Part shown: positions 1 through 58,845 of the stretch, piece after piece | Layout of the letters: every line of letters starts with the position of its first letter | Numbering within the stretch: position 1 is the first letter of the stretch | DNA from: a virus | Length of the DNA: 58,845 nt | Strand: one strand, 5' to 3' | Virus record (IMG/VR): IMGVR_UViG_3300009503_000037 | Coordinates: 1-58,845 of that record | The notes under the pieces: generated by a model | What the model was told of the DNA's origin: nothing | Seen by the model: the letters and a program-made list of their open reading frames with translations, nothing else | Databases searched by the model: none | Translations under genes and position numbers: made by a program

Positions 1-1
1 A

Positions 2-925
2 GTTAGGCTTGTTTCCCCAGATAGAATGATTCATTTTCGAAGACCATCAGTAAAGAATTTCCCCTATGGGGAATCAATCTTTGAGTCGGTTCAATTCGCT
101 TGTAGATTACTAATTGCAATGGAAACAGCTACCACCGTTCAAAGATTGTCTAGGGCGGTTGAAAAGCGAGTCGTCTCTGTTGAAATTGGAGTTCCTCGTG
201 AGTATAGAAATCTAATCGAAGGCATCAAAGAATCTTTTAGAAAAAAGAAAGTTAGTATCGATTCTTTTGGAAGCCTTGATACAATTCCTAGTATGATAAC
301 TACATTCGAAGATATCTATCTTCCTATGAAAGATGGAAGAAAATTCGTAGAACTGGATACCGGAACTGCTGGAAATGTTGATATTCGATCTAGAACTGAT
401 GAGTTAAAATTTATTAGAGATTCTATCGTTGCTGGTCTTTGTGTTCCGCCTGTATTTCTAGGTCTAGAAGAAAATGCTGGATCTTGGCAGAATACCCTAA
501 CTGAACAAAATGTCTTATTTACTCGCTCAGTAATTACATACCAAAAATTTCTAAGCAAACAAATTCAAGAATTGCTCTATCGAATTGCTCTTTTAACAAG
601 AGGAGAGGTTGAAGCAGATCGAATCTTTTCTTTATGTTCAATCGTTCTGCCTGTTCCAAAATCTTTGCAATTTGAACGCCAATCTCGCCAGATATCAGAA
701 GTTGCAGGAATGATACAAACCCTAGAAGGCTTAGGTATTCCTAGAAACTTTCTTATTGAGAAATTCTTGCCAAACATTGATCTAAAAGAAGTTGAAAGAT
801 ATAAGACGAGACAAGTTCTTGATGCCGTCGATGACGTTCCTTCTGGACAAGAAACTGGGCTAGGCGGAGGAGAAATGGGTGGAGGAATGGAAGGAGGAGG
901 AATGATTCCTCCTCCTGGTATATAG
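2..925 (+). CDS. Portal protein (T4 gp20-like), 5' truncated by window edge
   Basis: The reading frame is open to the first bases of the window, so the N-terminus lies outside; the ATG at 26 is internal. The visible part matches the C-terminal half of T4-type portal proteins: a helical stretch with conserved Arg (VRLVSPDRMIHF), a PREYRN-like segment, the KDGRKFVELDTGTAGNVD region and the following wing/stem helices (RDSIVAGLCVPPVFLGLEE). Portal proteins form the dodecameric DNA entry/exit ring of the head. The C-terminal ~25 residues are Gly/Met-rich (GGGEMGGGMEGGG) and probably disordered. Placement directly upstream of a prohead protease and capsid gene agrees with the T4 order 20-21-22-23. 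Family assignment is by eye. Confidence 0.85.
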   Translation, partial: VRLVSPDRMIHFRRPSVKNFPYGESIFESVQFACRLLIAMETATTVQRLSRAVEKRVVSVEIGVPREYRNLIEGIKESFRKKKVSIDSFGSLDTIPSMITTFEDIYLPMKDGRKFVELDTGTAGNVDIRSRTDELKFIRDSIVAGLCVPPVFLGLEENAGSWQNTLTEQNVLFTRSVITYQKFLSKQIQELLYRIALLTRGEVEADRIFSLCSIVLPVPKSLQFERQSRQISEVAGMIQTLEGLGIPRNFLIEKFLPNIDLKEVERYKTRQVLDAVDDVPSGQETGLGGGEMGGGMEGGGMIPPPGI

Positions 926-952
926 ATCGAGCTAGGAGCAAACTATAGAGAT

Positions 953-1723
953 ATGAACCAAAAACCATCTTTTGATATAACCAAAGGTGAGTGGGATCCT
1001 AACTTACTATCAGAATATGGGTCATTGATGCAAACTGGAATATATTACGAGTTTCTAGATCCAATTTGGCACCTTTTATATGAGCAAATTCCCCCTAGAG
1101 GGACCCCCTATCCTCCTCCTAGTACTACTATGGATCCCAGTTCCGATGTTGCTGCAGCTGGGGGGTCACCACCGATTGGTCCACCAGATACTATGCCAGA
1201 GCCAAATCTTTACGGTGGTGGCAGCGACACTAGTCCCCTTCCTATGGGAGGAGAAGAAAACGAAGGAGGTTCGATGCCGCCTCCCAATCAAGACCCAATG
1301 ATGATGGGAGGGTCTGAATTTGAAGATCCAGAAGAACAACGAAGAAAATCTCTTTCCTACATGTTTGAACTAAGAAAAATCTATACAAAACTGGTTGAAT
1401 TAGAATCTCTTATTGACACTACCCAATTTGCTCAAATCCGATATCTAAAAAATATGGTCACAGAAGCAATCCAGCTTCTAACCATTGTTTCATTGAACTT
1501 TACGATCTATATAAACAGAATGCCATTAATCATTGCTGAGTTCTATAGATTTATAACCTACATATCTAAGCTTATACTATTCTTCTATCAAAAGAAAGAA
1601 GAAAAAAATAGAGAAGAATCGAAAGAAAACTACCAGAAAAACGAATTAGACAGGATAGAAAACAAAGCATCAGATCCTATCGAATTCAATATTAGTTCTA
1701 CTTTTCCTATGGAGGGAACGTAA
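953..1723 (+). CDS. Hypothetical protein with Pro/Gly-rich linker, head-gene cluster
   Basis: A 256-residue protein between portal and prohead protease, 27 bases after the portal stop and 2 bases before the protease start, so it is probably co-translated with them. Residues ~1-45 look folded (aromatic-rich). Residues ~46-125 are a Pro/Gly/Ser/Met low-complexity linker. Residues ~130-180 form a predicted helix, followed by a hydrophobic segment near 180-215 and a Lys/Glu-rich tail. I do not recognise a family. The position suggests a head accessory role, for example in portal or scaffold assembly, but that is inference from neighbours only. Confidence 0.75.
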   Translation: MNQKPSFDITKGEWDPNLLSEYGSLMQTGIYYEFLDPIWHLLYEQIPPRGTPYPPPSTTMDPSSDVAAAGGSPPIGPPDTMPEPNLYGGGSDTSPLPMGGEENEGGSMPPPNQDPMMMGGSEFEDPEEQRRKSLSYMFELRKIYTKLVELESLIDTTQFAQIRYLKNMVTEAIQLLTIVSLNFTIYINRMPLIIAEFYRFITYISKLILFFYQKKEEKNREESKENYQKNELDRIENKASDPIEFNISSTFPMEGT

Positions 1724-1725
1724 CA

Positions 1726-2385
1726 ATGCTAATTATTGAGTCAGCAATTGCTCAGATGCCAAAAATTGAGTACAAATCAGATAAAGATAATAAAGTTGTC
1801 TTTAAGGCAATCTTACAAACCGCAGATGAGATTAACGCAAACAAAAGGATGTATCCAAGATCCGTTCTAGAGAGGGGTCTTAGAGAATGTAAAAGAGACA
1901 TGCTTAAACGAGGAAAGATGGGAGAACTTGACCATCCCATTCCCACGGGAAATGAGGCGTTTGACGAAGTTCGACAGACAACGGTCCTTCTATCCGAAGC
2001 ATCTCACTTGATCTTAGATTATGAATGGAGAGGAAACCAAGTATGGGGATTAATGGAAACTCTTCCCACCCCCAAAGGAAGAATCTTATCTAGCTTACTT
2101 AGGGCTAAAACGGAAATTGGAACAAGTATGAGAGGATTTGGAGATTTAGAAGATCGAGGAAACTACAAAGTAGTTTTGGATCCGCTAGTTATTATAACGT
2201 ATGATATGGTCCAAAAACCTTCTCATTCAGAAGCCCTAGTAAAAGAGGTAACATTTGAAAATGTAACTAGAATCCAAGAAAGTGCTTCTGGTCTTGTATG
2301 CAAAGATGGCAAGTGCTATCTTCCAGACTATTTTGATATGTTGGTGAGAAAAGGCATTATTCGGTTTGAAAAGAAGTGGATCTAA
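1726..2385 (+). CDS. Prohead core protease (T4 gp21-like serine protease)
   Basis: Processes scaffold and capsid proteins during head maturation in T4-like phages. The 219-residue protein shows the family's two landmark motifs: GELDHP with the presumed catalytic His at residue 70, and IGTSMRG with the presumed nucleophile Ser at 134. The early segment EINANKRMYPRSVLERGL is also characteristic. Length matches the usual 200-220 residues. The ATG at 1726 is preceded by a GGAGG-containing sequence that lies in the end of the previous gene. Its position between the portal and the major capsid gene supports the call. Cleavage-site motifs in the capsid N-terminus were not identified with certainty. 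Confidence 0.88.
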   Translation: MLIIESAIAQMPKIEYKSDKDNKVVFKAILQTADEINANKRMYPRSVLERGLRECKRDMLKRGKMGELDHPIPTGNEAFDEVRQTTVLLSEASHLILDYEWRGNQVWGLMETLPTPKGRILSSLLRAKTEIGTSMRGFGDLEDRGNYKVVLDPLVIITYDMVQKPSHSEALVKEVTFENVTRIQESASGLVCKDGKCYLPDYFDMLVRKGIIRFEKKWI

Positions 2386-2450
2386 TCTTTTTGAGAAATA
2401 GATTAGAACTATGATAGAAAGTTCAGAACTTTTTCGAGGGACAGCCAAAA

Positions 2451-2771
2451 ATGAAAATTGAAACTGACTTTCATGACAAAAGATTTGAACAAATCTTAAA
2501 TAAGCAGAATTTTTTCGTTCTTTTTGGATCGAAGTTGCTAAGTTTCTTTAAAGACCATCCAAAAGGACAAAAAGAACTTCAGGCCCTAATAACGAATTTG
2601 GATTCTGAACTGGAAGCTCTAAGAAAAAGAGTCAAGAAAGTAGATAAGATGATTTCAGATGCAAATAATCTTTCAAAAAAGTTTCAGGAAACGGCTATAC
2701 AAGAAAGAGAAAAGAATCAATCTATAAGAGATTCTTTACTGAAACAAATTCAACAATTCTCAAAAGAATAA
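2451..2771 (+). CDS. Coiled-coil protein, scaffold-like
   Basis: A 106-residue, Lys/Glu/Gln-rich protein with a long predicted coiled coil from ~residue 45 onward (heptad-like ELEALRKRVKKVDKM...). A GAGGGA ribosome binding site sits 9-10 bases before ATG 2451. It lies between the prohead protease and the capsid gene, where T4-like phages encode internal scaffold or core proteins. No sequence motif proves scaffold function; composition and position are the only evidence. Confidence 0.7.
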   Translation: MKIETDFHDKRFEQILNKQNFFVLFGSKLLSFFKDHPKGQKELQALITNLDSELEALRKRVKKVDKMISDANNLSKKFQETAIQEREKNQSIRDSLLKQIQQFSKE

Positions 2772-2784
2772 GGAAATATGTGAA

Positions 2785-3237
2785 ATGAAGATAGAAATAA
2801 CACCTATTCCAAGCGGAGAGAATAAGGAAGATCTTTCTGGAAAAATTTCAAGAGATCTTCTAGAATATGTTGCTTCTTTCTTAGATTCAGAGTATAGCAA
2901 TAAGAAGAAAACTCTAATCAAAGAAAGAAGAAATCTAAAAGAAAAACTAAAACAACTAGCAGAAGCTAGAAAAACTCTAGACAAAGCTAGGGAAGATTTA
3001 GATCGAGAGAGAAAGATAAAAGATATCCTATATAGAATTTCCGAAGCAGGCTCTTTCGGATTAGTTTTTAACGAAGATTTCTTAGCAATGAGCAAGAATT
3101 TTCTAAAGAATTTAGACTCGCTAAGTAATATAGAATTATCGAATTACTATGAGGCATTCTTAAAGAAAAACTTTGGAGTTCCTGGTCTTTCCAATAAAGA
3201 AAAACATAAAGACTGGAAAGACTTATACTCAAAATAA
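2785..3237 (+). CDS. Coiled-coil protein, probable prohead scaffold
   Basis: A 150-residue charged protein immediately upstream of the major capsid gene, the slot occupied by the scaffold (gp22) in T4. Residues ~40-80 are a strong Lys/Glu/Leu coiled coil (LKEKLKQLAEARKTLDKARE), followed by a helical C-terminal half. A TAAGGAAA ribosome binding site precedes ATG 2785. It is shorter than T4 gp22 (~269 residues), so the scaffold may be split between this and the preceding coiled-coil gene. Assignment rests on composition and synteny. Confidence 0.7.
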   Translation: MKIEITPIPSGENKEDLSGKISRDLLEYVASFLDSEYSNKKKTLIKERRNLKEKLKQLAEARKTLDKAREDLDRERKIKDILYRISEAGSFGLVFNEDFLAMSKNFLKNLDSLSNIELSNYYEAFLKKNFGVPGLSNKEKHKDWKDLYSK

Positions 3238-3273
3238 GTTAACCACAGTTAAAAAAGGAGGTTAGATTATAAA

Positions 3274-4728
3274 ATGAAAGAGCTACTTATTGAAAGCGCA
3301 AAGTTCACCAAGAAGATGTCGGGCATTGATCCTACTAAGCCCGGCAATTTTAAGAGGGTAATCTTGGATGACAGGGCCTTCGCAAGCTATGTAAAATCCC
3401 TGTCGGAAGGTCTTAACAAGAATGATGCTAAGGCCTTCACCTTGCTGGCGGAGAACACTCGTCAGAACTTGTTAGAGAACTCTATGTTCCAGATTAATCC
3501 TTACGAAGTTCTTACTTTGCCTATTCTTCGAGTTTTCTACCCTAAGCTAGTGGCCAAGGAGGCAGTAACCGTTTCGCCTATTGATAAGCCTGAAGCCATC
3601 AAAACATTCATTACCGCTACCTTTAGTCGACATGGGGAAACTATAGAGTACGGGGCGCCCGCAATGCCCTCTCCTGCCAGAGTCGGTATCTCTGGCGGAC
3701 CGGCAGTTGGAACCCCTGTGGCTGCTACAATGAACGTTCCATCAACTACAGACGTTCTTGCTATCCTGACTCTAACAGACGCTGATGCGCATCTCGAAAG
3801 AGACTTCGTTATCAGTGGCGTATCTGATGGGACAACCTGGGTTGATACAAATATTATTCCTGATGTTGAGGGTCGCTTCTCCCAGGCAGTTACAATTGGA
3901 ACTAGTTCCGACGTTCTGGTTGGAGCCGTGAACTACCTGAAAGGAACCGTGAGCATTTCTTCGACTACCGGGGTTGTTACAAGTGTTCGTTACTCAGTAA
4001 CTTGCTCCCTAGAGGAAAACAAGGTTAACCCCAAAACCAAACTCTACGCAGATAAGGTCAGGCTCTATGCCAAAGACCGTCAGATCTCCACTGAATGGTC
4101 GATCAACTTGGAGCAGGACTTAAGGGCCCTCTTGGATCTTTCTGTCCAGGCTGAGCTGGTTAACTTGTTAGGTCAGCAGATTGCTCTTGATATTGATAGA
4201 GAGATAATTGATAGCCTTTCAACTGCCAACTCTATGCTAAATCCATCAAGCCATACTGATAGCTTCTCAAAAACTCCTCCTACGGGATATGCTTGGGGTC
4301 AGAAGTATTGGTTTGAAAACATTCTTCCCAAGTTAAATGCTCTGTCCGCTCAGGTCTACAACGACACAAATATAGGAGCGGCTAATGTTATTCTTTGCAA
4401 CCCGTTGGATGCTTCCATCTTTGAGTCCTTGAATGGATTCGCATACACAGGTACCTCTGACAATGATGGTGATGTAGGTTATCGAGCAGCCACCGTAGCA
4501 GGTGGGAAATGGAGAATTTTAACCAGCTCAGTTGTTCCTTCTGGAAAGATGATTCTGGTTTACAAGCCAGTTGAAGAAATGAAGGCAATTTATTTCTATG
4601 CACCATATGTTCCGGCTATTTTGCACCCTTATCCACTAGGACCAAAGCCCAGCCTCACAATCTTGAGCCGTTATGCAACCGCTCTGGTTCGTGTGGCTGG
4701 AATTGCTGCTCTTACCATCACCACTTAG
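3274..4728 (+). CDS. Major capsid protein (T4 gp23-like)
   Basis: A 484-residue protein with an excellent AAGGAGG site. It follows the portal-protease-scaffold genes and is followed by a strong intrinsic terminator, as expected for the most abundant virion protein. The order N-terminal helix, then ENSMFQINPYEVLTLPILR and VFYPKLVAKEAVTVSPID, resembles gp23-type N-arm and E-loop regions. The C-terminal half (GAANVILCNPLDASIFESL, YAPYVPAILHPYPLGPKP) resembles the P-domain and C-terminal strands of T4-type capsids. Codon use is visibly more GC-ending (ctg, ggc, aac) than in neighbouring genes, consistent with very high expression. An insertion of Thr/Val/Asp-rich beta sequence around residues 165-240 may be a surface domain. 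Confidence 0.88.
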   Translation: MKELLIESAKFTKKMSGIDPTKPGNFKRVILDDRAFASYVKSLSEGLNKNDAKAFTLLAENTRQNLLENSMFQINPYEVLTLPILRVFYPKLVAKEAVTVSPIDKPEAIKTFITATFSRHGETIEYGAPAMPSPARVGISGGPAVGTPVAATMNVPSTTDVLAILTLTDADAHLERDFVISGVSDGTTWVDTNIIPDVEGRFSQAVTIGTSSDVLVGAVNYLKGTVSISSTTGVVTSVRYSVTCSLEENKVNPKTKLYADKVRLYAKDRQISTEWSINLEQDLRALLDLSVQAELVNLLGQQIALDIDREIIDSLSTANSMLNPSSHTDSFSKTPPTGYAWGQKYWFENILPKLNALSAQVYNDTNIGAANVILCNPLDASIFESLNGFAYTGTSDNDGDVGYRAATVAGGKWRILTSSVVPSGKMILVYKPVEEMKAIYFYAPYVPAILHPYPLGPKPSLTILSRYATALVRVAGIAALTITT

Positions 4729-4772
4729 TACTAGTAAACATATTTGGTTGATAACTAAGTAGTGTTAGTTAC

Positions 4773-4825
4773 AACCCCGAGTCTTCCCTTTTTGCTAGTA
4801 GGGAAGACTCGGGGTTAATTTTTTT
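4773..4825 (+). terminator. Strong rho-independent terminator after capsid gene
   Basis: A 16-bp perfect inverted repeat (4773-4788 with 4801-4816), 12-base loop and a run of seven T at 4819-4825. It ends the head operon. Confidence 0.93.
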
Positions 4826-4907
4826 GGTCCATTAGAAAGTTTCAAACCCACCCACCAACTAAAATTCATGAACAATATTCCAAAAAATAACAAAAGGAAA
4901 AAGAACG

Positions 4908-5657
4908 ATGGAAAAAGATCTAGAGACCGTAGAATGTAAGATTTGCGGAAAAAGATATACAACTCTTGCTAATCATCTTTTTAGGGCTCACCTAATAACT
5001 TCCGCCCAGTACTTACAGATGTATCCAGATGCTCCCCTGGTTTCCGAAGAATTTAAAAGAAAACAAAGCATATCGCACTTAAAGAAAGATCCGGTTCAAT
5101 CTTCCCAACCTTCTGATTCTCCTAAATCTCTTTCTAACAAAGAACTTATCACAGACGAAACTTTCTTACAAGACCGAAACATTTTTACTAACTCATCCAA
5201 AACAAACATCAGTATTCCCGAAATAGAAATTCTAGAAAAAGATATACAAAGCAAAATAGATGCGTTCTATTTTAGCGGCGAAAATATGGAAACTCAGATT
5301 CGATATGAAAAGCATAAACTCAAAACCCAGTGTGATCCAGGAAAGACGCAACTTTACAACATTCTAAAACAAAACATATATCCGGACCTGGAGCAAGACT
5401 ATCGAATCTTAAAACTAAGTTCGTCAAGAACAGTAGTTTATGATATATGGTTTGATTTTGTATCTAGAATGTATCGGGTAGCCATTATGATTTGTTTTGC
5501 TCCGTGGTCCAATCATTATAGGAACCCAGTTTCTGGTTTAGTCATTAACGAATTGAGTAAAGACGCATGGCGAGTTTACCAAATAGAAGACGAAGATGAT
5601 TTATATAAGTTCATTCCACAAGCCCTTAGAAACAAGAACTTTCTGAACAAATTTTAA
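4908..5657 (+). CDS. MucR/Ros-type zinc-finger protein of unknown role
   Basis: The N-terminus carries a C2H2-like zinc site: C10, C13, H23 and H28 (CKICGKRY...HLFRAH), followed by helix and SAQYLQMYPDAPL. This is the arrangement of MucR/Ros transcriptional regulators and of phage DNA-binding zinc fingers that read 'HL...H'. A low-complexity Ser/Pro/Lys linker (~residues 55-85) leads to an unrecognised 150-residue C-terminal domain rich in Tyr, Arg and Asp. An AAAGGAAAAAG site precedes ATG 4908. It starts a new transcription unit after the capsid terminator. It could be a late-gene regulator or a virion-associated DNA-binding protein; only the finger is clear. Confidence 0.75.
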   Translation: MEKDLETVECKICGKRYTTLANHLFRAHLITSAQYLQMYPDAPLVSEEFKRKQSISHLKKDPVQSSQPSDSPKSLSNKELITDETFLQDRNIFTNSSKTNISIPEIEILEKDIQSKIDAFYFSGENMETQIRYEKHKLKTQCDPGKTQLYNILKQNIYPDLEQDYRILKLSSSRTVVYDIWFDFVSRMYRVAIMICFAPWSNHYRNPVSGLVINELSKDAWRVYQIEDEDDLYKFIPQALRNKNFLNKF

Positions 5658-5747
5658 GATCTAGTCTTTTCATGGTTTTAGCAATTAATTTGCGTAACAA
5701 AACAATTCTCTTTCCGAATTGTGATGATATATCTGGAGGGGTTATAG

Positions 5748-8700
5748 ATGGCAATTCCCACTCTTTACCAAGAACGAGCGGTTGATCCATTTGCCTCTTA
5801 CCATTCCAACGTAGTTAACCAACTAGTCCGGGTTGTCACAAAAGGAAAAGACTGTATCCTTCAACCTAGAGCCCTAGATGTCATTCCACATACAACAAAC
5901 CCAGAAAGCAAAGTCATAGTTACAAGTGGATTTTGTATTAAAGATAACGTCTTAATCTGGATTAAACAAGATTATGAAGTCGATTTTAATAACGTCGATT
6001 TCTATCCAGTTGGCGGAAACTTCAATAAAGTTGGATACTATTTTGTTTGTCTCGATTACACCTACCAAAAAGCAAGACCAGCTCCGCAAGCCAGAATTAC
6101 AGTTCTAGATCCCAATCAGCATAATCTTCTAAACTCTATGATGTTCTTAAAGGCAGCCTATGTTATTTTCGATGGAACCAGTATGGTAATTTCCAGTCTC
6201 CATGATTGGTATCCTAGTAACCCAACTATAAAAAGGGAATTTGCTCCATATTACTTTAGCGCTGAGCCCTACTTACCCGAATTTGACCAAGTTAGAGACG
6301 AAGCCCGACTGGTCTATGTTATGTCTTCGAAAACTATCTGGTATGGTGGCCCAGATGGATGGCTCCCATTTGACCCGGCAAAAATACCCCTAGACACCAG
6401 CCATTGCTCTCTTAACGACTTAGTTTACATTGGGGCTGAAGGAAAGGCCTATCCTGCCATAGCTACAGAACCAGAAACTTGTGCCTTAGCAGTTGCTATC
6501 TCAATTGGAGATCTTCCGGTAGGCATTGGTCAAATTTTGGGAAAAGTCTCAGGCATCAAACTAGAAACTGGAGTTGAATGCAACGCGGGAGATTCGCTTT
6601 TCTTATCTAGCACCCAACCAGGCCGAGTCACACCTAATGCTCCAGCCGAGATTGCCCAATATGTAGGAGAAGCCCTCACAGATTCTACGTCAAGTCAAGA
6701 CGGAACGATTACAATAATCTTTAATCCAGACCCAAAGAACCCAATAGATTACTTGCGTGGATACTATGCAGATAAAGATATCGATACTCTATTTAAAGAT
6801 ATGTACGATAACCCTACAAGACTCCACGATGGTCTTAAGAAATTGCCATTTACCATCCAAAACCATCTAACTACTATTCGACAATTTTCTGGAATGGCCG
6901 ATGCCTATGACGCAAGTCCGGATTATACGAGCACCAATTACATTGATATTGGAGATTCTCTTACGATTGCCATTTCAAAACTTGACCAAAAACTAGGCAC
7001 CTTAGATTCTGTCTTAGATAACTTAGAGGCCATTCGTCAATTTGTAGGAATGGATGACCTCTTTGATAGCACCCCAGATTATACAAGCAACAATTATATT
7101 CTTGATGGTGATTCTCTAGAAACTGCAATCTCCAAGCTTGATTCTGCAATTGGAAGAGGGTTCAGATCTATGCTTGCCTTCACAGGCATGGATGACTTAG
7201 ATGATGAAACCACCGATTACTGTAGCAATCATTACATTGATGATGGTGATCCTCTAGAGACTGCCATCTGTAAACTCGACCAATGGCTCTATACCTTAAC
7301 ACACCAAACATCGCCATACTTCACCCTCTCCGCACCCTCTACGATTGATATAAGAAGACCTAGTGGCCAATCTGGAACCGCGTCTCTTTCCTTAACGGTC
7401 ACTCCAGTTAATGGTTTTGCTGGTCTTATCCAACTAAGTATCATAAAAAGTGATGGGAGTGCAGAAAATCGTTTCTCACTCACGCCCACAACCATATCTA
7501 TTACCTCGGGGGTAACAAACCCGGTAACCCAGACCTTGGCAATCTCTTGTTCATCTGGAATTCCAGATGGAAGCTATACGATAAAAATCAAGGGGACTAG
7601 TGGATCTTTACAATCGGCCACTGGAGATATAACAGCAGTGGTTTCTACTCAGGCACAAGTTCCAGACCATCCAGAATTTCTTCTAACTTGTTCTCCAACC
7701 TTTATAGATGCGGTGGTTGGAAATCAGATAACATCTTCTGTTTCTTTAACCTTAACCAATACAAGAGCCAATGGTTGGAGCGGAACTGTTAATCTTCAAT
7801 TTCTTAGCGAGTTTTCTGGGGCCACAGCAGTCATTAATCCTGGGAGTATTTATTTTTCCGGAACAAGTATGACAATCTCCGCATCCCTTTCCCACACCCC
7901 CATTAATATTGTGGGAACATTTCAAACAACCATAAAAGCATCAACCTTCATTAATGGGACAGAACATTCTGCTAGCACCACATTTTCTATTAGAGTGGCT
8001 TCGGCTCCATCTCAACCAAAAGATATTCTCTTTACCGCTTCTCCGACATCATTAAGTTTAGTTCAGAACTCTACAAGAACAATCCTGCTAAGCATCGCAC
8101 CAGTAAATGGATTCACAGGAACGGTTAATTTAGCAATATCCACCCCACCCAACGCCGCATATGCCTCTGCGCAGCTTAGTTCTACTTTCGTTGTTATTGA
8201 TAGTACGAATGTCGAACAGGTCCAGGTAACGGTCACCGCAAGCAATAACGTAGGTTCAACCTCGATGACCCTAACCGCTAGCGCAACGGGCATTACAAAC
8301 AAAACTGTGACTATTCCCATAGAAGTTAAGTCATCGGTTCCATCTGACTTCACGCTTTCTTGTAGCCCTTCGGCAGTAACCGTTGAGAGAGGAAGCCAAC
8401 AAACATATTCTTACGTATATATAACTCCCAGCATATCTGGCTTTACTGGAATTGTTACCTTAGTAGCAACTTGTCCAGTTTCAGGAGTGACCATAACCCC
8501 AAGTCCAAGTTCGGTATCTTTAAATGGAACTGCGATTCAAACCGCATCTCTTATAATTCAGGTAGCAAATTCTGTCACGCCTCAAACAACCCAAATTACC
8601 GTTACGGGAACGAGCGGCCAGATATCTAGAACCGCAACCTTAACCCTAACCATCCAAGACACAGCGAGTGGGTTTAGCATTAGCGCATCGCCATCTTCAT

Positions 8701-9692
8701 TAAGTATCCCACAAGGACAAAGTTCCACAACCACCATTTACGTAAGCAAATATGGAACATTTAATAAGTCTGTAACCGTCTCTTGCTTAAATCCACCCAG
8801 TAATGTAACCATTAACAGTATCACGATTCCCTACACATCACCAAGTGGTCAGATTACCATCTCAGTAGGTAGCTCAGCAGCAGTTGGGACTTACTCCTTG
8901 ACCTTTAGGGGAACAAGCGAAGGAATTACCTCGGATTGCTCTGTCACACTACAGGTGACAGCCGCGGCAGTCTCAAATTTCTCCCTGTCAGTATCTCCAA
9001 CGAACGCTCAGATCTATGAAACTCAGTACTATGATTATACAGTAACGTTAACGTCGGTAGGCTCATTTACAGGAACCATTACCTTGTCTTGCGCAGTCGT
9101 TTCTGGAACATTGTACGATACCTCATTTGGTTTCATAGGTGGAAATGGTAGCTCGCAAAATATTGTTATTTTGACAAGCGCCGGATCTTCCAGGAGTGTT
9201 ACTCTTCGAGTCCAGACTGGAACTGGAACAGTAACCAATGAAACCACCGTGTATGCTACTCTTGGAATCACAGCAATCTCAGGCTCAATTACACAACAAC
9301 AAAATGTCCAGATTACAGTTATGCCCCAATCGAAAGTTTCTATCTCTGGTCCTTCCTACTTATATGCAGAACCAGGAACCTCGGTTCCTGTTACCTTAAC
9401 TTTGACACCGGTGAGATACACAGGTTCGGTTACAATTGGGTTGTCGGGAGCGCCAAGCAGTTGGTACTTATCCCAAACAAGCACAAACGTCTCCTCAACC
9501 AAGAACTTCACTACCTATTTAGTCATTCCTTCTGGGACTGCTTACGGAACATATACAATCAAGTTTTCTTGCACGGCAGTAACTAGTGGAATGACCAAGT
9601 ACTCAAATTCTTGCTCAGTTTATGTTCAGCAAAGTACACCTCCTGGAGATTGTGTCGGCGGACCTTGCTTTGGAGATTGCGGTAGTGACTAG
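5748..9692 (+). CDS. Giant tail fibre/adhesin with Ig-like repeats and Cys-rich C-terminus
   Basis: 1314 residues. Residues 1-350 are a unique N-terminal part, likely virion attachment. Residues ~375-520 hold three tandem ~50-residue repeats with the pattern F.GM.D..D...DY.SN.YI.DGDSLETAI.KLD. From ~524 to ~1295 run about seven Ig-like beta modules of ~100 residues (F.L..SPS.L.V..G...T..V.V.P.NGFTG.V.L, ending in TVTGTSG..). Such modules occur in phage fibres and bacterial surface adhesins. The last 17 residues (PPGDCVGGPCFGDCGSD) are Gly/Pro/Cys-rich with Cys at 1302, 1307 and 1311, unlike the rest of the protein. The stop codon overlaps the start of the first radical SAM gene, so fibre and modifying enzyme are translationally coupled. 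GGAGGGG precedes ATG 5748. Confidence 0.88.
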   Translation: MAIPTLYQERAVDPFASYHSNVVNQLVRVVTKGKDCILQPRALDVIPHTTNPESKVIVTSGFCIKDNVLIWIKQDYEVDFNNVDFYPVGGNFNKVGYYFVCLDYTYQKARPAPQARITVLDPNQHNLLNSMMFLKAAYVIFDGTSMVISSLHDWYPSNPTIKREFAPYYFSAEPYLPEFDQVRDEARLVYVMSSKTIWYGGPDGWLPFDPAKIPLDTSHCSLNDLVYIGAEGKAYPAIATEPETCALAVAISIGDLPVGIGQILGKVSGIKLETGVECNAGDSLFLSSTQPGRVTPNAPAEIAQYVGEALTDSTSSQDGTITIIFNPDPKNPIDYLRGYYADKDIDTLFKDMYDNPTRLHDGLKKLPFTIQNHLTTIRQFSGMADAYDASPDYTSTNYIDIGDSLTIAISKLDQKLGTLDSVLDNLEAIRQFVGMDDLFDSTPDYTSNNYILDGDSLETAISKLDSAIGRGFRSMLAFTGMDDLDDETTDYCSNHYIDDGDPLETAICKLDQWLYTLTHQTSPYFTLSAPSTIDIRRPSGQSGTASLSLTVTPVNGFAGLIQLSIIKSDGSAENRFSLTPTTISITSGVTNPVTQTLAISCSSGIPDGSYTIKIKGTSGSLQSATGDITAVVSTQAQVPDHPEFLLTCSPTFIDAVVGNQITSSVSLTLTNTRANGWSGTVNLQFLSEFSGATAVINPGSIYFSGTSMTISASLSHTPINIVGTFQTTIKASTFINGTEHSASTTFSIRVASAPSQPKDILFTASPTSLSLVQNSTRTILLSIAPVNGFTGTVNLAISTPPNAAYASAQLSSTFVVIDSTNVEQVQVTVTASNNVGSTSMTLTASATGITNKTVTIPIEVKSSVPSDFTLSCSPSAVTVERGSQQTYSYVYITPSISGFTGIVTLVATCPVSGVTITPSPSSVSLNGTAIQTASLIIQVANSVTPQTTQITVTGTSGQISRTATLTLTIQDTASGFSISASPSSLSIPQGQSSTTTIYVSKYGTFNKSVTVSCLNPPSNVTINSITIPYTSPSGQITISVGSSAAVGTYSLTFRGTSEGITSDCSVTLQVTAAAVSNFSLSVSPTNAQIYETQYYDYTVTLTSVGSFTGTITLSCAVVSGTLYDTSFGFIGGNGSSQNIVILTSAGSSRSVTLRVQTGTGTVTNETTVYATLGITAISGSITQQQNVQITVMPQSKVSISGPSYLYAEPGTSVPVTLTLTPVRYTGSVTIGLSGAPSSWYLSQTSTNVSSTKNFTTYLVIPSGTAYGTYTIKFSCTAVTSGMTKYSNSCSVYVQQSTPPGDCVGGPCFGDCGSD
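6870..7290 (+). repeat. Three in-frame tandem ~50-residue repeats in the fibre
   Basis: Three consecutive copies share F.GM.D..D..pDY.SN.YI..GDSLe.AI.KLD. Copies begin near 6878, 7036 and 7177. They differ at DNA level, so the duplication is old or diversified. They lie between the N-terminal domain and the Ig-like stack. Confidence 0.8.
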
Positions 9693-10815
9693 TAAAGAAA
9701 CTTACCATATAAGGGCCTCGGTTAGATTCATTGTAACTTATCTATGCAACCAAGCATGTACATATTGTCACGTTCAAAATCTTTGGAATAAAACTCGTCC
9801 AGTTACAAAAAGACTTATGCGTTCAGATATCTTACTTGGATACTTAAAACGAATAAGCTCTGATCTTGATAAAATTTCGAGCATACAAGGACCAATTTTT
9901 TGTAGAGTTTCATTTTATGGCGGAGAGCCTTTCCTTAATTGGAAGGCAATAAAAGAAGCATGTCAAGAAGTCTTTCTTAGAAAACACAATCCTCTTCTAA
10001 CATGGATGCCAGTAATAAATACGAATGGAACTCTTATAAGAAAGGATCATATCGATTTTCTTAAAGAGGTTCCAAATCTAAGGCTCCATGTTAGTTTAGA
10101 TGGATTTCGAAGTCAATTCAATTACAATAGAAAATATAAGAAAGGCGGAAGACTATCTTTTTATGATGTTCTTAGTTCTTTGCGCTTTATGATATCAAGT
10201 GGGTTTCCTCCCACAAGAATACAAATCAATTCGTGTATCTCTTTTAGTACGTTACTAAATTACGAGTTCTTAGATTCTTTCTATTCTGGTCTTAAGGAAT
10301 TGGGAATTAGCGGGGCAGCGATTGAATTCGCAGTTTTAGAAGACGATGGAAAGCAACAAGAAAAAATTATACCAAAAGCTGCTCAAAATTTCCATGAACT
10401 AATACAAAGATGCAAACAATCTAGTATTAGTATTGGGCGTTGGGGAGATCCTCAATTGTACCATGAAACTATTTTTTCAATAGAAATTGACCCAGACGGA
10501 ACGCTTCGATCTCAAAATTCTGTTATACCAATAAAGAATGCTATCATACAACAAAAAGAATCTATTCTCCCCACCTTTACAACAAGCCAAGAACTAGCCA
10601 TAGATCTAGACAAAAACTCCTACGAAAGATGTTCTTCTTGCGAAGCATATACATGGTGTAGAGGTTTTGGAATAGCATTTTCTGATTATCACCTTGGTAA
10701 AGATACTTACAAAGAGAAGAAACAAAATACATTGTGCTCATTTATTATCTGTATGTACAAAGAAAGAAACAAAACCCCTTCTTGGGTAAACAAAGGGAAA
10801 GAAATCACAAAATGA
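9685..10815 (+). CDS. Radical SAM/SPASM enzyme 1, coupled to the fibre gene
   Basis: A 376-residue enzyme beginning at GTG 9685, eight bases inside the fibre gene, with TGGAG at 9671-9675 as binding site; an upstream ATG at 9622 would overlap the fibre far more and lacks support. It carries the [4Fe-4S]/SAM motif CNQACTYC (C21, C25, C28), GGEP at 79-82, and the SAM-binding NTNGT and SLDG segments. The C-terminal SPASM-type Cys set is CSSCEAYTWC (C316, C319, C325) plus later Cys. SPASM radical SAM proteins use auxiliary Fe-S clusters to modify peptides and proteins at Cys, Tyr, Asp and other residues (sactipeptides, ranthipeptides, PqqE, anSME). Placement right after the Cys-tailed fibre makes that tail the best substrate candidate. 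This is inference. Confidence 0.92.
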   Translation: MTSKETYHIRASVRFIVTYLCNQACTYCHVQNLWNKTRPVTKRLMRSDILLGYLKRISSDLDKISSIQGPIFCRVSFYGGEPFLNWKAIKEACQEVFLRKHNPLLTWMPVINTNGTLIRKDHIDFLKEVPNLRLHVSLDGFRSQFNYNRKYKKGGRLSFYDVLSSLRFMISSGFPPTRIQINSCISFSTLLNYEFLDSFYSGLKELGISGAAIEFAVLEDDGKQQEKIIPKAAQNFHELIQRCKQSSISIGRWGDPQLYHETIFSIEIDPDGTLRSQNSVIPIKNAIIQQKESILPTFTTSQELAIDLDKNSYERCSSCEAYTWCRGFGIAFSDYHLGKDTYKEKKQNTLCSFIICMYKERNKTPSWVNKGKEITK

Positions 10816-13127
10816 TTCTTCATACTAACCAACTTCCTAATGATAATGAAACAATCTTAGATCTATGTAAATGCTTTGGTCTAGATCCATCCATATACGA
10901 AACTAAGTTAGATTCTCGACTTATTATAGGAAGTTGGTTATTTGACATCGTTCTCATATGCGAAGCTAACCAAAAAGATAAGATTCAAAACATAGTCGTC
11001 CAGAAACAAAATGAACTAAAGCATTTGGGTCTAACTATCCAAAGGATCCTTTGTAAAGAATGTCCAGAATTAGTTCCCCTCCTTATATCTCCTGCTCACA
11101 AGGCAAAAGTCATTTTATTGACCCCAGAAGTCTTTAGTTTGTTTCTCCGTCATGATCTTCTATTTAATTATGAGTTTCGAAACTGGGTCGCAGTTACCAC
11201 TAAGGGCCGCCGCTTGCTCATAAAAAGCAGTTTAGAAGATTTACAATTTTCAGAGCCAAGACTTCGACATGAACTCTTTCATTGTTATCTAAAAAGTCTT
11301 GGCATAATAAACTTACCATTTTGGTTCGAAGAAGGAGTGTGTGAGTTCTTTTCTTTACAGAATGTTCCTGCACCCAAGTATTGCATATCATATGATATTA
11401 CTCGCTTAATATCAATTCTTAATATAGCCCCAATTAGTTTAGTTTCCAATCCTTCTCAGGTAAAAGATCTATATGGTGGGTATGCATCTTTTATTAGCTT
11501 CCTAATGAAGAAAACAGACTGGCTCAACTTTTTCTATGCTCTTAGCATAGCAAGCAAACAAGCACCATCTTACCAAGAAATAGAAGAGATCTTAAATAAA
11601 GATTTCTCCATTAACTTACCTAACTTATATGAGCAATGGATTCATAGTACGGGGTTGGATCCAATTACTCAGCTCCAATTTACTAACTCATCTGAAAGCA
11701 GGATTGTAAGCATATCAAGCAGCCATAAGGACACAGTTCTTTTATATCAACCAAGAAAATTATCTGTTCTAGCGGATAAGAAAACTATTTCTCTCATAGC
11801 ATCAAACCCAAAAGAACCAAGATACTCCTTAGATCTAGACAGCAGGTATGATTCAAGGGTTCTTTCTAACTTAATTAGAAAGGGATACGTAGGAATTCCC
11901 ATCTCACAACTAGAAGACAACTCTCCTATCATAACAGATTCGCCGAGTACTAATAGTAAGTTTCTTTTTACTAGAAATTTACATAGCTTGCGTTTACTCA
12001 TTACCAATAGATGTAATATGGCGTGTTCATATTGCTATGAAAAAGAAGAATGTACCACCGGTCAACATATGTCAGAAACTATTATCTGTAAAAGCATTGA
12101 AGATTTCTTCAACATCGTTGCTCGAAATGTTTTAAGATCAGAACCTATAGTAATCAGATTATTTGGGGGAGAACCTTTAATTCGACCCGATTTATGTCTC
12201 CTTGCTATTCGACAAGCAAAAAAGGAAGCAAGCAAATATCAGATTTCAGAAAATGAGCTCGTCTTTAACTTAACAACGAATGGTTTGCTAGACTTCCAAG
12301 AAATAATCGAAGAATGTCTCCCCTATTCTATTTCTATTGGAATTAGTTTAGACGGTCCAAACGAAGATATGAATAGATTTCGAAAACTTAAATCCGGTCG
12401 CCCCACCACAGAAATTATAGATTGTAATTTAGATAACTACATTAGGTACTTAGAGAAACTAGATGCTAAAACAAGGCAAAAAATAACAACCTCTATCTGC
12501 TCAACCATTACTACCGCTAACTATTCCTCATTAGAAAACTTATATGAATATGTAATTCAAAAAAGCACCAACATATTTTCTTCCAATCCCAAACAGAATA
12601 TTGGTATTAGCCTACAATTTGCTAACAAAATCTCCTCTGCTGAAGATTTCCTTCCTTCATCTCTATATTACGAAGTCGCAAAGAATGTTGCTAAACTCTA
12701 TACAATATGCTCTAAGAATAGAATTCCTTTGGGTGGGGTAACATTTTTCCCATTTCTAAATATGTTAAAATCATTATATAAGCTAAGAAAACCATCTTAT
12801 TGCGCCTTTACTTCTGGAGCAGAAATTTCAATTGCTCCTACTGGAGAGGTAATCCCGTGCGGAAGCAATTTTTGCTCCTTTGGAAACATCATGAACTCAT
12901 CTCTAGAAGAAATTCTGTTAGGATCAAGTCTATACGAATCTTTACTAACAAGAGATCTTCCTAATGACTGTAAGAAATGTAAGATTCAGATTTTTTGTAA
13001 TGGAGGATGTATTGCAAATAGTTTCTTGCACTCAAAATCTATAAACGAAAAAGATCCTCAATGTAATTTGATAAAAAGCACATTTTCAATGTTAGCTCAA
13101 GAATATATACAAAACGAAGGAGAGTAG
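10812..13127 (+). CDS. Radical SAM/SPASM enzyme 2 fused to HExxH metallopeptidase-like domain
   Basis: 771 residues from ATG 10812, which overlaps the preceding stop as ATGA. Residues ~90-290 contain HELFH (153-157) followed 15-16 residues later by FEEGVCEFF (E173/E174), the HExxH...E layout of Peptidase_MA-type gluzincins. A linker to ~385 leads to a radical SAM core with CNMACSYC (C401, C405, C408), FGGEP, TTNG and SLDGP. The C-terminal SPASM region is anSME-like, with conserved Cys in CAFTSG, EVIPCGSNFC, CKKCKIQIFCNGGC and a last DPQC. The fusion of protease-like and peptide-modifying domains suggests modification plus cleavage of one substrate, as in RiPP maturation. Catalytic competence of the peptidase is not proven. 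The gene ends 4 bases before the next start. Confidence 0.92.
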   Translation: MILHTNQLPNDNETILDLCKCFGLDPSIYETKLDSRLIIGSWLFDIVLICEANQKDKIQNIVVQKQNELKHLGLTIQRILCKECPELVPLLISPAHKAKVILLTPEVFSLFLRHDLLFNYEFRNWVAVTTKGRRLLIKSSLEDLQFSEPRLRHELFHCYLKSLGIINLPFWFEEGVCEFFSLQNVPAPKYCISYDITRLISILNIAPISLVSNPSQVKDLYGGYASFISFLMKKTDWLNFFYALSIASKQAPSYQEIEEILNKDFSINLPNLYEQWIHSTGLDPITQLQFTNSSESRIVSISSSHKDTVLLYQPRKLSVLADKKTISLIASNPKEPRYSLDLDSRYDSRVLSNLIRKGYVGIPISQLEDNSPIITDSPSTNSKFLFTRNLHSLRLLITNRCNMACSYCYEKEECTTGQHMSETIICKSIEDFFNIVARNVLRSEPIVIRLFGGEPLIRPDLCLLAIRQAKKEASKYQISENELVFNLTTNGLLDFQEIIEECLPYSISIGISLDGPNEDMNRFRKLKSGRPTTEIIDCNLDNYIRYLEKLDAKTRQKITTSICSTITTANYSSLENLYEYVIQKSTNIFSSNPKQNIGISLQFANKISSAEDFLPSSLYYEVAKNVAKLYTICSKNRIPLGGVTFFPFLNMLKSLYKLRKPSYCAFTSGAEISIAPTGEVIPCGSNFCSFGNIMNSSLEEILLGSSLYESLLTRDLPNDCKKCKIQIFCNGGCIANSFLHSKSINEKDPQCNLIKSTFSMLAQEYIQNEGE

Positions 13128-13131
13128 AAAA

Positions 13132-14112
13132 GTGGAAAAAGAAACAATCTCAACTGAGTGGTCAGATATCTTAAAGAACGAACTTCTTCCTAGTACCACA
13201 AGGAATTCTCTAACGAAACTAGTCGAATCCTTAGCAGAATCCCAGGTTTCCGATACGGTATTCAATCGAATAACAACAAGGTCATTTGTTGAGAAGAAAT
13301 TCGAACTCAAAGTCTTTACTCCAGATAAATTAGAAGAAGTTGCTCAGGGAATGGATGAAATCAATAGGGCTAGCAATATATTTGGCCGAAGGGATTCCCA
13401 GTTTACTAGACTTTTACTTACAATTCATCACTCAACACCAGAACGAAACTTAATGCAAATAATCGCCGAAGTTGAGAATAGAAGGATGGCTCTTAGAGAG
13501 GCTAACTTTAAGTTAAAACGACAAGTTTTAGACTTGCTAGAAAAACTACATGAATACGAAGTCCTCTCAAAACAAGAAGTTTCCGACCCAGATGAAATTG
13601 TGAGAAAGCAAATTCAGCTGGCAAAACTAAAAGTTAGTATAGAAGAAATTGAATCTGGAATCACCGACTCCAGAATCTATATAGAAGGAGCATTAAAAGA
13701 GGTTTACATCTTTCAGAAAGCATACAATGAAATTTGCGAAACATATGGTTTAGAGAATTGGGATGAATCTAAATTTGAAGAAAAAGAAGATGAGTACCAT
13801 ATTAAACGAGCGATTGCTCAAAGCATTAGAGACGTAAGGCAATTTAATACTATTTCTTGTGGTAATCAAGACTTCTTGCAAATGCTGGGAATAGACCCAA
13901 TGTGTGTTCTTTTTGATATTAGATCTTATCTAAACGAAAGAGCACGAACCATCCAAAGCAACCCAGAAGATATAACCACAAGTTCAGAACTTAGATTTAT
14001 TGAATCCATGTTTAGGAAATATTCTAAGTGCGTAACTTACGCACTTAAAACTAAAGGCCTTAAATCTAGGCAATATAAAGAGGCAATGTACTTAGAAAAC
14101 AATAAAAACTAG
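13132..14112 (+). CDS. Coiled-coil protein of unknown function
   Basis: 326 residues, GTG start at 13132 with AAGGAGAG at 13117-13124 that overlaps the end of radical SAM enzyme 2, so it is probably in the same transcript. Mostly alpha-helical and highly charged, with a coiled-coil stretch around residues 115-190 (RRMALREANFKLKRQVLDLLEKL...). No signal peptide or catalytic motif. It could be a virion assembly or tail-assembly factor; I do not recognise the family. Confidence 0.8.
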   Translation: MEKETISTEWSDILKNELLPSTTRNSLTKLVESLAESQVSDTVFNRITTRSFVEKKFELKVFTPDKLEEVAQGMDEINRASNIFGRRDSQFTRLLLTIHHSTPERNLMQIIAEVENRRMALREANFKLKRQVLDLLEKLHEYEVLSKQEVSDPDEIVRKQIQLAKLKVSIEEIESGITDSRIYIEGALKEVYIFQKAYNEICETYGLENWDESKFEEKEDEYHIKRAIAQSIRDVRQFNTISCGNQDFLQMLGIDPMCVLFDIRSYLNERARTIQSNPEDITTSSELRFIESMFRKYSKCVTYALKTKGLKSRQYKEAMYLENNKN

Positions 14113-14145
14113 TCAATTTTCTATAAGAAAAAAGGAGAATGAGAT

Positions 14146-14379
14146 ATGTTAGAACTATTTGAAAAAGCAGTAGAAAAAGCACTCTCTGGAACTTTAACGA
14201 GAGAGAAAGTACATAGAAGGAGGGAGGAGAGAAAGAAAATACACAAGGAGCTTTCCAATCTTCTTAATTTAATATTACCAGAATCCCAAAACAATCAAAC
14301 AGACCAACGCAATGAGACGGAATCAGAAACAAACTACATAGATATGGATATATTTTGTAACTTGCACCATATAGAATAG
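14146..14379 (+). CDS. Small charged hypothetical protein
   Basis: 77 residues with AAAAGGAGAATGAG before ATG 14146. The first 45 residues form a basic helix rich in Arg/Lys/Glu. The tail is polar and acidic (NNQTDQRNETESET) and ends with CNLHH. No family recognised. The good ribosome binding site and gene-sized gap to neighbours support it as real. Confidence 0.6.
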   Translation: MLELFEKAVEKALSGTLTREKVHRRREERKKIHKELSNLLNLILPESQNNQTDQRNETESETNYIDMDIFCNLHHIE

Positions 14380-14434
14380 TACATAAAAAATCTTAGTACT
14401 ATAAGATACAAAAAAGGAGTAAAGATATAATAAC

Positions 14435-14653
14435 GTGGACACAAACGGAAGTTGGAACGAGTGGAGCAAATACGTTCTAAAAGAGCTAGAGCGACTATCT
14501 AATGATATTGATACCCTGGAAGATGAACTAATTGATCTGAGAGAAAAAGTTGTCGTATTGCTTGTCAAAGTCGGCGCGCTAGTATCTGTAATTTCTGTGA
14601 TTATGTCATTACTTATTCCTTTTGCTACTAAATTTCTGTTACCAAAGCTCTAG
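14435..14653 (+). CDS. Small coiled-coil plus transmembrane protein (XhlA/holin-accessory-like)
   Basis: 72 residues from GTG 14435 with AAAAAGGAG upstream. Residues ~10-45 are an acidic amphipathic coiled coil (LKELERLSNDIDTLEDELIDL) and residues ~45-68 one hydrophobic span (VVLLVKVGALVSVISVIMSLLIPF), followed by a short basic end. This architecture is that of XhlA-type hemolysin/holin-associated proteins. Its location next to other small membrane proteins (16.6-18.2 kb) suits a lysis cassette. Similarity is architectural; no specific motif was found. Confidence 0.65.
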   Translation: MDTNGSWNEWSKYVLKELERLSNDIDTLEDELIDLREKVVVLLVKVGALVSVISVIMSLLIPFATKFLLPKL

Positions 14654-14670
14654 TTTGAGAGAGATTTACT

Positions 14671-15540
14671 ATGTTCAATCTTCTAAAAAGTCGTAAAGGA
14701 GAGATCAAAAAAGAAAGACGAAGAAATTTATCTAAGCTTAAAGATCTGACAAACAATCTAAAAGGACCAAATAAAGAAATAAGTATTCAATTTCAATTAC
14801 TCAAACGCCTTTTAGATATGCTACCCCTTTTCGTATATGTTTGCGACTATAAAACAAGACAAATCAAATATGCTAATAAGCCCTTCTTAGAAGAAGCTAG
14901 AAAAATAGTAAGTAGGTTTGGTTCTGAAACGAAAACAATCTTAGATAAACCCTGTTTTACCATATTACATGGATCCAAGACTACTTGTGCGTTTTGTCAC
15001 AATGAGCAAACCTCATACCAAGATCCTTTGATTTGGCAATGTTATAGTGAGACATTTGGAAAGCACTTCATTGTATCCCAACTATTTGTAAAAGATTGGC
15101 CGGGATGCCCAGATGGAGTAATCTTTAAAGCCTTGCTTGACCAAAGCAAAATTCTAGCCGCCGTAAAAGAATATACTCGAAAACAAGAAGCTATGATAAG
15201 GCTAGCGGATGAAGATACAGACTTCTTTTTTATAGTCATCTCCATAGATAGATACGGTATTTTAGATTACAGTAGGAATTTGAGTAAATTCTTTTCTTTG
15301 ACAAAGAAAAACAAGAAGATTCAAGATATCTTAGTTCCCGTTCCAGAACAGAAACAAGAATTTAACGAATTCTTAGAAAAGATCAGAACTAATGTCATAA
15401 CAGAATTCAAAGGAAACTTTCTATGCAAACAAAGACAAAAGATTTCTTTACACATAGTTGCTGAGCAATCAACTATACAAAAAGGGGAAGCCACTGTACT
15501 AATGGCTGTTCGAAAGATAAAAGAAGATGTACACAGCTAA
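14671..15540 (+). CDS. PAS-domain protein with Cys cluster
   Basis: 289 residues. After a basic N-terminal helix, residues ~48-125 read as a PAS sensor domain (DMLPLFVYVCDYKTRQIKYANKPF, then KPCFTILHG) with C95, C106 and C109 in TTCAFCH. This is the pattern of bacterial PAS domains whose 'C..vlhG...pC.fC' cysteines bind metal or cofactor. Residues ~180-280 may form a second PAS-like fold (FFIVISIDRYGILDYSRNLSKFF). No kinase, cyclase or output domain follows. The gene overlaps the downstream ligase by 14 bases, indicating co-translation. A redox or ligand-sensing role is possible; a purely structural role cannot be excluded. Confidence 0.72.
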   Translation: MFNLLKSRKGEIKKERRRNLSKLKDLTNNLKGPNKEISIQFQLLKRLLDMLPLFVYVCDYKTRQIKYANKPFLEEARKIVSRFGSETKTILDKPCFTILHGSKTTCAFCHNEQTSYQDPLIWQCYSETFGKHFIVSQLFVKDWPGCPDGVIFKALLDQSKILAAVKEYTRKQEAMIRLADEDTDFFFIVISIDRYGILDYSRNLSKFFSLTKKNKKIQDILVPVPEQKQEFNEFLEKIRTNVITEFKGNFLCKQRQKISLHIVAEQSTIQKGEATVLMAVRKIKEDVHS

Positions 15541-16594
15541 AAATTGGAAAGAATCACATAGATTCATTAACTTCTCAAACTCAGAATTTGTATCTTACCT
15601 ACTAGAAAAAAATATTAAGAATATGTTTTTTTCTGTTAAATACGATGGTATCCTAGCCTCGGCGACTGTGTTTCCCGACCAGAAAAAGGTCATCGTTTTT
15701 AGCAGAAATGGTCTTGTCATAGAAAGAGAGAAGTTTCCTTTCGAGGAAAGCCTTCTTTATCTATCTAGTAAGAAGGGAGGAAAGTCATTTAGTCTTGTTG
15801 GGGAGTTAGTTGCCCTAGATTCTAGAGGTAACCAACTCCCATTCAATAAGACCCTATCTATAATTAGAACTGGAGATTTATCCCAAGTTCATTATTTTGT
15901 ATTTGATATAGGAGAGATTCAAGGAATTCGATTAGAAAACGTTCCATTCTTTGAGTTAGAGGAATTCTTAGAACCAATCTCTTCTTCTCACAGTTCAAAC
16001 CTAAGTCTGCCAATATGGAGTTATGGTGGAGCAAATGAATTCAAAGTTCTATTTGATTACGTTGTCAAGAACAAATTAGAAGGAGTCGTAGCTAGGTACA
16101 ATTCTCGAAGTGATAACCGGTTGTTCCGAATCAAAATAACTCCAACCGTAGATTGTGTTATTGTATCCATAGGAAACAAAGAATCTAACCTCTGGAATAG
16201 AGGAGAGATTTCTTTCATAAGAATTGCCTTCTTAACTAACGAAAACCGCTTTGTTTTAAGCACTAAAATTGGAACTGGGTTTTCTTCTAAGTTAAGAAAG
16301 AGACTTTTTGATTGGGGACAAGAGAATCAAGTTTCTATCTGCGAAGGAAGAATAGATACAAACTTTAGACGAATAATGAAAGAAGAGCTCTTTGTAAGAC
16401 CTCAAAAAGTTATTGAAGTTGCGTATAGACGGGTTCTTAAAGAACCATTTTACGAACTTGCATATGATTCTTCCAAAACATGTTACAAAATAACAGGCTT
16501 CCATATGTCAGCAAAGTTTAGTATGCTATCTTTCTTACGAGAAAGACCAGACAAAGAAGTCAATCTAAAAGATATTTCTTTGCTTCAAGTATAG
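15527..16594 (+). CDS. ATP-dependent DNA ligase
   Basis: 355 residues. The nucleotidyltransferase motifs appear in order: motif I as SVKYDG with the adenylated Lys at 38, motif III as SLVGELVALD, motif IV as LEGVVARYN and motif V as LFRIKIT, followed by an OB-fold-like C-terminal part. Motif I has KYDG where most DNA ligases have KxDGxR, and the Arg is replaced (KYDGILAS), so the enzyme is divergent; an RNA ligase or capping-type function is less likely given motif III/IV wording. It would seal nicks in replicated or repaired phage DNA. The start overlaps the PAS gene. Confidence 0.82.
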   Translation: MYTAKNWKESHRFINFSNSEFVSYLLEKNIKNMFFSVKYDGILASATVFPDQKKVIVFSRNGLVIEREKFPFEESLLYLSSKKGGKSFSLVGELVALDSRGNQLPFNKTLSIIRTGDLSQVHYFVFDIGEIQGIRLENVPFFELEEFLEPISSSHSSNLSLPIWSYGGANEFKVLFDYVVKNKLEGVVARYNSRSDNRLFRIKITPTVDCVIVSIGNKESNLWNRGEISFIRIAFLTNENRFVLSTKIGTGFSSKLRKRLFDWGQENQVSICEGRIDTNFRRIMKEELFVRPQKVIEVAYRRVLKEPFYELAYDSSKTCYKITGFHMSAKFSMLSFLRERPDKEVNLKDISLLQV

Positions 16595-16616
16595 ACTGGG
16601 AGGATGTAAATAGAAA

Positions 16617-17093
16617 ATGAAAGACCATGAGTTACATGTTCTAAGAAACACCATCTTACTAGCAAAGAAAATACAACAAATAGACGTCAAAGACATACAA
16701 CCAGATTCTACTAGAGAAAAGATCGGATCTGACTTAAACCAACTTATAGATAAGCTCTCAAAACTAGTTGACTCTGTGGGTTGCGATACAATATGTTATG
16801 AATGTCGAGGTGTAGAACCTCCTCCGCAACCAAAAGAAAAACCAAGTAAGCTTAGTTCTATTAACTTTCTTCGAGATAAAGAAATCGATCCAAGAACTCT
16901 ATCTTTAACTAGAAGCACTGCCTTTTTTGTGAGCTTAACTCTTACTGCTGCCTTTATCTATCAAGCAATTACGAAAAGCATAGAGGGCTGGGATTTTATC
17001 ATGTATCCTTTGGGAGTAACTATGTGCTTTGCACCTGCGACGTTCAATAAGATAGTCAGCAAGACAGCAGGACTAACCACTCTTCGAAGATAA
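16617..17093 (+). CDS. Two-transmembrane-helix protein, possible holin
   Basis: 158 residues. The N-terminal ~75 residues are a soluble helical region with CDTICYEC (CxxxCxxC). A Pro/Lys linker follows. Two hydrophobic helices lie at ~105-125 (TAFFVSLTLTAAFIYQAI) and ~132-150 (FIMYPLGVTMCFAPATF). A large soluble N-domain is unusual for a holin. The neighbours downstream are two more membrane or lipoprotein genes, so a lysis role is reasonable but unproven. GGAGG lies rather far (13 bases) from ATG 16617. Confidence 0.65.
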   Translation: MKDHELHVLRNTILLAKKIQQIDVKDIQPDSTREKIGSDLNQLIDKLSKLVDSVGCDTICYECRGVEPPPQPKEKPSKLSSINFLRDKEIDPRTLSLTRSTAFFVSLTLTAAFIYQAITKSIEGWDFIMYPLGVTMCFAPATFNKIVSKTAGLTTLRR

Positions 17094-17138
17094 AAGATGA
17101 GGAGAATCCCTCTAAAAAAGAAAGGAGTTAGAAAGAAA

Positions 17139-17675
17139 ATGATCGAGAGAATTAAAAGAGTCCTAGCTAAAATAAAAGAGATAGTACAAAAATTTAAAAT
17201 CGTTATTGTTGCAGGAATCGGGACTATAGTCTTTATTCTTACATTTCTTATAGGAAGAAAGAAACCAACAAGTTCTTCTAGTAGTTGGGGAGGGGGATCT
17301 TCGATAAAGCCCCCAACTGGAAGCCCCTGGGATGACAAACCAGGAACAATTATCTCAAACCAACAGAAAATAAATGAACTAAACCATCAAATCGAAATCC
17401 TAAAACAAAAACTTGATAACTTATCCAAAGAGGAGCAAGAAATCTTAGATGACTACGAGCAACATAAAAGCGATTTGGACAATGAAACCATTGACTCCTT
17501 GTTAGAGAGATTAAAGGCGGCAACTAGCAAACCTCCTGCAAAGCCTACTACAAAGCCCAGAGGCAGAAGAATTACAAGAACCCAGTTTAGCAACAATAGC
17601 GCCACCATACTAAATACAACAAGAACTAGAACCACTAGACCTAGAAAAAAGAAAGAAAGTTCATCAAAGGAGTAA
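17139..17675 (+). CDS. Single-span membrane protein with coiled coil, Thr/Arg/Lys-rich tail
   Basis: 178 residues from ATG 17139, chosen because AAAGGAG at 17121-17127 fits it; an upstream ATG at 17097 lacks a site. One transmembrane helix at ~18-40 (KIVIVAGIGTIVFILTFLIG) is followed by a Ser/Gly/Pro linker, a coiled coil (~80-125) and a very basic Thr/Arg/Lys/Pro tail. Topology (short cytoplasmic N-terminus, TM, periplasmic coiled coil) resembles inner-membrane spanin subunits. The stop codon lies inside the ribosome binding site of the lipoprotein gene 7 bases downstream. Spanin function is inference. Confidence 0.65.
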   Translation: MIERIKRVLAKIKEIVQKFKIVIVAGIGTIVFILTFLIGRKKPTSSSSSWGGGSSIKPPTGSPWDDKPGTIISNQQKINELNHQIEILKQKLDNLSKEEQEILDDYEQHKSDLDNETIDSLLERLKAATSKPPAKPTTKPRGRRITRTQFSNNSATILNTTRTRTTRPRKKKESSSKE

Positions 17676-17682
17676 CTTCACC

Positions 17683-18207
17683 ATGATAACAGTAAGAAAC
17701 TTTTTTCTATTTGCTTGTATAGGAATCTTTACGTATGGTTGTGCCACCACTCCTAAGAAACCAACTATATTCGATATTCCGCCTGTACAAATTGACTCAG
17801 TGCAGCAATATGAAAAGAAGAACGAAAAAGAACTATTCCCAGACCTATCAAATGAAGGAAAGAATATTCTGGAGGGTGCTTCTCCCATCGTCCTTCCCGA
17901 TGGAAGGACTGGGGTTTTCTTCACTGAGGAACAATTGAAATTTATTGTGGAGTTGGCAGAAAATAGAAAATATCTCCAAGAACAAGGCAAAAATCTAACA
18001 CAAAGCTACAACACCTTAGTCGACATACTAATGGCAACACAATTAAAAGTCATCCTCTTACAAAATAACTTAGAAATGATGAGGAGCATCGCAGTTTCCG
18101 AAGCCACAATGAAAGAAGAATATAGAAGCGATGCCCAGTTTGAAAAATTTAGATCTGTTCTAACTAGTATTATCTCTCTTTTGGGCCTAGCAATCCTAGC
18201 CCTTTAG
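17683..18207 (+). CDS. Lipoprotein with C-terminal membrane segment (u-spanin-like)
   Basis: 174 residues, AAAGGAG upstream of ATG 17683. The N-terminus is a lipoprotein signal: basic start, hydrophobic FFLFACIGIF, then TYGC with the acylated Cys at 20 (the -3 residue is Thr, so the lipobox is imperfect). The middle is helical. The last ~18 residues (VLTSIISLLGLAILAL) are a hydrophobic span at the extreme C-terminus. Outer-membrane lipid anchor plus C-terminal inner-membrane helix is the architecture of unimolecular spanins such as T1 gp11, which fuse the two membranes of diderm hosts at lysis. Its last 38 bases overlap the convergent radical SAM gene. Confidence 0.68.
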   Translation: MITVRNFFLFACIGIFTYGCATTPKKPTIFDIPPVQIDSVQQYEKKNEKELFPDLSNEGKNILEGASPIVLPDGRTGVFFTEEQLKFIVELAENRKYLQEQGKNLTQSYNTLVDILMATQLKVILLQNNLEMMRSIAVSEATMKEEYRSDAQFEKFRSVLTSIISLLGLAILAL

Positions 18208-19258
18208 TAGATAAGTGGTGGATATCTTTTGGTTGTATCGTTTTGTTAGCAAGTAAATCTGAAAACATCATACAAGTCCACAAACAGCCCTTACAGTATA
18301 ATTCTTTATCTTTTCGAAGAGCATCTTTAAATCGATTCATATTTTCCTCATGAATCGAGCCATCCTTATTCAAAATATCGGTAACTTTGAACTTGGTGCT
18401 TTCAATTCCCCTTATTCTAAGACACAATCGAAGAGACCCATCAGAATCTATAACCAAATTGTTAGCATTTTCTTCGATATTGCACATATAGGGTTTTTGG
18501 TTTTCTATACAATCCATCAAAACAACAAGCGACTCGTGAGCAAGAACTTTTAACTCGCCCTTCCTAGCTTCTTTGAGAATGTAAGAAAAAACTGTCCTAG
18601 AGACATTGCTAGGTTTTATAAGAAGTCTTGGATCTAAGGTTTCCGCAAAATCATAATAGTTCGTTTCTCCAAACTCAACCACTGAGATACTAGACCAAAT
18701 CCCAGCTCTAGTTAGATAAGAAACCAATCCAGGAAGGAATGCCAAAGACTTAGCGTCTGACACAACCTCCGCTACAATATCCCTTACTTTTTTGCCACTT
18801 TGATTCATTAGAAACTTTATAGAATGTAAAGCGCTAGATGATTTCTTTGTTCTATCTCCTCCTCTCCTAGAAGACATAAATACAACAGGATCCAAAGAAA
18901 ATGATATTCCATCTATATAATCCAAAGAAGCAAGCAAATCTTTAATCGTTTCAAAAGACGAACCAGACATATTCGACACAATTGTATAGAGGATGTTTTC
19001 TTTATTGCACCTTAAGATCAGATCTTTGAGTTCTCGATACTGAGTAGGCTCACCTCCAAGGAATATGTTATAAGATTCTGGGTTATTAGATTTTATCCTA
19101 CAGATTGAATCAATAAGATAACTAAAATCTATATCTGTCTTTAGAAGAGTTTTAACTGAGTATGGATCATTGGCATACGTTTTGCTTATCCTACAGTAGG
19201 AACATTTAAGATTGCATCTTCTTGTTAGTAGCCAAGTTGCGATATGAATCTGATTCAT
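18170..19258 (-). CDS. Radical SAM enzyme 3 (SPASM-like C-terminus)
   Basis: 362 residues; AAGGAGG precedes ATG 19258. CNLKCSYC (C15, C19, C22), FLGGEPT and the SLDP segment define the radical SAM core. The C-terminus has MCNIEENANN, RLCLRIRG and YCKGCLWTC, resembling SPASM/twitch auxiliary-cluster ligands. It runs opposite to surrounding + strand genes, 40 bases downstream of a thymidylate-synthase-family gene, and overlaps the end of the convergent lipoprotein gene by 38 bases. It is clearly diverged from the two enzymes at 9.7-13.1 kb. The substrate is unknown: candidates are a peptide, or a pyrimidine product linked to its neighbour. Confidence 0.88.
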   Translation of the reverse strand: MNQIHIATWLLTRRCNLKCSYCRISKTYANDPYSVKTLLKTDIDFSYLIDSICRIKSNNPESYNIFLGGEPTQYRELKDLILRCNKENILYTIVSNMSGSSFETIKDLLASLDYIDGISFSLDPVVFMSSRRGGDRTKKSSSALHSIKFLMNQSGKKVRDIVAEVVSDAKSLAFLPGLVSYLTRAGIWSSISVVEFGETNYYDFAETLDPRLLIKPSNVSRTVFSYILKEARKGELKVLAHESLVVLMDCIENQKPYMCNIEENANNLVIDSDGSLRLCLRIRGIESTKFKVTDILNKDGSIHEENMNRFKDALRKDKELYCKGCLWTCMMFSDLLANKTIQPKDIHHLSTKGLGLLGPKER

Positions 19259-19298
19259 AATGTCTTCGCCTCCTTCTTGTTAGCAAGAAAGAACATTC

Positions 19299-20105
19299 CT
19301 ACTTTTTGTTCAATTTTAGACGAACAGCCTCTATTTGGAAATCATAGCAATGAAGACCTTTAGAAACAAAGCTCAGCGAACCAGGATTAACCTCAATTTC
19401 AGAGCTAGTTAGTTCATTCGCCACATATTCAAGCAATAAAGTCAATCCTCCAATGTTTTCAGGAAAGCCACTATAAAGATCCCAACTTCTAAAATAACAA
19501 ACCATTGAAATAGAATAAGACTTTTGGTTCTGTTCTATAATCTTTAAATCAATTAACCTTAAGCATGGTGACGTTCTCCTTTCAGTTTCATCAGAATAAG
19601 GTATATCATATGCTAAGTTTGTTTCTGGATATCCCACCTGAATTGTACAATGATTATTACCAAACCCCTGCTTCTTAAAGTGCTCAATGCACCATTGGAG
19701 TTGGTTTGGAACTGTAATCTCAAGATCATAAAGATCTTTTCCTTCGATTCGTATCTGGGGAATCTTGTACTTCCCACCAACGATCCACGTAGAATAACGA
19801 TAGTGCTCATTTGGAGACAATTTCCCGTTCATAAGGTAATTTACGAAATATTCTTCTATAGCGGAATCCGTTGTAGGAGCAGGAACCCCAGGAGGAGTAT
19901 ACACCGCTAAAGGTCTTTCAGATGGACTCATTATCGTTCCAGCTACGAAATCGAATTCCAACCGACTAGATCCTGCATACGAACCAGACGTCACTTTGTA
20001 TCTTCGTCCCTTGTCCCATAACTGAGCCAAGAGCTCAAACCAAGTATCATTAATTGTTCTACCCGTTACGAAAACCGGTTGGAATTTTTCTAGAACTGGA
20101 TCCAT
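19299..20105 (-). CDS. Thymidylate synthase family enzyme
   Basis: 268 residues, AAGGAGG before ATG 20105. The C-terminal half carries the family signatures: QWCIEHF helix, a presumed catalytic Cys at 181 in RTSPCLRLID, FRSWDLYSGFPENIGGL with the phosphate/dUMP region at 205-218, and Asn217 at the position that distinguishes uracil-binding enzymes (Asn) from dCMP hydroxymethylases (Asp). The sequence is closer in feel to short archaeal-type ThyA than to E. coli ThyA. It would make dTMP or, as in some phages, 5-hydroxymethyl-dUMP for modified DNA; the sequence does not decide. It lies divergent from the baseplate genes. Confidence 0.8.
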   Translation of the reverse strand: MDPVLEKFQPVFVTGRTINDTWFELLAQLWDKGRRYKVTSGSYAGSSRLEFDFVAGTIMSPSERPLAVYTPPGVPAPTTDSAIEEYFVNYLMNGKLSPNEHYRYSTWIVGGKYKIPQIRIEGKDLYDLEITVPNQLQWCIEHFKKQGFGNNHCTIQVGYPETNLAYDIPYSDETERRTSPCLRLIDLKIIEQNQKSYSISMVCYFRSWDLYSGFPENIGGLTLLLEYVANELTSSEIEVNPGSLSFVSKGLHCYDFQIEAVRLKLNKK

Positions 20106-20279
20106 TAAACGTAGGCCTCCTTCGTATGTTAGTAGTATCTTCTTGGTTTTTGTTCGGAGGTTAGAAGAATAGATCTAAGAACAAAATTATGAACTCCAAT
20201 TTAGTAGTCCTTCAAAAAAGTTTTTGGTTCGTAAACTTTTCCTTTTCTTCATACATATTTTCTCGGGGGTTTGTATCTA

Positions 20280-20888
20280 GTGCCATATATCGCAGTTCCT
20301 GAGCTTGATTATCATGCTTTTAGAATTCTATTTGATAAGATTCTTAATGACGCTCCAGTTCGTTTACCAAGCATAGTTAATGGTACAAGTTTTTTACCCG
20401 GAGACTCGTTTATTGATTTGTTATTCTCAGACACCTATTCTCATAACTATTACCACTATCTATTTACTCCTCTAGATAGAGGAGAATGGGATTTTTCTCT
20501 AAAAATTAGATTGTCTCCGTATGGAAACGCTGGATATGTTTATGTTTCTAGCGAGACAGGATCAAACATCTTCCAGCTTCAAAGCATAGATCTGCAAATG
20601 CTCGACTTCTTGCTAGAGTACAAAACAACGGGATTCTCAGACACAACTTCGATAATCGTCTACTACGATACTACCAGTTTTACAGCTCCTAGTTTGGTTA
20701 CAAATCTATCTAGACTTATTTACATAGATTTGGTCTTTATGCAAAACGGAATCACAGATATTATTCTTCTGCCAGATGACGCATTATTTCCGAACCAGAA
20801 AAGTTTGCTTGATTCTTTGTACTATGACTACATTCTAGAAAAACATTTCAAACTGTTGAGTGGAATTTTTAATCGAATGCCCCCGTAA
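20280..20888 (+). CDS. Putative baseplate/tail structural protein
   Basis: 202 residues from GTG 20280, about 10 bases after a GGGGG site; a TTG at 20271 is in frame but too close to that site. Tyr/Asp/Ser/Leu-rich mixed alpha/beta protein without a recognised motif. It is followed 16 bases later by a large baseplate-like gene whose AAAGGAGG site begins right at its stop. First gene of the 20.3-29.6 kb tail operon, divergent from the thymidylate synthase gene. Confidence 0.72.
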   Translation: MPYIAVPELDYHAFRILFDKILNDAPVRLPSIVNGTSFLPGDSFIDLLFSDTYSHNYYHYLFTPLDRGEWDFSLKIRLSPYGNAGYVYVSSETGSNIFQLQSIDLQMLDFLLEYKTTGFSDTTSIIVYYDTTSFTAPSLVTNLSRLIYIDLVFMQNGITDIILLPDDALFPNQKSLLDSLYYDYILEKHFKLLSGIFNRMPP

Positions 20889-20904
20889 AGGAGGAAAAAC
20901 CTAA

Positions 20905-23292
20905 TTGTTCACCGTATCTGATTTCATTAGCCTTCTTCGATATCTTAAAGGTGAACCTGAAAATGTTGACCTGCTTTTGCAAGAACTTCTTGTATCTGAA
21001 AAAGCAAGTACGTTAAGCTTTTTTGATGCTATCATTGACCAATATGCATTTGCTTCTGACGACTATAAGAGACTAAGAAAATTTCTCATCGATTGGTACT
21101 CGGCACTAAAAACGTTGGTTTCCATATCAAGGAATGTAACCGACGTATTTACCCTTCCTGAGGCACATATCGAAGAGTTGCTTCGATCAATGGGGTTACC
21201 ATTTCCAACATACCGAATTTCATCTTTTAATAAAATCTTGTTGCTTTTAGACTTAGTTCGTTTGTACAAAACAAAAGGAACCCCTACTTCTCTGTCTAGT
21301 TCTCTAAGATATCTTGGCATTGTTAATAACCCAGATATTGTTGAGTACTTTCTAACTCGAATACAAACTCCAAGTGGTCCCGATTTTGTTTTTCGACCAA
21401 ACATAGTTCAAACATCTAAGTACATAACAACTCCCCTCATTCGATTACCATCTAGAAGTTCTAGCTTAGATCCTATTAAGATTAGCATTGAATCATATAC
21501 CGCTCCTCTTGTTGACTTGTCATATGAGGACGTAAAAAGATTCGACCCGCACTGGATGTTAGAAAAAGATACTCTCTCTTTCTTAGCCAAAGGTCGTTCT
21601 CTCCCAATGAAAACTCCTCATTTTGCAATTCGAGAGAACGTACCTCTAAGCGACCAGCTTGCTATCATCTCCGCGGTAACACGTAGAAGAGTTCGAGATG
21701 AGTATGAAACATTCTTACAAACGCAGGAACTTAATCGAGTTATTAGATTTAGTTTGTATGCAAAAACAAAACTTTCTTTGCTTGAGATCTATGTAGCTTG
21801 TTGTTATTGTTTAAATCGTTACTATGGGCAAAGAATTAGTGGGTTCTCGGACTCTTTCTTAATATATGATGGAACTAGTTTAGATCTTGAAACCATAATC
21901 AATGAATTTACCACCTTGTATTTTCAAAGATTAGTAACTCGAGATGAACAAAAAGAACTCCGAAACCAATTCTTAGATCTATTTACAAGACCCATTGGCT
22001 CTGATTTCTTAGCTCCCTTGTTTTCATCTCCAGAGCAAGTCTTAAAGCAAATAAACTTAGACTTGTTCAATTACATTGATTCTTGGTTTACTAGTGGTAA
22101 TGGAGATTCTATTACCACAGAGGTCCTCTTCTTACTAACCTCTTATATCGATTTATATGTTCTCCCAGAAAGTTATCCAAGAATTGCCACTACGATTGGT
22201 CCTAGAAGTATCGTAAATCGTTATATTCTAGACGTAGTGAATTTCTTCAAGCCCCACAGAGCTAGATTCCTAGGATTAATTCATACACTATACATTAACT
22301 CTCCATTAATGGATGCAGTAGTTTCAGAAGATAAGCTGCAAGTAAATTACGAAAAAGACCTTCTAGATTTCCACACCATGGACAGCGAACCATGTTGTGG
22401 AAACGAGTACGTTGTTTGTCATGACTCAACGGTTACAGATTTGTATCATTCTAGAGACCATTATGACTGTGGTTCATACCATGATGTCGGGGTATCCGAT
22501 GATAAGTCTCCTGAAGAGGTTGTAATTAATTACTATAGAACCTTACCAGAGGTAGTTCGCTCCTTTCCAGTATTCCAAGGAATATGGCAAAATGATCCAC
22601 AAGTTTCATGCTCCCATTACATTGACCCAACGACTTACAATTGGTATATGACCGTTTTAGATGGGACTTCGGTTCCCATCTATACCATATGCACCGGTTC
22701 GATGCCAGAATTCGATTGTGAGGGTTGCTTTGATATTCCAACCAGCCAAGACTATACGTATGTAAAAGCATTTCTAGTTGCCGACTTGGCCCTTCAATCC
22801 GGAACAAAGCGTCTTCTAAAAGGCCAGACCACTGAACGCATAGAATTCAAATCTGAAATTCTAGATGGAACCCTCTTAACTTCCCTTTGTGTTACAATGG
22901 TTTCTGACTCAACTGGGGTTTCAGATCAATATTTCTATATCATTACACAACGAGACAGACTAGGATTTACAATTAGATTCTCAGCCCCAATTGTTTCCGA
23001 AGAATATACCTTAAGCTGGATGGTTCATTATGTTGAGTATCCATACGTTGGGAAAAGAACTGGGGTTAGTTCCATTCCAGCAAATTCTACTGGAATGAGA
23101 GTTTCTTTCCCACAACCATTGAGTTCTAATGATTATTCTTTATCTACAACCATTTGCAACACAATAGAAGAGTCTCCCAGGATGCTCTTCTATGATATCG
23201 TATCTAAAGATGAGAATGGATTTGACATTGAATTTAGTGCTAGTGTTCCAACAAGTCATTACCAACTCAATTGGGTAGCTAGTGAGAACTAG
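20905..23292 (+). CDS. Baseplate-wedge-like protein with C-terminal lectin-like repeats
   Basis: 795 residues, TTG start at 20905 behind a perfect AAAGGAGG. Residues ~85-135 (LLLLDLVRLYKTKGTPTSLSSSLRYLGI) match the 'lY..KGT..Sl...lr.lGi' helix pair common to contractile-tail baseplate wedge proteins. Residues ~480-560 include a Cys/His-rich patch (CCGNEYVVCHD...YDCGSYHD). The C-terminus holds two beta modules (~residues 625-705 and ~712-795), each ending with a 'GF.I.FSAP....Y.L.WM' line that resembles H-type lectin folds. The same module recurs as a separate small gene at 25673. The role is probably a baseplate component that also contacts a receptor or glycan; lectin similarity is by pattern. 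Confidence 0.78.
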   Translation: MFTVSDFISLLRYLKGEPENVDLLLQELLVSEKASTLSFFDAIIDQYAFASDDYKRLRKFLIDWYSALKTLVSISRNVTDVFTLPEAHIEELLRSMGLPFPTYRISSFNKILLLLDLVRLYKTKGTPTSLSSSLRYLGIVNNPDIVEYFLTRIQTPSGPDFVFRPNIVQTSKYITTPLIRLPSRSSSLDPIKISIESYTAPLVDLSYEDVKRFDPHWMLEKDTLSFLAKGRSLPMKTPHFAIRENVPLSDQLAIISAVTRRRVRDEYETFLQTQELNRVIRFSLYAKTKLSLLEIYVACCYCLNRYYGQRISGFSDSFLIYDGTSLDLETIINEFTTLYFQRLVTRDEQKELRNQFLDLFTRPIGSDFLAPLFSSPEQVLKQINLDLFNYIDSWFTSGNGDSITTEVLFLLTSYIDLYVLPESYPRIATTIGPRSIVNRYILDVVNFFKPHRARFLGLIHTLYINSPLMDAVVSEDKLQVNYEKDLLDFHTMDSEPCCGNEYVVCHDSTVTDLYHSRDHYDCGSYHDVGVSDDKSPEEVVINYYRTLPEVVRSFPVFQGIWQNDPQVSCSHYIDPTTYNWYMTVLDGTSVPIYTICTGSMPEFDCEGCFDIPTSQDYTYVKAFLVADLALQSGTKRLLKGQTTERIEFKSEILDGTLLTSLCVTMVSDSTGVSDQYFYIITQRDRLGFTIRFSAPIVSEEYTLSWMVHYVEYPYVGKRTGVSSIPANSTGMRVSFPQPLSSNDYSLSTTICNTIEESPRMLFYDIVSKDENGFDIEFSASVPTSHYQLNWVASEN

Positions 23293-23347
23293 CACAAAGA
23301 AATGTACAAATTAGCACAACAAACACACATAGGGGGTACTTTACGAT

Positions 23348-25648
23348 ATGGCGGTATATTATGATGATGGCCAATTAGCGGTCACTACCCCACCATCAAA
23401 AGACGAGCACGTTATTAGAAAAGCAGATATAGATACCTACAAAGATATCAGTCAGTGGAATGCTTCAAAACTTAAAGATATACCCATTGATGTTACGAAC
23501 CCACAAGATAAGTATGCCCTTGGATACGACTCTACATCTGGCTCATTGAAATTTATGCGAGTCGAATCCTTAATGGTTAGTGGTTACTCGGGTTTTAGTG
23601 GCTACTCTGGCACAAGTGGTTTTTCTGGATACTCAGGTTTTAGTGGTGAAAGCGGACAAAGTGGCTTTTCTGGATACTCGGGTGAAAGTGGTCTTAGTGG
23701 GGAAAGAGGCCCTAGTGGTTACTCGGGTTATAGCGGGAAGAGTGGGCTAAGTGGCTTGTCAGGAAAAAGTGGCTTCAGCGGTTACTCAGGAGTGAGTGGT
23801 TTTAGTGGAGAAAGTGGTCATAGTGGCTACTCAGGATACTCTGGGAGGAGTGGTCTCAGCGGTTACTCAGGAGTGAGTGGCTATTCAGGCGCAAGTGGCG
23901 AAGTTGGAGCCTCTGGTCTAAGTGGTTACTCAGGATTTAGCGGGAGTAGTGGGTTTAGTGGATATAGCGGAAAAGATGGATTTGATGGATTGTCTGGATT
24001 TAGTGGTTACTCAGGATGGAGCGGACAAAAAGGCGAACAGGGTGAAAGTGGTGTCAGTGGAACCAGTGGTAAGTCAGGGGTTAGCGGCTATTCTGGTTAC
24101 TCTGGAGTGAGTGGTTTCTCAGGCTATTCGGGAGTGAGTGGTTTTAGTGGCTATTCTGGAGACAATCCAGGCACCAGTGGTTACTCAGGTTATAGCGGTG
24201 TACCAGGCCCAGTTGGTGCAAGTGGTTACTCGGGGTATAGTGGTCCAAGAGGCACTAGTGGCTATTCTGGATATAGTGGCGAATCTGGACTAAGTGGCTA
24301 TTCGGGAGTGAGTGGTTTTAGTGGATATTCAGGTCCACAAGGTGCTGAGGGACTAAGTGGCTATTCGGGAGTGAGTGGTTTTAGTGGATATTCAGGTCCA
24401 CAAGGTGCTGAGGGACTAAGTGGCTATTCGGGAGTGAGTGGTTTTAGTGGATATTCGGGAGAGAGCGGACTAAGTGGTTACTCTGGAGTGAGTGGTTTCT
24501 CAGGCTATTCGGGAGTGAGTGGTTTTAGTGGCTATTCTGGTTGGTCAGGATACTCGGGAGATAACCCGGGTTCGAGTGGTTACTCGGGATTCTCTGGTTA
24601 CTCAGGTACTGATGGAGCAAGTGGCTTTAGTGGCTACTCAGGAGTAAGTGGATTCAGTGGGTATTCTGGTTGGTCAGGATACTCAGGGTGGAGTGGAACA
24701 AGTGGTTTTAGTGGGTATTCTGGTTGGTCAGGATACTCGGGAGATAACCCTGGTTCGAGTGGTTACTCGGGTTATAGTGGCCAGTCAGGGGTAAGCGGCC
24801 ACTCCGGTTTTAGTGGATATTCTGGAATAAGTGGTATATCTGGCTTTAGTGGATATTCTGGTTGGAGTGGCTACTCAGGATACTCGGGCATAAGTGGGCT
24901 TAGTGGAAAGAGTGGTATAAGTGGTTACTCTGGTTACAGTGGGTTAAGTGGTTTCTCGGGCTATTCGGGAGATAACCCTGGTTCGAGTGGCTATTCAGGG
25001 TATTCTGGATCAAGTGGCTTTTCTGGTTACTCGGGTGCAAGTGGTTTTTCAGGCTATTCGGGAGATAACCCTGGTTCGAGTGGCTATTCAGGGTACTCAG
25101 GGTACTCTGGAATAAGCGGAAAGAGCGGGCTAAGCGGTTACTCGGGCATAGGAACCAGTGGTTTCTCAGGGTGGAGTGGTTACTCAGGGTGGAGTGGTTA
25201 CTCAGGGTGGAGTGGGCAGCAAGGTTGGCCAGGAAATAGTGGGTTTAGTGGATATAGTGGAGTGTCTGGATACTCGGGATGGAGTGGATTTAGTGGGAAG
25301 CAAGAAAATAGACTTAAGTACATAACTTGGCTTATTCCAAATCCTAGCTCCGGTGAGATGCCTAACGGAATAACTCTAGAAAATATTTTCCTGTATCGAG
25401 TTGATGGCTATGTTGTTGGTCCAGAGGGGGCCGAGGCCCAAATCCAAATTAAAACATTTACCGATCCCCTAGGAACCAAACAAAATGTTCTTTCCTATGC
25501 CCTAACTCTTGGAAGATCCGCATCTTATAGTTATGATATTTCTATTTCCAATATCAATGCCGGGAGTTGGTTCTCGTTAGATATACAATCAGTAACTTCC
25601 AGTCCTACTTTCTTGGTTTGTGTTCTGTCATATATCAATAACGATTAA
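23348..25648 (+). CDS. Collagen-like tail fibre with Gly-Tyr/Phe-Ser triplets
   Basis: 766 residues. The first ~80 residues are an attachment domain (YDDGQLAVTTPPSKDEHVIRK). Residues ~83-655 are an almost uninterrupted Gly-X-Y collagen-type repeat, with the third position nearly always Ser and the second mostly Tyr or Phe (GYSGFSGYSG), broken by GDNPGSSG blocks and a few GPQGAEG and GEQGESG triplets. Proline is rare. The last ~110 residues form a globular beta domain (YITWLIPNP...). Collagen-like stalks are known in phage fibres as trimerising rods. DNA in this stretch is highly repetitive and includes exact 63-bp tandem copies, so length variation is likely. ATG 23348 follows AGGGGG. Confidence 0.92.
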   Translation: MAVYYDDGQLAVTTPPSKDEHVIRKADIDTYKDISQWNASKLKDIPIDVTNPQDKYALGYDSTSGSLKFMRVESLMVSGYSGFSGYSGTSGFSGYSGFSGESGQSGFSGYSGESGLSGERGPSGYSGYSGKSGLSGLSGKSGFSGYSGVSGFSGESGHSGYSGYSGRSGLSGYSGVSGYSGASGEVGASGLSGYSGFSGSSGFSGYSGKDGFDGLSGFSGYSGWSGQKGEQGESGVSGTSGKSGVSGYSGYSGVSGFSGYSGVSGFSGYSGDNPGTSGYSGYSGVPGPVGASGYSGYSGPRGTSGYSGYSGESGLSGYSGVSGFSGYSGPQGAEGLSGYSGVSGFSGYSGPQGAEGLSGYSGVSGFSGYSGESGLSGYSGVSGFSGYSGVSGFSGYSGWSGYSGDNPGSSGYSGFSGYSGTDGASGFSGYSGVSGFSGYSGWSGYSGWSGTSGFSGYSGWSGYSGDNPGSSGYSGYSGQSGVSGHSGFSGYSGISGISGFSGYSGWSGYSGYSGISGLSGKSGISGYSGYSGLSGFSGYSGDNPGSSGYSGYSGSSGFSGYSGASGFSGYSGDNPGSSGYSGYSGYSGISGKSGLSGYSGIGTSGFSGWSGYSGWSGYSGWSGQQGWPGNSGFSGYSGVSGYSGWSGFSGKQENRLKYITWLIPNPSSGEMPNGITLENIFLYRVDGYVVGPEGAEAQIQIKTFTDPLGTKQNVLSYALTLGRSASYSYDISISNINAGSWFSLDIQSVTSSPTFLVCVLSYINND
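24291..24459 (+). repeat. 63-bp tandem repeat inside the collagen-like gene
   Basis: Two full copies and most of a third follow each other at a 63-base period (compare 24301, 24364 and 24427), encoding 21 residues or seven Gly-X-Y triplets (GLSGYSGVSGFSGYSGPQGA plus E). Near-perfect identity indicates recent expansion by slippage or recombination. Confidence 0.92.
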
Positions 25649-25672
25649 GATTGGGAGATTAGATTAAAAAAG

Positions 25673-25918
25673 ATGGAAGAAAGAAAAGGATCATTTACCC
25701 CCAGTATAGGCCAATCAGAGTTTGAAGTTAGTTTTTCTCCAGCTCTACCAGATACAAACTATGAAGTTTTTGTAACCATGGTATGTTTAGAAACCAACTC
25801 CAAAGCCATGTACTTTCAATCAGCATATAATAAGACTACTTCTAGTTTCTTTGTAAAACTTAGTGGACCAATTCCATCTTCTAATTATCGAATAGATTGG
25901 CATATAGTAAAAAGTTAG
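25673..25918 (+). CDS. Small lectin-like beta-module protein
   Basis: 81 residues, GGGAG upstream of ATG 25673. The whole protein is one beta module (FTPSIGQSEFEVSFSPAL, NYEVFVTMVCLE, ending SGPIPSSNYRIDWHIV) that repeats the pattern seen twice at the C-terminus of the 795-residue baseplate-like protein. It probably forms a fibre tip or decorates the collagen-like stalk encoded just upstream. Assignment to H-type lectins is by pattern and moderate. Confidence 0.7.
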   Translation: MEERKGSFTPSIGQSEFEVSFSPALPDTNYEVFVTMVCLETNSKAMYFQSAYNKTTSSFFVKLSGPIPSSNYRIDWHIVKS

Positions 25919-25995
25919 TTTCTGAACAAATTTTTAGGACTATCTCTCTAGTCGGTTTACATAAGTAATAAAAAAAGAGGCAGGAAGAAATTCAA

Positions 25996-26658
25996 ATGAC
26001 AGATACCAAGAAACAATACGTAGTTTCTATCTCAGATCATATCGAAACGAGTGATTCTCTTGGACAGAAACAAAGAGATGATAACTCAGTTCGTCCAAAA
26101 GGAAAAGTTGAGATCTATCAAGTTCTTCCTGATGGAAGCAAAAAGCTAGTAACCACAAGTAATCTTGTGGTCTATGTAGGAAGATCTTTAATATGCGAAA
26201 AAATCTTAGACCTAGAGAATAGCCAGAACGCAACGAGTAAAGAGGAGTTTGTTTCATGGCTTAGTGTTGGATCTGGGGGATGCACTCAAGGTGATCCTCT
26301 TGCTCCCATACCCCCAACGCTTACCGATGTAGGTTTGGCGAATGAGGTTCCAATTGCTTCCTCTGGAACAACCCTGGCAGATCTGAGAGGGGGTAAGTAC
26401 TATAAGGCTCCTTTCGACGAAGTTATCTTTGAAAGGGATCCACTGAATGACGATGAGTATCTAATAGCAAAAATCGTTACTACCATTAGATCTGAGTGGT
26501 GTAATGACTTCAACATCAACGAGGTTGCTTTGTGGTCATCTACATCTAGAAATGCTGGGCATAGTGGCCCGTTCCATCTGTATGCGAGAGCCACGTTCCC
26601 AACTTTAGTTAAAGATGCTCTTGGAATTATCCAGTTTGTTTGGTATCTATTCTTTTAG
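25996..26658 (+). CDS. Virion structural protein, tail/baseplate region
   Basis: 220 residues with GGCAGGAAG before ATG 25996. The segment NLVVYVGRSLICEKIL, then FVSWLSVGSGG, then NEVPI and a late WCNDFNINEVALW / HLYARATFPTLVKD line follow a layout common in large-phage tail proteins (a 'nlVv..GR..i...L......i..l.vGsGg' fold with a C-terminal beta strand pair). Exact position in the virion is unknown. The downstream gene's ribosome binding site overlaps its stop codon. Confidence 0.72.
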   Translation: MTDTKKQYVVSISDHIETSDSLGQKQRDDNSVRPKGKVEIYQVLPDGSKKLVTTSNLVVYVGRSLICEKILDLENSQNATSKEEFVSWLSVGSGGCTQGDPLAPIPPTLTDVGLANEVPIASSGTTLADLRGGKYYKAPFDEVIFERDPLNDDEYLIAKIVTTIRSEWCNDFNINEVALWSSTSRNAGHSGPFHLYARATFPTLVKDALGIIQFVWYLFF

Positions 26659-26672
26659 GAGGACCAGCAAGT

Positions 26673-27506
26673 ATGTCTAAAAAAGAAGATCTTCTTTCTT
26701 ATATACTAGAGCAAATCAAAGAGGTTGAGAACTTTCCCACCGATGTCATAGCAGATAGTGGGGAAAGATATCTTGGTTGGTTAGATTTCTTAACAGGAAA
26801 GAAACCCAAGAAAAGGGCTACGGATAAAGATCTTGCCAAGGTCGTCGACCGACTTACGTCGAAAATTAATGAACAGGTCATAAGCCCTGCATCCAAAAAT
26901 AGTGACCCGTCTGAGTCTAAAGGGGAAGCAGATTCTTTCGTTCCTGAATCTAAAACCGATGCCCTTGTTATAAATCTCATTAACTCTCAGCCCCTAAAGA
27001 CTACCCTTAAACTTATGAAACCAGAATTTGTATCGAAATGGTATACTTGGTTCTCAGAAGCCAAGTACTCTGAGTCGAAGGCTAAGGCCCTAAGTCTTAA
27101 ACGGTATGTTAAAGGCGTTACAAATGACGATATAAGAAATGCTCTTTATATTACAATTAGAAAAGAAATGAAAATTCCAGTATCTTCATACGAGTCACTC
27201 AGAAAGAATATACAAAAACATCTAACTAGTGGGAAAGTTTTTGATGCCCTAGAAAGGTTACAACAATATGATATAGTTACTAACTTTCTAGTTATCTTAG
27301 CAATAAAAGAAGCAGGCAAACTTGCCGCAGCTCAGTCAGCAATCCCGGGTCTTACCAAAGAATACATCCTAGTTCTTCGTCGCGGAATGAGAATGGATAG
27401 GACATTGTATGCTTCTCTAAGATTCCTTCTGGTTAAGGGAAAACTCTATCTAACTCCAATACAAAGAAAATTGCTTTTACTAAATGTTATCCTAAACTTA
27501 TCTTGA
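26673..27506 (+). CDS. Hypothetical protein, tail operon
   Basis: 277 residues from ATG 26673, chosen because AGGAGGA at 26657-26663 fits it; an in-frame ATG at 26640 lies inside the preceding gene. N-terminal ~100 residues are charged with a Ser/Pro/Asp linker. The rest is helical and basic (PVSSYESLRKNIQKHL, LRRGMRMDRTLYASLRFLL). No family recognised. It sits just before the tail sheath gene, so a tail completion or assembly role is possible. Confidence 0.72.
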   Translation: MSKKEDLLSYILEQIKEVENFPTDVIADSGERYLGWLDFLTGKKPKKRATDKDLAKVVDRLTSKINEQVISPASKNSDPSESKGEADSFVPESKTDALVINLINSQPLKTTLKLMKPEFVSKWYTWFSEAKYSESKAKALSLKRYVKGVTNDDIRNALYITIRKEMKIPVSSYESLRKNIQKHLTSGKVFDALERLQQYDIVTNFLVILAIKEAGKLAAAQSAIPGLTKEYILVLRRGMRMDRTLYASLRFLLVKGKLYLTPIQRKLLLLNVILNLS

Positions 27507-27643
27507 TAAAAAATCTATATGTACATAGTGGAAGGGGGTGATAGAAACAATCTTCTAGTAGAAAGGGAATAAAATATACATAGAGTAAGTTAACAAACCT
27601 AGACAACAAAATCACACCTACAACAATAGGGCAAGGAGGAAAT

Positions 27644-29581
27644 ATGCCTATTTCTCCAGGTGTCTATACAAAGATTTTTGATTTATCCACTTACGTTGAA
27701 GCAGTTCCTAGTACCGTTTCTTTTCTTGCGATCTTAAGCCGCAAAGGCGAAGATAATGTCATGAAATTCGTTAGTTCTAGAAGCGAATTCGTATCAGAAT
27801 TTGGAGAACCCAATATCTTAGACTTTGGAACTAGTTATAGCCAGGGTCCCTACGTGGCTTATAATTACTTGGGAGAAAGTGGAGCTCTGTATGTCCTAAG
27901 AGTGCTCCCAAACGACGCTACCTACTCAAATCTTAGAATTAATTTAACAGAAAATACCTCGACAGACTACACCGTTTCGACCGATTCAATTTCTGGTCTA
28001 AATACCAAAAGCGAAATAGATACAAACTTGGTCTACGATGGAACCTCAGGAGTTATTCCTCTTTGTATCTTTTATCCTATTGGTAGAGGCGATGCATATA
28101 ATGCAGTAGGGATTCGCTTAACTCCGCATGCTAACCCTCTTGTTTATGGCGTTTATACACTCGACATATATGAAAGACAATCAGACGGGGACGAGGTAAT
28201 TTCTGAGTCTTTCGAGGTATCTTTCGATAAGGAAGCAATAGATTCGAGTGGGAGCTCCCTCTTTATTGAAGATGTCTTAAATACGTATTCCACTTTCTTA
28301 CGATGCAAAGTGGGAGATGCTGGCTACGAGACTATAGGAAAAATTTACGCAAAAGATATGTCTCCAGATGTTAGTGTGGTACTAACTCAAAATTCCGCCT
28401 CCATCACTGACCCAAAACAAGACTTTTCCCTTTGGGAAAGCCAAGAAACCGGACACGCTACCTATATGGTTATCTGCAAGGACTCTAGAGGTAATACTAT
28501 CTGGGGATGGTTAGGCGAGTCTGCTTCTAATGGAACCACCGTCCATGTATTTAGCACTAAGAATCTCAGCAGTGGAACTAGAGGTTGGTCTGGAGATACC
28601 ACAAATTTTGATACAACTAGCGGCGGAATAACGTACCAAGTTAAGAAGAGCTTAGCTTCGATTTCTTCAGCTTTCGTTTCTGCCACCCCGGTTCCTCTTA
28701 GAAAGGGCTCATTGGGATCTCTTCTTAATAGCAATGGGACAGTAAATACTACCGTAGCAACCCAGTTATTATCTCAGGCGTATTTGGGGGCTATTGATCC
28801 TTCAGTCCTAGATACTGAGAATTATTACTTTAACGTTATCTGGGATGCTGGTTATCCCACCGAAGTTAAAACCCAGATCGCGGCTCTAGCAAAAACTCGA
28901 AGAGATTGTATCGCCCTTCTTGATAATGGGGACAATTCGAGTTATACCACCAGTATTCAGAAAAGATCTAACGAGCATACATTTAATTCTTTCTATGTTG
29001 CCCTTTATGAGGAGTATAACAAAGTCTATGATCCATTTATTGGAAGAGACGTATGGTTTAGTCCCTTGTACCATATTAGTTACCTTCTTCCAAGAAATGA
29101 CTTGGTAGCAGAGGTCTGGTATCCAATTGCTGGTTTCAATCGAGCTTCTATTGACTCAATCAAGGAGCTTAGATTTAACCCCAGCCTCGCACAGCGAGAC
29201 CAGATGTACTTGAAGCGGTTAAACCCTATCGTAAAGTTCTTAGAAGGTTACGTGGTATGGGGACAATTAACCAGCCAAATCAAGGCCAGTGCCTTGACAG
29301 ATATTAATATTGTAAGGCTCGTTCTATATTGCAAGAGGGCCCTAGAAAGATACTGTAGGAATTTTATCTTTGAGCTCAACGACGTAATTACTTGGAACCA
29401 AGTTAAGGCTGACATAGTTGACTTTCTAGAGGATATTAAGAAAAGAAGGGGTCTGTATGATTTCTCCGTGGAAGTTGGGGCCACAGAGTATGAAAGAAAG
29501 AGGAAACAATTCCACGTTAACGTAATCTTAGAGCCTACTCGAGCAGTTGAGCAGATTAATCTCAATTTCTTCATTAAGTAA
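27644..29581 (+). CDS. Tail sheath protein (T4 gp18-like)
   Basis: 645 residues, CAAGGAGGAAAT before ATG 27644. Typical sheath start (PISPGVYTKIFDLSTYV), an early YLGESGALYVLRVLPND strand-helix motif, and the conserved C-terminal region with FYVALYEEYNKVYDPFIGRD, VWYPIAGFNRASI and the final VNVILEPTRAVEQINLNF strands that interlock neighbouring subunits. The middle (~residues 120-360) is the variable exposed domain. It marks the phage as contractile-tailed. It ends the operon and is followed by a long hairpin. Confidence 0.9.
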   Translation: MPISPGVYTKIFDLSTYVEAVPSTVSFLAILSRKGEDNVMKFVSSRSEFVSEFGEPNILDFGTSYSQGPYVAYNYLGESGALYVLRVLPNDATYSNLRINLTENTSTDYTVSTDSISGLNTKSEIDTNLVYDGTSGVIPLCIFYPIGRGDAYNAVGIRLTPHANPLVYGVYTLDIYERQSDGDEVISESFEVSFDKEAIDSSGSSLFIEDVLNTYSTFLRCKVGDAGYETIGKIYAKDMSPDVSVVLTQNSASITDPKQDFSLWESQETGHATYMVICKDSRGNTIWGWLGESASNGTTVHVFSTKNLSSGTRGWSGDTTNFDTTSGGITYQVKKSLASISSAFVSATPVPLRKGSLGSLLNSNGTVNTTVATQLLSQAYLGAIDPSVLDTENYYFNVIWDAGYPTEVKTQIAALAKTRRDCIALLDNGDNSSYTTSIQKRSNEHTFNSFYVALYEEYNKVYDPFIGRDVWFSPLYHISYLLPRNDLVAEVWYPIAGFNRASIDSIKELRFNPSLAQRDQMYLKRLNPIVKFLEGYVVWGQLTSQIKASALTDINIVRLVLYCKRALERYCRNFIFELNDVITWNQVKADIVDFLEDIKKRRGLYDFSVEVGATEYERKRKQFHVNVILEPTRAVEQINLNFFIK

Positions 29582-29598
29582 CGAAAAAAGAGAGAATC

Positions 29599-29655
29599 TT
29601 GGTCCTTGCTCACCTTTGTTTGTAAGTATAGAAGAGAGTGGTGAGCAAGGACCAA
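29599..29655 (+). other. Long hairpin after the sheath gene
   Basis: A 16-bp perfect inverted repeat (29599-29614 with 29640-29655) and 25-base loop lie 18 bases after the sheath stop. No T run follows on the + strand (an A-rich stretch follows), so it is not a textbook terminator. It may be an mRNA-stabilising or processing hairpin. Confidence 0.75.
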
Positions 29656-29686
29656 AACCAAAAAACTAGCAACGAGGACTTTAGCT

Positions 29687-30508
29687 ATGATAAGAAAGAA
29701 AATAAGAAAAGAACTAGTTGCTACAATAATTCTTATAAGTATGATATGTATCTGTTTCATTCTTCAGATACCTTCTTTAATTAGCGCTGGAGACCCAGAA
29801 AGTCAACCAGTGTCCCAATCTAGTCCACAAGCCCCTGTGCTAAAAGGCCAGTGCCCCAAAACCAAGGTAGTAGGGGATGTTTCCGATTGCTTTAGATGCC
29901 ATGTTCCAGTAACTTTTCGATTGCGAGAACCAGATCCCTTAGAACATATCAGGCTGCCTATGCCTAAGATCTATCCTCAGATAGATAAAGACGGGAACAT
30001 TGAGAAAGTGACTTGGTTCCTTGACAATATTGACTCAGAAGACGCAAGGCGCTTAATTGATTGGTGCAGATCTAGAAACATCAAACATGTAGTTATAGAA
30101 ATTCAATCCCCAGGGGGATCTCTTTTTGAGGCTTGGCGAATTGTTGGTTTAATTAGAGAAGCCCAAAAAGACATGGTTGTAGAAACCAGGTGCTATGGCT
30201 TTGCGGCAAGCGCCGGATTTCTAGTTTTAGTATCTGGATCAAAAGGCCACAGATTTGCATCTAGAACTGCCCATCTTATGTGGCACGAACTGCTGGCATT
30301 TTCTTTGTTTAAAGTGGAAACTCCAAGTAGCTCAGAAGAGACATCTAGAGTTCTAAGGAAATTTCAGGATATTGCCAATACGTACATAGCAACCAATTCA
30401 TGCAGTAAGAAAGAAGATCTAGATAATCTGATTAAGAATAAAAACTTCTGGTTGAGCGGAGAGGAAGCGCTAAAGTACTGCTTCATAGATGGGCTGATAG
30501 AAAACTGA
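29687..30508 (+). CDS. Membrane-anchored ClpP/SppA-type serine protease with CxxCH
   Basis: 273 residues. A basic start and one hydrophobic span (~10-33) give a signal anchor. C56 and CFRCH (68-72) follow. From ~95 the ClpP/crotonase fold is visible: IEIQSPGGSLFEAW (oxyanion-loop GG), FAASAGFLVL with the presumed nucleophile Ser, TAHLMWHEL with the presumed His, and EEALKYCFIDGLI with the final conserved Asp. Phage ClpP-like proteases usually act in head maturation, but this one is membrane-bound and lies after the tail operon. CxxCH could bind heme c (if exported) or metal. GAGGA precedes ATG 29687. A host-envelope proteolysis role is inference. Confidence 0.82.
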   Translation: MIRKKIRKELVATIILISMICICFILQIPSLISAGDPESQPVSQSSPQAPVLKGQCPKTKVVGDVSDCFRCHVPVTFRLREPDPLEHIRLPMPKIYPQIDKDGNIEKVTWFLDNIDSEDARRLIDWCRSRNIKHVVIEIQSPGGSLFEAWRIVGLIREAQKDMVVETRCYGFAASAGFLVLVSGSKGHRFASRTAHLMWHELLAFSLFKVETPSSSEETSRVLRKFQDIANTYIATNSCSKKEDLDNLIKNKNFWLSGEEALKYCFIDGLIEN

Positions 30509-30537
30509 GAGAGGTTCTAGTATCTCTCTTACTTTTT
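30507..30537 (+). terminator. Intrinsic terminator at the end of the ClpP-like gene
   Basis: GAGAGA (30507-30512) pairs with TCTCTC (30523-30528), followed by TTACTTTTT. It begins at the stop codon. Confidence 0.65.
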
Positions 30538-30593
30538 CGTTTCCCCTAGCATTAGAACAAAAAAATAACCCATCCATACCCTCCTTTCCTAGA

Positions 30594-30626
30594 GGGGAGA
30601 GAGCCCCTTCTTTGAGCTCTCTCCCC
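30594..30626. terminator. Hairpin between convergent operons, probable terminator
   Basis: An 11-bp perfect stem (30594-30604 with 30616-30626) and 11-base loop, followed by a T-rich stretch (30631-30648). It lies in the 265-base gap between the + strand ClpP-like gene and the end of the long minus-strand operon. The remaining gap (30627-30773) is AT-rich with no gene seen. Confidence 0.65.
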
Positions 30627-30773
30627 ACAACCTTTCATTTTATTTTCCTAAGAAAATTAGCATAGCAAAAATTAGACCTCAAAATCACGCCTTTTTGATA
30701 TCGAAATATGGAATTCGGAACTTATCTTGGTAACAATTTTGCTACAAATGTACAAAAAAATAACTTAAATTTG

Positions 30774-31454
30774 TCACAATGAGACAATCTCAAAAGACTC
30801 ACTAATAAAGGAATACAGAGATAAGGAAGATTCGTTCTTTTTTTCTTGTTCCTTAGAGCTATTAGGATCAAAAGAAAGAGGAGGAGAGGAAGGAAGGGAA
30901 GAATCTAAAGAGGAAAGCAAATCTTCCTCCTCTTTTTCTGGTAATAAAGAGGGAGAAGGAAGATCTTTCTTTCTAGAAGAACTCTTCTTTTTTATTGCTC
31001 CACCCAAGAGAATAGCCTCAAGCATCGTAGGATTAAAACAAGTCTCTAAACACTCACACTCATAGCTTTTTAGAAGAGGAAACTTAGATTCAATCTTTTC
31101 AATAATATCCTTCGCTTTCCTACTCTTGGTATAATAGACTGAGTTCCTAGTAAGATTGAGTTTCAAGATACAATGCTTTAAGAAAACAAGCAAATCCTGT
31201 TTATCAAGCTCCCAAAGTGAAGTCCCAGAATGATTAAAACAACCATTCAAAAAGTAATTGAACTCTCCATTCTTAAGAAACAATTTAATGAGATACGTAT
31301 TTGTGATCCTAGAATCTTTCTTAATATGAGATGGAACCGGAGCATCTTCTCTGGAAAATAACCAGTCTATAACATCTTTGAATACATTTCCAGATAGTAC
31401 GCTCCTACTAAATACACCATCTGCAATTTGCTGAGATAGACTACTTAGATCCAT
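30774..31454 (-). CDS. Hypothetical protein with Ser/Lys/Glu-rich tail
   Basis: 226 residues. The N-terminal ~150 residues look folded and helical (FSRSVLSGNVFKDVIDWLF, LLVFLKHCILKLNL) with five Cys. After KKKSSSRKK the tail is low-complexity Ser/Pro/Glu/Leu. The start overlaps the end of the upstream glycosyltransferase by 14 bases. Function unknown; last gene of the minus-strand operon. Confidence 0.7.
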   Translation of the reverse strand: MDLSSLSQQIADGVFSRSVLSGNVFKDVIDWLFSREDAPVPSHIKKDSRITNTYLIKLFLKNGEFNYFLNGCFNHSGTSLWELDKQDLLVFLKHCILKLNLTRNSVYYTKSRKAKDIIEKIESKFPLLKSYECECLETCFNPTMLEAILLGGAIKKKSSSRKKDLPSPSLLPEKEEEDLLSSLDSSLPSSPPLSFDPNSSKEQEKKNESSLSLYSFISESFEIVSL

Positions 31455-32478
31455 TCTTCAAGAATTCTCCAATTGTACTAGAAACAAAGTGGTAGAATGA
31501 AGAACACCTCGAAGTTACATCCAAGTCTTCTAGACGTAACCGAAATTGACTTGGATCTCTCTGTACTAATTTGATCTTAGAAATTAGTTCATCTACACTA
31601 TCATAAAGGTTCGATGAGGGAAGAATTTCCGGGTAAGAAAACTTATTTGGAGCCAACGGAATAGCGCCTCCAAGAATAGCATCTATTATCTGGTAACCAA
31701 ATGTTTCTTCCTTGCTTGTAGATAGAACGATGAGGCACTTAGAAATAAAATCATAGTACTGATTCCAGGTTGTAGCATTTGGTCGAATAATCTTACAACC
31801 AATCTCCCTTTGGACTCGTTTCTCTACTCTTTTTGTAACTTTTTGCATGCATGGTCTAGCTAGAGACGCGATAGTAATCGGCCGATCTGAATTTCGCTGT
31901 CTTTCCGTAAGTTTTGATCTACTTCCCGCTACATAAGATGGAGGAAAAGGCACTCCTGATACAAAGATTTCTGTATTAACACGGCCTTTTTCCAAAAGTT
32001 TGTTTCTATGATACTCAGATCCTACAAAAACACCATTACACATCTCAAGGATTTGTTTCTCGTAAGCAAATTTCCTCTTTCTTATTCCAGAGAAAATATC
32101 ATATCGATTCAAACTAGTGGCGTGGCAGAAAGCAAAAACATAATCCGGCCTACCATGAAATAGCAAAGCAGGAAAGATTCCAGGATAACTAATATCAGTT
32201 AGAAAAAGAATATCATCTTGTCTAAGATAAAAGTAATCTTCAAGCATCTTCGCTTCCCACTGAATAGATGCTTTCTGGGGAGAAAATTCAACGGAATACT
32301 CCCCAAAACACTCGCCAAACGGAAAGCAAGAATCAACAGGTCCCAATATCTCAACTTGTGAGAAATAGTTAGAAAACTTAGTTCTAAACTCCTTTATCCA
32401 CCATTCTTGGTATCTTAGTTTGGCTGGAAACTGAGGAGCAATAACTAATCGTCTAGGAATTTTCTTCTTTGATACCAT
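31441..32478 (-). CDS. GT-B (GT4-like) glycosyltransferase
   Basis: 345 residues, GAGGAAG site before ATG 32478. The C-terminal half has the GT4 donor-site pattern: ITIASLARPCMQKV near 200, then LSTSKEETFGYQIIDAILGGAIPLAPNKFSYPEIL near 255-290 with the E-x7-E-type region. The N-terminal half (FAFCHATSLNRYDIF, VFVGSEYHRNKLLEKG) matches the acceptor domain. It overlaps the upstream PIG-L deacetylase gene by 34 bases. GT4 plus PIG-L pairs make mycothiol, bacillithiol or GlcN-containing glycans in bacteria. Here modification of virion or host glycans is equally possible. Confidence 0.82.
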   Translation of the reverse strand: MVSKKKIPRRLVIAPQFPAKLRYQEWWIKEFRTKFSNYFSQVEILGPVDSCFPFGECFGEYSVEFSPQKASIQWEAKMLEDYFYLRQDDILFLTDISYPGIFPALLFHGRPDYVFAFCHATSLNRYDIFSGIRKRKFAYEKQILEMCNGVFVGSEYHRNKLLEKGRVNTEIFVSGVPFPPSYVAGSRSKLTERQRNSDRPITIASLARPCMQKVTKRVEKRVQREIGCKIIRPNATTWNQYYDFISKCLIVLSTSKEETFGYQIIDAILGGAIPLAPNKFSYPEILPSSNLYDSVDELISKIKLVQRDPSQFRLRLEDLDVTSRCSSFYHFVSSTIGEFLKNGSK

Positions 32479-33023
32479 CTGACTTCCTCCATATAGCTCT
32501 CGAATAGAATATACTTCTTTTCATATCGCCATAAATCTTTCTGGCTCGGATAGACTAAGTTTAAAATTCTTTCTTTCTTAGAACTTATATCAGAAGGAAG
32601 CTCAGATAAAAATGGAGATTGCATACTAGTTGAGTAAAAGATTAAAGACGAGTTGTCTAAGTACTTAGAGACAAAATGTCTACAAAATGATCCTACAAAT
32701 TTATGCAGTGGGTGGTGCTCAGAATAAGGATCTGGAGCTAGGACCATACTAGGTTCCCATTCCATAAGAACTCTTCCCAATTTTACCTCAAGCAAATCGT
32801 CACTGTAGAAATACGTTTGCTCAATGGTAGAAAAAATAGATATAGGTACGTGCTCCTCTAGTATAGGAACTAAGTTCTTACTTTCTAGAATTCTAGACTC
32901 ATTTTTTGAATCACAATAAGAAATGAGAATTTCATTTCCTTCCTTCTGACACAAATTATACAAAGCTGAGAAACAACCAATTAGTTCGTCATCACAATGG
33001 GGAGAGCAAATTAGAACTTTCAT
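32445..33023 (-). CDS. PIG-L/LmbE-family N-deacetylase
   Basis: 192 residues from ATG 33023, chosen for the AGAGGG site 5 bases upstream; a TTG at 33053 overlaps the preceding stop and has no site. SPHCDDELIGC (residues 8-18) is the family's zinc-binding PHxDDE motif with Cys in the variable place, and EHHPLHKF carries the distal His pair. The family removes acetyl groups from GlcNAc-type substrates. Coupled by overlap to a GT4-like enzyme downstream. Confidence 0.85.
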   Translation of the reverse strand: MKVLICSPHCDDELIGCFSALYNLCQKEGNEILISYCDSKNESRILESKNLVPILEEHVPISIFSTIEQTYFYSDDLLEVKLGRVLMEWEPSMVLAPDPYSEHHPLHKFVGSFCRHFVSKYLDNSSLIFYSTSMQSPFLSELPSDISSKKERILNLVYPSQKDLWRYEKKYILFESYMEEVRWYQRRKFLDD

Positions 33024-33049
33024 TTTTCCCTCTACTGCTCCCATCTTTT

Positions 33050-33433
33050 TCAAATATGGGGCAAGATGTTTAGAATTGAATAGAACTCATCCCTACAAGC
33101 TTTGTGAACCATGAAATCTCCATACAAAGAACTAATCGCACATTTATCAACATAGTAAAATACAGCCACTCCCTCAACAGATCCCTTCGATTCTTCATGA
33201 TAGTACTTAACAATAGTATCTAATAGACTACCAACAAGGTTCCTACAAGCTTGAAGATCTTTATCGATACTCTCTGGAGAAACAGAACTAAGGGTATTCC
33301 AGACCAATTCATCTAAGTCACCAAGATCCGAATCACAAATAATTCCAACAAATAAGGGCCACCCAAAGGCCTGATATTTCCTAACGAGCAATGGGGAGTA
33401 ATTTTTCTCAATCAATCTCGTTCTAACCGACAT
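33050..33433 (-). CDS. Hypothetical protein
   Basis: 127 residues with AAAGGAGG before ATG 33433. No motif recognised; contains GWPLFVGIICDSDLGDLDELV and a C-terminal CRDEFYSIL helix. It ends 26 bases before the PIG-L start and is probably in the same transcript. Confidence 0.72.
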   Translation of the reverse strand: MSVRTRLIEKNYSPLLVRKYQAFGWPLFVGIICDSDLGDLDELVWNTLSSVSPESIDKDLQACRNLVGSLLDTIVKYYHEESKGSVEGVAVFYYVDKCAISSLYGDFMVHKACRDEFYSILNILPHI

Positions 33434-33562
33434 GATTTCAATCCTCCTTTCTTGAACATTTTTTCTTTTTTCTCATCCTCCCTTTTCTTCTCTATGGTTT
33501 ATGTTCTAAGTAGAAAAGATGAGATCTTACCGGAACAAACAAAAAAATAATACACATTCACC

Positions 33563-33910
33563 CTACTTTTTTACTTTAGTATTAGGGAGGAATTTGGCGG
33601 TGCAATACACGCCGCTCCCCCCTCCCCCTAGTAGTCCCCCTAGACATAAATCAATCGGTAATAAGTATCTATTTCTGGTTCTGGTAGTGGGGTCGAATTT
33701 AGTAAATATACAATTCTTAACAAAAATCGTTTCCCCAGCTAATCCAAAACAAACCAGAATCGAAATACAAACTAAAAAGTACTTTACTAATCTAGGTATA
33801 TTAGAACAAATCACACCTGTTAAAATTGTCAGAATACAAGCTATTACTATAAGTAACTTATTATGAGTGAACCAAATCATATACAATAAGTTCCAGAAAA
33901 CAGGTATCAA
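33563..33910 (-). CDS. Possible small membrane protein
   Basis: 115 residues from TTG 33910, two hydrophobic spans (LLIVIACILTILTGVIC and YFLVCISILVCFGLAG) and a Gly-rich loop near the C-terminus. The ribosome binding site is weak. A 115-residue + strand frame at 33519-33866 overlaps it but is Pro/Thr-rich and against the direction of all neighbours, so the minus-strand frame is preferred. If neither is real, 33434-33940 is a 500-base gap. Confidence 0.45.
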   Translation of the reverse strand: MIPVFWNLLYMIWFTHNKLLIVIACILTILTGVICSNIPRLVKYFLVCISILVCFGLAGETIFVKNCIFTKFDPTTRTRNRYLLPIDLCLGGLLGGGGSGVYCTAKFLPNTKVKK

Positions 33911-33940
33911 GGTAGCGCTCTTCGTTTTTCAAAAAGTCTA

Positions 33941-34858
33941 TTATTCCTCCCTATAGCCACCTGCGAATCCTCTTTCGTAATTAAAATACGGATTCTGAAA
34001 ACCCATTGCTAAGAAGTAATCGATTTGTTCCTTATTTGCAAACTGCAATACATACTTCTTGAGTCCTGCTTTGCCCTTCTCCTCTAGAGGCCCAGCAAGA
34101 ATGGCCTCCCCAACTCTTGCCCCAGCTTCGGGCAGCTCGGGAATGACCTCTCCTCGGAGGTCTCTAATATTTGGCCCAATAATGGGGGCGGATTTGATCT
34201 TACTAATCGCAAACCTGACTTTGCTAATTAGATCAGTTACAGGGACTTTCTGGAATTCAGCCCTAATCTGAAGCCTCCAACTCATCAATTGGTCCGGGTC
34301 TACTCCCGGACACTCACCTCGGTAAGCCGCCCCGAGGCAATGATCAGCCGCCATTGCAAACTTAAAATCATCACATATTCGATAATAATTCCTTGACTTG
34401 TCTCTAATTAACCAACAATCATTACAAAACACTAGCGGCTGGGGGAATGACAAATCTGGAATCAAAACAAATCCTACGTCTGCTAGTTTGTTAAATGTAA
34501 ACATTTCAGACAAATGCAACAAGAATTGTCCCAACGAACTCCCTCGAACGAATTCTGAAGGCCCATATTCTGAGCCTGGATCCCCAGGCTCGTGGTGATC
34601 AATTGTAACGATTTTTGGAAGAGAGAAATAAGATTTGAACTTTAGAGGGACTCTGCACTCAACTTGTATGATTTCATAATAATCATTCGTAATCTCAATT
34701 GGATCGGAATCTTTGGCCTGACTGGGACTTACTCTCTGATTGCCCTTTCGGGCATACAATATTGGCATTCCTAGTAATCTACATACTTGCTCGATTCTAA
34801 ACATTTCGGGGTCTGGTGCCCCAAGTAGAACGAGGATCTTTTTGTCGATGTTATTCAT
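33941..34858 (-). CDS. DHH-motif protein (phosphoesterase-like)
   Basis: 305 residues. KIVTIDHHEPGDPG carries a DHH motif in a context like DHH-family phosphoesterases, and MAADHCLGAAYRGECPGVDPDQLM is a second strongly patterned block. The usual N-terminal HxDxDG metal motif and the C-terminal DHHA1 GGGH motif are not seen, so catalysis may differ from RecJ/NrnA. The N-terminus (KILVLLGAPDPEMFRIEQVCRLLG) looks like a nucleotide-type beta-alpha start. AAGGAGGG precedes ATG 34858. It lies downstream of the RavA/ViaA-like genes. Confidence 0.7.
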   Translation of the reverse strand: MNNIDKKILVLLGAPDPEMFRIEQVCRLLGMPILYARKGNQRVSPSQAKDSDPIEITNDYYEIIQVECRVPLKFKSYFSLPKIVTIDHHEPGDPGSEYGPSEFVRGSSLGQFLLHLSEMFTFNKLADVGFVLIPDLSFPQPLVFCNDCWLIRDKSRNYYRICDDFKFAMAADHCLGAAYRGECPGVDPDQLMSWRLQIRAEFQKVPVTDLISKVRFAISKIKSAPIIGPNIRDLRGEVIPELPEAGARVGEAILAGPLEEKGKAGLKKYVLQFANKEQIDYFLAMGFQNPYFNYERGFAGGYREE

Positions 34859-34902
34859 GCTCCCTCCTTTTTCTTTTTTGCTTTTTTGTTTTTCTTATTG
34901 TT

Positions 34903-36336
34903 CTAATCGATAGCCTTAAACAATTCCATCGTTACTTGGTCCGAATCCTCATTAAACGAATTGACTCTAAGAACCAAGTCTGAGATCTCAACTAATTGGT
35001 TATTAGAATAGCCTCGAATTATAATTGTTGCGAGTTTAGTTTTAGTTTCTTGTTTCCATTGACTAAAATCAGATTGAAACTGGGAAGAAATAGAACATTC
35101 TCCATCCGTAATAAATACGATATCATTCTTCTTACTGTTAGATATGTATTCTTTAGCCTTACTTAGGGGCATTTCAAAATCGGTGCCCCCACCAAAGAAG
35201 AATGATGAAAAATCAAGGATCATTTCAGTAACATTCGGAGTATCTTTTCTAATTGGACCAACTGAATAGAACTCCGACTTACTTCCAAACTGAGATAAGA
35301 CAATTTCTCGATTCTCCTCAAATGCCAATTGAATCAAGGCTAGAACGGTAGCCTTGGACCAAATTTCTTTGGCTCCTTCCATAGAGCCAGATCCATCTAC
35401 TAGAACATAGATTGGCCCCTTGGATTCTGGTTGGGGCAATTTTGTCCCATACATTAGCAATTGATTTTCAATGAACTTTCTCTTAAATACTTTCTTCAAT
35501 TCCGGTCTTTTCAAAAAGACCAGTTCTACTGGAAGGACTCGGGATAAGTCATTCCCGAATTCCAACGTTGTAATCTCTCCAGAAGAATGACGAACTTTAT
35601 TCTTTCGAATACTTGAGAGTATTCTACGATAACGACCTAATTTTTCAGATAGTTCTTTTAGTTTGTTATTTCTTCGCAATTTTTGAACTATCTTTAGTTT
35701 CTCCTCAATACTGGTTTGAGTTATTTGACCGGGTTCACGGCCAAATGACATAGCTTCAATTCTATCTAATTCTTCGTTAGTTTCTTGAATAGATTTCCTA
35801 ATAGCAGTCCTAATTGCTCCCTCATCAATCGAGGGGGCTTGCATTTGGTCATATTCTTGTTTTAGCTGACTATATTGACTTTGAATACTCTGGGCCAGTG
35901 GTGAATTCGCCTTCCCAGATTCAGACAATGTCTGGAACATTGAATTTAACTCCTCTAGTTGGTCTTCGTACTGTTTCAATTTCCGGATTTGCTCTTCAGA
36001 CTCCTCAGGAATTCTAAGTAATTCTATCATATTGCTTAAAGAAATTGCGGAAGCGAACTCATCTAGTACTGTTTTCGTTCTAATTTGTTTCCATTCTTTT
36101 AGGTCAAACAATTGGTCAAGAATCGTTTTGTTCACGGATAAAGACTTGGGTATCTGCTTGATCTCTCGAATCTTGGGACTAACTTTATACAATGACGCAA
36201 ATATATCTTCCACTAGGGGTTCCCAGTGGGGAGTCCTTTGGGATTGGAGACAATTAGCAACCACTTCAAATTCTTTGACGTGATTGAAATACATTTTATC
36301 TAATTTGCTCAATTCGAGAAGGTTGTTTTCTCCCAT
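34903..36336 (-). CDS. VWA-domain protein (ViaA-like)
   Basis: 477 residues from ATG 36336, four bases after AGGAGGTG; an upstream ATG lacks a site. The first ~290 residues are helical. The C-terminal VWA domain has the MIDAS motif YVLVDGSGSM, the later Thr in FFGGGTDFEMPL and the acidic IVFITDGECS strand. Helical N-terminus plus C-terminal VWA, similar length (483 in E. coli) and position next to a MoxR AAA+ gene match ViaA of the RavA-ViaA pair, which acts with respiratory Fe-S enzymes and membrane lipids in bacteria. Gene order here is ATPase, small protein, VWA. Phage function unknown. Confidence 0.85.
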   Translation of the reverse strand: MGENNLLELSKLDKMYFNHVKEFEVVANCLQSQRTPHWEPLVEDIFASLYKVSPKIREIKQIPKSLSVNKTILDQLFDLKEWKQIRTKTVLDEFASAISLSNMIELLRIPEESEEQIRKLKQYEDQLEELNSMFQTLSESGKANSPLAQSIQSQYSQLKQEYDQMQAPSIDEGAIRTAIRKSIQETNEELDRIEAMSFGREPGQITQTSIEEKLKIVQKLRRNNKLKELSEKLGRYRRILSSIRKNKVRHSSGEITTLEFGNDLSRVLPVELVFLKRPELKKVFKRKFIENQLLMYGTKLPQPESKGPIYVLVDGSGSMEGAKEIWSKATVLALIQLAFEENREIVLSQFGSKSEFYSVGPIRKDTPNVTEMILDFSSFFFGGGTDFEMPLSKAKEYISNSKKNDIVFITDGECSISSQFQSDFSQWKQETKTKLATIIIRGYSNNQLVEISDLVLRVNSFNEDSDQVTMELFKAID

Positions 36337-36346
36337 GCTGCACCTC

Positions 36347-36811
36347 CTATTCTTCATACGTCATAAATAAAAGACTAGCCCTAGTAACTTTGCTGGAAAA
36401 TTCTTTCAGAATTGATTCGAGTTCCTCAGAATTGAAAACTCTAAAGCATTTCTGACTAAACAATGAGAATCTTCCTCGAGGGATAATCTGGATTGGAACC
36501 AGGAATAACTCTAAATCAACCCTTAATGCTTCAATTGGAACGAATGGTAATTGAACTTCTACTAGAAAGAATGGTTCCCTTGATTTAACCGTCCGAATAT
36601 TAACCCTATGATTACTAACATTAAAGAACTCATAAGAATCAAATCGAGAATCCTTTTCAATTGACACTTGGTTTGAATCAATCTTTACTGCGTAACTAGA
36701 ACTAAACAGAATAGACTTGATTTGAAAATTTGATTCCATAATTTTGAAACAATCTTGTAAGACTCCATAATCGTTAAATACTCCATCTTTCCTTTCAACT
36801 ACTTCCACCAT
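36347..36811 (-). CDS. Hypothetical protein between RavA-like and ViaA-like genes
   Basis: 154 residues from ATG 36811, chosen for AAGGAGGG 6 bases upstream; this ATG comes directly after the ATPase stop. Mostly beta-strand in appearance (NHRVNIRTVKSREPFFLVEVQLPFV), no motif recognised. Tight spacing on both sides (1 base and 10 bases) shows it belongs to the ATPase-VWA operon and may be the substrate adaptor or target of the module. That is inference. Confidence 0.75.
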   Translation of the reverse strand: MVEVVERKDGVFNDYGVLQDCFKIMESNFQIKSILFSSSYAVKIDSNQVSIEKDSRFDSYEFFNVSNHRVNIRTVKSREPFFLVEVQLPFVPIEALRVDLELFLVPIQIIPRGRFSLFSQKCFRVFNSEELESILKEFSSKVTRASLLFMTYEE

Positions 36812-36812
36812 A

Positions 36813-37910
36813 TTAGAGCCCTCCTTGAAGAGCCCTGTCAACAATTCTCTTGTGAATAGCGGTAATATCTTCTTTGTACTTGGCTATTAGGTCAGAATCT
36901 TTTGGAGTCATTGGAGTCAGGGCCTCAATTTTGGCCAAAATATCTTTAATTCCCTTATTGGCCTCAAGCGTCGAGGCCAAATCTGAACAATTTCTCTCTA
37001 GTTCATTACAAATATCTAGATACTCGATTAGAGTTTGCCTAATAGGCGAAACCATTGAAAGAATAATCTTGTTAATAACTTCGATTTGCTCTGGTTCCTG
37101 CCAGAGCACATACGTAAGAATCTCAAAATGGTCAGAATCAACTGACCCGCATTCCTCTAAGTAAGCTTTGCATTTCAGAATCTTGAGAACTTTCCGCCAC
37201 CTTCGGTCACTTACAATAATTCCTTCGAATCTTAGCTTATTCCACAATTCAACCAATTGATCCAGAACCAAATTCGAAACCTGAATCGTTTGAATATCTT
37301 TGTCAATTTCTTCCAGCTCAGACTTGCTCATAATTGGTTGACTGGGAGGAAATTCAGGCAATTCTATAAGCCTTCTAAAATCATTGGAATCTTTTGTGTA
37401 ATCCACTATACTTCTAAAAACGAATCGATCGAATGTTCCTACTAGTTCTGATTCATTCTTATTAGGTAATTGGTTACTCGCTGCATAACAGCTAATCAGG
37501 GGACAATGAATTGGAGTACCATCATTATAGAAAATTCTTTCATTCAAAATTGAGTTTAATGCTGGCAATATAATAGTCGCATTCCAAATCTCATCAATAA
37601 AGGCAATTTCCGATTCCGGCAACTTGCCAGTGGTAATACGGAAGTACTTGTCTGACTCTAAACCACTCAATGAAATGGGTCCTAATAGCTCTTCCAATGT
37701 GGTAGTCTTGTGAATTAACCAACTAAATGTATTCAATCCAATCAATCTTCCCAATTCTGTGATTAGTTGCGACTTTGCAGTCCCTGGGGGACCGATCACA
37801 CAATAATGCTCCTTACTTAGTAGAGCCAGAATTGCAATTTCAATTTCTCGATTCCTCGCAATAAATCTATTATTCAATTCTCTAATTACGGGAGCCATGT
37901 TGTTTTTCAT
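36813..37910 (-). CDS. MoxR-family AAA+ ATPase (RavA-like)
   Basis: 365 residues, AAGGAGGGG before ATG 37910. Walker A GPPGTAKS (40-47), Walker B IAFIDEIWNA near 102-110, sensor region SCYAASNQLP near 145-155 and an arginine-finger-type TFDRFVFR. The order and spacing, including TTLEELLGPISLSGL between Walker A and B, match MoxR/RavA. MoxR ATPases work as chaperones with VWA partners; the partner gene lies two genes downstream in the same operon. The C-terminal ~100 residues are helical and shorter than in E. coli RavA (498 residues), which lacks space here for the LARA domain. Confidence 0.88.
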   Translation of the reverse strand: MKNNMAPVIRELNNRFIARNREIEIAILALLSKEHYCVIGPPGTAKSQLITELGRLIGLNTFSWLIHKTTTLEELLGPISLSGLESDKYFRITTGKLPESEIAFIDEIWNATIILPALNSILNERIFYNDGTPIHCPLISCYAASNQLPNKNESELVGTFDRFVFRSIVDYTKDSNDFRRLIELPEFPPSQPIMSKSELEEIDKDIQTIQVSNLVLDQLVELWNKLRFEGIIVSDRRWRKVLKILKCKAYLEECGSVDSDHFEILTYVLWQEPEQIEVINKIILSMVSPIRQTLIEYLDICNELERNCSDLASTLEANKGIKDILAKIEALTPMTPKDSDLIAKYKEDITAIHKRIVDRALQGGL

Positions 37911-38126
37911 AGGCCCCTCCTTATCTCCCCTCTCGATGGGGAGTTATGCCCCTGCTGGGGAAGATCTTTCCCCATACGCTTTATGGTCGGGGGCTCGACC
38001 AGAAAATTTTGTAAAGCTAGTTAGAATTTTGGGTTTGTCCTAGTTCAATATGTATTAGCTAGAACTAATCTTTTTAGTTCCTTTGGATTTGTACAACAAA
38101 AATATCAGTAAACCAATTTTAAGACC

Positions 38127-38205
38127 AACCCCCCTTTCTCTCCTAGTCCCTTTTAGTCTAGATTTGACTAAAAGGAACTGGGAGAAAGAAAGGAGGGGAG
38201 GGGTT
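38127..38205. other. Long imperfect hairpin upstream of the RavA-like gene
   Basis: 38127-38158 pairs imperfectly with 38166-38205 around a 7-base loop; the core GACTAAAAGG arm is perfect. Polypyrimidine and polypurine arms. In minus direction it follows the terminator of the zinc-finger gene and could be a second, tandem terminator. The rest of the 366-base gap (37918-38126) is the leader of the AAA+ gene, with short GGGG/CCCC hairpins and no ORF that I can support. Confidence 0.6.
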
Positions 38206-38222
38206 AATCAAACGTAGTAAAA

Positions 38223-38275
38223 TTCCCCTGGGGAGCTTCCAGTCCAATCGAGACGAACTGGATTCCCCAGGGGAA
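38223..38275 (-). terminator. Terminator after zinc-finger gene 1
   Basis: A 12-bp perfect outer stem (38223-38234 with 38264-38275) extends inward through TCCAGT/ACTGGA. In minus direction it is followed by AATTTTACT. It lies 8 bases after the stop of the DnaJ-type zinc-finger gene. Confidence 0.75.
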
Positions 38276-38283
38276 AGTCGAGC

Positions 38284-38604
38284 TTAAACCTTGTTCTTGG
38301 CAGAGGGCTTGGCCTCCGAGGTAGTAGCCTTCTTGGCCTTGGCCTGCTCAAAGGCCTCAGCCAAGAGGGTACCCCGAACCGGTCGAAGTACCTTCCCCTT
38401 ACCCTCGCACCGAGGGCAGGGGATGGCCTGGGGGCGGGAAATCATGGCCCGATAGACGTAACTACCCGATCCCTTACAGGTCGGGCAGGTCATATCCTTT
38501 CCCTCGAACTCGACCTTTCCAGTTCCAGAACAGGTGTGGCACCTGGAGGTCTTGATTCCACTGCCGCCGCAATAAGGACACCGATCAAGAACCAGATTTA
38601 CCAT
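38284..38604 (-). CDS. Stand-alone DnaJ-type zinc-finger protein 1
   Basis: 106 residues from ATG 38604, seven bases after GGAGG; a longer frame from 38664 has no site and would run into the structured leader. Four CxxCxGxG-type motifs (CPYCGGSG, CHTCSGTG, CPTCKGSG, CPRCEGKG) form the two-zinc cysteine-rich domain of DnaJ without a J domain or substrate-binding domain. The tail is Ala/Lys-rich. Codons are GC-rich, unlike most of the window. Such proteins may be chaperone adaptors or zinc stores; function in the phage is unknown. Confidence 0.85.
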   Translation of the reverse strand: MVNLVLDRCPYCGGSGIKTSRCHTCSGTGKVEFEGKDMTCPTCKGSGSYVYRAMISRPQAIPCPRCEGKGKVLRPVRGTLLAEAFEQAKAKKATTSEAKPSAKNKV

Positions 38605-38625
38605 GATCTTTCCTCCCGATCCCCC

Positions 38626-38757
38626 GACCCCTTCGATGGGGTCTTGGCGGAGACTTATGCTCATGGGAACTCTGCCCTTATACGGCTGTGAGCTCAGCCG
38701 CCTAGCCCGATTGTTAAAACTCCGACGAGGTGGGCTAGGAATAAAGTCCTCGTCAGA
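38626..38757 (-). ncRNA. Structured leader RNA, copy 1 (candidate cis-regulatory element)
   Basis: Read on the minus strand. P1 pairs 38748-38756 with 38722-38730. The loop of P1 (38732-38739) can pair with 38701-38708 downstream to form a pseudoknot. A 6-bp stem CGGCUG/CAGCCG with loop AGCUCA follows; that loop can pair with a later UGAGC. 38652-38705 is identical to copy 2. A 6-bp hairpin GACCCC/GGGGTC (38626-38643) stands between the conserved part and the ribosome binding site of zinc-finger gene 1, like an expression platform. I do not recognise a known riboswitch class. The strand is inferred from the genes. Confidence 0.68.
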
Positions 38758-38831
38758 CCAGGTGTCCGCCTATGTTGTTTGAACCCCCTCTAGGTGGCGG
38801 ACTTGCCTAGGGGGGGAGATAAGGGGGAGGG

Positions 38832-39056
38832 TTAGGTCCGGATGGCTCTAGCGATCCGGGCCCGACTAATCTCCCCCACCCCACCACAAATGGGACAGGG
38901 GAGCTCCAAGTCAAGCCTGCGGATGGCTATCCGGGCGAGGACCCGACCCTCTCCCCGGCAACGAGGACACTGCTGCCCATGGAAAGTCCCACTTCCTCCA
39001 CAAGTTGAACATAAAAGATGTCGCTCTCCAGTTCCGCTACAATAAGGACACGTCAT
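38832..39056 (-). CDS. Stand-alone DnaJ-type zinc-finger protein 2
   Basis: 74 residues, GGAGG three bases upstream of ACC-ATG 39056. Four CxxCxGxG-type motifs (CPYCSGTG, CSTCGGSG, CPRCRGEG, CPICGGVG) fill most of the protein, so it is a bare DnaJ zinc domain, paralogous to the gene at 38284. GC-rich codons. It is preceded by the second copy of the structured leader. Between it and copy 1 (38758-38831) the minus strand can form another stem (GTCCGCC/GGCGGAC). Confidence 0.85.
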   Translation of the reverse strand: MTCPYCSGTGERHLLCSTCGGSGTFHGQQCPRCRGEGRVLARIAIRRLDLELPCPICGGVGEISRARIARAIRT

Positions 39057-39067
39057 GGTACCTCCAT

Positions 39068-39191
39068 CTCCCCATCAATGAGGAGGACTTATGCTCATGG
39101 GAACTCTGCCCTTATACGGCTGTGAGCTCAGCCGCCTAGTCCGATCGTTAAAACGCCGGCGAGGTCGGGCTAGGATGAAATCCTCACCGGC
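39068..39191 (-). ncRNA. Structured leader RNA, copy 2 (candidate cis-regulatory element)
   Basis: Read on the minus strand. P1 pairs 39182-39191 with 39155-39164. Compared with copy 1, three P1 pairs have changed while staying paired (U-G to C-G, A-U to G-C, C-G to U-G). The P1 loop (39165-39174) can pair with 39135-39144 with one mismatch. 39086-39139 is identical to copy 1. A 6-bp hairpin (39068-39073 with 39080-39085) abuts the ribosome binding site of zinc-finger gene 2. A further 8-bp stem (39197-39204 with 39225-39232) lies just upstream. Confidence 0.68.
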
Positions 39192-39244
39192 GAATCGAAG
39201 GTAGCATAGGCAACATACCAAATACTACCTTCAATTCAATAATT

Positions 39245-39274
39245 AATATATAAAGTTGTGTCCTCTTATATCAA
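39245..39274 (-). promoter_or_regulatory. Candidate sigma70-type promoter for the leader/zinc-finger genes
   Basis: On the minus strand, TTGATA (39274-39269) and TATATT (39250-39245) are spaced 18 bases apart, or TATATA at 16. It lies ~50 bases before leader copy 2. The flanking stretch 39233-39388 is AT-rich with no gene seen. Confidence 0.45.
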
Positions 39275-39388
39275 GAACAAAGAATCTTCAAAAAACACAC
39301 AAGAAATGAACGAAGAACAAGAGGTGAGAAAAATCTGGAAAGAGAAGAAGAGGCTAGAAGTACTAAGAACACTAAAAGAAAAAAGAGT

Positions 39389-39478
39389 TGGTGCCAGCGA
39401 GGGGAATCGAACCCCTACGACCATCTAGGTCAGGGGATTTTAAGTCCCCTACGTCTACCAGATTCCGTCACGCTGGCA
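39389..39478 (-). tRNA. tRNA-Leu (anticodon UAA), CCA encoded
   Basis: A 7-8 bp acceptor stem (TGCCAGCG with CGCTGGCA) and encoded CCA at 39391-39389. Anticodon stem GGGGA/TCCCC around loop CTTAAAA gives anticodon UAA. Long variable arm (class II) and T arm AGGGG TTCGATT CCCCT. A T run follows on the minus strand. It reads UUA, a codon that suits an AT-rich phage. Confidence 0.95.
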
Positions 39479-39539
39479 CAAAGACCCACACACCATCACT
39501 GCGTCATCAAAATAAGAAAAAACATACTGGGAAAGAGGA

Positions 39540-40733
39540 CTATAGAGAAAAGAATACTTGTCCCATAGAATCTAAGCATCCAGGAGGAAAGCTACAATTT
39601 AGCTCTCTACGAACCTTAGAAGGATCGTTTCGATGATGATCATTAAAATCAAAACTCATAGTCCCAGTCACAAGACCTAGCATCTTGTAAAATATTTCTT
39701 GGGGAGAAACCCTAAAGTCAACACTATCTATAAAAGTCACAGGGACCAAGAACGGGTTCAAATTAATACAGTGTCTCAACCTTTGTACTCCCCATGTAAG
39801 AACTGGAACTCCAACTAAAAGACCCAACACAGGGAGTGCAGAAACAGATCCAAGAACGAGTTTGCTTCTTTTCATAACCTCTAAAACTAATCCAATGAAC
39901 GAAGCATAGGGGTAATTCATAAACAAAGGATCCAAAACACAATCGTTAAGATCTAAAAAGAAAGGTAATCCAGTGGTATCATCTCTTATAGACCTAAGCT
40001 CGTAGAGTAAAGAATCTGAAGGCTTGAAGTAATCTGGATCCTTAGAGCAAATAACAAAAAGAAAATCTTTTTCTAAAAGACTCTTTCTCTCTTTACTAAT
40101 TAGAGCATAGAATTCTTCCCATCCAGACCAGTTTCTAGATGGGACATCTTGTCTTTTTCTAGGAGCTAGACAAATAAGATTCTTTTTTCTTTGTAAATAG
40201 TCTAGAATGGAACTATCTAGAAAGGGAGTTCGATTATTCTTTTCTTTTTCTTCTTTATTACCGTTAGTCAAAGAAGAAAGATATGAGCTAAGAAATAATT
40301 CGTTATCCACCCTTGGTAAGAAATCAAAGTTGGTTTCAGTTGGAGAAAATTGCCATCTTTGTTTGTACCTGTTTGATCTAATGGTAGGATAAAACACATA
40401 GTCAATGTTATAGAATTTTTCTAATTCTTTTCTAAGTCTAAAAGCTACCTCCTCATAGGACTCAATGAAATCATCGAGAAAAGAATCTGTATTCTTTCCA
40501 GACACCCCATGACAATCTAACCTAGCGATATTGGGATCTAATTGTAAAGTTGCTGGATAGAAACCATCACAATACTGACCATATAAGTCATACCGATCAG
40601 GTCTAGTACATACAACAACCAAGTTAAGCGGATTCTTTTTCTTGTACCATATAACATGAGGGGCAAAACGAGTAATTTCCCACCCCAACTCCCCGATGTA
40701 GAGTCCAAAGATAGAACAAGTTCGATTCTTCAT
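39540..40733 (-). CDS. Putative GT-B glycosyltransferase
   Basis: 397 residues with AGAGGAAA before ATG 40733. The start (CSIFGLYIGELGWEITRFAPHVIWYKKKNP) and later LICLAPRKRQ, FLFVICSKDPDYF and a C-terminal SKLVLGSVSALPVLGLLVGVPVLTWGV segment match the GT-B layout in which the donor loop 'S...hla..lG.P.l...G' closes the active site. The early GELGWE motif is seen in surface-glycan transferases. Low similarity; glycosyltransferase is the best reading. It follows the GT-A gene and may act on the same glycan. Confidence 0.68.
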   Translation of the reverse strand: MKNRTCSIFGLYIGELGWEITRFAPHVIWYKKKNPLNLVVVCTRPDRYDLYGQYCDGFYPATLQLDPNIARLDCHGVSGKNTDSFLDDFIESYEEVAFRLRKELEKFYNIDYVFYPTIRSNRYKQRWQFSPTETNFDFLPRVDNELFLSSYLSSLTNGNKEEKEKNNRTPFLDSSILDYLQRKKNLICLAPRKRQDVPSRNWSGWEEFYALISKERKSLLEKDFLFVICSKDPDYFKPSDSLLYELRSIRDDTTGLPFFLDLNDCVLDPLFMNYPYASFIGLVLEVMKRSKLVLGSVSALPVLGLLVGVPVLTWGVQRLRHCINLNPFLVPVTFIDSVDFRVSPQEIFYKMLGLVTGTMSFDFNDHHRNDPSKVRRELNCSFPPGCLDSMGQVFFSL

Positions 40734-40781
40734 CTACGATTTCCTCTTTCTATGTATAAGATATGTTGTGGAGAAAAAGAG

Positions 40782-41618
40782 CTAACGAAAAAATAGCTTC
40801 TCGCTAGCTTCTTGAACGGCAGAATAGAACTCCGAAAATGTCATCTGAGACAATTTGTCTTCTTCTTCGCTAAACGAAACGTCAGAATCTGGGCATACTG
40901 TTAAGGTATTGCAAAGACTCTTTGTTCCCCACCAGCCACAATTATAGAAAAGCATATGCTTAACACCACAGATATACGGAAGACCTTGGTTTTTTTCTAG
41001 CATCATTTGCCAGTAGAATTGGTCATGTTTTTTGTTCAATCCAATGAATTTAGTTATATCCAGGAAACCAACATCTAAGAAAAATGTGGGTTTAACTGCC
41101 CAAAATCCACTTCCTGTATGAGTACCAAGGTGGCAAGTATAGCCATTAAGTTCAGTTTTGTTCTTTTGACCAAGTTTTGATCCATACCACTGAGTTACAA
41201 CATGTATATACTTATACCATTCGCTTTCTTTTAAACTAGACCATATGGAACTAACAACTAAGTCCCAACCATCCGTTACTAAAATGTCATTATCTAAACA
41301 TAAAAGAAAGTCAGTAGTATCCCACAAAGGATCCATCATGTGGATATGACCAAACTCATTCCACGCAACCGCCTTAGAAAAGCAACCAAATGTGGAATGC
41401 CTAGTATTGGCTACATACTTGGTAATAAGCCCTTTTTCATAGAGGGAGCAAAAGAACCCCCAATGGTCTCTAACCAAATAGTCTGTTAAATTATCATAAA
41501 CATATAGTTGGAATGGCTGGTGGGTGAATTTGTATAAGGCTTGGATACAAAAGCGAGTTAGATGGAATCTATTTCGACAAGTTAGAAAAATCTTGATCAA
41601 TTCAATCTTCTCCTTCAT
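40782..41618 (-). CDS. GT-A glycosyltransferase (GT2-like)
   Basis: 278 residues. The start IKIFLTCRNRFHLTRFCIQALYKFT is the GT2 nucleotide-binding strand-helix; DFLLCLDNDILVTDGWD supplies the DxD-type metal/UDP-sugar motif near residue 110. The middle includes HTGSGFWAVKPTFFLDVGFLD, the acceptor-site part. No clear ribosome binding site before ATG 41618. Acts with cytosolic nucleotide sugars; acceptor unknown. Confidence 0.8.
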   Translation of the reverse strand: MKEKIELIKIFLTCRNRFHLTRFCIQALYKFTHQPFQLYVYDNLTDYLVRDHWGFFCSLYEKGLITKYVANTRHSTFGCFSKAVAWNEFGHIHMMDPLWDTTDFLLCLDNDILVTDGWDLVVSSIWSSLKESEWYKYIHVVTQWYGSKLGQKNKTELNGYTCHLGTHTGSGFWAVKPTFFLDVGFLDITKFIGLNKKHDQFYWQMMLEKNQGLPYICGVKHMLFYNCGWWGTKSLCNTLTVCPDSDVSFSEEEDKLSQMTFSEFYSAVQEASEKLFFR

Positions 41619-41661
41619 TCTATCATATTAACTAAGAAGTTACGAAAAGCAGAAAACAAAC

Positions 41662-42750
41662 TTAATTTCCCTCTTCTAATCCCCCAATGATATCTTTCTT
41701 GGCAAGAGATAGATTTTGAAGGGTATCTGAGTAAGGAACATATATCTCATTGCTAATTCTTTTCCACCTAGAAATCTCGTTTCTAATAGCTTGTTGGTTA
41801 TCTTTTTTGGTAGTTTTCGCTAGAGCTTGCTCGAGAAAAACCACTACCTTCGAAGCCGCTGTTGTCCTAGACCAAAATTCTGCTTGCTCCTCATCTAAGG
41901 ATTTATCTTTGAGCTTAGATTGGTATTCTTTGTAGTACGTATTGAAAAGATTATTACAAATAGAATGGATTGATTGAGCCTCTTTAATTAACTGAGTTTT
42001 CTCCTCAGATCTTTTGTGAGTTTGATTAGTAAGTGACTCGCTAGGATAAAATTTCTTGCTATTACTAGATTTTTGTTTCCTAGTAAGAAGATCTCTTCTG
42101 GTAGAATCAGAATATTGTAAAGAATCTGCCTTCTTACTTATTAGCGGTTTATTTTGTTGGTAATCCACCTGTTGTTGCTCCAAGTCTTCTCGAAGAGCAC
42201 GATCTACTAGGCTTTCCGTTAGTTTGTCTCCTACTATTGATTTTCCTACAAGAAGATCTTCTTTCTTGGTAGAGAAGAGGGACTTCTTATTGTCAGGTGA
42301 TTCTTTAAGGGAAGATTTTGTTCGTTTCTTACTTTCTTTCTTAGCAGAGATACTAATAGTAGAAGATTGCTTTTCCTTTTCTTCTTTCCCTCCTCCGGCC
42401 ATCTCGGCCACGATAATTGAAGGAGAGGAGGATGTTTGCAACGCAGCCACTACCTCAACTGGAGCTACCAACTCTGCTTCCCCAGATAGAGGAACAAATA
42501 ACCGATCTCCTATTATGATTTCTAGGGCCCATTGGGTCTTGCCTGGATCTAAGAATGGGACTAATTTAGGAATATGAAATACAAACTTATCATCCTTGGA
42601 TTCTCCAAGAAAAGAAACTTTGTTCTTTCCAGTGTTGTTATCTATAGTCAAGCGAGTTTCTTTGATGGGCTCAGAGGTTCCAGTTATAGAAATGGAAAAA
42701 ACCAGATCTTGTGGTTTATCCAAGTAAAGTTTCAAGGTTGTGTTGCTCAC
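41662..42750 (-). CDS. Virion-associated protein with N-terminal beta domain and charged coiled region
   Basis: 362 residues from GTG 42750 behind AGGAGA, overlapping the preceding stop. Residues 1-95 form an all-beta domain (LKLYLDKPQDLVFSISITG, RLTIDNN, DRLFVPLSGEAEL) seen in large T4-like phages as a head- or core-associated module. Residues ~110-260 are very Lys/Ser/Glu-rich and probably disordered; ~260-350 are helical. It could be an internal or scaffold-type protein. Family recognition is weak. Confidence 0.68.
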   Translation of the reverse strand: MSNTTLKLYLDKPQDLVFSISITGTSEPIKETRLTIDNNTGKNKVSFLGESKDDKFVFHIPKLVPFLDPGKTQWALEIIIGDRLFVPLSGEAELVAPVEVVAALQTSSSPSIIVAEMAGGGKEEKEKQSSTISISAKKESKKRTKSSLKESPDNKKSLFSTKKEDLLVGKSIVGDKLTESLVDRALREDLEQQQVDYQQNKPLISKKADSLQYSDSTRRDLLTRKQKSSNSKKFYPSESLTNQTHKRSEEKTQLIKEAQSIHSICNNLFNTYYKEYQSKLKDKSLDEEQAEFWSRTTAASKVVVFLEQALAKTTKKDNQQAIRNEISRWKRISNEIYVPYSDTLQNLSLAKKDIIGGLEEGN

Positions 42751-43037
42751 GTTAACTCTCCTGTAACTGATAGAGGTATTAGTTTAGCTGAAATAGATTC
42801 ATCTCCTTCGCTTTCGAGGAGAAACTTCTTTTCGTATGTTTCTCCCTGAAATATGATTCTAAATGTAACTATTCGCCGAGTAACTCTCCTATATCCAACG
42901 CCACCCTTAGTTTCTACTTTTTCCTCGGTTGGGGGCGTTATTTCTATCTCAACCCAAAGACCATGGCCAAGGGTAAAAGATATTATACCTGCGTTATCAG
43001 GTACTCCTAACCCATGACCAGGTAGAAGGCTAAACAC
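42747..43037 (-). CDS. Small beta-rich virion-type protein
   Basis: 96 residues from GTG 43037, with AGGAG 10 bases upstream inside the preceding gene; overlaps both neighbours by 4-8 bases (translational coupling). Mostly beta with GVGYRRVTRRIVTFRIIF. Function unknown; part of the minus-strand virion block. Confidence 0.65.
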   Translation of the reverse strand: MFSLLPGHGLGVPDNAGIISFTLGHGLWVEIEITPPTEEKVETKGGVGYRRVTRRIVTFRIIFQGETYEKKFLLESEGDESISAKLIPLSVTGELT

Positions 43038-43686
43038 TAGATTGTAACTCCTGTGCGATAATTCCAGCCTTTATATCGTCAATATCGTTTCCATTCTTGT
43101 CTTTTAGAACTTTACGAATAAGATCTCCGGTATCATTATTATTCCGAATGACTAAGTACCAAGTAGGACCTACTTTTTCTAGATACCGTTTATTCTTTAC
43201 AAAAGCCACTAACAATTGGTTGATCTCAGAAATTTGGTCCATTGCATCTTGCATATCTTCTAGGGTTGGTTTTATAGCCATTAGTGCGTCATGTTCTTCT
43301 TGACTTAAACCACTCCCTACTGAAACTCTAATTAAACCAGCCGTATTACCAATGATGAGAGAAACTTCATTTAAATTCTGAACGTCTGAAATATTATGAT
43401 TCGCGCCAACACACTTAACTCGATATGGGGAACCCGTAGATTCAAACGTTACGGTATAGCCATTGATAATTTCAACAGTCCTAGCCAAGGTAATTCCAGC
43501 AAGACTTACCTCCGTATTATGTCTATGGGTATCCACGAATGGAATTCCCTCTTCACTAGCTTCAATAGCTTTTAAATCTAAACGAAATTGGTTTACATCT
43601 AACTCATATAAACTTCCACCAAGAGGGAACAAGTAGCTTTTTGGAATCGTTATTTCCTTTGTGGCCCAGTTAATGGAGATAGCCAT
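43030..43686 (-). CDS. Virion structural protein
   Basis: 218 residues from ATG 43686 (GTG 43692 is an alternative overlapping the upstream stop). The N-terminal INWATKEITIPKSYL, LYELDVNQFRLDLKAIE, DTHRHNTEVSLAGITLART and INGYTVTFE sequence is a pattern I know from many tailed-phage structural proteins of unassigned position, continuing with GANHNISDV and NTAGLIRVSVGSG. The C-terminus is a short helical pair. Likely a tail or baseplate subunit. Confidence 0.78.
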   Translation of the reverse strand: MAISINWATKEITIPKSYLFPLGGSLYELDVNQFRLDLKAIEASEEGIPFVDTHRHNTEVSLAGITLARTVEIINGYTVTFESTGSPYRVKCVGANHNISDVQNLNEVSLIIGNTAGLIRVSVGSGLSQEEHDALMAIKPTLEDMQDAMDQISEINQLLVAFVKNKRYLEKVGPTWYLVIRNNNDTGDLIRKVLKDKNGNDIDDIKAGIIAQELQSSV

Positions 43687-43688
43687 CT

Positions 43689-45125
43689 TCACTCGTCCAA
43701 AACTTGACTAACTGGAATTGTTATACCATCAGCGGTCAAGTAGAATTGAGTTTCATAAGGTTTGTAGTATGGAGATGACGACGCTTTGCGAACTTTGAAG
43801 ATCATATTTAAAGGAACATCATCTCCATAGTAAGTATATTCCATAGTTCCATCCGAGGTGACTCCTTGAGCAACTAACTCACCCGTTGATGCCTTCTGTA
43901 TGGCCCACCTGGAACCCACTGCCATTCCTGTAGCTCTAATGACAGGGATGCTTTTGGGTTCGACACTATACTGAAGGCCAAAATCATAAGGTTGCCAACC
44001 AGAGGTTCCAACTGCAGAAGATAAAACCGCAGTCTCAGCAGATGAGACCAAAGCAATTCCTTCTCCCTCATTCAAGGTCAAATTAAACTCAGAATCAAAA
44101 AACTTCCTCTTCCTATAACCCCAAGCTAAACCTCCCAGTGTCAAACTGGAGGAGATCGTCAAAAATTCTGGAAACATAACTCCATAGGTTGGACCCCAGA
44201 AATCCTTGGTATGTAGATAATTAACTCCCTTGGGGGAACCACCAGAAGCATCCGCCAAATACTGCTGAGGAACTAAGTAAGGAAGCATGGGAGTGTCTAA
44301 AACTATAATAGGATCTCCACTAACAGGAGGTCCATAAGCAGAATCAACCGGAACTCCTTGGACAATTCTTATACTATCTCCAAGTGAAAAAGGATCCACC
44401 GACCCCACCGGAACCACTCGGAAATAGGGGGTGTCTGCAGTTCCAACCTCTTTAATGAAAAACCTCTTAATATAGAGAGGGTAAGATGAGTTGTTTAGCA
44501 AAACAAATCCCGCTGTCCCATTGTAAGAAGAGAAGCAAGGAACAGCATCACAAGAATAAGTATGGCCATTAACATTAAAAATAACCATAACCTCAAGTGG
44601 AATGCCATCTTGGTTCACAACCGCGGTCGTAAGATCCGTTACAGAAAGAAATTGCCCTGGGTTAAGAGTAATTGGATTCATATCATCTGAGCTCCAACTC
44701 TCAATAAACCAGGACCCTCTCCCATTCTTTCGGTAATGGAACGGTATAGGTCCATAAGCGGGAGATGCCCATGTAGATGAGGTGGTTAGCCTAATACTAA
44801 CTTGTCTTAAAAACTGGGAACTTGAGGCTTCTACCGCGGTATTCTTTCTTGCAGTTATACCACTGGGGAGAGGATAATTGGTGTCAAAGCTAGCAATAGG
44901 AACACTCTCACCTCCTAAAGCCGAGTCTGTTTTAGATGTAGATCCGACAACTACATCTATAATCGGAACATAAGAACCTGAACCGGTCTTATGATTAAAT
45001 ATCTCAATACTATGAACTATAACTCTTTTTCCACTACCAGAAGGATTCAGCAAGGCAAAAATGGCATTACCTGATTGACTTTGCCATAATCCCGAACCGA
45101 ACCACCTATACTGCCGTCTAGCCAT
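43689..45125 (-). CDS. Large beta-rich virion protein
   Basis: 478 residues from ATG 45125, chosen for AAAAGGAC upstream; a longer frame overlaps the preceding gene. It appears to consist of two related beta halves: each has a GSGKRVIVHSIEIFN-type or PLYIKRFFIKEVG-type strand pair followed by a solvent-exposed variable part. The first motif also resembles the start of the 174-residue protein upstream. Probably a fibre, head-decoration or tail-surface protein. Confidence 0.72.
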   Translation of the reverse strand: MARRQYRWFGSGLWQSQSGNAIFALLNPSGSGKRVIVHSIEIFNHKTGSGSYVPIIDVVVGSTSKTDSALGGESVPIASFDTNYPLPSGITARKNTAVEASSSQFLRQVSIRLTTSSTWASPAYGPIPFHYRKNGRGSWFIESWSSDDMNPITLNPGQFLSVTDLTTAVVNQDGIPLEVMVIFNVNGHTYSCDAVPCFSSYNGTAGFVLLNNSSYPLYIKRFFIKEVGTADTPYFRVVPVGSVDPFSLGDSIRIVQGVPVDSAYGPPVSGDPIIVLDTPMLPYLVPQQYLADASGGSPKGVNYLHTKDFWGPTYGVMFPEFLTISSSLTLGGLAWGYRKRKFFDSEFNLTLNEGEGIALVSSAETAVLSSAVGTSGWQPYDFGLQYSVEPKSIPVIRATGMAVGSRWAIQKASTGELVAQGVTSDGTMEYTYYGDDVPLNMIFKVRKASSSPYYKPYETQFYLTADGITIPVSQVLDE

Positions 45126-45138
45126 AGTTGGAGTCCTT

Positions 45139-45663
45139 TTAACTCGTTGCAGCGGTGAACTCAATAATTACATCTGCAACTCCAACCGTAGTTGATCCAG
45201 TATGCCTAACAGAAACCCCTTCATTCTGTCTCAAAACCAGTGGCTCTAGATCAGAATCCCCAGTGCAGTCCCATACACAGGCCAAAGCTGGAATACACTC
45301 ACTCTCATCATTGGTGAGAGAACCAGTAGCAGGCTCATCATTCGACCACATGAACCTCATAAGAGCCGGATCACTTGTCAAAGTGTCCGTGGCACCAGTG
45401 GTAATGGTCACCTGGGACGGTAAACCAGCAGAACTGGAATCATGCTTAACTACCCCACCAGCAGTACCACCAGTAGAAGCAGAAATCCTCCTGATTTCCA
45501 TAGTGGTCAAAACGCCGGTGACCGCAGCGGTCTGATTGTTAAGCATCCAGATTCTCTTGACTCTTAGAACCAAGCCTGACCCAGAACCATTGAAAAGAGT
45601 AAGCATGCTCTTATTGGCCGCAAAGGCTGTGCCTACCACTACACCTCTATAAGTTGCCGCCAT
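45139..45663 (-). CDS. Abundant virion protein (decoration-like)
   Basis: 174 residues behind an ideal AAAAAGGAGGTG site. All-beta in appearance, Gly/Ala/Thr/Ser-rich (FNGSGSGLVLRVKRIWMLNN, STGGTAGGVVKHDSSSAG). Codons are shifted to GC-ending like the capsid gene, consistent with high expression. The GSGSGLVLRVKRI motif recurs in the next gene. A head-decoration or tail-surface protein is likely; location unproven. Confidence 0.75.
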   Translation of the reverse strand: MAATYRGVVVGTAFAANKSMLTLFNGSGSGLVLRVKRIWMLNNQTAAVTGVLTTMEIRRISASTGGTAGGVVKHDSSSAGLPSQVTITTGATDTLTSDPALMRFMWSNDEPATGSLTNDESECIPALACVWDCTGDSDLEPLVLRQNEGVSVRHTGSTTVGVADVIIEFTAATS

Positions 45664-45700
45664 GACTTAGCACCTCCTTTTTCTACTGAAAACTATTTTT

Positions 45701-47392
45701 CTAAGCATCACTGGTTCTAACCACGGTGGTGCTTCCGCCAGCTGATCCAAGCGTTCCTGCGGTCTCAAATGTCTTAATAGGGTTAGCCCCGCCATTTCGA
45801 ACTCGAATAAACAAATCTCGGTTAGATGAGTAGATGGTAGTAAAAGAAACAGAACTTGCATCTGCTGTTTTGTCTATGTAGGAAATAAAGACATTCTTGG
45901 GTGCTGTCGCTGGGTCTGCAGAAAAGTCGGTAGATGGAATTGTAAACGTAGACCCAGACCAAGACGTATAGCTCACTTTTCTATATTTCCCAGAGTTGAG
46001 CTGGATCCTAATGGTTCCAGAGGCCGGAGTATCTGCTGGAATCGAGGTTGTAACCACAACCGCAGTCTCAGATGTTCCAGAGAGGGAAGTATGAAGGGCT
46101 AGCTGAGAATAATTCAAAGAGCCACCAGATGCTGGTCCCACTAAAACGTAATCCTCTCCCGAAACCAAACCCAGCACTGTGAACGTTACATAGTTGGGGG
46201 CTTGGCGCTGAGTATTTGTTAGATCAAAAACCTTATCCGAAGCCGAGAGGCCCGAAGCCTCAATACCAAAACCGTAAGCTCCAATGATAGAAGTTCCAGT
46301 GGAAAGACCACAGAATGGAAAAGATAAAGTTCTCTCAATTGGAGTCCCAGTTACGGTAGCAGTTGCGTTAGAACTTTGTCCAGTTATGGTTGTCCCACTA
46401 CTAGGAATGGTACCGGTTAGAAGCTGAATCCACATCTTAGTTGGGGTGGTCGTAGAATTTATAGCTAGCATCAATCCCGTTCCACCCGACCAACTCACCT
46501 GCTCATAATTGTTCCATGTTCCAGATCTAGGAGTCGTAAGATCTATCTCATGAGTAATACCGCGAAAAAGTTCACCGTTAATCCCATATAGGGACTCTGT
46601 GGTTCCTCTTCGAGTTAGATATTTCATCCTTTCATAAAATTGGTTAATAGTGTAGGTAGACTTATCCCACTTGGAGTAGTAATATTCAGGAGTGCCGTTA
46701 TTATCTACATCTATTCCAATATAACCCTGGTAGAGGTTAGTAATCCCAGTCCAACCTGCAACAGTCGTCACGTCAGTTGTATTGTTTAAGTCATCTGCGT
46801 AAGTTAAGGGGACAACGTTCACACCACGAGAAGTTCCATTAACTTTGAACTCAGAATAGGTTTTGCCCCACTCACGAGTTTGGAAAATTAATCGCCTTCC
46901 GTCTATATCCGCCCCACCAGTTCGAACTTTAATCATAAATCTAGCTGATATACCATTAGCTGGATCAGGGTTTATTCCTTTGTAACTTTCACCATAAGGA
47001 ACGGAATTCCAGAAATCGTTAGTAATTATAGATCCATTCTGGACAATTTCTACGTGGCAACCCCTGTTAGCTACAATCTGGATTCCATCATAAATCTCGT
47101 CACCATTAGCTTGTATAATAGATCCACCATAAATATATTCTGCAGTCTCATCATCTATATTGTATCCATTGATAAGATTAATTATGGTATAGAACGCCTT
47201 GTCTGAAGGCGTGTCGCGAGTAATATCCATAAAGTCATCACCTGAAGACTGGGCATCGTCGGCCAGATCTTGGAGCCAGCGGTGAAGCTCCAAGACCGTC
47301 ACATAGTTAGCTCCTTGTTGACCATGAGTTGGACCAATGTAACGAATATTTTTATCTGCTTGAATTTCCCACTTAGTCGGGTCTAACGCCAT
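45701..47392 (-). CDS. Large virion structural protein of the minus-strand block
   Basis: 563 residues. N-terminus ALDPTKWEIQADKNIRYIGPTHG, then NYVTVLELHRWLQDLADDAQSSGDDFMDIT, a pattern I associate with conserved structural proteins of large contractile-tailed phages. The rest is beta-rich with Thr/Ser/Gly-rich C-terminal repeats. Likely a long fibre or a head/tail surface protein. No enzymatic motif. Confidence 0.78.
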   Translation of the reverse strand: MALDPTKWEIQADKNIRYIGPTHGQQGANYVTVLELHRWLQDLADDAQSSGDDFMDITRDTPSDKAFYTIINLINGYNIDDETAEYIYGGSIIQANGDEIYDGIQIVANRGCHVEIVQNGSIITNDFWNSVPYGESYKGINPDPANGISARFMIKVRTGGADIDGRRLIFQTREWGKTYSEFKVNGTSRGVNVVPLTYADDLNNTTDVTTVAGWTGITNLYQGYIGIDVDNNGTPEYYYSKWDKSTYTINQFYERMKYLTRRGTTESLYGINGELFRGITHEIDLTTPRSGTWNNYEQVSWSGGTGLMLAINSTTTPTKMWIQLLTGTIPSSGTTITGQSSNATATVTGTPIERTLSFPFCGLSTGTSIIGAYGFGIEASGLSASDKVFDLTNTQRQAPNYVTFTVLGLVSGEDYVLVGPASGGSLNYSQLALHTSLSGTSETAVVVTTSIPADTPASGTIRIQLNSGKYRKVSYTSWSGSTFTIPSTDFSADPATAPKNVFISYIDKTADASSVSFTTIYSSNRDLFIRVRNGGANPIKTFETAGTLGSAGGSTTVVRTSDA

Positions 47393-47479
47393 ATTCCAGA
47401 ACCCCCTATAAAGTAACTATTTTCTTTTCTGTGTACAGGTTGGTAGTCCTAGTTTTTTATGTAACTTAGTAAAAGAAAA

Positions 47480-47737
47480 TTACAAACCGAGTAAACTCTT
47501 CAGATAAGAAAGAACTTTCTGGACCTCTGCTTTGGCCTCTTCCTCAAGAGAATTAACTTTTGCTTCCAATTTCTGAATAGTAAGTTCAACATCTTTCTTC
47601 CACAAATCAATATGGCCAAGATACGTTTCTGGAAGATTCAAAATCTCGTCTATATGCTTCCTGTTATTTCGTAATACAAAGTACCAAACTATCGACGTAG
47701 CAACCACGGTCCCAACAAACAATAGAACGTAACTCAT
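47480..47737 (-). CDS. Small membrane protein with coiled coil
   Basis: 85 residues, GTAGGAGGTATGAG before ATG 47737. Hydrophobic span at 3-21 (YVLLFVGTVVATSIVWYFV) followed by a coiled coil (~25-80). Topology resembles an inner-membrane spanin or a holin accessory. It lies next to the peptidase/PAAR gene, so it may act in lysis or injection. Confidence 0.65.
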   Translation of the reverse strand: MSYVLLFVGTVVATSIVWYFVLRNNRKHIDEILNLPETYLGHIDLWKKDVELTIQKLEAKVNSLEEEAKAEVQKVLSYLKSLLGL

Positions 47738-47822
47738 TTCTCATACCTCCTACATGCGGTTTATTTTTTACTAAGAAGAGAATCTTCTAAAATTTTGTTC
47801 AGAAGAAAGATTTGTTCTTTTC

Positions 47823-48674
47823 TTACTTTAAGAAACTATCTCTACTAGAAGTGACTACCGCTCCAAGATGCCCACAAAAACAAACCGTCCTATCTCTTAG
47901 CCTAGTGGCCTTTCTTGCATTTATAATCTTTTTTCTACTCGAAGTCACGACAATAAACAAAGTACATCCATTAGGACACGACAAACGACCCAAATCTCGA
48001 ATCCTAATATCTTTTCTCGCATTTGTAATATGGTCTGGAGAATAGGTCACAACTAACCTACCAGGTACACACATTACAGCAATATCATTGTATCTTGTTT
48101 TTCCCCTTCCACAAGTATCTTTGGGTTCTGGTATGGGTTGGGGTTTAGTTTCTGTCTTAGGCTTTGGTCTAGGTTTTGGGGCCGGAGGAGGTTCCTTTGG
48201 AGCTGGTTTCTGAGGTTTTTCTCCTGGCTGAACAGGAGGGGGCGTTGGAGGCGTATACTGATAATTAACAGGTTTACCACATTCTTTTCTCCAATCTGGA
48301 AGTTGGAAATGAACAGGATCTTTGCTTCCCAGCCACTCCAGACCAAGTTCTTTGGCCTTAGCCGCTATTTCCTGGATATCAGGAATGTTGTTTCCATTTC
48401 TATCAACACTATTTACTTGGTTAAAAGAGTAACCTGGAAATTTAATATCGAAAGCCTTGGCACTAGGATTTCCTTTGTCATCTGTGCATGAGTGAGCAGA
48501 ATTCCGAGCCACGGGTCTAGTTCCACCATAGGCTCGTCTTAAGGCTTCCTGTTCTTCTTGACTTCGGTATGTGCTTTCTAACGTAAATGGGATTCCGTTC
48601 TCTTGTGCCCACGAAGACAGGGCTTCATATTTTTCTCGAAGTCTAGGATCAAGATAATCTGGATTGTTTCCCAT
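47823..48674 (-). CDS. M15-type peptidoglycan peptidase fused to PAAR-like tip domain
   Basis: 283 residues. Residues 1-125 are a VanY/L-alanyl-D-glutamate peptidase-like domain: STYRSQEEQ, then the zinc ligands H61 (NSAHSC), D76 (KAFDIKF) and H122 (DPVHFQL). Residues ~140-185 are a Pro/Lys linker. Residues ~185-283 contain two copies of a PAAR-like pattern (ITNARKDIRIRD...C..GC and IINARKATRLRDRTVCFCG) with Cys pairs able to bind metal. PAAR proteins sharpen the spike of contractile injection systems. The fusion would place the hydrolase at the tail tip, the role of the T4 gp5 lysozyme. A free endolysin is the alternative. Confidence 0.78.
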   Translation of the reverse strand: MGNNPDYLDPRLREKYEALSSWAQENGIPFTLESTYRSQEEQEALRRAYGGTRPVARNSAHSCTDDKGNPSAKAFDIKFPGYSFNQVNSVDRNGNNIPDIQEIAAKAKELGLEWLGSKDPVHFQLPDWRKECGKPVNYQYTPPTPPPVQPGEKPQKPAPKEPPPAPKPRPKPKTETKPQPIPEPKDTCGRGKTRYNDIAVMCVPGRLVVTYSPDHITNARKDIRIRDLGRLSCPNGCTLFIVVTSSRKKIINARKATRLRDRTVCFCGHLGAVVTSSRDSFLK

Positions 48675-48710
48675 TTTAGAAAATAGAAACCTCTCTTTCT
48701 TTACTTCTCA

Positions 48711-49340
48711 CTAACCCCCAGAGGAAGGCTCAATGTATGTCCCGAGCGCCCTGGATATCTCGATAATTGTATCTCCGTATTGACTCTCATCACCATCTGC
48801 ATTTCCAATATATCGATCAATAATGGTCCCAAGTTTCCCAATTTTATCAAAGTCCTTATTGCTAATACCTCTTACCTGTAAAAGAGTATTAAGAGTTTCG
48901 TACTTTCCGTACATTCCATCTGTAGGCGTTAGATGTCGAGCATTTAGAAGATCATATATGTAATCAAAATCTTGGATCCATGCTAAAAGATGAGGATCAT
49001 TATCCCAGTTAATTCCACTAGAATAAGAATAGATAACTTGGTGATTCGAATTAAGAATAGCCCAATCAGAAACATTTGTAACTCCAAACTCAGAACCATA
49101 AACAACTTGGCAAACAGAATACATAATTCTTGAAAGATATGTTAGTTTATCGTTTTCTAAGTAATACGCAGTGGCTTTAGCACAAATAGATAGGGCATCT
49201 TCCAAGGCTTCAATCTCTTCTTGAATTTGTTCAATCTCATATTCTATATAGGCAATATCTCCTCTTAAACCAGAAAGATAGGGAACCGTCTCATCGGCCA
49301 TATCACTGAGAATACCAATGGAAAAAGAATCTAGTGCCAT
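48711..49340 (-). CDS. Virion protein, paralogue of the next gene
   Basis: 209 residues. Shares with the 183-residue protein encoded at 49365 the sequence 'DAL...YYLEN.K', 'CQVVYG..YG.T...DW.I', 'Y..GI.WDND', 'WI.DF...YDLL' and 'DG.YG'. N-terminal coiled coil (IEQIQEEIEALEDALS). No enzyme motif. Tandem duplication within the tail/fibre region suggests a fibre or chaperone pair. Confidence 0.75.
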   Translation of the reverse strand: MALDSFSIGILSDMADETVPYLSGLRGDIAYIEYEIEQIQEEIEALEDALSICAKATAYYLENDKLTYLSRIMYSVCQVVYGSEFGVTNVSDWAILNSNHQVIYSYSSGINWDNDPHLLAWIQDFDYIYDLLNARHLTPTDGMYGKYETLNTLLQVRGISNKDFDKIGKLGTIIDRYIGNADGDESQYGDTIIEISRALGTYIEPSSGG

Positions 49341-49364
49341 TGTCTTTCCTCTTTTTCTAGTATT

Positions 49365-49916
49365 CTAGGTTCCATATGGAATCAACCGAGTTATTCCTTC
49401 GAATTTATCCCTATCTTTTTGTATAGATTCTCTGGCAACAAGAAGCTTGCTAGCCATATCTTGTAATCCATAGGTCCCATCTGGACCTATGGGACAAGTT
49501 AAAAGATCATAACAAAAAGCAAAATCTTCTATCCACTGAGTAATATTCTCATCATTATCCCACCCTACACCTTTGTAAACGTAGAGAGGAGTTCCAGTCT
49601 TAGATACTATCATCCAATCATCTAAGCCTGTGGTTCCGTAGTTTGCACCATATAGGACCTGACAAAATTCTGAGTTACTAGGCATCTTAACATTTTCTAA
49701 GTAGTAAGTAAGAGCATCCCTTATGACCCCCAACAAGTTCTGGATTGCCTCAATTTGTAAACCCAGATCATTAATTTCTGTATCCAAATCTATAAGCTCG
49801 TTATTTAAATCTTCGTAGTTTATAATACCATAATCAACAATTCGATCAATGACTTGGGTATATCGAAAGTCATTTTTTGCAAGGATCATTCTTGTAATTT
49901 CATCATGTCTATTCAT
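49365..49916 (-). CDS. Virion protein, paralogue of the previous gene
   Basis: 183 residues. The same pattern as the 209-residue protein (DALTYYLENVKM, FCQVLYGANYGTTGLDDWMI, GVGWDNDENITQWIEDF, YDLL, GTYG). Lies right after the GT9-like gene (2 bases apart). Function unknown. Confidence 0.75.
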   Translation of the reverse strand: MNRHDEITRMILAKNDFRYTQVIDRIVDYGIINYEDLNNELIDLDTEINDLGLQIEAIQNLLGVIRDALTYYLENVKMPSNSEFCQVLYGANYGTTGLDDWMIVSKTGTPLYVYKGVGWDNDENITQWIEDFAFCYDLLTCPIGPDGTYGLQDMASKLLVARESIQKDRDKFEGITRLIPYGT

Positions 49917-49918
49917 TA

Positions 49919-51358
49919 CTATCTCTTGGATCCTCCTTCTTGTTGGTAGAGATCTCCTGTCCTGTTATTTTCTTCCTCTCCCTTTTTCTCTCCAGTATCT
50001 AGAAGAAGTCTCCGCAGCGATCCAATAATCTTACTTGTATCAATAGAATCAAAACAAATGGGAAATCCATCTTTTGTTTTTGAACAGGGGCTATATCCAT
50101 GCATAAAACAAAACCGACAACTCTCTTGCGGGGGCTCAACCCAGTCAGTTTTCTTATAAGTTGAGCACCTAGTAAATCCAGCAAAAGATCCGAACACACC
50201 TACGGTAGGAATTCCAAATGCTGGAGCAACATGAACCATTACAGAGTCAACCGACACACAAGCCCTCGCAAAAGGAACAATACAGAAAGCTGTAGTAATC
50301 GACTTACATTTAGGGGCTAAGTTAACAATTCGATCTTTCTCCAAAGAATCGAAAAAAGCTCCAATGAAGGCAGAAATGCTAGATGCTTGTTGTGGAGAAT
50401 CAGTTATAACGATCTTGGTATCCGGGCCTAACAATTCCCATATACCTCTAAAAACTGGAGCCCAGAACGAAAGTCTAGGAGTTCTTAGAATAGAACTAGC
50501 TCTCATCTGAACGACAACGAAAGACCCAGGCACCAAAGACTCAGCCTGAAGGGTTTCTTGAGCGTGTTCTTTGTGAGATTCTGTTAGTTCCATAACTGGA
50601 ACCAAATCTTCTTCTGGGATTCTTTCTCCTAAACCCATCCACTCACTATAAAGCTTGTAACAATTTGTTTTTCTAGACTGAATTGTTCTTTCAATAACTC
50701 CCTCAAAGATAACATGGTAATGATGAGAAATCAACTCCTTATACTCAAATGGAACTGGCAGTAAGTTATCTATGATGCCTTCTGGCCACATAGAGAAAAG
50801 AGGCCAGTACTTTTTATTTGCACAAAATGTAATAAAGCATGTAGGATATTCTTTCTTTAAGAACCTCAACATTGGCTGAGAAAAAAGCATATCTCCAAAT
50901 CCAGCCGTCCTGCAAACAAGGAGACGCTTGTCTTCTAGGTCTTGACCCATGTAAGGTTTGTAAACAGATTTAAACTTTACCGAATTGGGTTTTAGAAGGG
51001 GTTTCTTTCCTTCTTTATGTAATTGTAAGTACATTCCTAAAGGCATAACGTAAGCATTCTTCTTTTGAAGAGTTTGTCTAGACTCTAACCCATCTCCACC
51101 ATGAGAGGTAAAGGAAAAAGAGCTAACACACTTACCAATAACAATATTGGGCGGAACAGATCTTAGCTCATCTATGGAGTTAACAATATCAATTGACCTA
51201 GGCGAGATTCCCAACTCTGACAAAAGAAACGGATTTTTCATAGGATCCTGCATAAATTTACTAGGGGGTGGGGCTTGTTGATACTGGATTGGAGCCATAT
51301 GTTTTACTTCATCTTCTTGTTGATTATTAGAATTCGAATCCATTTCAATATTCTGCAT
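49919..51358 (-). CDS. GT9-family (heptosyltransferase-like) glycosyltransferase
   Basis: 479 residues. An N-terminal ~140-residue extension (Gln/Asn-rich, then a domain with GKCVSSFSF) precedes the GT9 start RLLVCRTAGFGDMLFSQPMLRFLKKEYP, which matches the 'R...lGD.l...P.l..lk..yP' motif. FVVVQMRASSILRTP and VSVDSVMVHVAPAFGIPTVGVFGS are the donor-domain motifs (D..v.H.A.a.g.p.v..fG). A Cys-rich end (CRFCFMHGYSPC) is typical of related enzymes. Transfers sugars from nucleotide donors, for LPS core or virion glycans. Confidence 0.85.
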   Translation of the reverse strand: MQNIEMDSNSNNQQEDEVKHMAPIQYQQAPPPSKFMQDPMKNPFLLSELGISPRSIDIVNSIDELRSVPPNIVIGKCVSSFSFTSHGGDGLESRQTLQKKNAYVMPLGMYLQLHKEGKKPLLKPNSVKFKSVYKPYMGQDLEDKRLLVCRTAGFGDMLFSQPMLRFLKKEYPTCFITFCANKKYWPLFSMWPEGIIDNLLPVPFEYKELISHHYHVIFEGVIERTIQSRKTNCYKLYSEWMGLGERIPEEDLVPVMELTESHKEHAQETLQAESLVPGSFVVVQMRASSILRTPRLSFWAPVFRGIWELLGPDTKIVITDSPQQASSISAFIGAFFDSLEKDRIVNLAPKCKSITTAFCIVPFARACVSVDSVMVHVAPAFGIPTVGVFGSFAGFTRCSTYKKTDWVEPPQESCRFCFMHGYSPCSKTKDGFPICFDSIDTSKIIGSLRRLLLDTGEKKGEEENNRTGDLYQQEGGSKR

Positions 51359-51380
51359 GATCTTCCTTTCGTCCTCCTTT

Positions 51381-51914
51381 CTAAAGAGAAAAAGAGAATA
51401 TACCAGAAGCTAATTTTCTGAACTTAATCCTTGTCAACCAACCAACAAAAAACTTTTCCAATCTCGGATTTCTATGAACAAGATCGTGGTACCTTGTAAA
51501 TTGCAATCCATTAAGGACAGTAACCAGAGCCTCAATCTTGTTACAAGAATTAACCGCTCTAAGCGTAAGAGGACCCATAGTACCATCAACTTCCAACCCA
51601 GCTCTAGAGACATGGTTTAGAGCATCTTGTAGAAACAAAATCGCAGTTTTTGGTCCTAGATTTAAAGCAATATCTAAGAGCTCAATGCAAACATCTCCAG
51701 ATGTAATCTCATCTCCTTTAAATTTATCCCAGTAATCTCTTTTATAGATTTCTAGGGCCTGTTCTTTGGTTAGGTTCTTTATATCCAGATCTGGATAGAA
51801 TTTCTTAGCGATTCCATACTTGGTTTCTCCACCTGGATCATCAGGATCATTACTATAGCCACCTTCGTATTCCATAACGATTCGTGCTGCCTCAGAAAAA
51901 TGTTTCGCACTCAT
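51381..51914 (-). CDS. GH108 N-acetylmuramidase endolysin
   Basis: 177 residues, GGAGGG before ATG 51914, located inside the SpoVR stop region. EYEGGYSNDPDDPGGETKYG has the catalytic Glu at 17 with the family's EGGY..dp.DpGG..T.YGI pattern, then EQALEIYKRDYWDKF, and a C-terminal peptidoglycan-binding domain (EVDGTMGPLTLRAVN). It cleaves the glycan backbone of peptidoglycan. It is 3 bases downstream of the SpoVR gene, so it is likely in the same transcript as the kinase module. No signal peptide, so it depends on a holin. Confidence 0.92.
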   Translation of the reverse strand: MSAKHFSEAARIVMEYEGGYSNDPDDPGGETKYGIAKKFYPDLDIKNLTKEQALEIYKRDYWDKFKGDEITSGDVCIELLDIALNLGPKTAILFLQDALNHVSRAGLEVDGTMGPLTLRAVNSCNKIEALVTVLNGLQFTRYHDLVHRNPRLEKFFVGWLTRIKFRKLASGIFSFSL

Positions 51915-51917
51915 ACG

Positions 51918-53513
51918 TCAAATTCCCTCCTCCAACTTTTTAGGGTTTACTTCAAACGTGGAGATTGGTACTTCGTTGGTCTCACCTTCATAGCAAAGAG
52001 AGACAGAGTAATTGGTTACCGATGCTATCATCTCAAGAACTTTCTCCGTGTATTCTTTATCTAGTTCTCTCCCATCATACTTGCAAGAAAGTCTTATACG
52101 TCCCGAATAACAGGATTGGACCTCAATCGTGGGCAATGAAGGATAAATCCATGACTTAAGTATTAGTTTTCGTAATTTCGAAGGGTTCGTATCTTTAACG
52201 ACGAATCCTTCTAATCCTGGATAGTTATCAATGTCTTGTCTTTCATACAAATAGATACCTTGCTTCTTAATAAAATCCTCCGTTAGAAACTCATACATAA
52301 AAGACCAGTCATTCATTACCTCAACAACTTCTAGAACCTTTCTTATACCAGGAGACAATTCAACGTTCTCTTTGTCACCAGAAGAGGAGGAACATAGAGG
52401 GAAAGCACTTGGGGGTCTATTCCAAGTATCTTTTTCTTTCTGTTTTTGACACTCATTGTACTCATCCCCATAGCGCCCTTTATTCCATCGATCTTCAATA
52501 TCAAAGAACATGTTACAAGCAACATTATATGGATTTAACTTTAACCTAGATCTAGATCTAACCAGAGAATCATGGTAGATATAATCCCCGTACTCCTCAG
52601 TGCTAATAAGATCGAGATCGTATAGTCGGTTCATAACTTTAGTATGGATATATGTGGCGAATCCCTCATTCATAAAATGAACAAGATAGCGAGGCTTAAT
52701 AGTTCGATTATAAATTCTAATGGTCTCAAGGATGTCATTAACCCAATCTGGGAGGTTACAGTAATCAATTATCACTCTTAAGATGTCTTGGGTGGGCCGA
52801 ATGGGGTTCTTATTTCTAAGTACATCTCGAAATTGATCATCAGTCAAAATGATGTTATTCTCAGATGTAGGAGAAATAAGGTCAGAAAACATTGAACTAT
52901 TATGATTATTTCCTCGCCTTTCTTTCTTTCGTTCAAGATACTTAGTAAAGATCTTTTCTTTTAGTTCTTGTTCCGTTTCGGTTCTATCCACGTCTACGTT
53001 GTATGATAAAGCATGCGCCAAATCCACAACTTTTTCCACAGCATCGATACCATAAGCTGCCTCGTAAGCTTGAAATCTTTGATTTGCCGAAGAAAGAACA
53101 TCTGCTAACGTATCACATGGAGCCAGCTGGAGAAATCTATTAGCATGGTAAAAATGACAATGTCCATAGACATGAGCTATAGTCATAATATGACATGCAA
53201 TCTTATTCGTATTCATCAAGAAAGCCCTATGGGGATTTCCGTAACAAACAACCTCATAGGGAAGAGTTTGTGCCCCCTTCTCAAACATTGTTCTTAGTCG
53301 TTCGTAATTCCTACCAAACTTCCAATTAGATATCTGAGTAGGATAGAAATATGCCATAATCTCTAGCATCTTCTGTGGAGGAACAATATCAAACTCAACT
53401 CTCGAAACAATAAGGCCAAGTTCCTCTCTACAGATATTCTTAATGGCCTCGTCTAGATCTTCTAATCTTTCGTCGTGCCAAACACTAGGGTTCTTTGCAA
53501 CTATGATATCCAT
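51918..53513 (-). CDS. SpoVR/YcgB family protein
   Basis: 531 residues (E. coli YcgB is 510). Conserved family features: the N-terminal aromatic/basic block AYFYPTQISNWKFGRNYERLRTMFEKG, VCYGNPHRAFLMNTN, IMTIAHVYGHCHFYHAN, and the C-terminal SLCYEG-type end. The 'H.YGHC.F...N' block matches the SpoVR motif 'H..gH..ff.nn'. The middle (GGHY-like 'HFMNEGFATYIHTKVMNRLYDL') is the conserved EGxA...H block. SpoVR acts downstream of PrkA and the YeaH/YhbH protein in spore cortex formation and in stress responses of non-sporulating bacteria. Third gene of the trio on this strand, 16 bases after the YeaH-like gene. Confidence 0.9.
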   Translation of the reverse strand: MDIIVAKNPSVWHDERLEDLDEAIKNICREELGLIVSRVEFDIVPPQKMLEIMAYFYPTQISNWKFGRNYERLRTMFEKGAQTLPYEVVCYGNPHRAFLMNTNKIACHIMTIAHVYGHCHFYHANRFLQLAPCDTLADVLSSANQRFQAYEAAYGIDAVEKVVDLAHALSYNVDVDRTETEQELKEKIFTKYLERKKERRGNNHNSSMFSDLISPTSENNIILTDDQFRDVLRNKNPIRPTQDILRVIIDYCNLPDWVNDILETIRIYNRTIKPRYLVHFMNEGFATYIHTKVMNRLYDLDLISTEEYGDYIYHDSLVRSRSRLKLNPYNVACNMFFDIEDRWNKGRYGDEYNECQKQKEKDTWNRPPSAFPLCSSSSGDKENVELSPGIRKVLEVVEVMNDWSFMYEFLTEDFIKKQGIYLYERQDIDNYPGLEGFVVKDTNPSKLRKLILKSWIYPSLPTIEVQSCYSGRIRLSCKYDGRELDKEYTEKVLEMIASVTNYSVSLCYEGETNEVPISTFEVNPKKLEEGI

Positions 53514-53529
53514 ATGCTTTTCGCCTCTT

Positions 53530-54909
53530 TTAAGACAGTGTTAGAATAGATGTAAGAATCGAACTAATATGATTTTTCTGTGCTGCCTTACATGCAACGA
53601 AATGAGAAGATTGAACTTTTCGAAAGTACATTCTTGGGTCGTTCTTAATCTGTTGCATAGAAAATTCTTTTGTAAAAGTATCTAAAAGAGACAAACTATA
53701 TGCGATTGATACGTTTTCTTGTGGTTGGATCTCGCAGTAACAAAACAAATTAATTTGTTTAGCAAGAAACTTGGTAACTTCCTCGACGGTAGCCTTTTCA
53801 TCAAAATCTTCCCCATCACTGATATACATTGCATATACGTTATAATCAGAAACTGGGAACTTAGTCTCAGTTAGTTCGCTAGCTAATCTTATCGCAGTTG
53901 CACAACGAGTTCCGCCAGATTCCCTTCTTGTAAAAAATGACTTCTCGTCCGTTACCCATGCAGTATCGGTATGATTTATGAATACAATCTCCACATTATC
54001 ATATCGATTTCTAAGAAACTCCGTTAACCAAAAGAACAAAGCCCTAGAATAATACTTCTTGTCATCATCCATAGACCCAGAAATATCCATCATGCAAAAT
54101 AGAACACAATCAGATACTAACTCGTACTTTATATCATATTGTTTGAACCTAGCATCATCATCTTCTACAAAAAAGTCTGCTTTGGTCTCTTCTTTCTGCT
54201 CGTTTCGAATCTTATCTAGAACTTCTTGAAGATCACCAGCCGCAGCATGTTCTTTGAAAAAAGATAAGGCCCTAGATAAATCTCCATGAAAATAATCTAG
54301 AACCAAGAACGCATCCTCTTCAGAACACCCAGTCTCAGAAATCAATTCTTCTACGTATGCAATTGATCTTTTAAAAGATTCCCTTACAGATCGTTTCTTA
54401 TGTAAAGTATAATAAGGACCATGTTTTCGAATAGAATCAAAAACAAAACCAGTGCTTCTAACTTTCTTGGTCTTTTTCAATTCTATGTACGGAAGTTGTA
54501 AGTCTTCAAACATCAACTTAATAATAAACCCAATTGAGACTTCCGTATCAAATTCTTCTTCATCTTCTTCTTCCCCGCCTCCTCCGGGCCCACCACCCCC
54601 AGCAACTCCTTGTTTTGGCCATGAAACAATAACATCTCCTGGTTTATTGGGATCTGCAGGATCAGAGCTTTGACCAATTCCTTGCTGAGATTCATCTTCT
54701 GGGTCTTTGAACTTGAAATAGTAATCTTTAAGTCCTCGTATTCTAACTCGAATGGTTCTCCCCTTATCATCTTCCGTTACGATAGGGGTGGAGGAAACGA
54801 TTCCTTTAATGTTTTTTGTAATTTGATCTAGGATTTTAGCCCTATGCCTAGCAACATCTCGTTTTCCTTTTTCAGAAAGGCTCCAGTCACTGTATACAAG
54901 AACAGACAT
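53530..54909 (-). CDS. YeaH/YhbH family (DUF444) VWA protein
   Basis: 459 residues from ATG 54909, preceded by GAGGAAA; a GTG at 54930 is not supported. The N-terminal basic region (SEKGKRDVARHRAKILDQITKNIK) is typical for the family; a Gly/Glu-rich insertion lies at ~105-125. The C-terminal VWA has MIDAS DISGSM near 275, the GGTRC Thr near 330 and ISDGEDF. In bacteria this protein is encoded next to the PrkA kinase and is its partner. It lies 27 bases after the PrkA-type gene. The family is well known from sequence (E. coli YeaH, 427 residues), yet its biochemical activity is undefined. Confidence 0.9.
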   Translation of the reverse strand: MSVLVYSDWSLSEKGKRDVARHRAKILDQITKNIKGIVSSTPIVTEDDKGRTIRVRIRGLKDYYFKFKDPEDESQQGIGQSSDPADPNKPGDVIVSWPKQGVAGGGGPGGGGEEEDEEEFDTEVSIGFIIKLMFEDLQLPYIELKKTKKVRSTGFVFDSIRKHGPYYTLHKKRSVRESFKRSIAYVEELISETGCSEEDAFLVLDYFHGDLSRALSFFKEHAAAGDLQEVLDKIRNEQKEETKADFFVEDDDARFKQYDIKYELVSDCVLFCMMDISGSMDDDKKYYSRALFFWLTEFLRNRYDNVEIVFINHTDTAWVTDEKSFFTRRESGGTRCATAIRLASELTETKFPVSDYNVYAMYISDGEDFDEKATVEEVTKFLAKQINLFCYCEIQPQENVSIAYSLSLLDTFTKEFSMQQIKNDPRMYFRKVQSSHFVACKAAQKNHISSILTSILTLS

Positions 54910-54936
54910 ATTGCTTTCCTCACATAGCACAATATC

Positions 54937-56928
54937 TTAAGATTCTTTTCTTAGAATCTCACCTACAAAACTAAGAAGGACTGAAGCGCACTCATCACAG
55001 TAGCCTCGTTCTTTTAGTCGCTCAATTACTTCGTTTCTTTTCTCCTTAGTTTTTTCTCCTATAGAGGCTTTATCGGTAAGAGTCAAATTAACCACATCTT
55101 CTAAGACTGACATAAGCTTCTTTTCAATTCCATCTCTTAGTACCGAGTAAGACCTAAATGTAAATGGCTCTCCTTTTTCCAGGCACCTAGATTTGTATAC
55201 AAAGATGCTCTGTCTAAATTCCTTGACGGATGACTTGGGAATACCAATCACCTCTTCAATATCCCTCATAAGCTTCTCGTCTGGTTCCAGAAGCTCTCCT
55301 GTGACACTATCAGTAACTTTCTCATTACAACAATATGCAGTCACATTTATCATGTAATTATCAAATAGGGATTGGGCTTGCTCCTCGTATGCGTGGAGAA
55401 ATGCCAAATTAACTTCCTTCTTAGCAATTTCCTTGTATTCTGATAGGATAGAATCTTTCTCCCCAGATAAAAGCAACATAAACTTATTCCTATCATCATC
55501 GGTAAATCCAACATGATGGTCAAAATGAGAACTCAAAGCCCGAATAATATCTATTGGGTTTACACACTTTTTATGCTCTTTTGTACCAAGGGCTATATTA
55601 ATAGCATTGATGATAAATCTAGGAGAAATTCCAGTCATTCCTTCTCCTAGTTGCCGACTTTCTTGAAAGATTTCTCGAATATTGTACTCCTTGCTATCAG
55701 TAGCCGGGATTGTGTCTCCATTGTAAAGTTTCATTTTCGTGATTAGGGATGGAACAAGAGAACTTTCCTTCAAGCGACTCAAGACAGCATACTGGGCTGC
55801 CACCTTCAAGGTATGAGGTGCAATATGAATATTTTTAAATTCAGATTCTCGAATCATTTTGTCGTAAATCTTAATCTCATCATCAACTCTTAGATTCCAT
55901 GGAACTTGAACCACGTACATCCTATCATGGAGAGCTTCATTTTCTTTCGCACTTTTGAACCTTTCATATTCGGTTTGGTTAGTATGCCCTACCACCAAAC
56001 AATCAATAAAGATTTGTGGGAAACCAGGAACTTTTAGCATCTGTTCTTGAGCTACCGTTATTAGAATATAATGAAATCGAACATCTGCTTTCAGTAGCTC
56101 AATGTACTCCATTAATCCCCGATTAGAAACTTCTATCTCTCCATTAAATTCAAAAGCCCTAGGATCTGTTTCTCCATACCGGGCCATTTTAGACAAATTA
56201 ACACGACCTATTAGCTCAGACACATCTTGAGACTTTGGATCGGATGGCAAAAATGTCCCGATTCCAACCCTTCGTCTTTCAGAAAGAAGAAATTGCTCTA
56301 CTGGAACTTGATCCCAAGCAACATGACCATCAGAATCTGTAAACTTCTCATCTAACATCCTTTGGCAAGAGGGACACAACGTCCCATTTATACTAACTCC
56401 GAGTATCTTGGACCACTCTTCCCTCTGTTCAAAAGGAATGAGATTCAAAGGATCTTCATTAAGAGGACATCCTTGTATACGGTAAATTGGAAGATCAAAT
56501 TGTTCTAAACCTCTCTTCAACCAATACACAATAGTAGACTTACCACTGGCAACCGGACCAACTAAAACTAGAATCCTTTTACTTGTTTCAGTTTTTCTAG
56601 AGGCAGCTTTTAAGAAAGAAACAAGATCATGTATCGCCCAGTAAGAGCCATAGATTCTCCCCTTCTCCTCAAAAAAGTTATAAGAAACCAAGTCATCATA
56701 GCCTTTGATTTTTAGATCTCGGTCGACATCTTTGGTTCCTTCAGCCATGATCATTTTGTAAATACGACTCGGGGCGGAGCAAGCAATTTCAGGATTCTCT
56801 TTCACTTTCTTTAGGTACTCAGCGCAAGTTCCTCGCCATAGTTTACGGGGTTTCGATTGAGTTAATTTTATTAGCTCATCAATTTCATCTGATTGCACCC
56901 CTTTGTTCTCAACCCTTTCTTCCGTCAT
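54937..56928 (-). CDS. PrkA (YeaG) family serine kinase / AAA+ protein
   Basis: 663 residues (E. coli YeaG is 644), AAAGGAGG upstream of ATG 56928. Walker A GPVASGKST (124-132) in an AAA+ domain, family-specific CPLNEDPLNLIPFEQRE and GTLCPSCQRM segments, FEFNGEIEVSNRGLMEYIE, and the SPRFIINAINIAL line at the sensor-2 side. The C-terminal ~200 residues are the PrkA kinase-like region (ANLAF..YEEQAQSLFDNYMINVTAYC, then VTGELLEPDEKLMRDIEE). PrkA proteins govern stress and sporulation responses and have reported kinase and AAA+ protease activities. First gene of the PrkA-YeaH-SpoVR trio. Confidence 0.92.
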   Translation of the reverse strand: MTEERVENKGVQSDEIDELIKLTQSKPRKLWRGTCAEYLKKVKENPEIACSAPSRIYKMIMAEGTKDVDRDLKIKGYDDLVSYNFFEEKGRIYGSYWAIHDLVSFLKAASRKTETSKRILVLVGPVASGKSTIVYWLKRGLEQFDLPIYRIQGCPLNEDPLNLIPFEQREEWSKILGVSINGTLCPSCQRMLDEKFTDSDGHVAWDQVPVEQFLLSERRRVGIGTFLPSDPKSQDVSELIGRVNLSKMARYGETDPRAFEFNGEIEVSNRGLMEYIELLKADVRFHYILITVAQEQMLKVPGFPQIFIDCLVVGHTNQTEYERFKSAKENEALHDRMYVVQVPWNLRVDDEIKIYDKMIRESEFKNIHIAPHTLKVAAQYAVLSRLKESSLVPSLITKMKLYNGDTIPATDSKEYNIREIFQESRQLGEGMTGISPRFIINAINIALGTKEHKKCVNPIDIIRALSSHFDHHVGFTDDDRNKFMLLLSGEKDSILSEYKEIAKKEVNLAFLHAYEEQAQSLFDNYMINVTAYCCNEKVTDSVTGELLEPDEKLMRDIEEVIGIPKSSVKEFRQSIFVYKSRCLEKGEPFTFRSYSVLRDGIEKKLMSVLEDVVNLTLTDKASIGEKTKEKRNEVIERLKERGYCDECASVLLSFVGEILRKES

Positions 56929-57040
56929 CTTGTAAGTCCTCCTTTGTATCTCGTTGCAATCAGTTATGTGTGAATATATACTAACCTAGGTAAACTATGA
57001 ACATCCATGGGTCTATACCACCTCCTTCTTCTTTCTTCCT

Positions 57041-58096
57041 CTACACAAAGTTACCAACATAGGAATTGACGCTGGAAGAAATGTCAAGTAAGTTTGAAAT
57101 CTTACCTAGTAATATAGAAATAGTAGGTTCAAGACCAACACTTCGAACTTTCTCTTTAGGAAGAACAAAACCTCCCGCATCTCGATGCCCACCACCAGAA
57201 AATTCTTTCTTTAGAAACTTACCGATATCAAAATCTGAGTCGCGAGGAACAAAGGGGCTTCTTGCCATATGGACTTTAGTTCTTCCATCTTCCAGTTTCT
57301 GGCAGAAGATAACATAGTTTACGGTAGGAAACAAAGAAAATATATACAAGGAAGAAATAATGACTTGTGATAAATCTGGAATGATGCATACTAGAACCCT
57401 AATCAAACCATCTGATACATTGTATATCTTAGAATGCTTTCTAAGAATATCAAAGCCCAAGTCTCTCTTCACCCGAGCTTCTTCATAAAGATTATGAATC
57501 TTGGAACTTTCCATAACCAAAGAACAATCCCCTTGGAATGAAAACAGCAAGTAAACTATGTCTCGGACGACGTCGTTAGGAATATTTCTATCTTGAAGGA
57601 GAAGGTTAAGTTTTAAAACTGGATGGTCCAATCTTGTAACATCTCCTGGCGACGAATATGAAGCAGAATCAATGGTATCCGTCCAAGATACAAGCTCATG
57701 AAAGGCCTCATTTTGATAACCAAAGAAATCAAAAAGTTTTGTATATAACAAACTAGAACAAGACCTGCTTCTTGGAGAAACAAGGAGAACTCGACTTGGT
57801 TTATTTCTAGAACTTAGACATGGAACTCGGCCGCTATGATGGTCAAACCAAAAGTCAGAATCTGGGTGATCTTCAAAATCTAGAACCCAGTGTTCGGTAT
57901 CAGAAAAGTCTTGTTCTCTCCAATCTACCAAGTCCTCATAATCTACACAAACTAAACGAACGCTTAGAGGAGAACACCCTCTTCCCTTTATAAGATAATC
58001 GTATAAGAGAGTAGCACTAACAACTCCATCTAAATCTTTATGGTGACTAATTGTATAAGTCTTTTGACTTTGTTGCTCAAGGAAGCAAAGACCCAT
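57041..58096 (-). CDS. DHH/DHHA1 phosphoesterase (NrnA/RecJ-type)
   Basis: 351 residues. HKDLDGVVSA (HxDxDG) near residue 20, DFEDH near 75, FDHHSG (the DHH motif) near 90 and, at the C-terminal side, SGGGHRDAGGFVLP, the DHHA1 substrate-binding GGGH motif. This complete set fits nanoRNase/oligoribonuclease (NrnA) or cyclic-dinucleotide phosphodiesterases rather than the longer RecJ. It could recycle nucleotides or destroy cyclic-dinucleotide defence signals; the sequence does not decide. ATG 58096 is coupled to the stop of the actin-like gene (no gap). Confidence 0.85.
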   Translation of the reverse strand: MGLCFLEQQSQKTYTISHHKDLDGVVSATLLYDYLIKGRGCSPLSVRLVCVDYEDLVDWREQDFSDTEHWVLDFEDHPDSDFWFDHHSGRVPCLSSRNKPSRVLLVSPRSRSCSSLLYTKLFDFFGYQNEAFHELVSWTDTIDSASYSSPGDVTRLDHPVLKLNLLLQDRNIPNDVVRDIVYLLFSFQGDCSLVMESSKIHNLYEEARVKRDLGFDILRKHSKIYNVSDGLIRVLVCIIPDLSQVIISSLYIFSLFPTVNYVIFCQKLEDGRTKVHMARSPFVPRDSDFDIGKFLKKEFSGGGHRDAGGFVLPKEKVRSVGLEPTISILLGKISNLLDISSSVNSYVGNFV

Positions 58097-58845
58097 TTAG
58101 TCCCCCTCTTTCTCCGTTGGTTCTTTAGTGGGTTCCTCTTCTTTATGTTCAATGGTTAGTTTCTTCCAAATTCCTCTAGATACGGATAAAAGAAGACTAG
58201 TTGCTGGTCTAACCTCTTTAATCTGAAAAGGGAATTCTTTCTCTGCTAATACGCTCCTAAACAAATCAATAAAACCAGGAACGGAGCTCGTTCCACCAGC
58301 AACGACTATACTAACTGGTTCATCTAGGTCAATATCCACATCCTTCTCAAACTTCCGCAAAATATGATTGCAAGTGTAAGAAAGCATCGATCTATAGTAG
58401 TAATGCAAAGCCTCGACTACCCGTCTTGTCTTTCGATCTGGATACTGGTGGAAATCTTTGCTTAGGTCAAAACTTCTCTCTTTAATTAAAGTAACCCTAT
58501 TGGGAACCATCCCTAAGGAATCAGCCACCATCTCATCTATCCAGTCTCCAGATGCGGATGTTGAGAATGAAACTGCAGGAACTCCTTTATAACAAACACA
58601 AACATTAGTCATACCAGCTCCAAAAGAAATTCCAATGCCTGTATAGCCAGTATCTTGTAAAGAATCGTAAACAATCGCTAGTCCTTCATTTATTGGAATC
58701 GGATCTTTAAATCCCAGAGTTTTAAGCATTCGTTCTATAACCTTCGTATGATAGATCGTAGACTTGGTGCTATCTACGGGAGAACCAGGTACGGAGTAAC
58801 CACAGATTGCGTTACCCGCATTCTGAATTATTTTTTCTCCGATAA
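58097..58845 (-). CDS. Actin-like ATPase (MreB/ParM/Hsp70 fold), 5' truncated by window edge
   Basis: The frame continues to the window end: upstream of ATG 58729 the translation reads GYSVPGSPVDSTKST and IYHTKVIERM without a stop, so the N-terminus with the first phosphate loop lies outside. Visible: NEGLAIVYDS, TGIGISFGAGMTNVCVCYKG (the phosphate-2 loop), a WIDEMVADSLGM helix and SIVVAGGTSSVPGF (the adenosine motif). This matches sugar-kinase/Hsp70/actin ATPases such as ParM, MamK or the phage actin-likes. The C-terminus has a Glu/Lys/Thr tail. The role may be DNA positioning or segregation in the cell; the truncation prevents subfamily assignment. Confidence 0.8.
   Translation of the reverse strand, partial: IGEKIIQNAGNAICGYSVPGSPVDSTKSTIYHTKVIERMLKTLGFKDPIPINEGLAIVYDSLQDTGYTGIGISFGAGMTNVCVCYKGVPAVSFSTSASGDWIDEMVADSLGMVPNRVTLIKERSFDLSKDFHQYPDRKTRRVVEALHYYYRSMLSYTCNHILRKFEKDVDIDLDEPVSIVVAGGTSSVPGFIDLFRSVLAEKEFPFQIKEVRPATSLLLSVSRGIWKKLTIEHKEEEPTKEPTEKEGD

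Follow-up and report, generated by a model that had tools for sequence, protein, structure and literature searches.

A cysteine-tailed fibre gene in one tight string with two radical SAM genes in a T4-like phage: a candidate system for fibre modification

Why does a phage gene for a tail-fibre-like protein that ends in cysteines run directly into two genes for radical SAM (rSAM) enzymes? The locus was analysed within a window, meaning the whole stretch of 58,845 nucleotides, which comes from a T4-like virus of bacteria. The window is a 58.8-kb fragment. The reading favoured here is that the two enzymes, rSAM1 and rSAM2, modify the fibre post-translationally, most likely at its C-terminal cysteine tail, and it was given a probability of about 0.55. 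The features on which the analysis draws are as follows:

5748..9692, + strand: tail-fibre-like protein, 1314 aa, with an N-terminal base/adaptor domain of ~200 aa followed by a repeat-rich body
9639..9689, + strand: fibre tail PPGDCVGGPCFGDCGSD, the proposed maturation site, read directly from the sequence
9685..10815, + strand: rSAM1, ~376 aa, with a radical SAM core (PF04055, 1.4e-12) and partial SPASM-like C-terminal cysteines
9745..9768, + strand: CxxxCxxC motif of rSAM1, CNQACTYC, read directly
10812..13127, + strand: rSAM2, 771 aa, with a peptidase-like N-terminal region, a radical SAM core (PF04055, 6.8e-14) and a full SPASM domain (PF13186, 2.6e-7)
11268..11336, + strand: zinc-peptidase-like motif HELFH...FEEG in the N-terminal region of rSAM2 (DA1-like, PF12315)
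12012..12035, + strand: CxxxCxxC motif of rSAM2, CNMACSYC, read directly and invariant in the alignment
12801..12983, + strand: SPASM auxiliary-cluster domain of rSAM2 (PF13186 match)
13132..14112, + strand: g13132, 326 aa, function not assigned (phrog_1409, 4.9e-8)

The fibre gene, rSAM1, rSAM2 and g13132 form one tight string. An earlier note on this DNA had described the overlaps among the first three, and these were verified: rSAM1 starts at GTG 9685, overlapping by 8 bases the end of the fibre gene, whose stop ends at 9692, and the rSAM2 start (ATG 10812) overlaps the rSAM1 stop as ATGA. The start of g13132 (GTG 13132) lies four bases past the end of rSAM2. The base/adaptor domain of the fibre was 31–43% identical to its counterparts in nine related phages; a Pfam search with the fibre protein returned no domain, its first 584 aa had no direct relatives among viral contigs, and the whole fibre had none among GenBank phages. 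None of the nine related phages used for comparison had the rSAM1–rSAM2 pair or a homologue of g13132.

The fibre C-terminus is the 17-residue segment listed above, with cysteines at positions 1302, 1307 and 1311, and its CFGD and CGSD elements show CX2D spacing. At least three cysteines within the last 17 residues were found in only 4 of 958 ORFs (≥200 aa; window record plus nine related phage records), so the Cys-rich fibre end is more than chance; the other three such ends resemble two zinc ribbons and one rSAM enzyme. The absence of the rSAM pair from the related phages would fit mere chance neighbourhood, with an incidental tail and an rSAM pair that entered behind the fibre as a mobile cassette, but the rarity of such tails, together with the recurrence of the combination of fibre, rSAM and Cys-rich protein in other phages, makes this highly improbable. 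Among 2.9 million viral contigs, none held a close relative of the exact tail, of rSAM1 or of rSAM2, and a search for the tail motif CxGGPCxGDC gave two matches, neither of them a fibre tail. The earlier note had proposed looking for the same tail and rSAM gene order in related phages, and this search thus yielded no second fibre-tail occurrence. For the fibre, no leader or recognition element was recognised, and no RRE model was assigned.

Judged by sequence, rSAM1 and rSAM2 are SPASM peptide-modifier types, the closest models for the window enzymes being PapB, CcpM, DynA and SCIFF. For rSAM1, peptide-maturase NCBIfam models scored best (CcpM, 2.3e-21; all below cut-off), with matches also to phrog_1802 (3.6e-18) and the PapB model (68 bits). 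For rSAM2, the best named model was PapB (NF047865; 1.8e-31, 109.6 bits, below the curated cut-off of 340), and its best PDB sequence match was CteB (5wgg, 8.2e-13), which also headed the Foldseek list. PDB sequence matches of the window enzymes included CteB and anaerobic sulfatase maturase, and fold matches included CteB, anSME, ChlB, TigE and SuiB. The CxxxCxxC cores that the earlier note had ascribed to both enzymes were borne out, each lying in a protein matched by PF04055. SPASM-type cysteines, likewise ascribed to both, were upheld in full for rSAM2 only: scored against the pattern Gx4C ... CxxCx5CxxxC ... C, rSAM1 has CxxCxxxxxC and late cysteines at its C-terminus, lacks the Gx4C cysteine, and had no match in a Pfam SPASM search. 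Overlooked in that note was the ~390-aa N-terminal region of rSAM2, which carries HELFH-x15-EEG; residues 151–183 matched DA1-like PF12315 at E 0.006, below cut-off, and the predicted structure of the region was of low confidence, too poor for use. A third enzyme, rSAM3 (18170-19258), was considered as a member of the system and rejected, since it falls in a family of its own that is conserved across the clade regardless of Cys proteins.

These assignments bear on whether the rSAM genes instead serve metabolism, sugar or nucleotide chemistry, with the cysteine tail an unrelated tip that could be disulphide-linked or hold a metal. Phages have many rSAM genes of different types, QueE-like genes among them; rSAM arrays in two other phages (G011 and G019) are accompanied by genes resembling a carbamoyltransferase and an epimerase, and the authors of the CP220 and IBB_35 reports proposed such roles for their phages. 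Against this stand the best scores of peptide-maturase models for both enzymes, the full SPASM domain of rSAM2 as in protein modifiers, CteB as its nearest structure, and the translational overlap with a structural gene, and this explanation is accordingly held to be improbable.

Broader support for fibre modification came from other phages. A Cys-repeat of the form (CTCNCNY)n was found in ~50 viral contigs and is nearly absent from 85,000 prokaryote species. It often lies just upstream of an S74 fibre chaperone, and in several of the proteins the chaperone follows the repeats immediately. An rSAM gene lay within 1.5 kb of the CTCNCNY protein in 24 of 34 distinct cases, versus 66 of 909 ORFs in the background (7%). 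Three families of rSAM enzymes, A, B and C (membership set at over 100 bits), recur with these proteins and, at the same threshold, are absent from six related phages without such Cys-repeat proteins. Among 18 contigs with the fibre-base domain of the window phage, rSAM genes follow in only three, two of which also have Cys-repeat proteins; in the relatives G011 and G013, rSAM genes and Cys-repeat proteins come directly after the fibre-base gene. Two cases count against the pairing: the related G019 has seven rSAM genes in a row after the fibre base and no Cys-rich protein at all, and in G007 the nearest rSAM gene detected lies ~22 kb from the Cys-rich protein.

The cultured T4-like Campylobacter phage CP220 carries the repeat protein as gp140, which has no Cys in its first 290 aa and then 35, with B as gp136, A as gp023 and a C-like enzyme at 83957-84694. 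Its 11 rSAM genes were termed highly unusual in 2010 and assigned to metabolism, and the repeat was described at the DNA level, with no link drawn between the two (PMC2853527). Across the CP220 group the count is 11–12.

In the window, no CTCNCNY-like Cys-dense ORF was found, only the 3-Cys tail. Membership of its enzymes in A, B or C was hinted at by the raw search and the tree and was dropped because cellular SPASM enzymes score nearly as high: the scores against phage families A and C were 60.8 bits for rSAM1 and 71.4 for rSAM2, compared with up to 61 for cellular SPASM enzymes. The core idea of the earlier note, a virion fibre matured by the phage's own SPASM rSAM enzymes, gained strong independent support from the CTCNCNY phages, CP220 included. 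For the window, the tail was not refound as a fibre tail and the enzymes stand hardly above cellular controls, so the claim about its substrate is inferential.

Alternatively, the enzymes could be peptide maturases acting on other fibre cysteines, 17 of which are scattered across the first 1297 residues, or on a Cys-rich protein beyond the window, which, being a fragment, leaves room for another substrate elsewhere; in CP220 two of the three enzyme genes are distant from that of the repeat protein, so distance does not exclude an enzyme–substrate pair. This is unlikely given that the enzyme genes overlap the fibre gene, that no Cys-rich ORF other than the fibre adjoins the rSAM genes on the same strand (no small Cys-rich local substrate), and that in most phages with the Cys-repeat system the substrate-like protein adjoins an rSAM gene.

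Modification of the window tail by rSAM1 and rSAM2 is likely. The gene layout, the motifs and the recurrence of fibre, rSAM and Cys-rich protein in other phages are established; what we infer is that the enzymes, produced together with the fibre, would act on it after translation, most likely at its tail. SPASM enzymes of this type abstract an amino-acid hydrogen and couple the resulting radical to cysteine sulphur, so the likely product would be one or more thioether rings joining tail cysteines to neighbouring residues, such as Cys1307-Asp1310 and Cys1311-Asp1314. This would give the free end of the fibre a small, rigid tip that withstands reduction, and the peptidase-like region of rSAM2 may bind or trim the fibre.

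To our knowledge, the known substrates of radical SAM maturases are small peptides and a few enzymes. A literature search found no paper that connects rSAM genes of phages to Cys-repeat or fibre proteins and no report of a virion adhesin matured by its own rSAM, in agreement with the earlier note; rSAM cassettes within the host-recognition cluster of pelagimyophages are mentioned without a function. Since dozens of phages, including cultured Campylobacter phages, pair Cys-repeat fibre proteins with rSAM enzymes, phages probably modify their own fibre tips chemically. If so, this would explain the rSAM genes of the CP220 group, whose cultured members make the idea testable now on virions, and would point to cross-linked binding tips as a family, probably of high stability, along with new cross-linking enzymes.

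Among known systems, PapB/PapA (ranthipeptide) resembles the window in having a SPASM rSAM enzyme and Cys...Asp motifs in the putative substrate. It differs in that rSAM2 falls far under the family cut-off and has the extra peptidase-like N-terminal region, and in that the putative substrate is no small peptide but a virion fibre of 1314 aa. PapB tolerates Cys-Asp spacings of 0-6 (CX0-6D), which makes the CX2D spacing of the tail chemically reasonable (PMC9413430). CteB (SCIFF maturase; PDB 5wgg, 5why), a thioether-forming SPASM enzyme, is the solved structure that comes closest to rSAM2 both in sequence and in fold; its substrate is a short peptide with six Cys, whereas the window is without a SCIFF peptide. 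CP220 is likewise a T4-like phage with a Cys-rich protein and rSAM enzymes, its enzyme genes being scattered, unlike those of the window. The CTCNCNY phages with A/B/C enzymes (phrog_26958, phrog_1802) likewise have SPASM rSAM genes next to the gene of a structural or fibre-like protein whose C-terminal part is Cys-rich, and G011 and G013 share the same fibre-base gene upstream; the window has instead a single 17-residue tail without the heptad, and enzymes outside A, B and C by score. We tentatively propose, at somewhat less than even odds, that large T4-like phages possess a phage-specific system in which dedicated rSAM enzymes covalently rebuild Cys-rich fibre ends, probably thioether-stapled, with CTCNCNY plus A/B/C as the common form and the window as a divergent short-tail form with a peptidase-like region on the second enzyme.

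The window, a virus record of 58,845 bases, belongs to a T4-like phage (gp23-type capsid gene at 3274-4728; PF07068, 4.8e-32), in which a fibre gene runs directly into two radical SAM (rSAM) genes:

5748-9692, fibre ORF, 1314 aa, C-terminal end PPGDCVGGPCFGDCGSD
9685-10815 (+), rSAM1, GTG start at 9685 inside the last fibre codons, with GGAG ~11 bases upstream (read directly)
10812-13127 (+), rSAM2, ATG start at 10812 overlapping the rSAM1 stop as ATGA

These overlaps are as claimed in the earlier note, and the following gene starts 4 bases downstream of rSAM2; given the overlaps and this spacing, the string from fibre to following gene is very probably a single transcript with coupled translation. 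Ten phage records together held 958 ORFs of 200 aa or longer, and in four of these ORFs at least 3 Cys fell within the final 17 residues: the window fibre, an rSAM enzyme and two with zinc-ribbon ends. The exact tail motif occurred twice in 2.9 million viral contigs, both times in unrelated places.

The claimed radical SAM cores were present in both enzymes. SPASM-type cysteines had also been claimed for both, and this held for rSAM2, whose SPASM domain was complete, whereas rSAM1 carried only part of the Cys pattern; the window observation was right in outline and is corrected in this respect. The best models for both were peptide-maturase models, all scoring far under curated cut-offs (rSAM1, CcpM, 76 bits vs 500; rSAM2, PapB, 110 bits vs 340). 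By sequence and by fold, the solved structure nearest rSAM2 was the thioether-forming SCIFF maturase CteB, the fold comparison using a model with a good core and a poor N-terminal ~390 residues. The N-terminal region contains HELFH...FEEG, a motif with the ligand arrangement seen in HExxH...E zinc peptidases, and matched DA1-like PF12315 at 0.006, below cut-off, suggesting a putative peptidase-like region.

Further features were recorded in the window:

18170-19258 (-) and 19299-20105 (-), third rSAM gene and, beside it, a thymidylate-synthase-like gene; the rSAM family is conserved in the phage clade (G003, G011, G013, G018, G021) and perhaps acts in nucleotide or DNA-base chemistry
23348-25648, protein of 766 aa rich in collagen repeats (PF01391, 2.8e-81)
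26640-27506, possible role in hypermodifying DNA, given a weak, sub-cut-off resemblance to amino acid:DNA transferase (PF18724, E 0.008)

Relatives were reached by capsid protein search (22 contigs). The first ~200 fibre residues form a base domain common to nine of the related phages examined (31-43% identity) and present in 18 contigs altogether, in most of which ordinary structural genes come next. In G013 (IMGVR 3300035390_000014) and G011 (3300033146_002768), downstream of the base gene come a 174-aa protein, one rSAM/SPASM gene, a small gene, a further two rSAM genes and then a pair of Cys-repeat proteins of type CTCNCNYACTCNCNY, with 18-35 Cys over a length of 125-245 aa. Most of these repeat proteins finish in SDKRLKTEI-like sequence, with which the S74 fibre chaperone motif opens. 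The relative G019 has an rSAM gene row of other families without a Cys-rich protein. Arrays of 7-8 rSAM genes lie near the tail-fibre region in G011 (151694-166792) and G019 (464-8660; loci L063-L064, L067); they include carbamoyltransferase-like and epimerase-like genes, belong to families other than the A, B and C described below, and look like a small-molecule or sugar pathway. The relative G001 has, at 90276-94158 (L074), two tandem rSAM enzymes of 434 aa and, after them, small proteins bearing a few Cys and a WxDxxxxxxxxHxxEL motif, possibly a third variant.

A DNA pattern for CTCxCNYxCTC picked out 40 stretches of viral contigs but had no match in the genomes of 85,000 species. With a second pattern, further viral contigs came to light, as did two small contigs from metagenome-assembled genomes, both bearing the same rSAM genes. 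By pattern scan, the CTCNCNY-repeat fibre-like family appears phage-specific. In several phages the repeats lie directly 5' of a Pfam-recognised S74 chaperone (PF13884), and therefore at the distal end of a fibre protein. An rSAM gene lay within 1.5 kb of the repeat protein in 24 of 34 distinct cases, against a background of 7.3% of 909 ORFs in related phages without the repeat. Seven repeat proteins had no rSAM gene in the fetched piece; four were cut short, at the piece edge, or had one elsewhere in the contig, and the only real exceptions, L147 and the L205/L206 group, are on fragments. No rSAM gene was detected on repeat-protein contigs L147 and L205/L206/L208/L211, which would be fragments or cases of borrowed enzymes.

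Three rSAM families, A, B and C, recurred with the repeat in profiles and in a quickly built tree with weak deep forks:

L141-L180 and L203-L214, repeat-protein loci with rSAM A, B, C
NC_027997.1 160932-162536, repeat protein of Campylobacter phage CP220 (gp140)

In six related phages lacking a Cys-repeat protein, every profile stayed below 100 bits; being derived from the repeat-linked enzymes themselves, the profiles test for absence elsewhere, not for presence beside the repeat. The sole other match above 100 bits was in G007, owner of a different Cys-rich protein. This relative has an A-like rSAM at 78963 and, six kb 3' of its fibre base, a 180-aa Cys-rich protein (56560-57102, L078; repeat CTCDSTCYNFSCSCNTTCYGYQ). 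Membership of the window enzymes in A, B or C (rSAM1 60.8 bits, rSAM2 71.4 bits) was unsupported, since 21 cellular rSAM proteins from SPASM-bearing loci scored up to 61 bits; the window enzymes are accordingly peptide-type SPASM proteins about as distant from these families as cellular ones.

Coupled translation would deliver fibre and enzymes together. Beyond this, we infer that the enzymes would modify the flexible C-terminal tail while the fibre folds or beforehand, joining Cys sulphur to nearby side chains in thioether rings; the resulting tip would be compact and would withstand reduction and proteolysis, and the peptidase-like region of rSAM2 could hold or trim the fibre. PapB tolerates Cys-Asp pairs with 0 to 6 intervening residues (PMC9413430), so CFGD and CGSD in the window tail are plausible. 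The case for this tail as substrate, as yet unproven, consists of the fibre identity, the gene overlap, the Cys tail and the finding of no other Cys-rich ORF near the window rSAM genes.

The cultured phage CP220 offers a comparison. Its 534-aa gp140 lacks Cys over the first 290 residues and has 35 thereafter, the Cys-rich part opening with six CxCxCNY heptads, and lies just upstream of a gene annotated RNA ligase and tail-fibre attachment catalyst. The family B enzyme gp136 is 2.2 kb away, gp023 belongs to family A, and the gene at 83957-84694 resembles family C (29% identity, E 8e-26). The 2010 genome paper termed the rSAM proteins (11 in CP220, 12 in CPt10) highly unusual and ascribed them to metabolism, and gave a 21-bp repeat (CPT_0180) as the sole intragenic repeat, without linking it to them (PMC2853527). 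For IBB_35, cofactor, activating or methylation roles were suggested (PMC3322345), and in pelagimyophages rSAM cassettes within the host-recognition cluster vary between phages (PMC7029224). Repeat proteins and rSAM A, B and C as one system are apparently new to the literature. Because they recur in relatives, wider viral contigs and CP220, maturation of Cys-rich fibre ends is likely a general phage practice, and this independent, apparently undescribed system strengthens the plausible reading that the window fibre is matured by its own enzymes.
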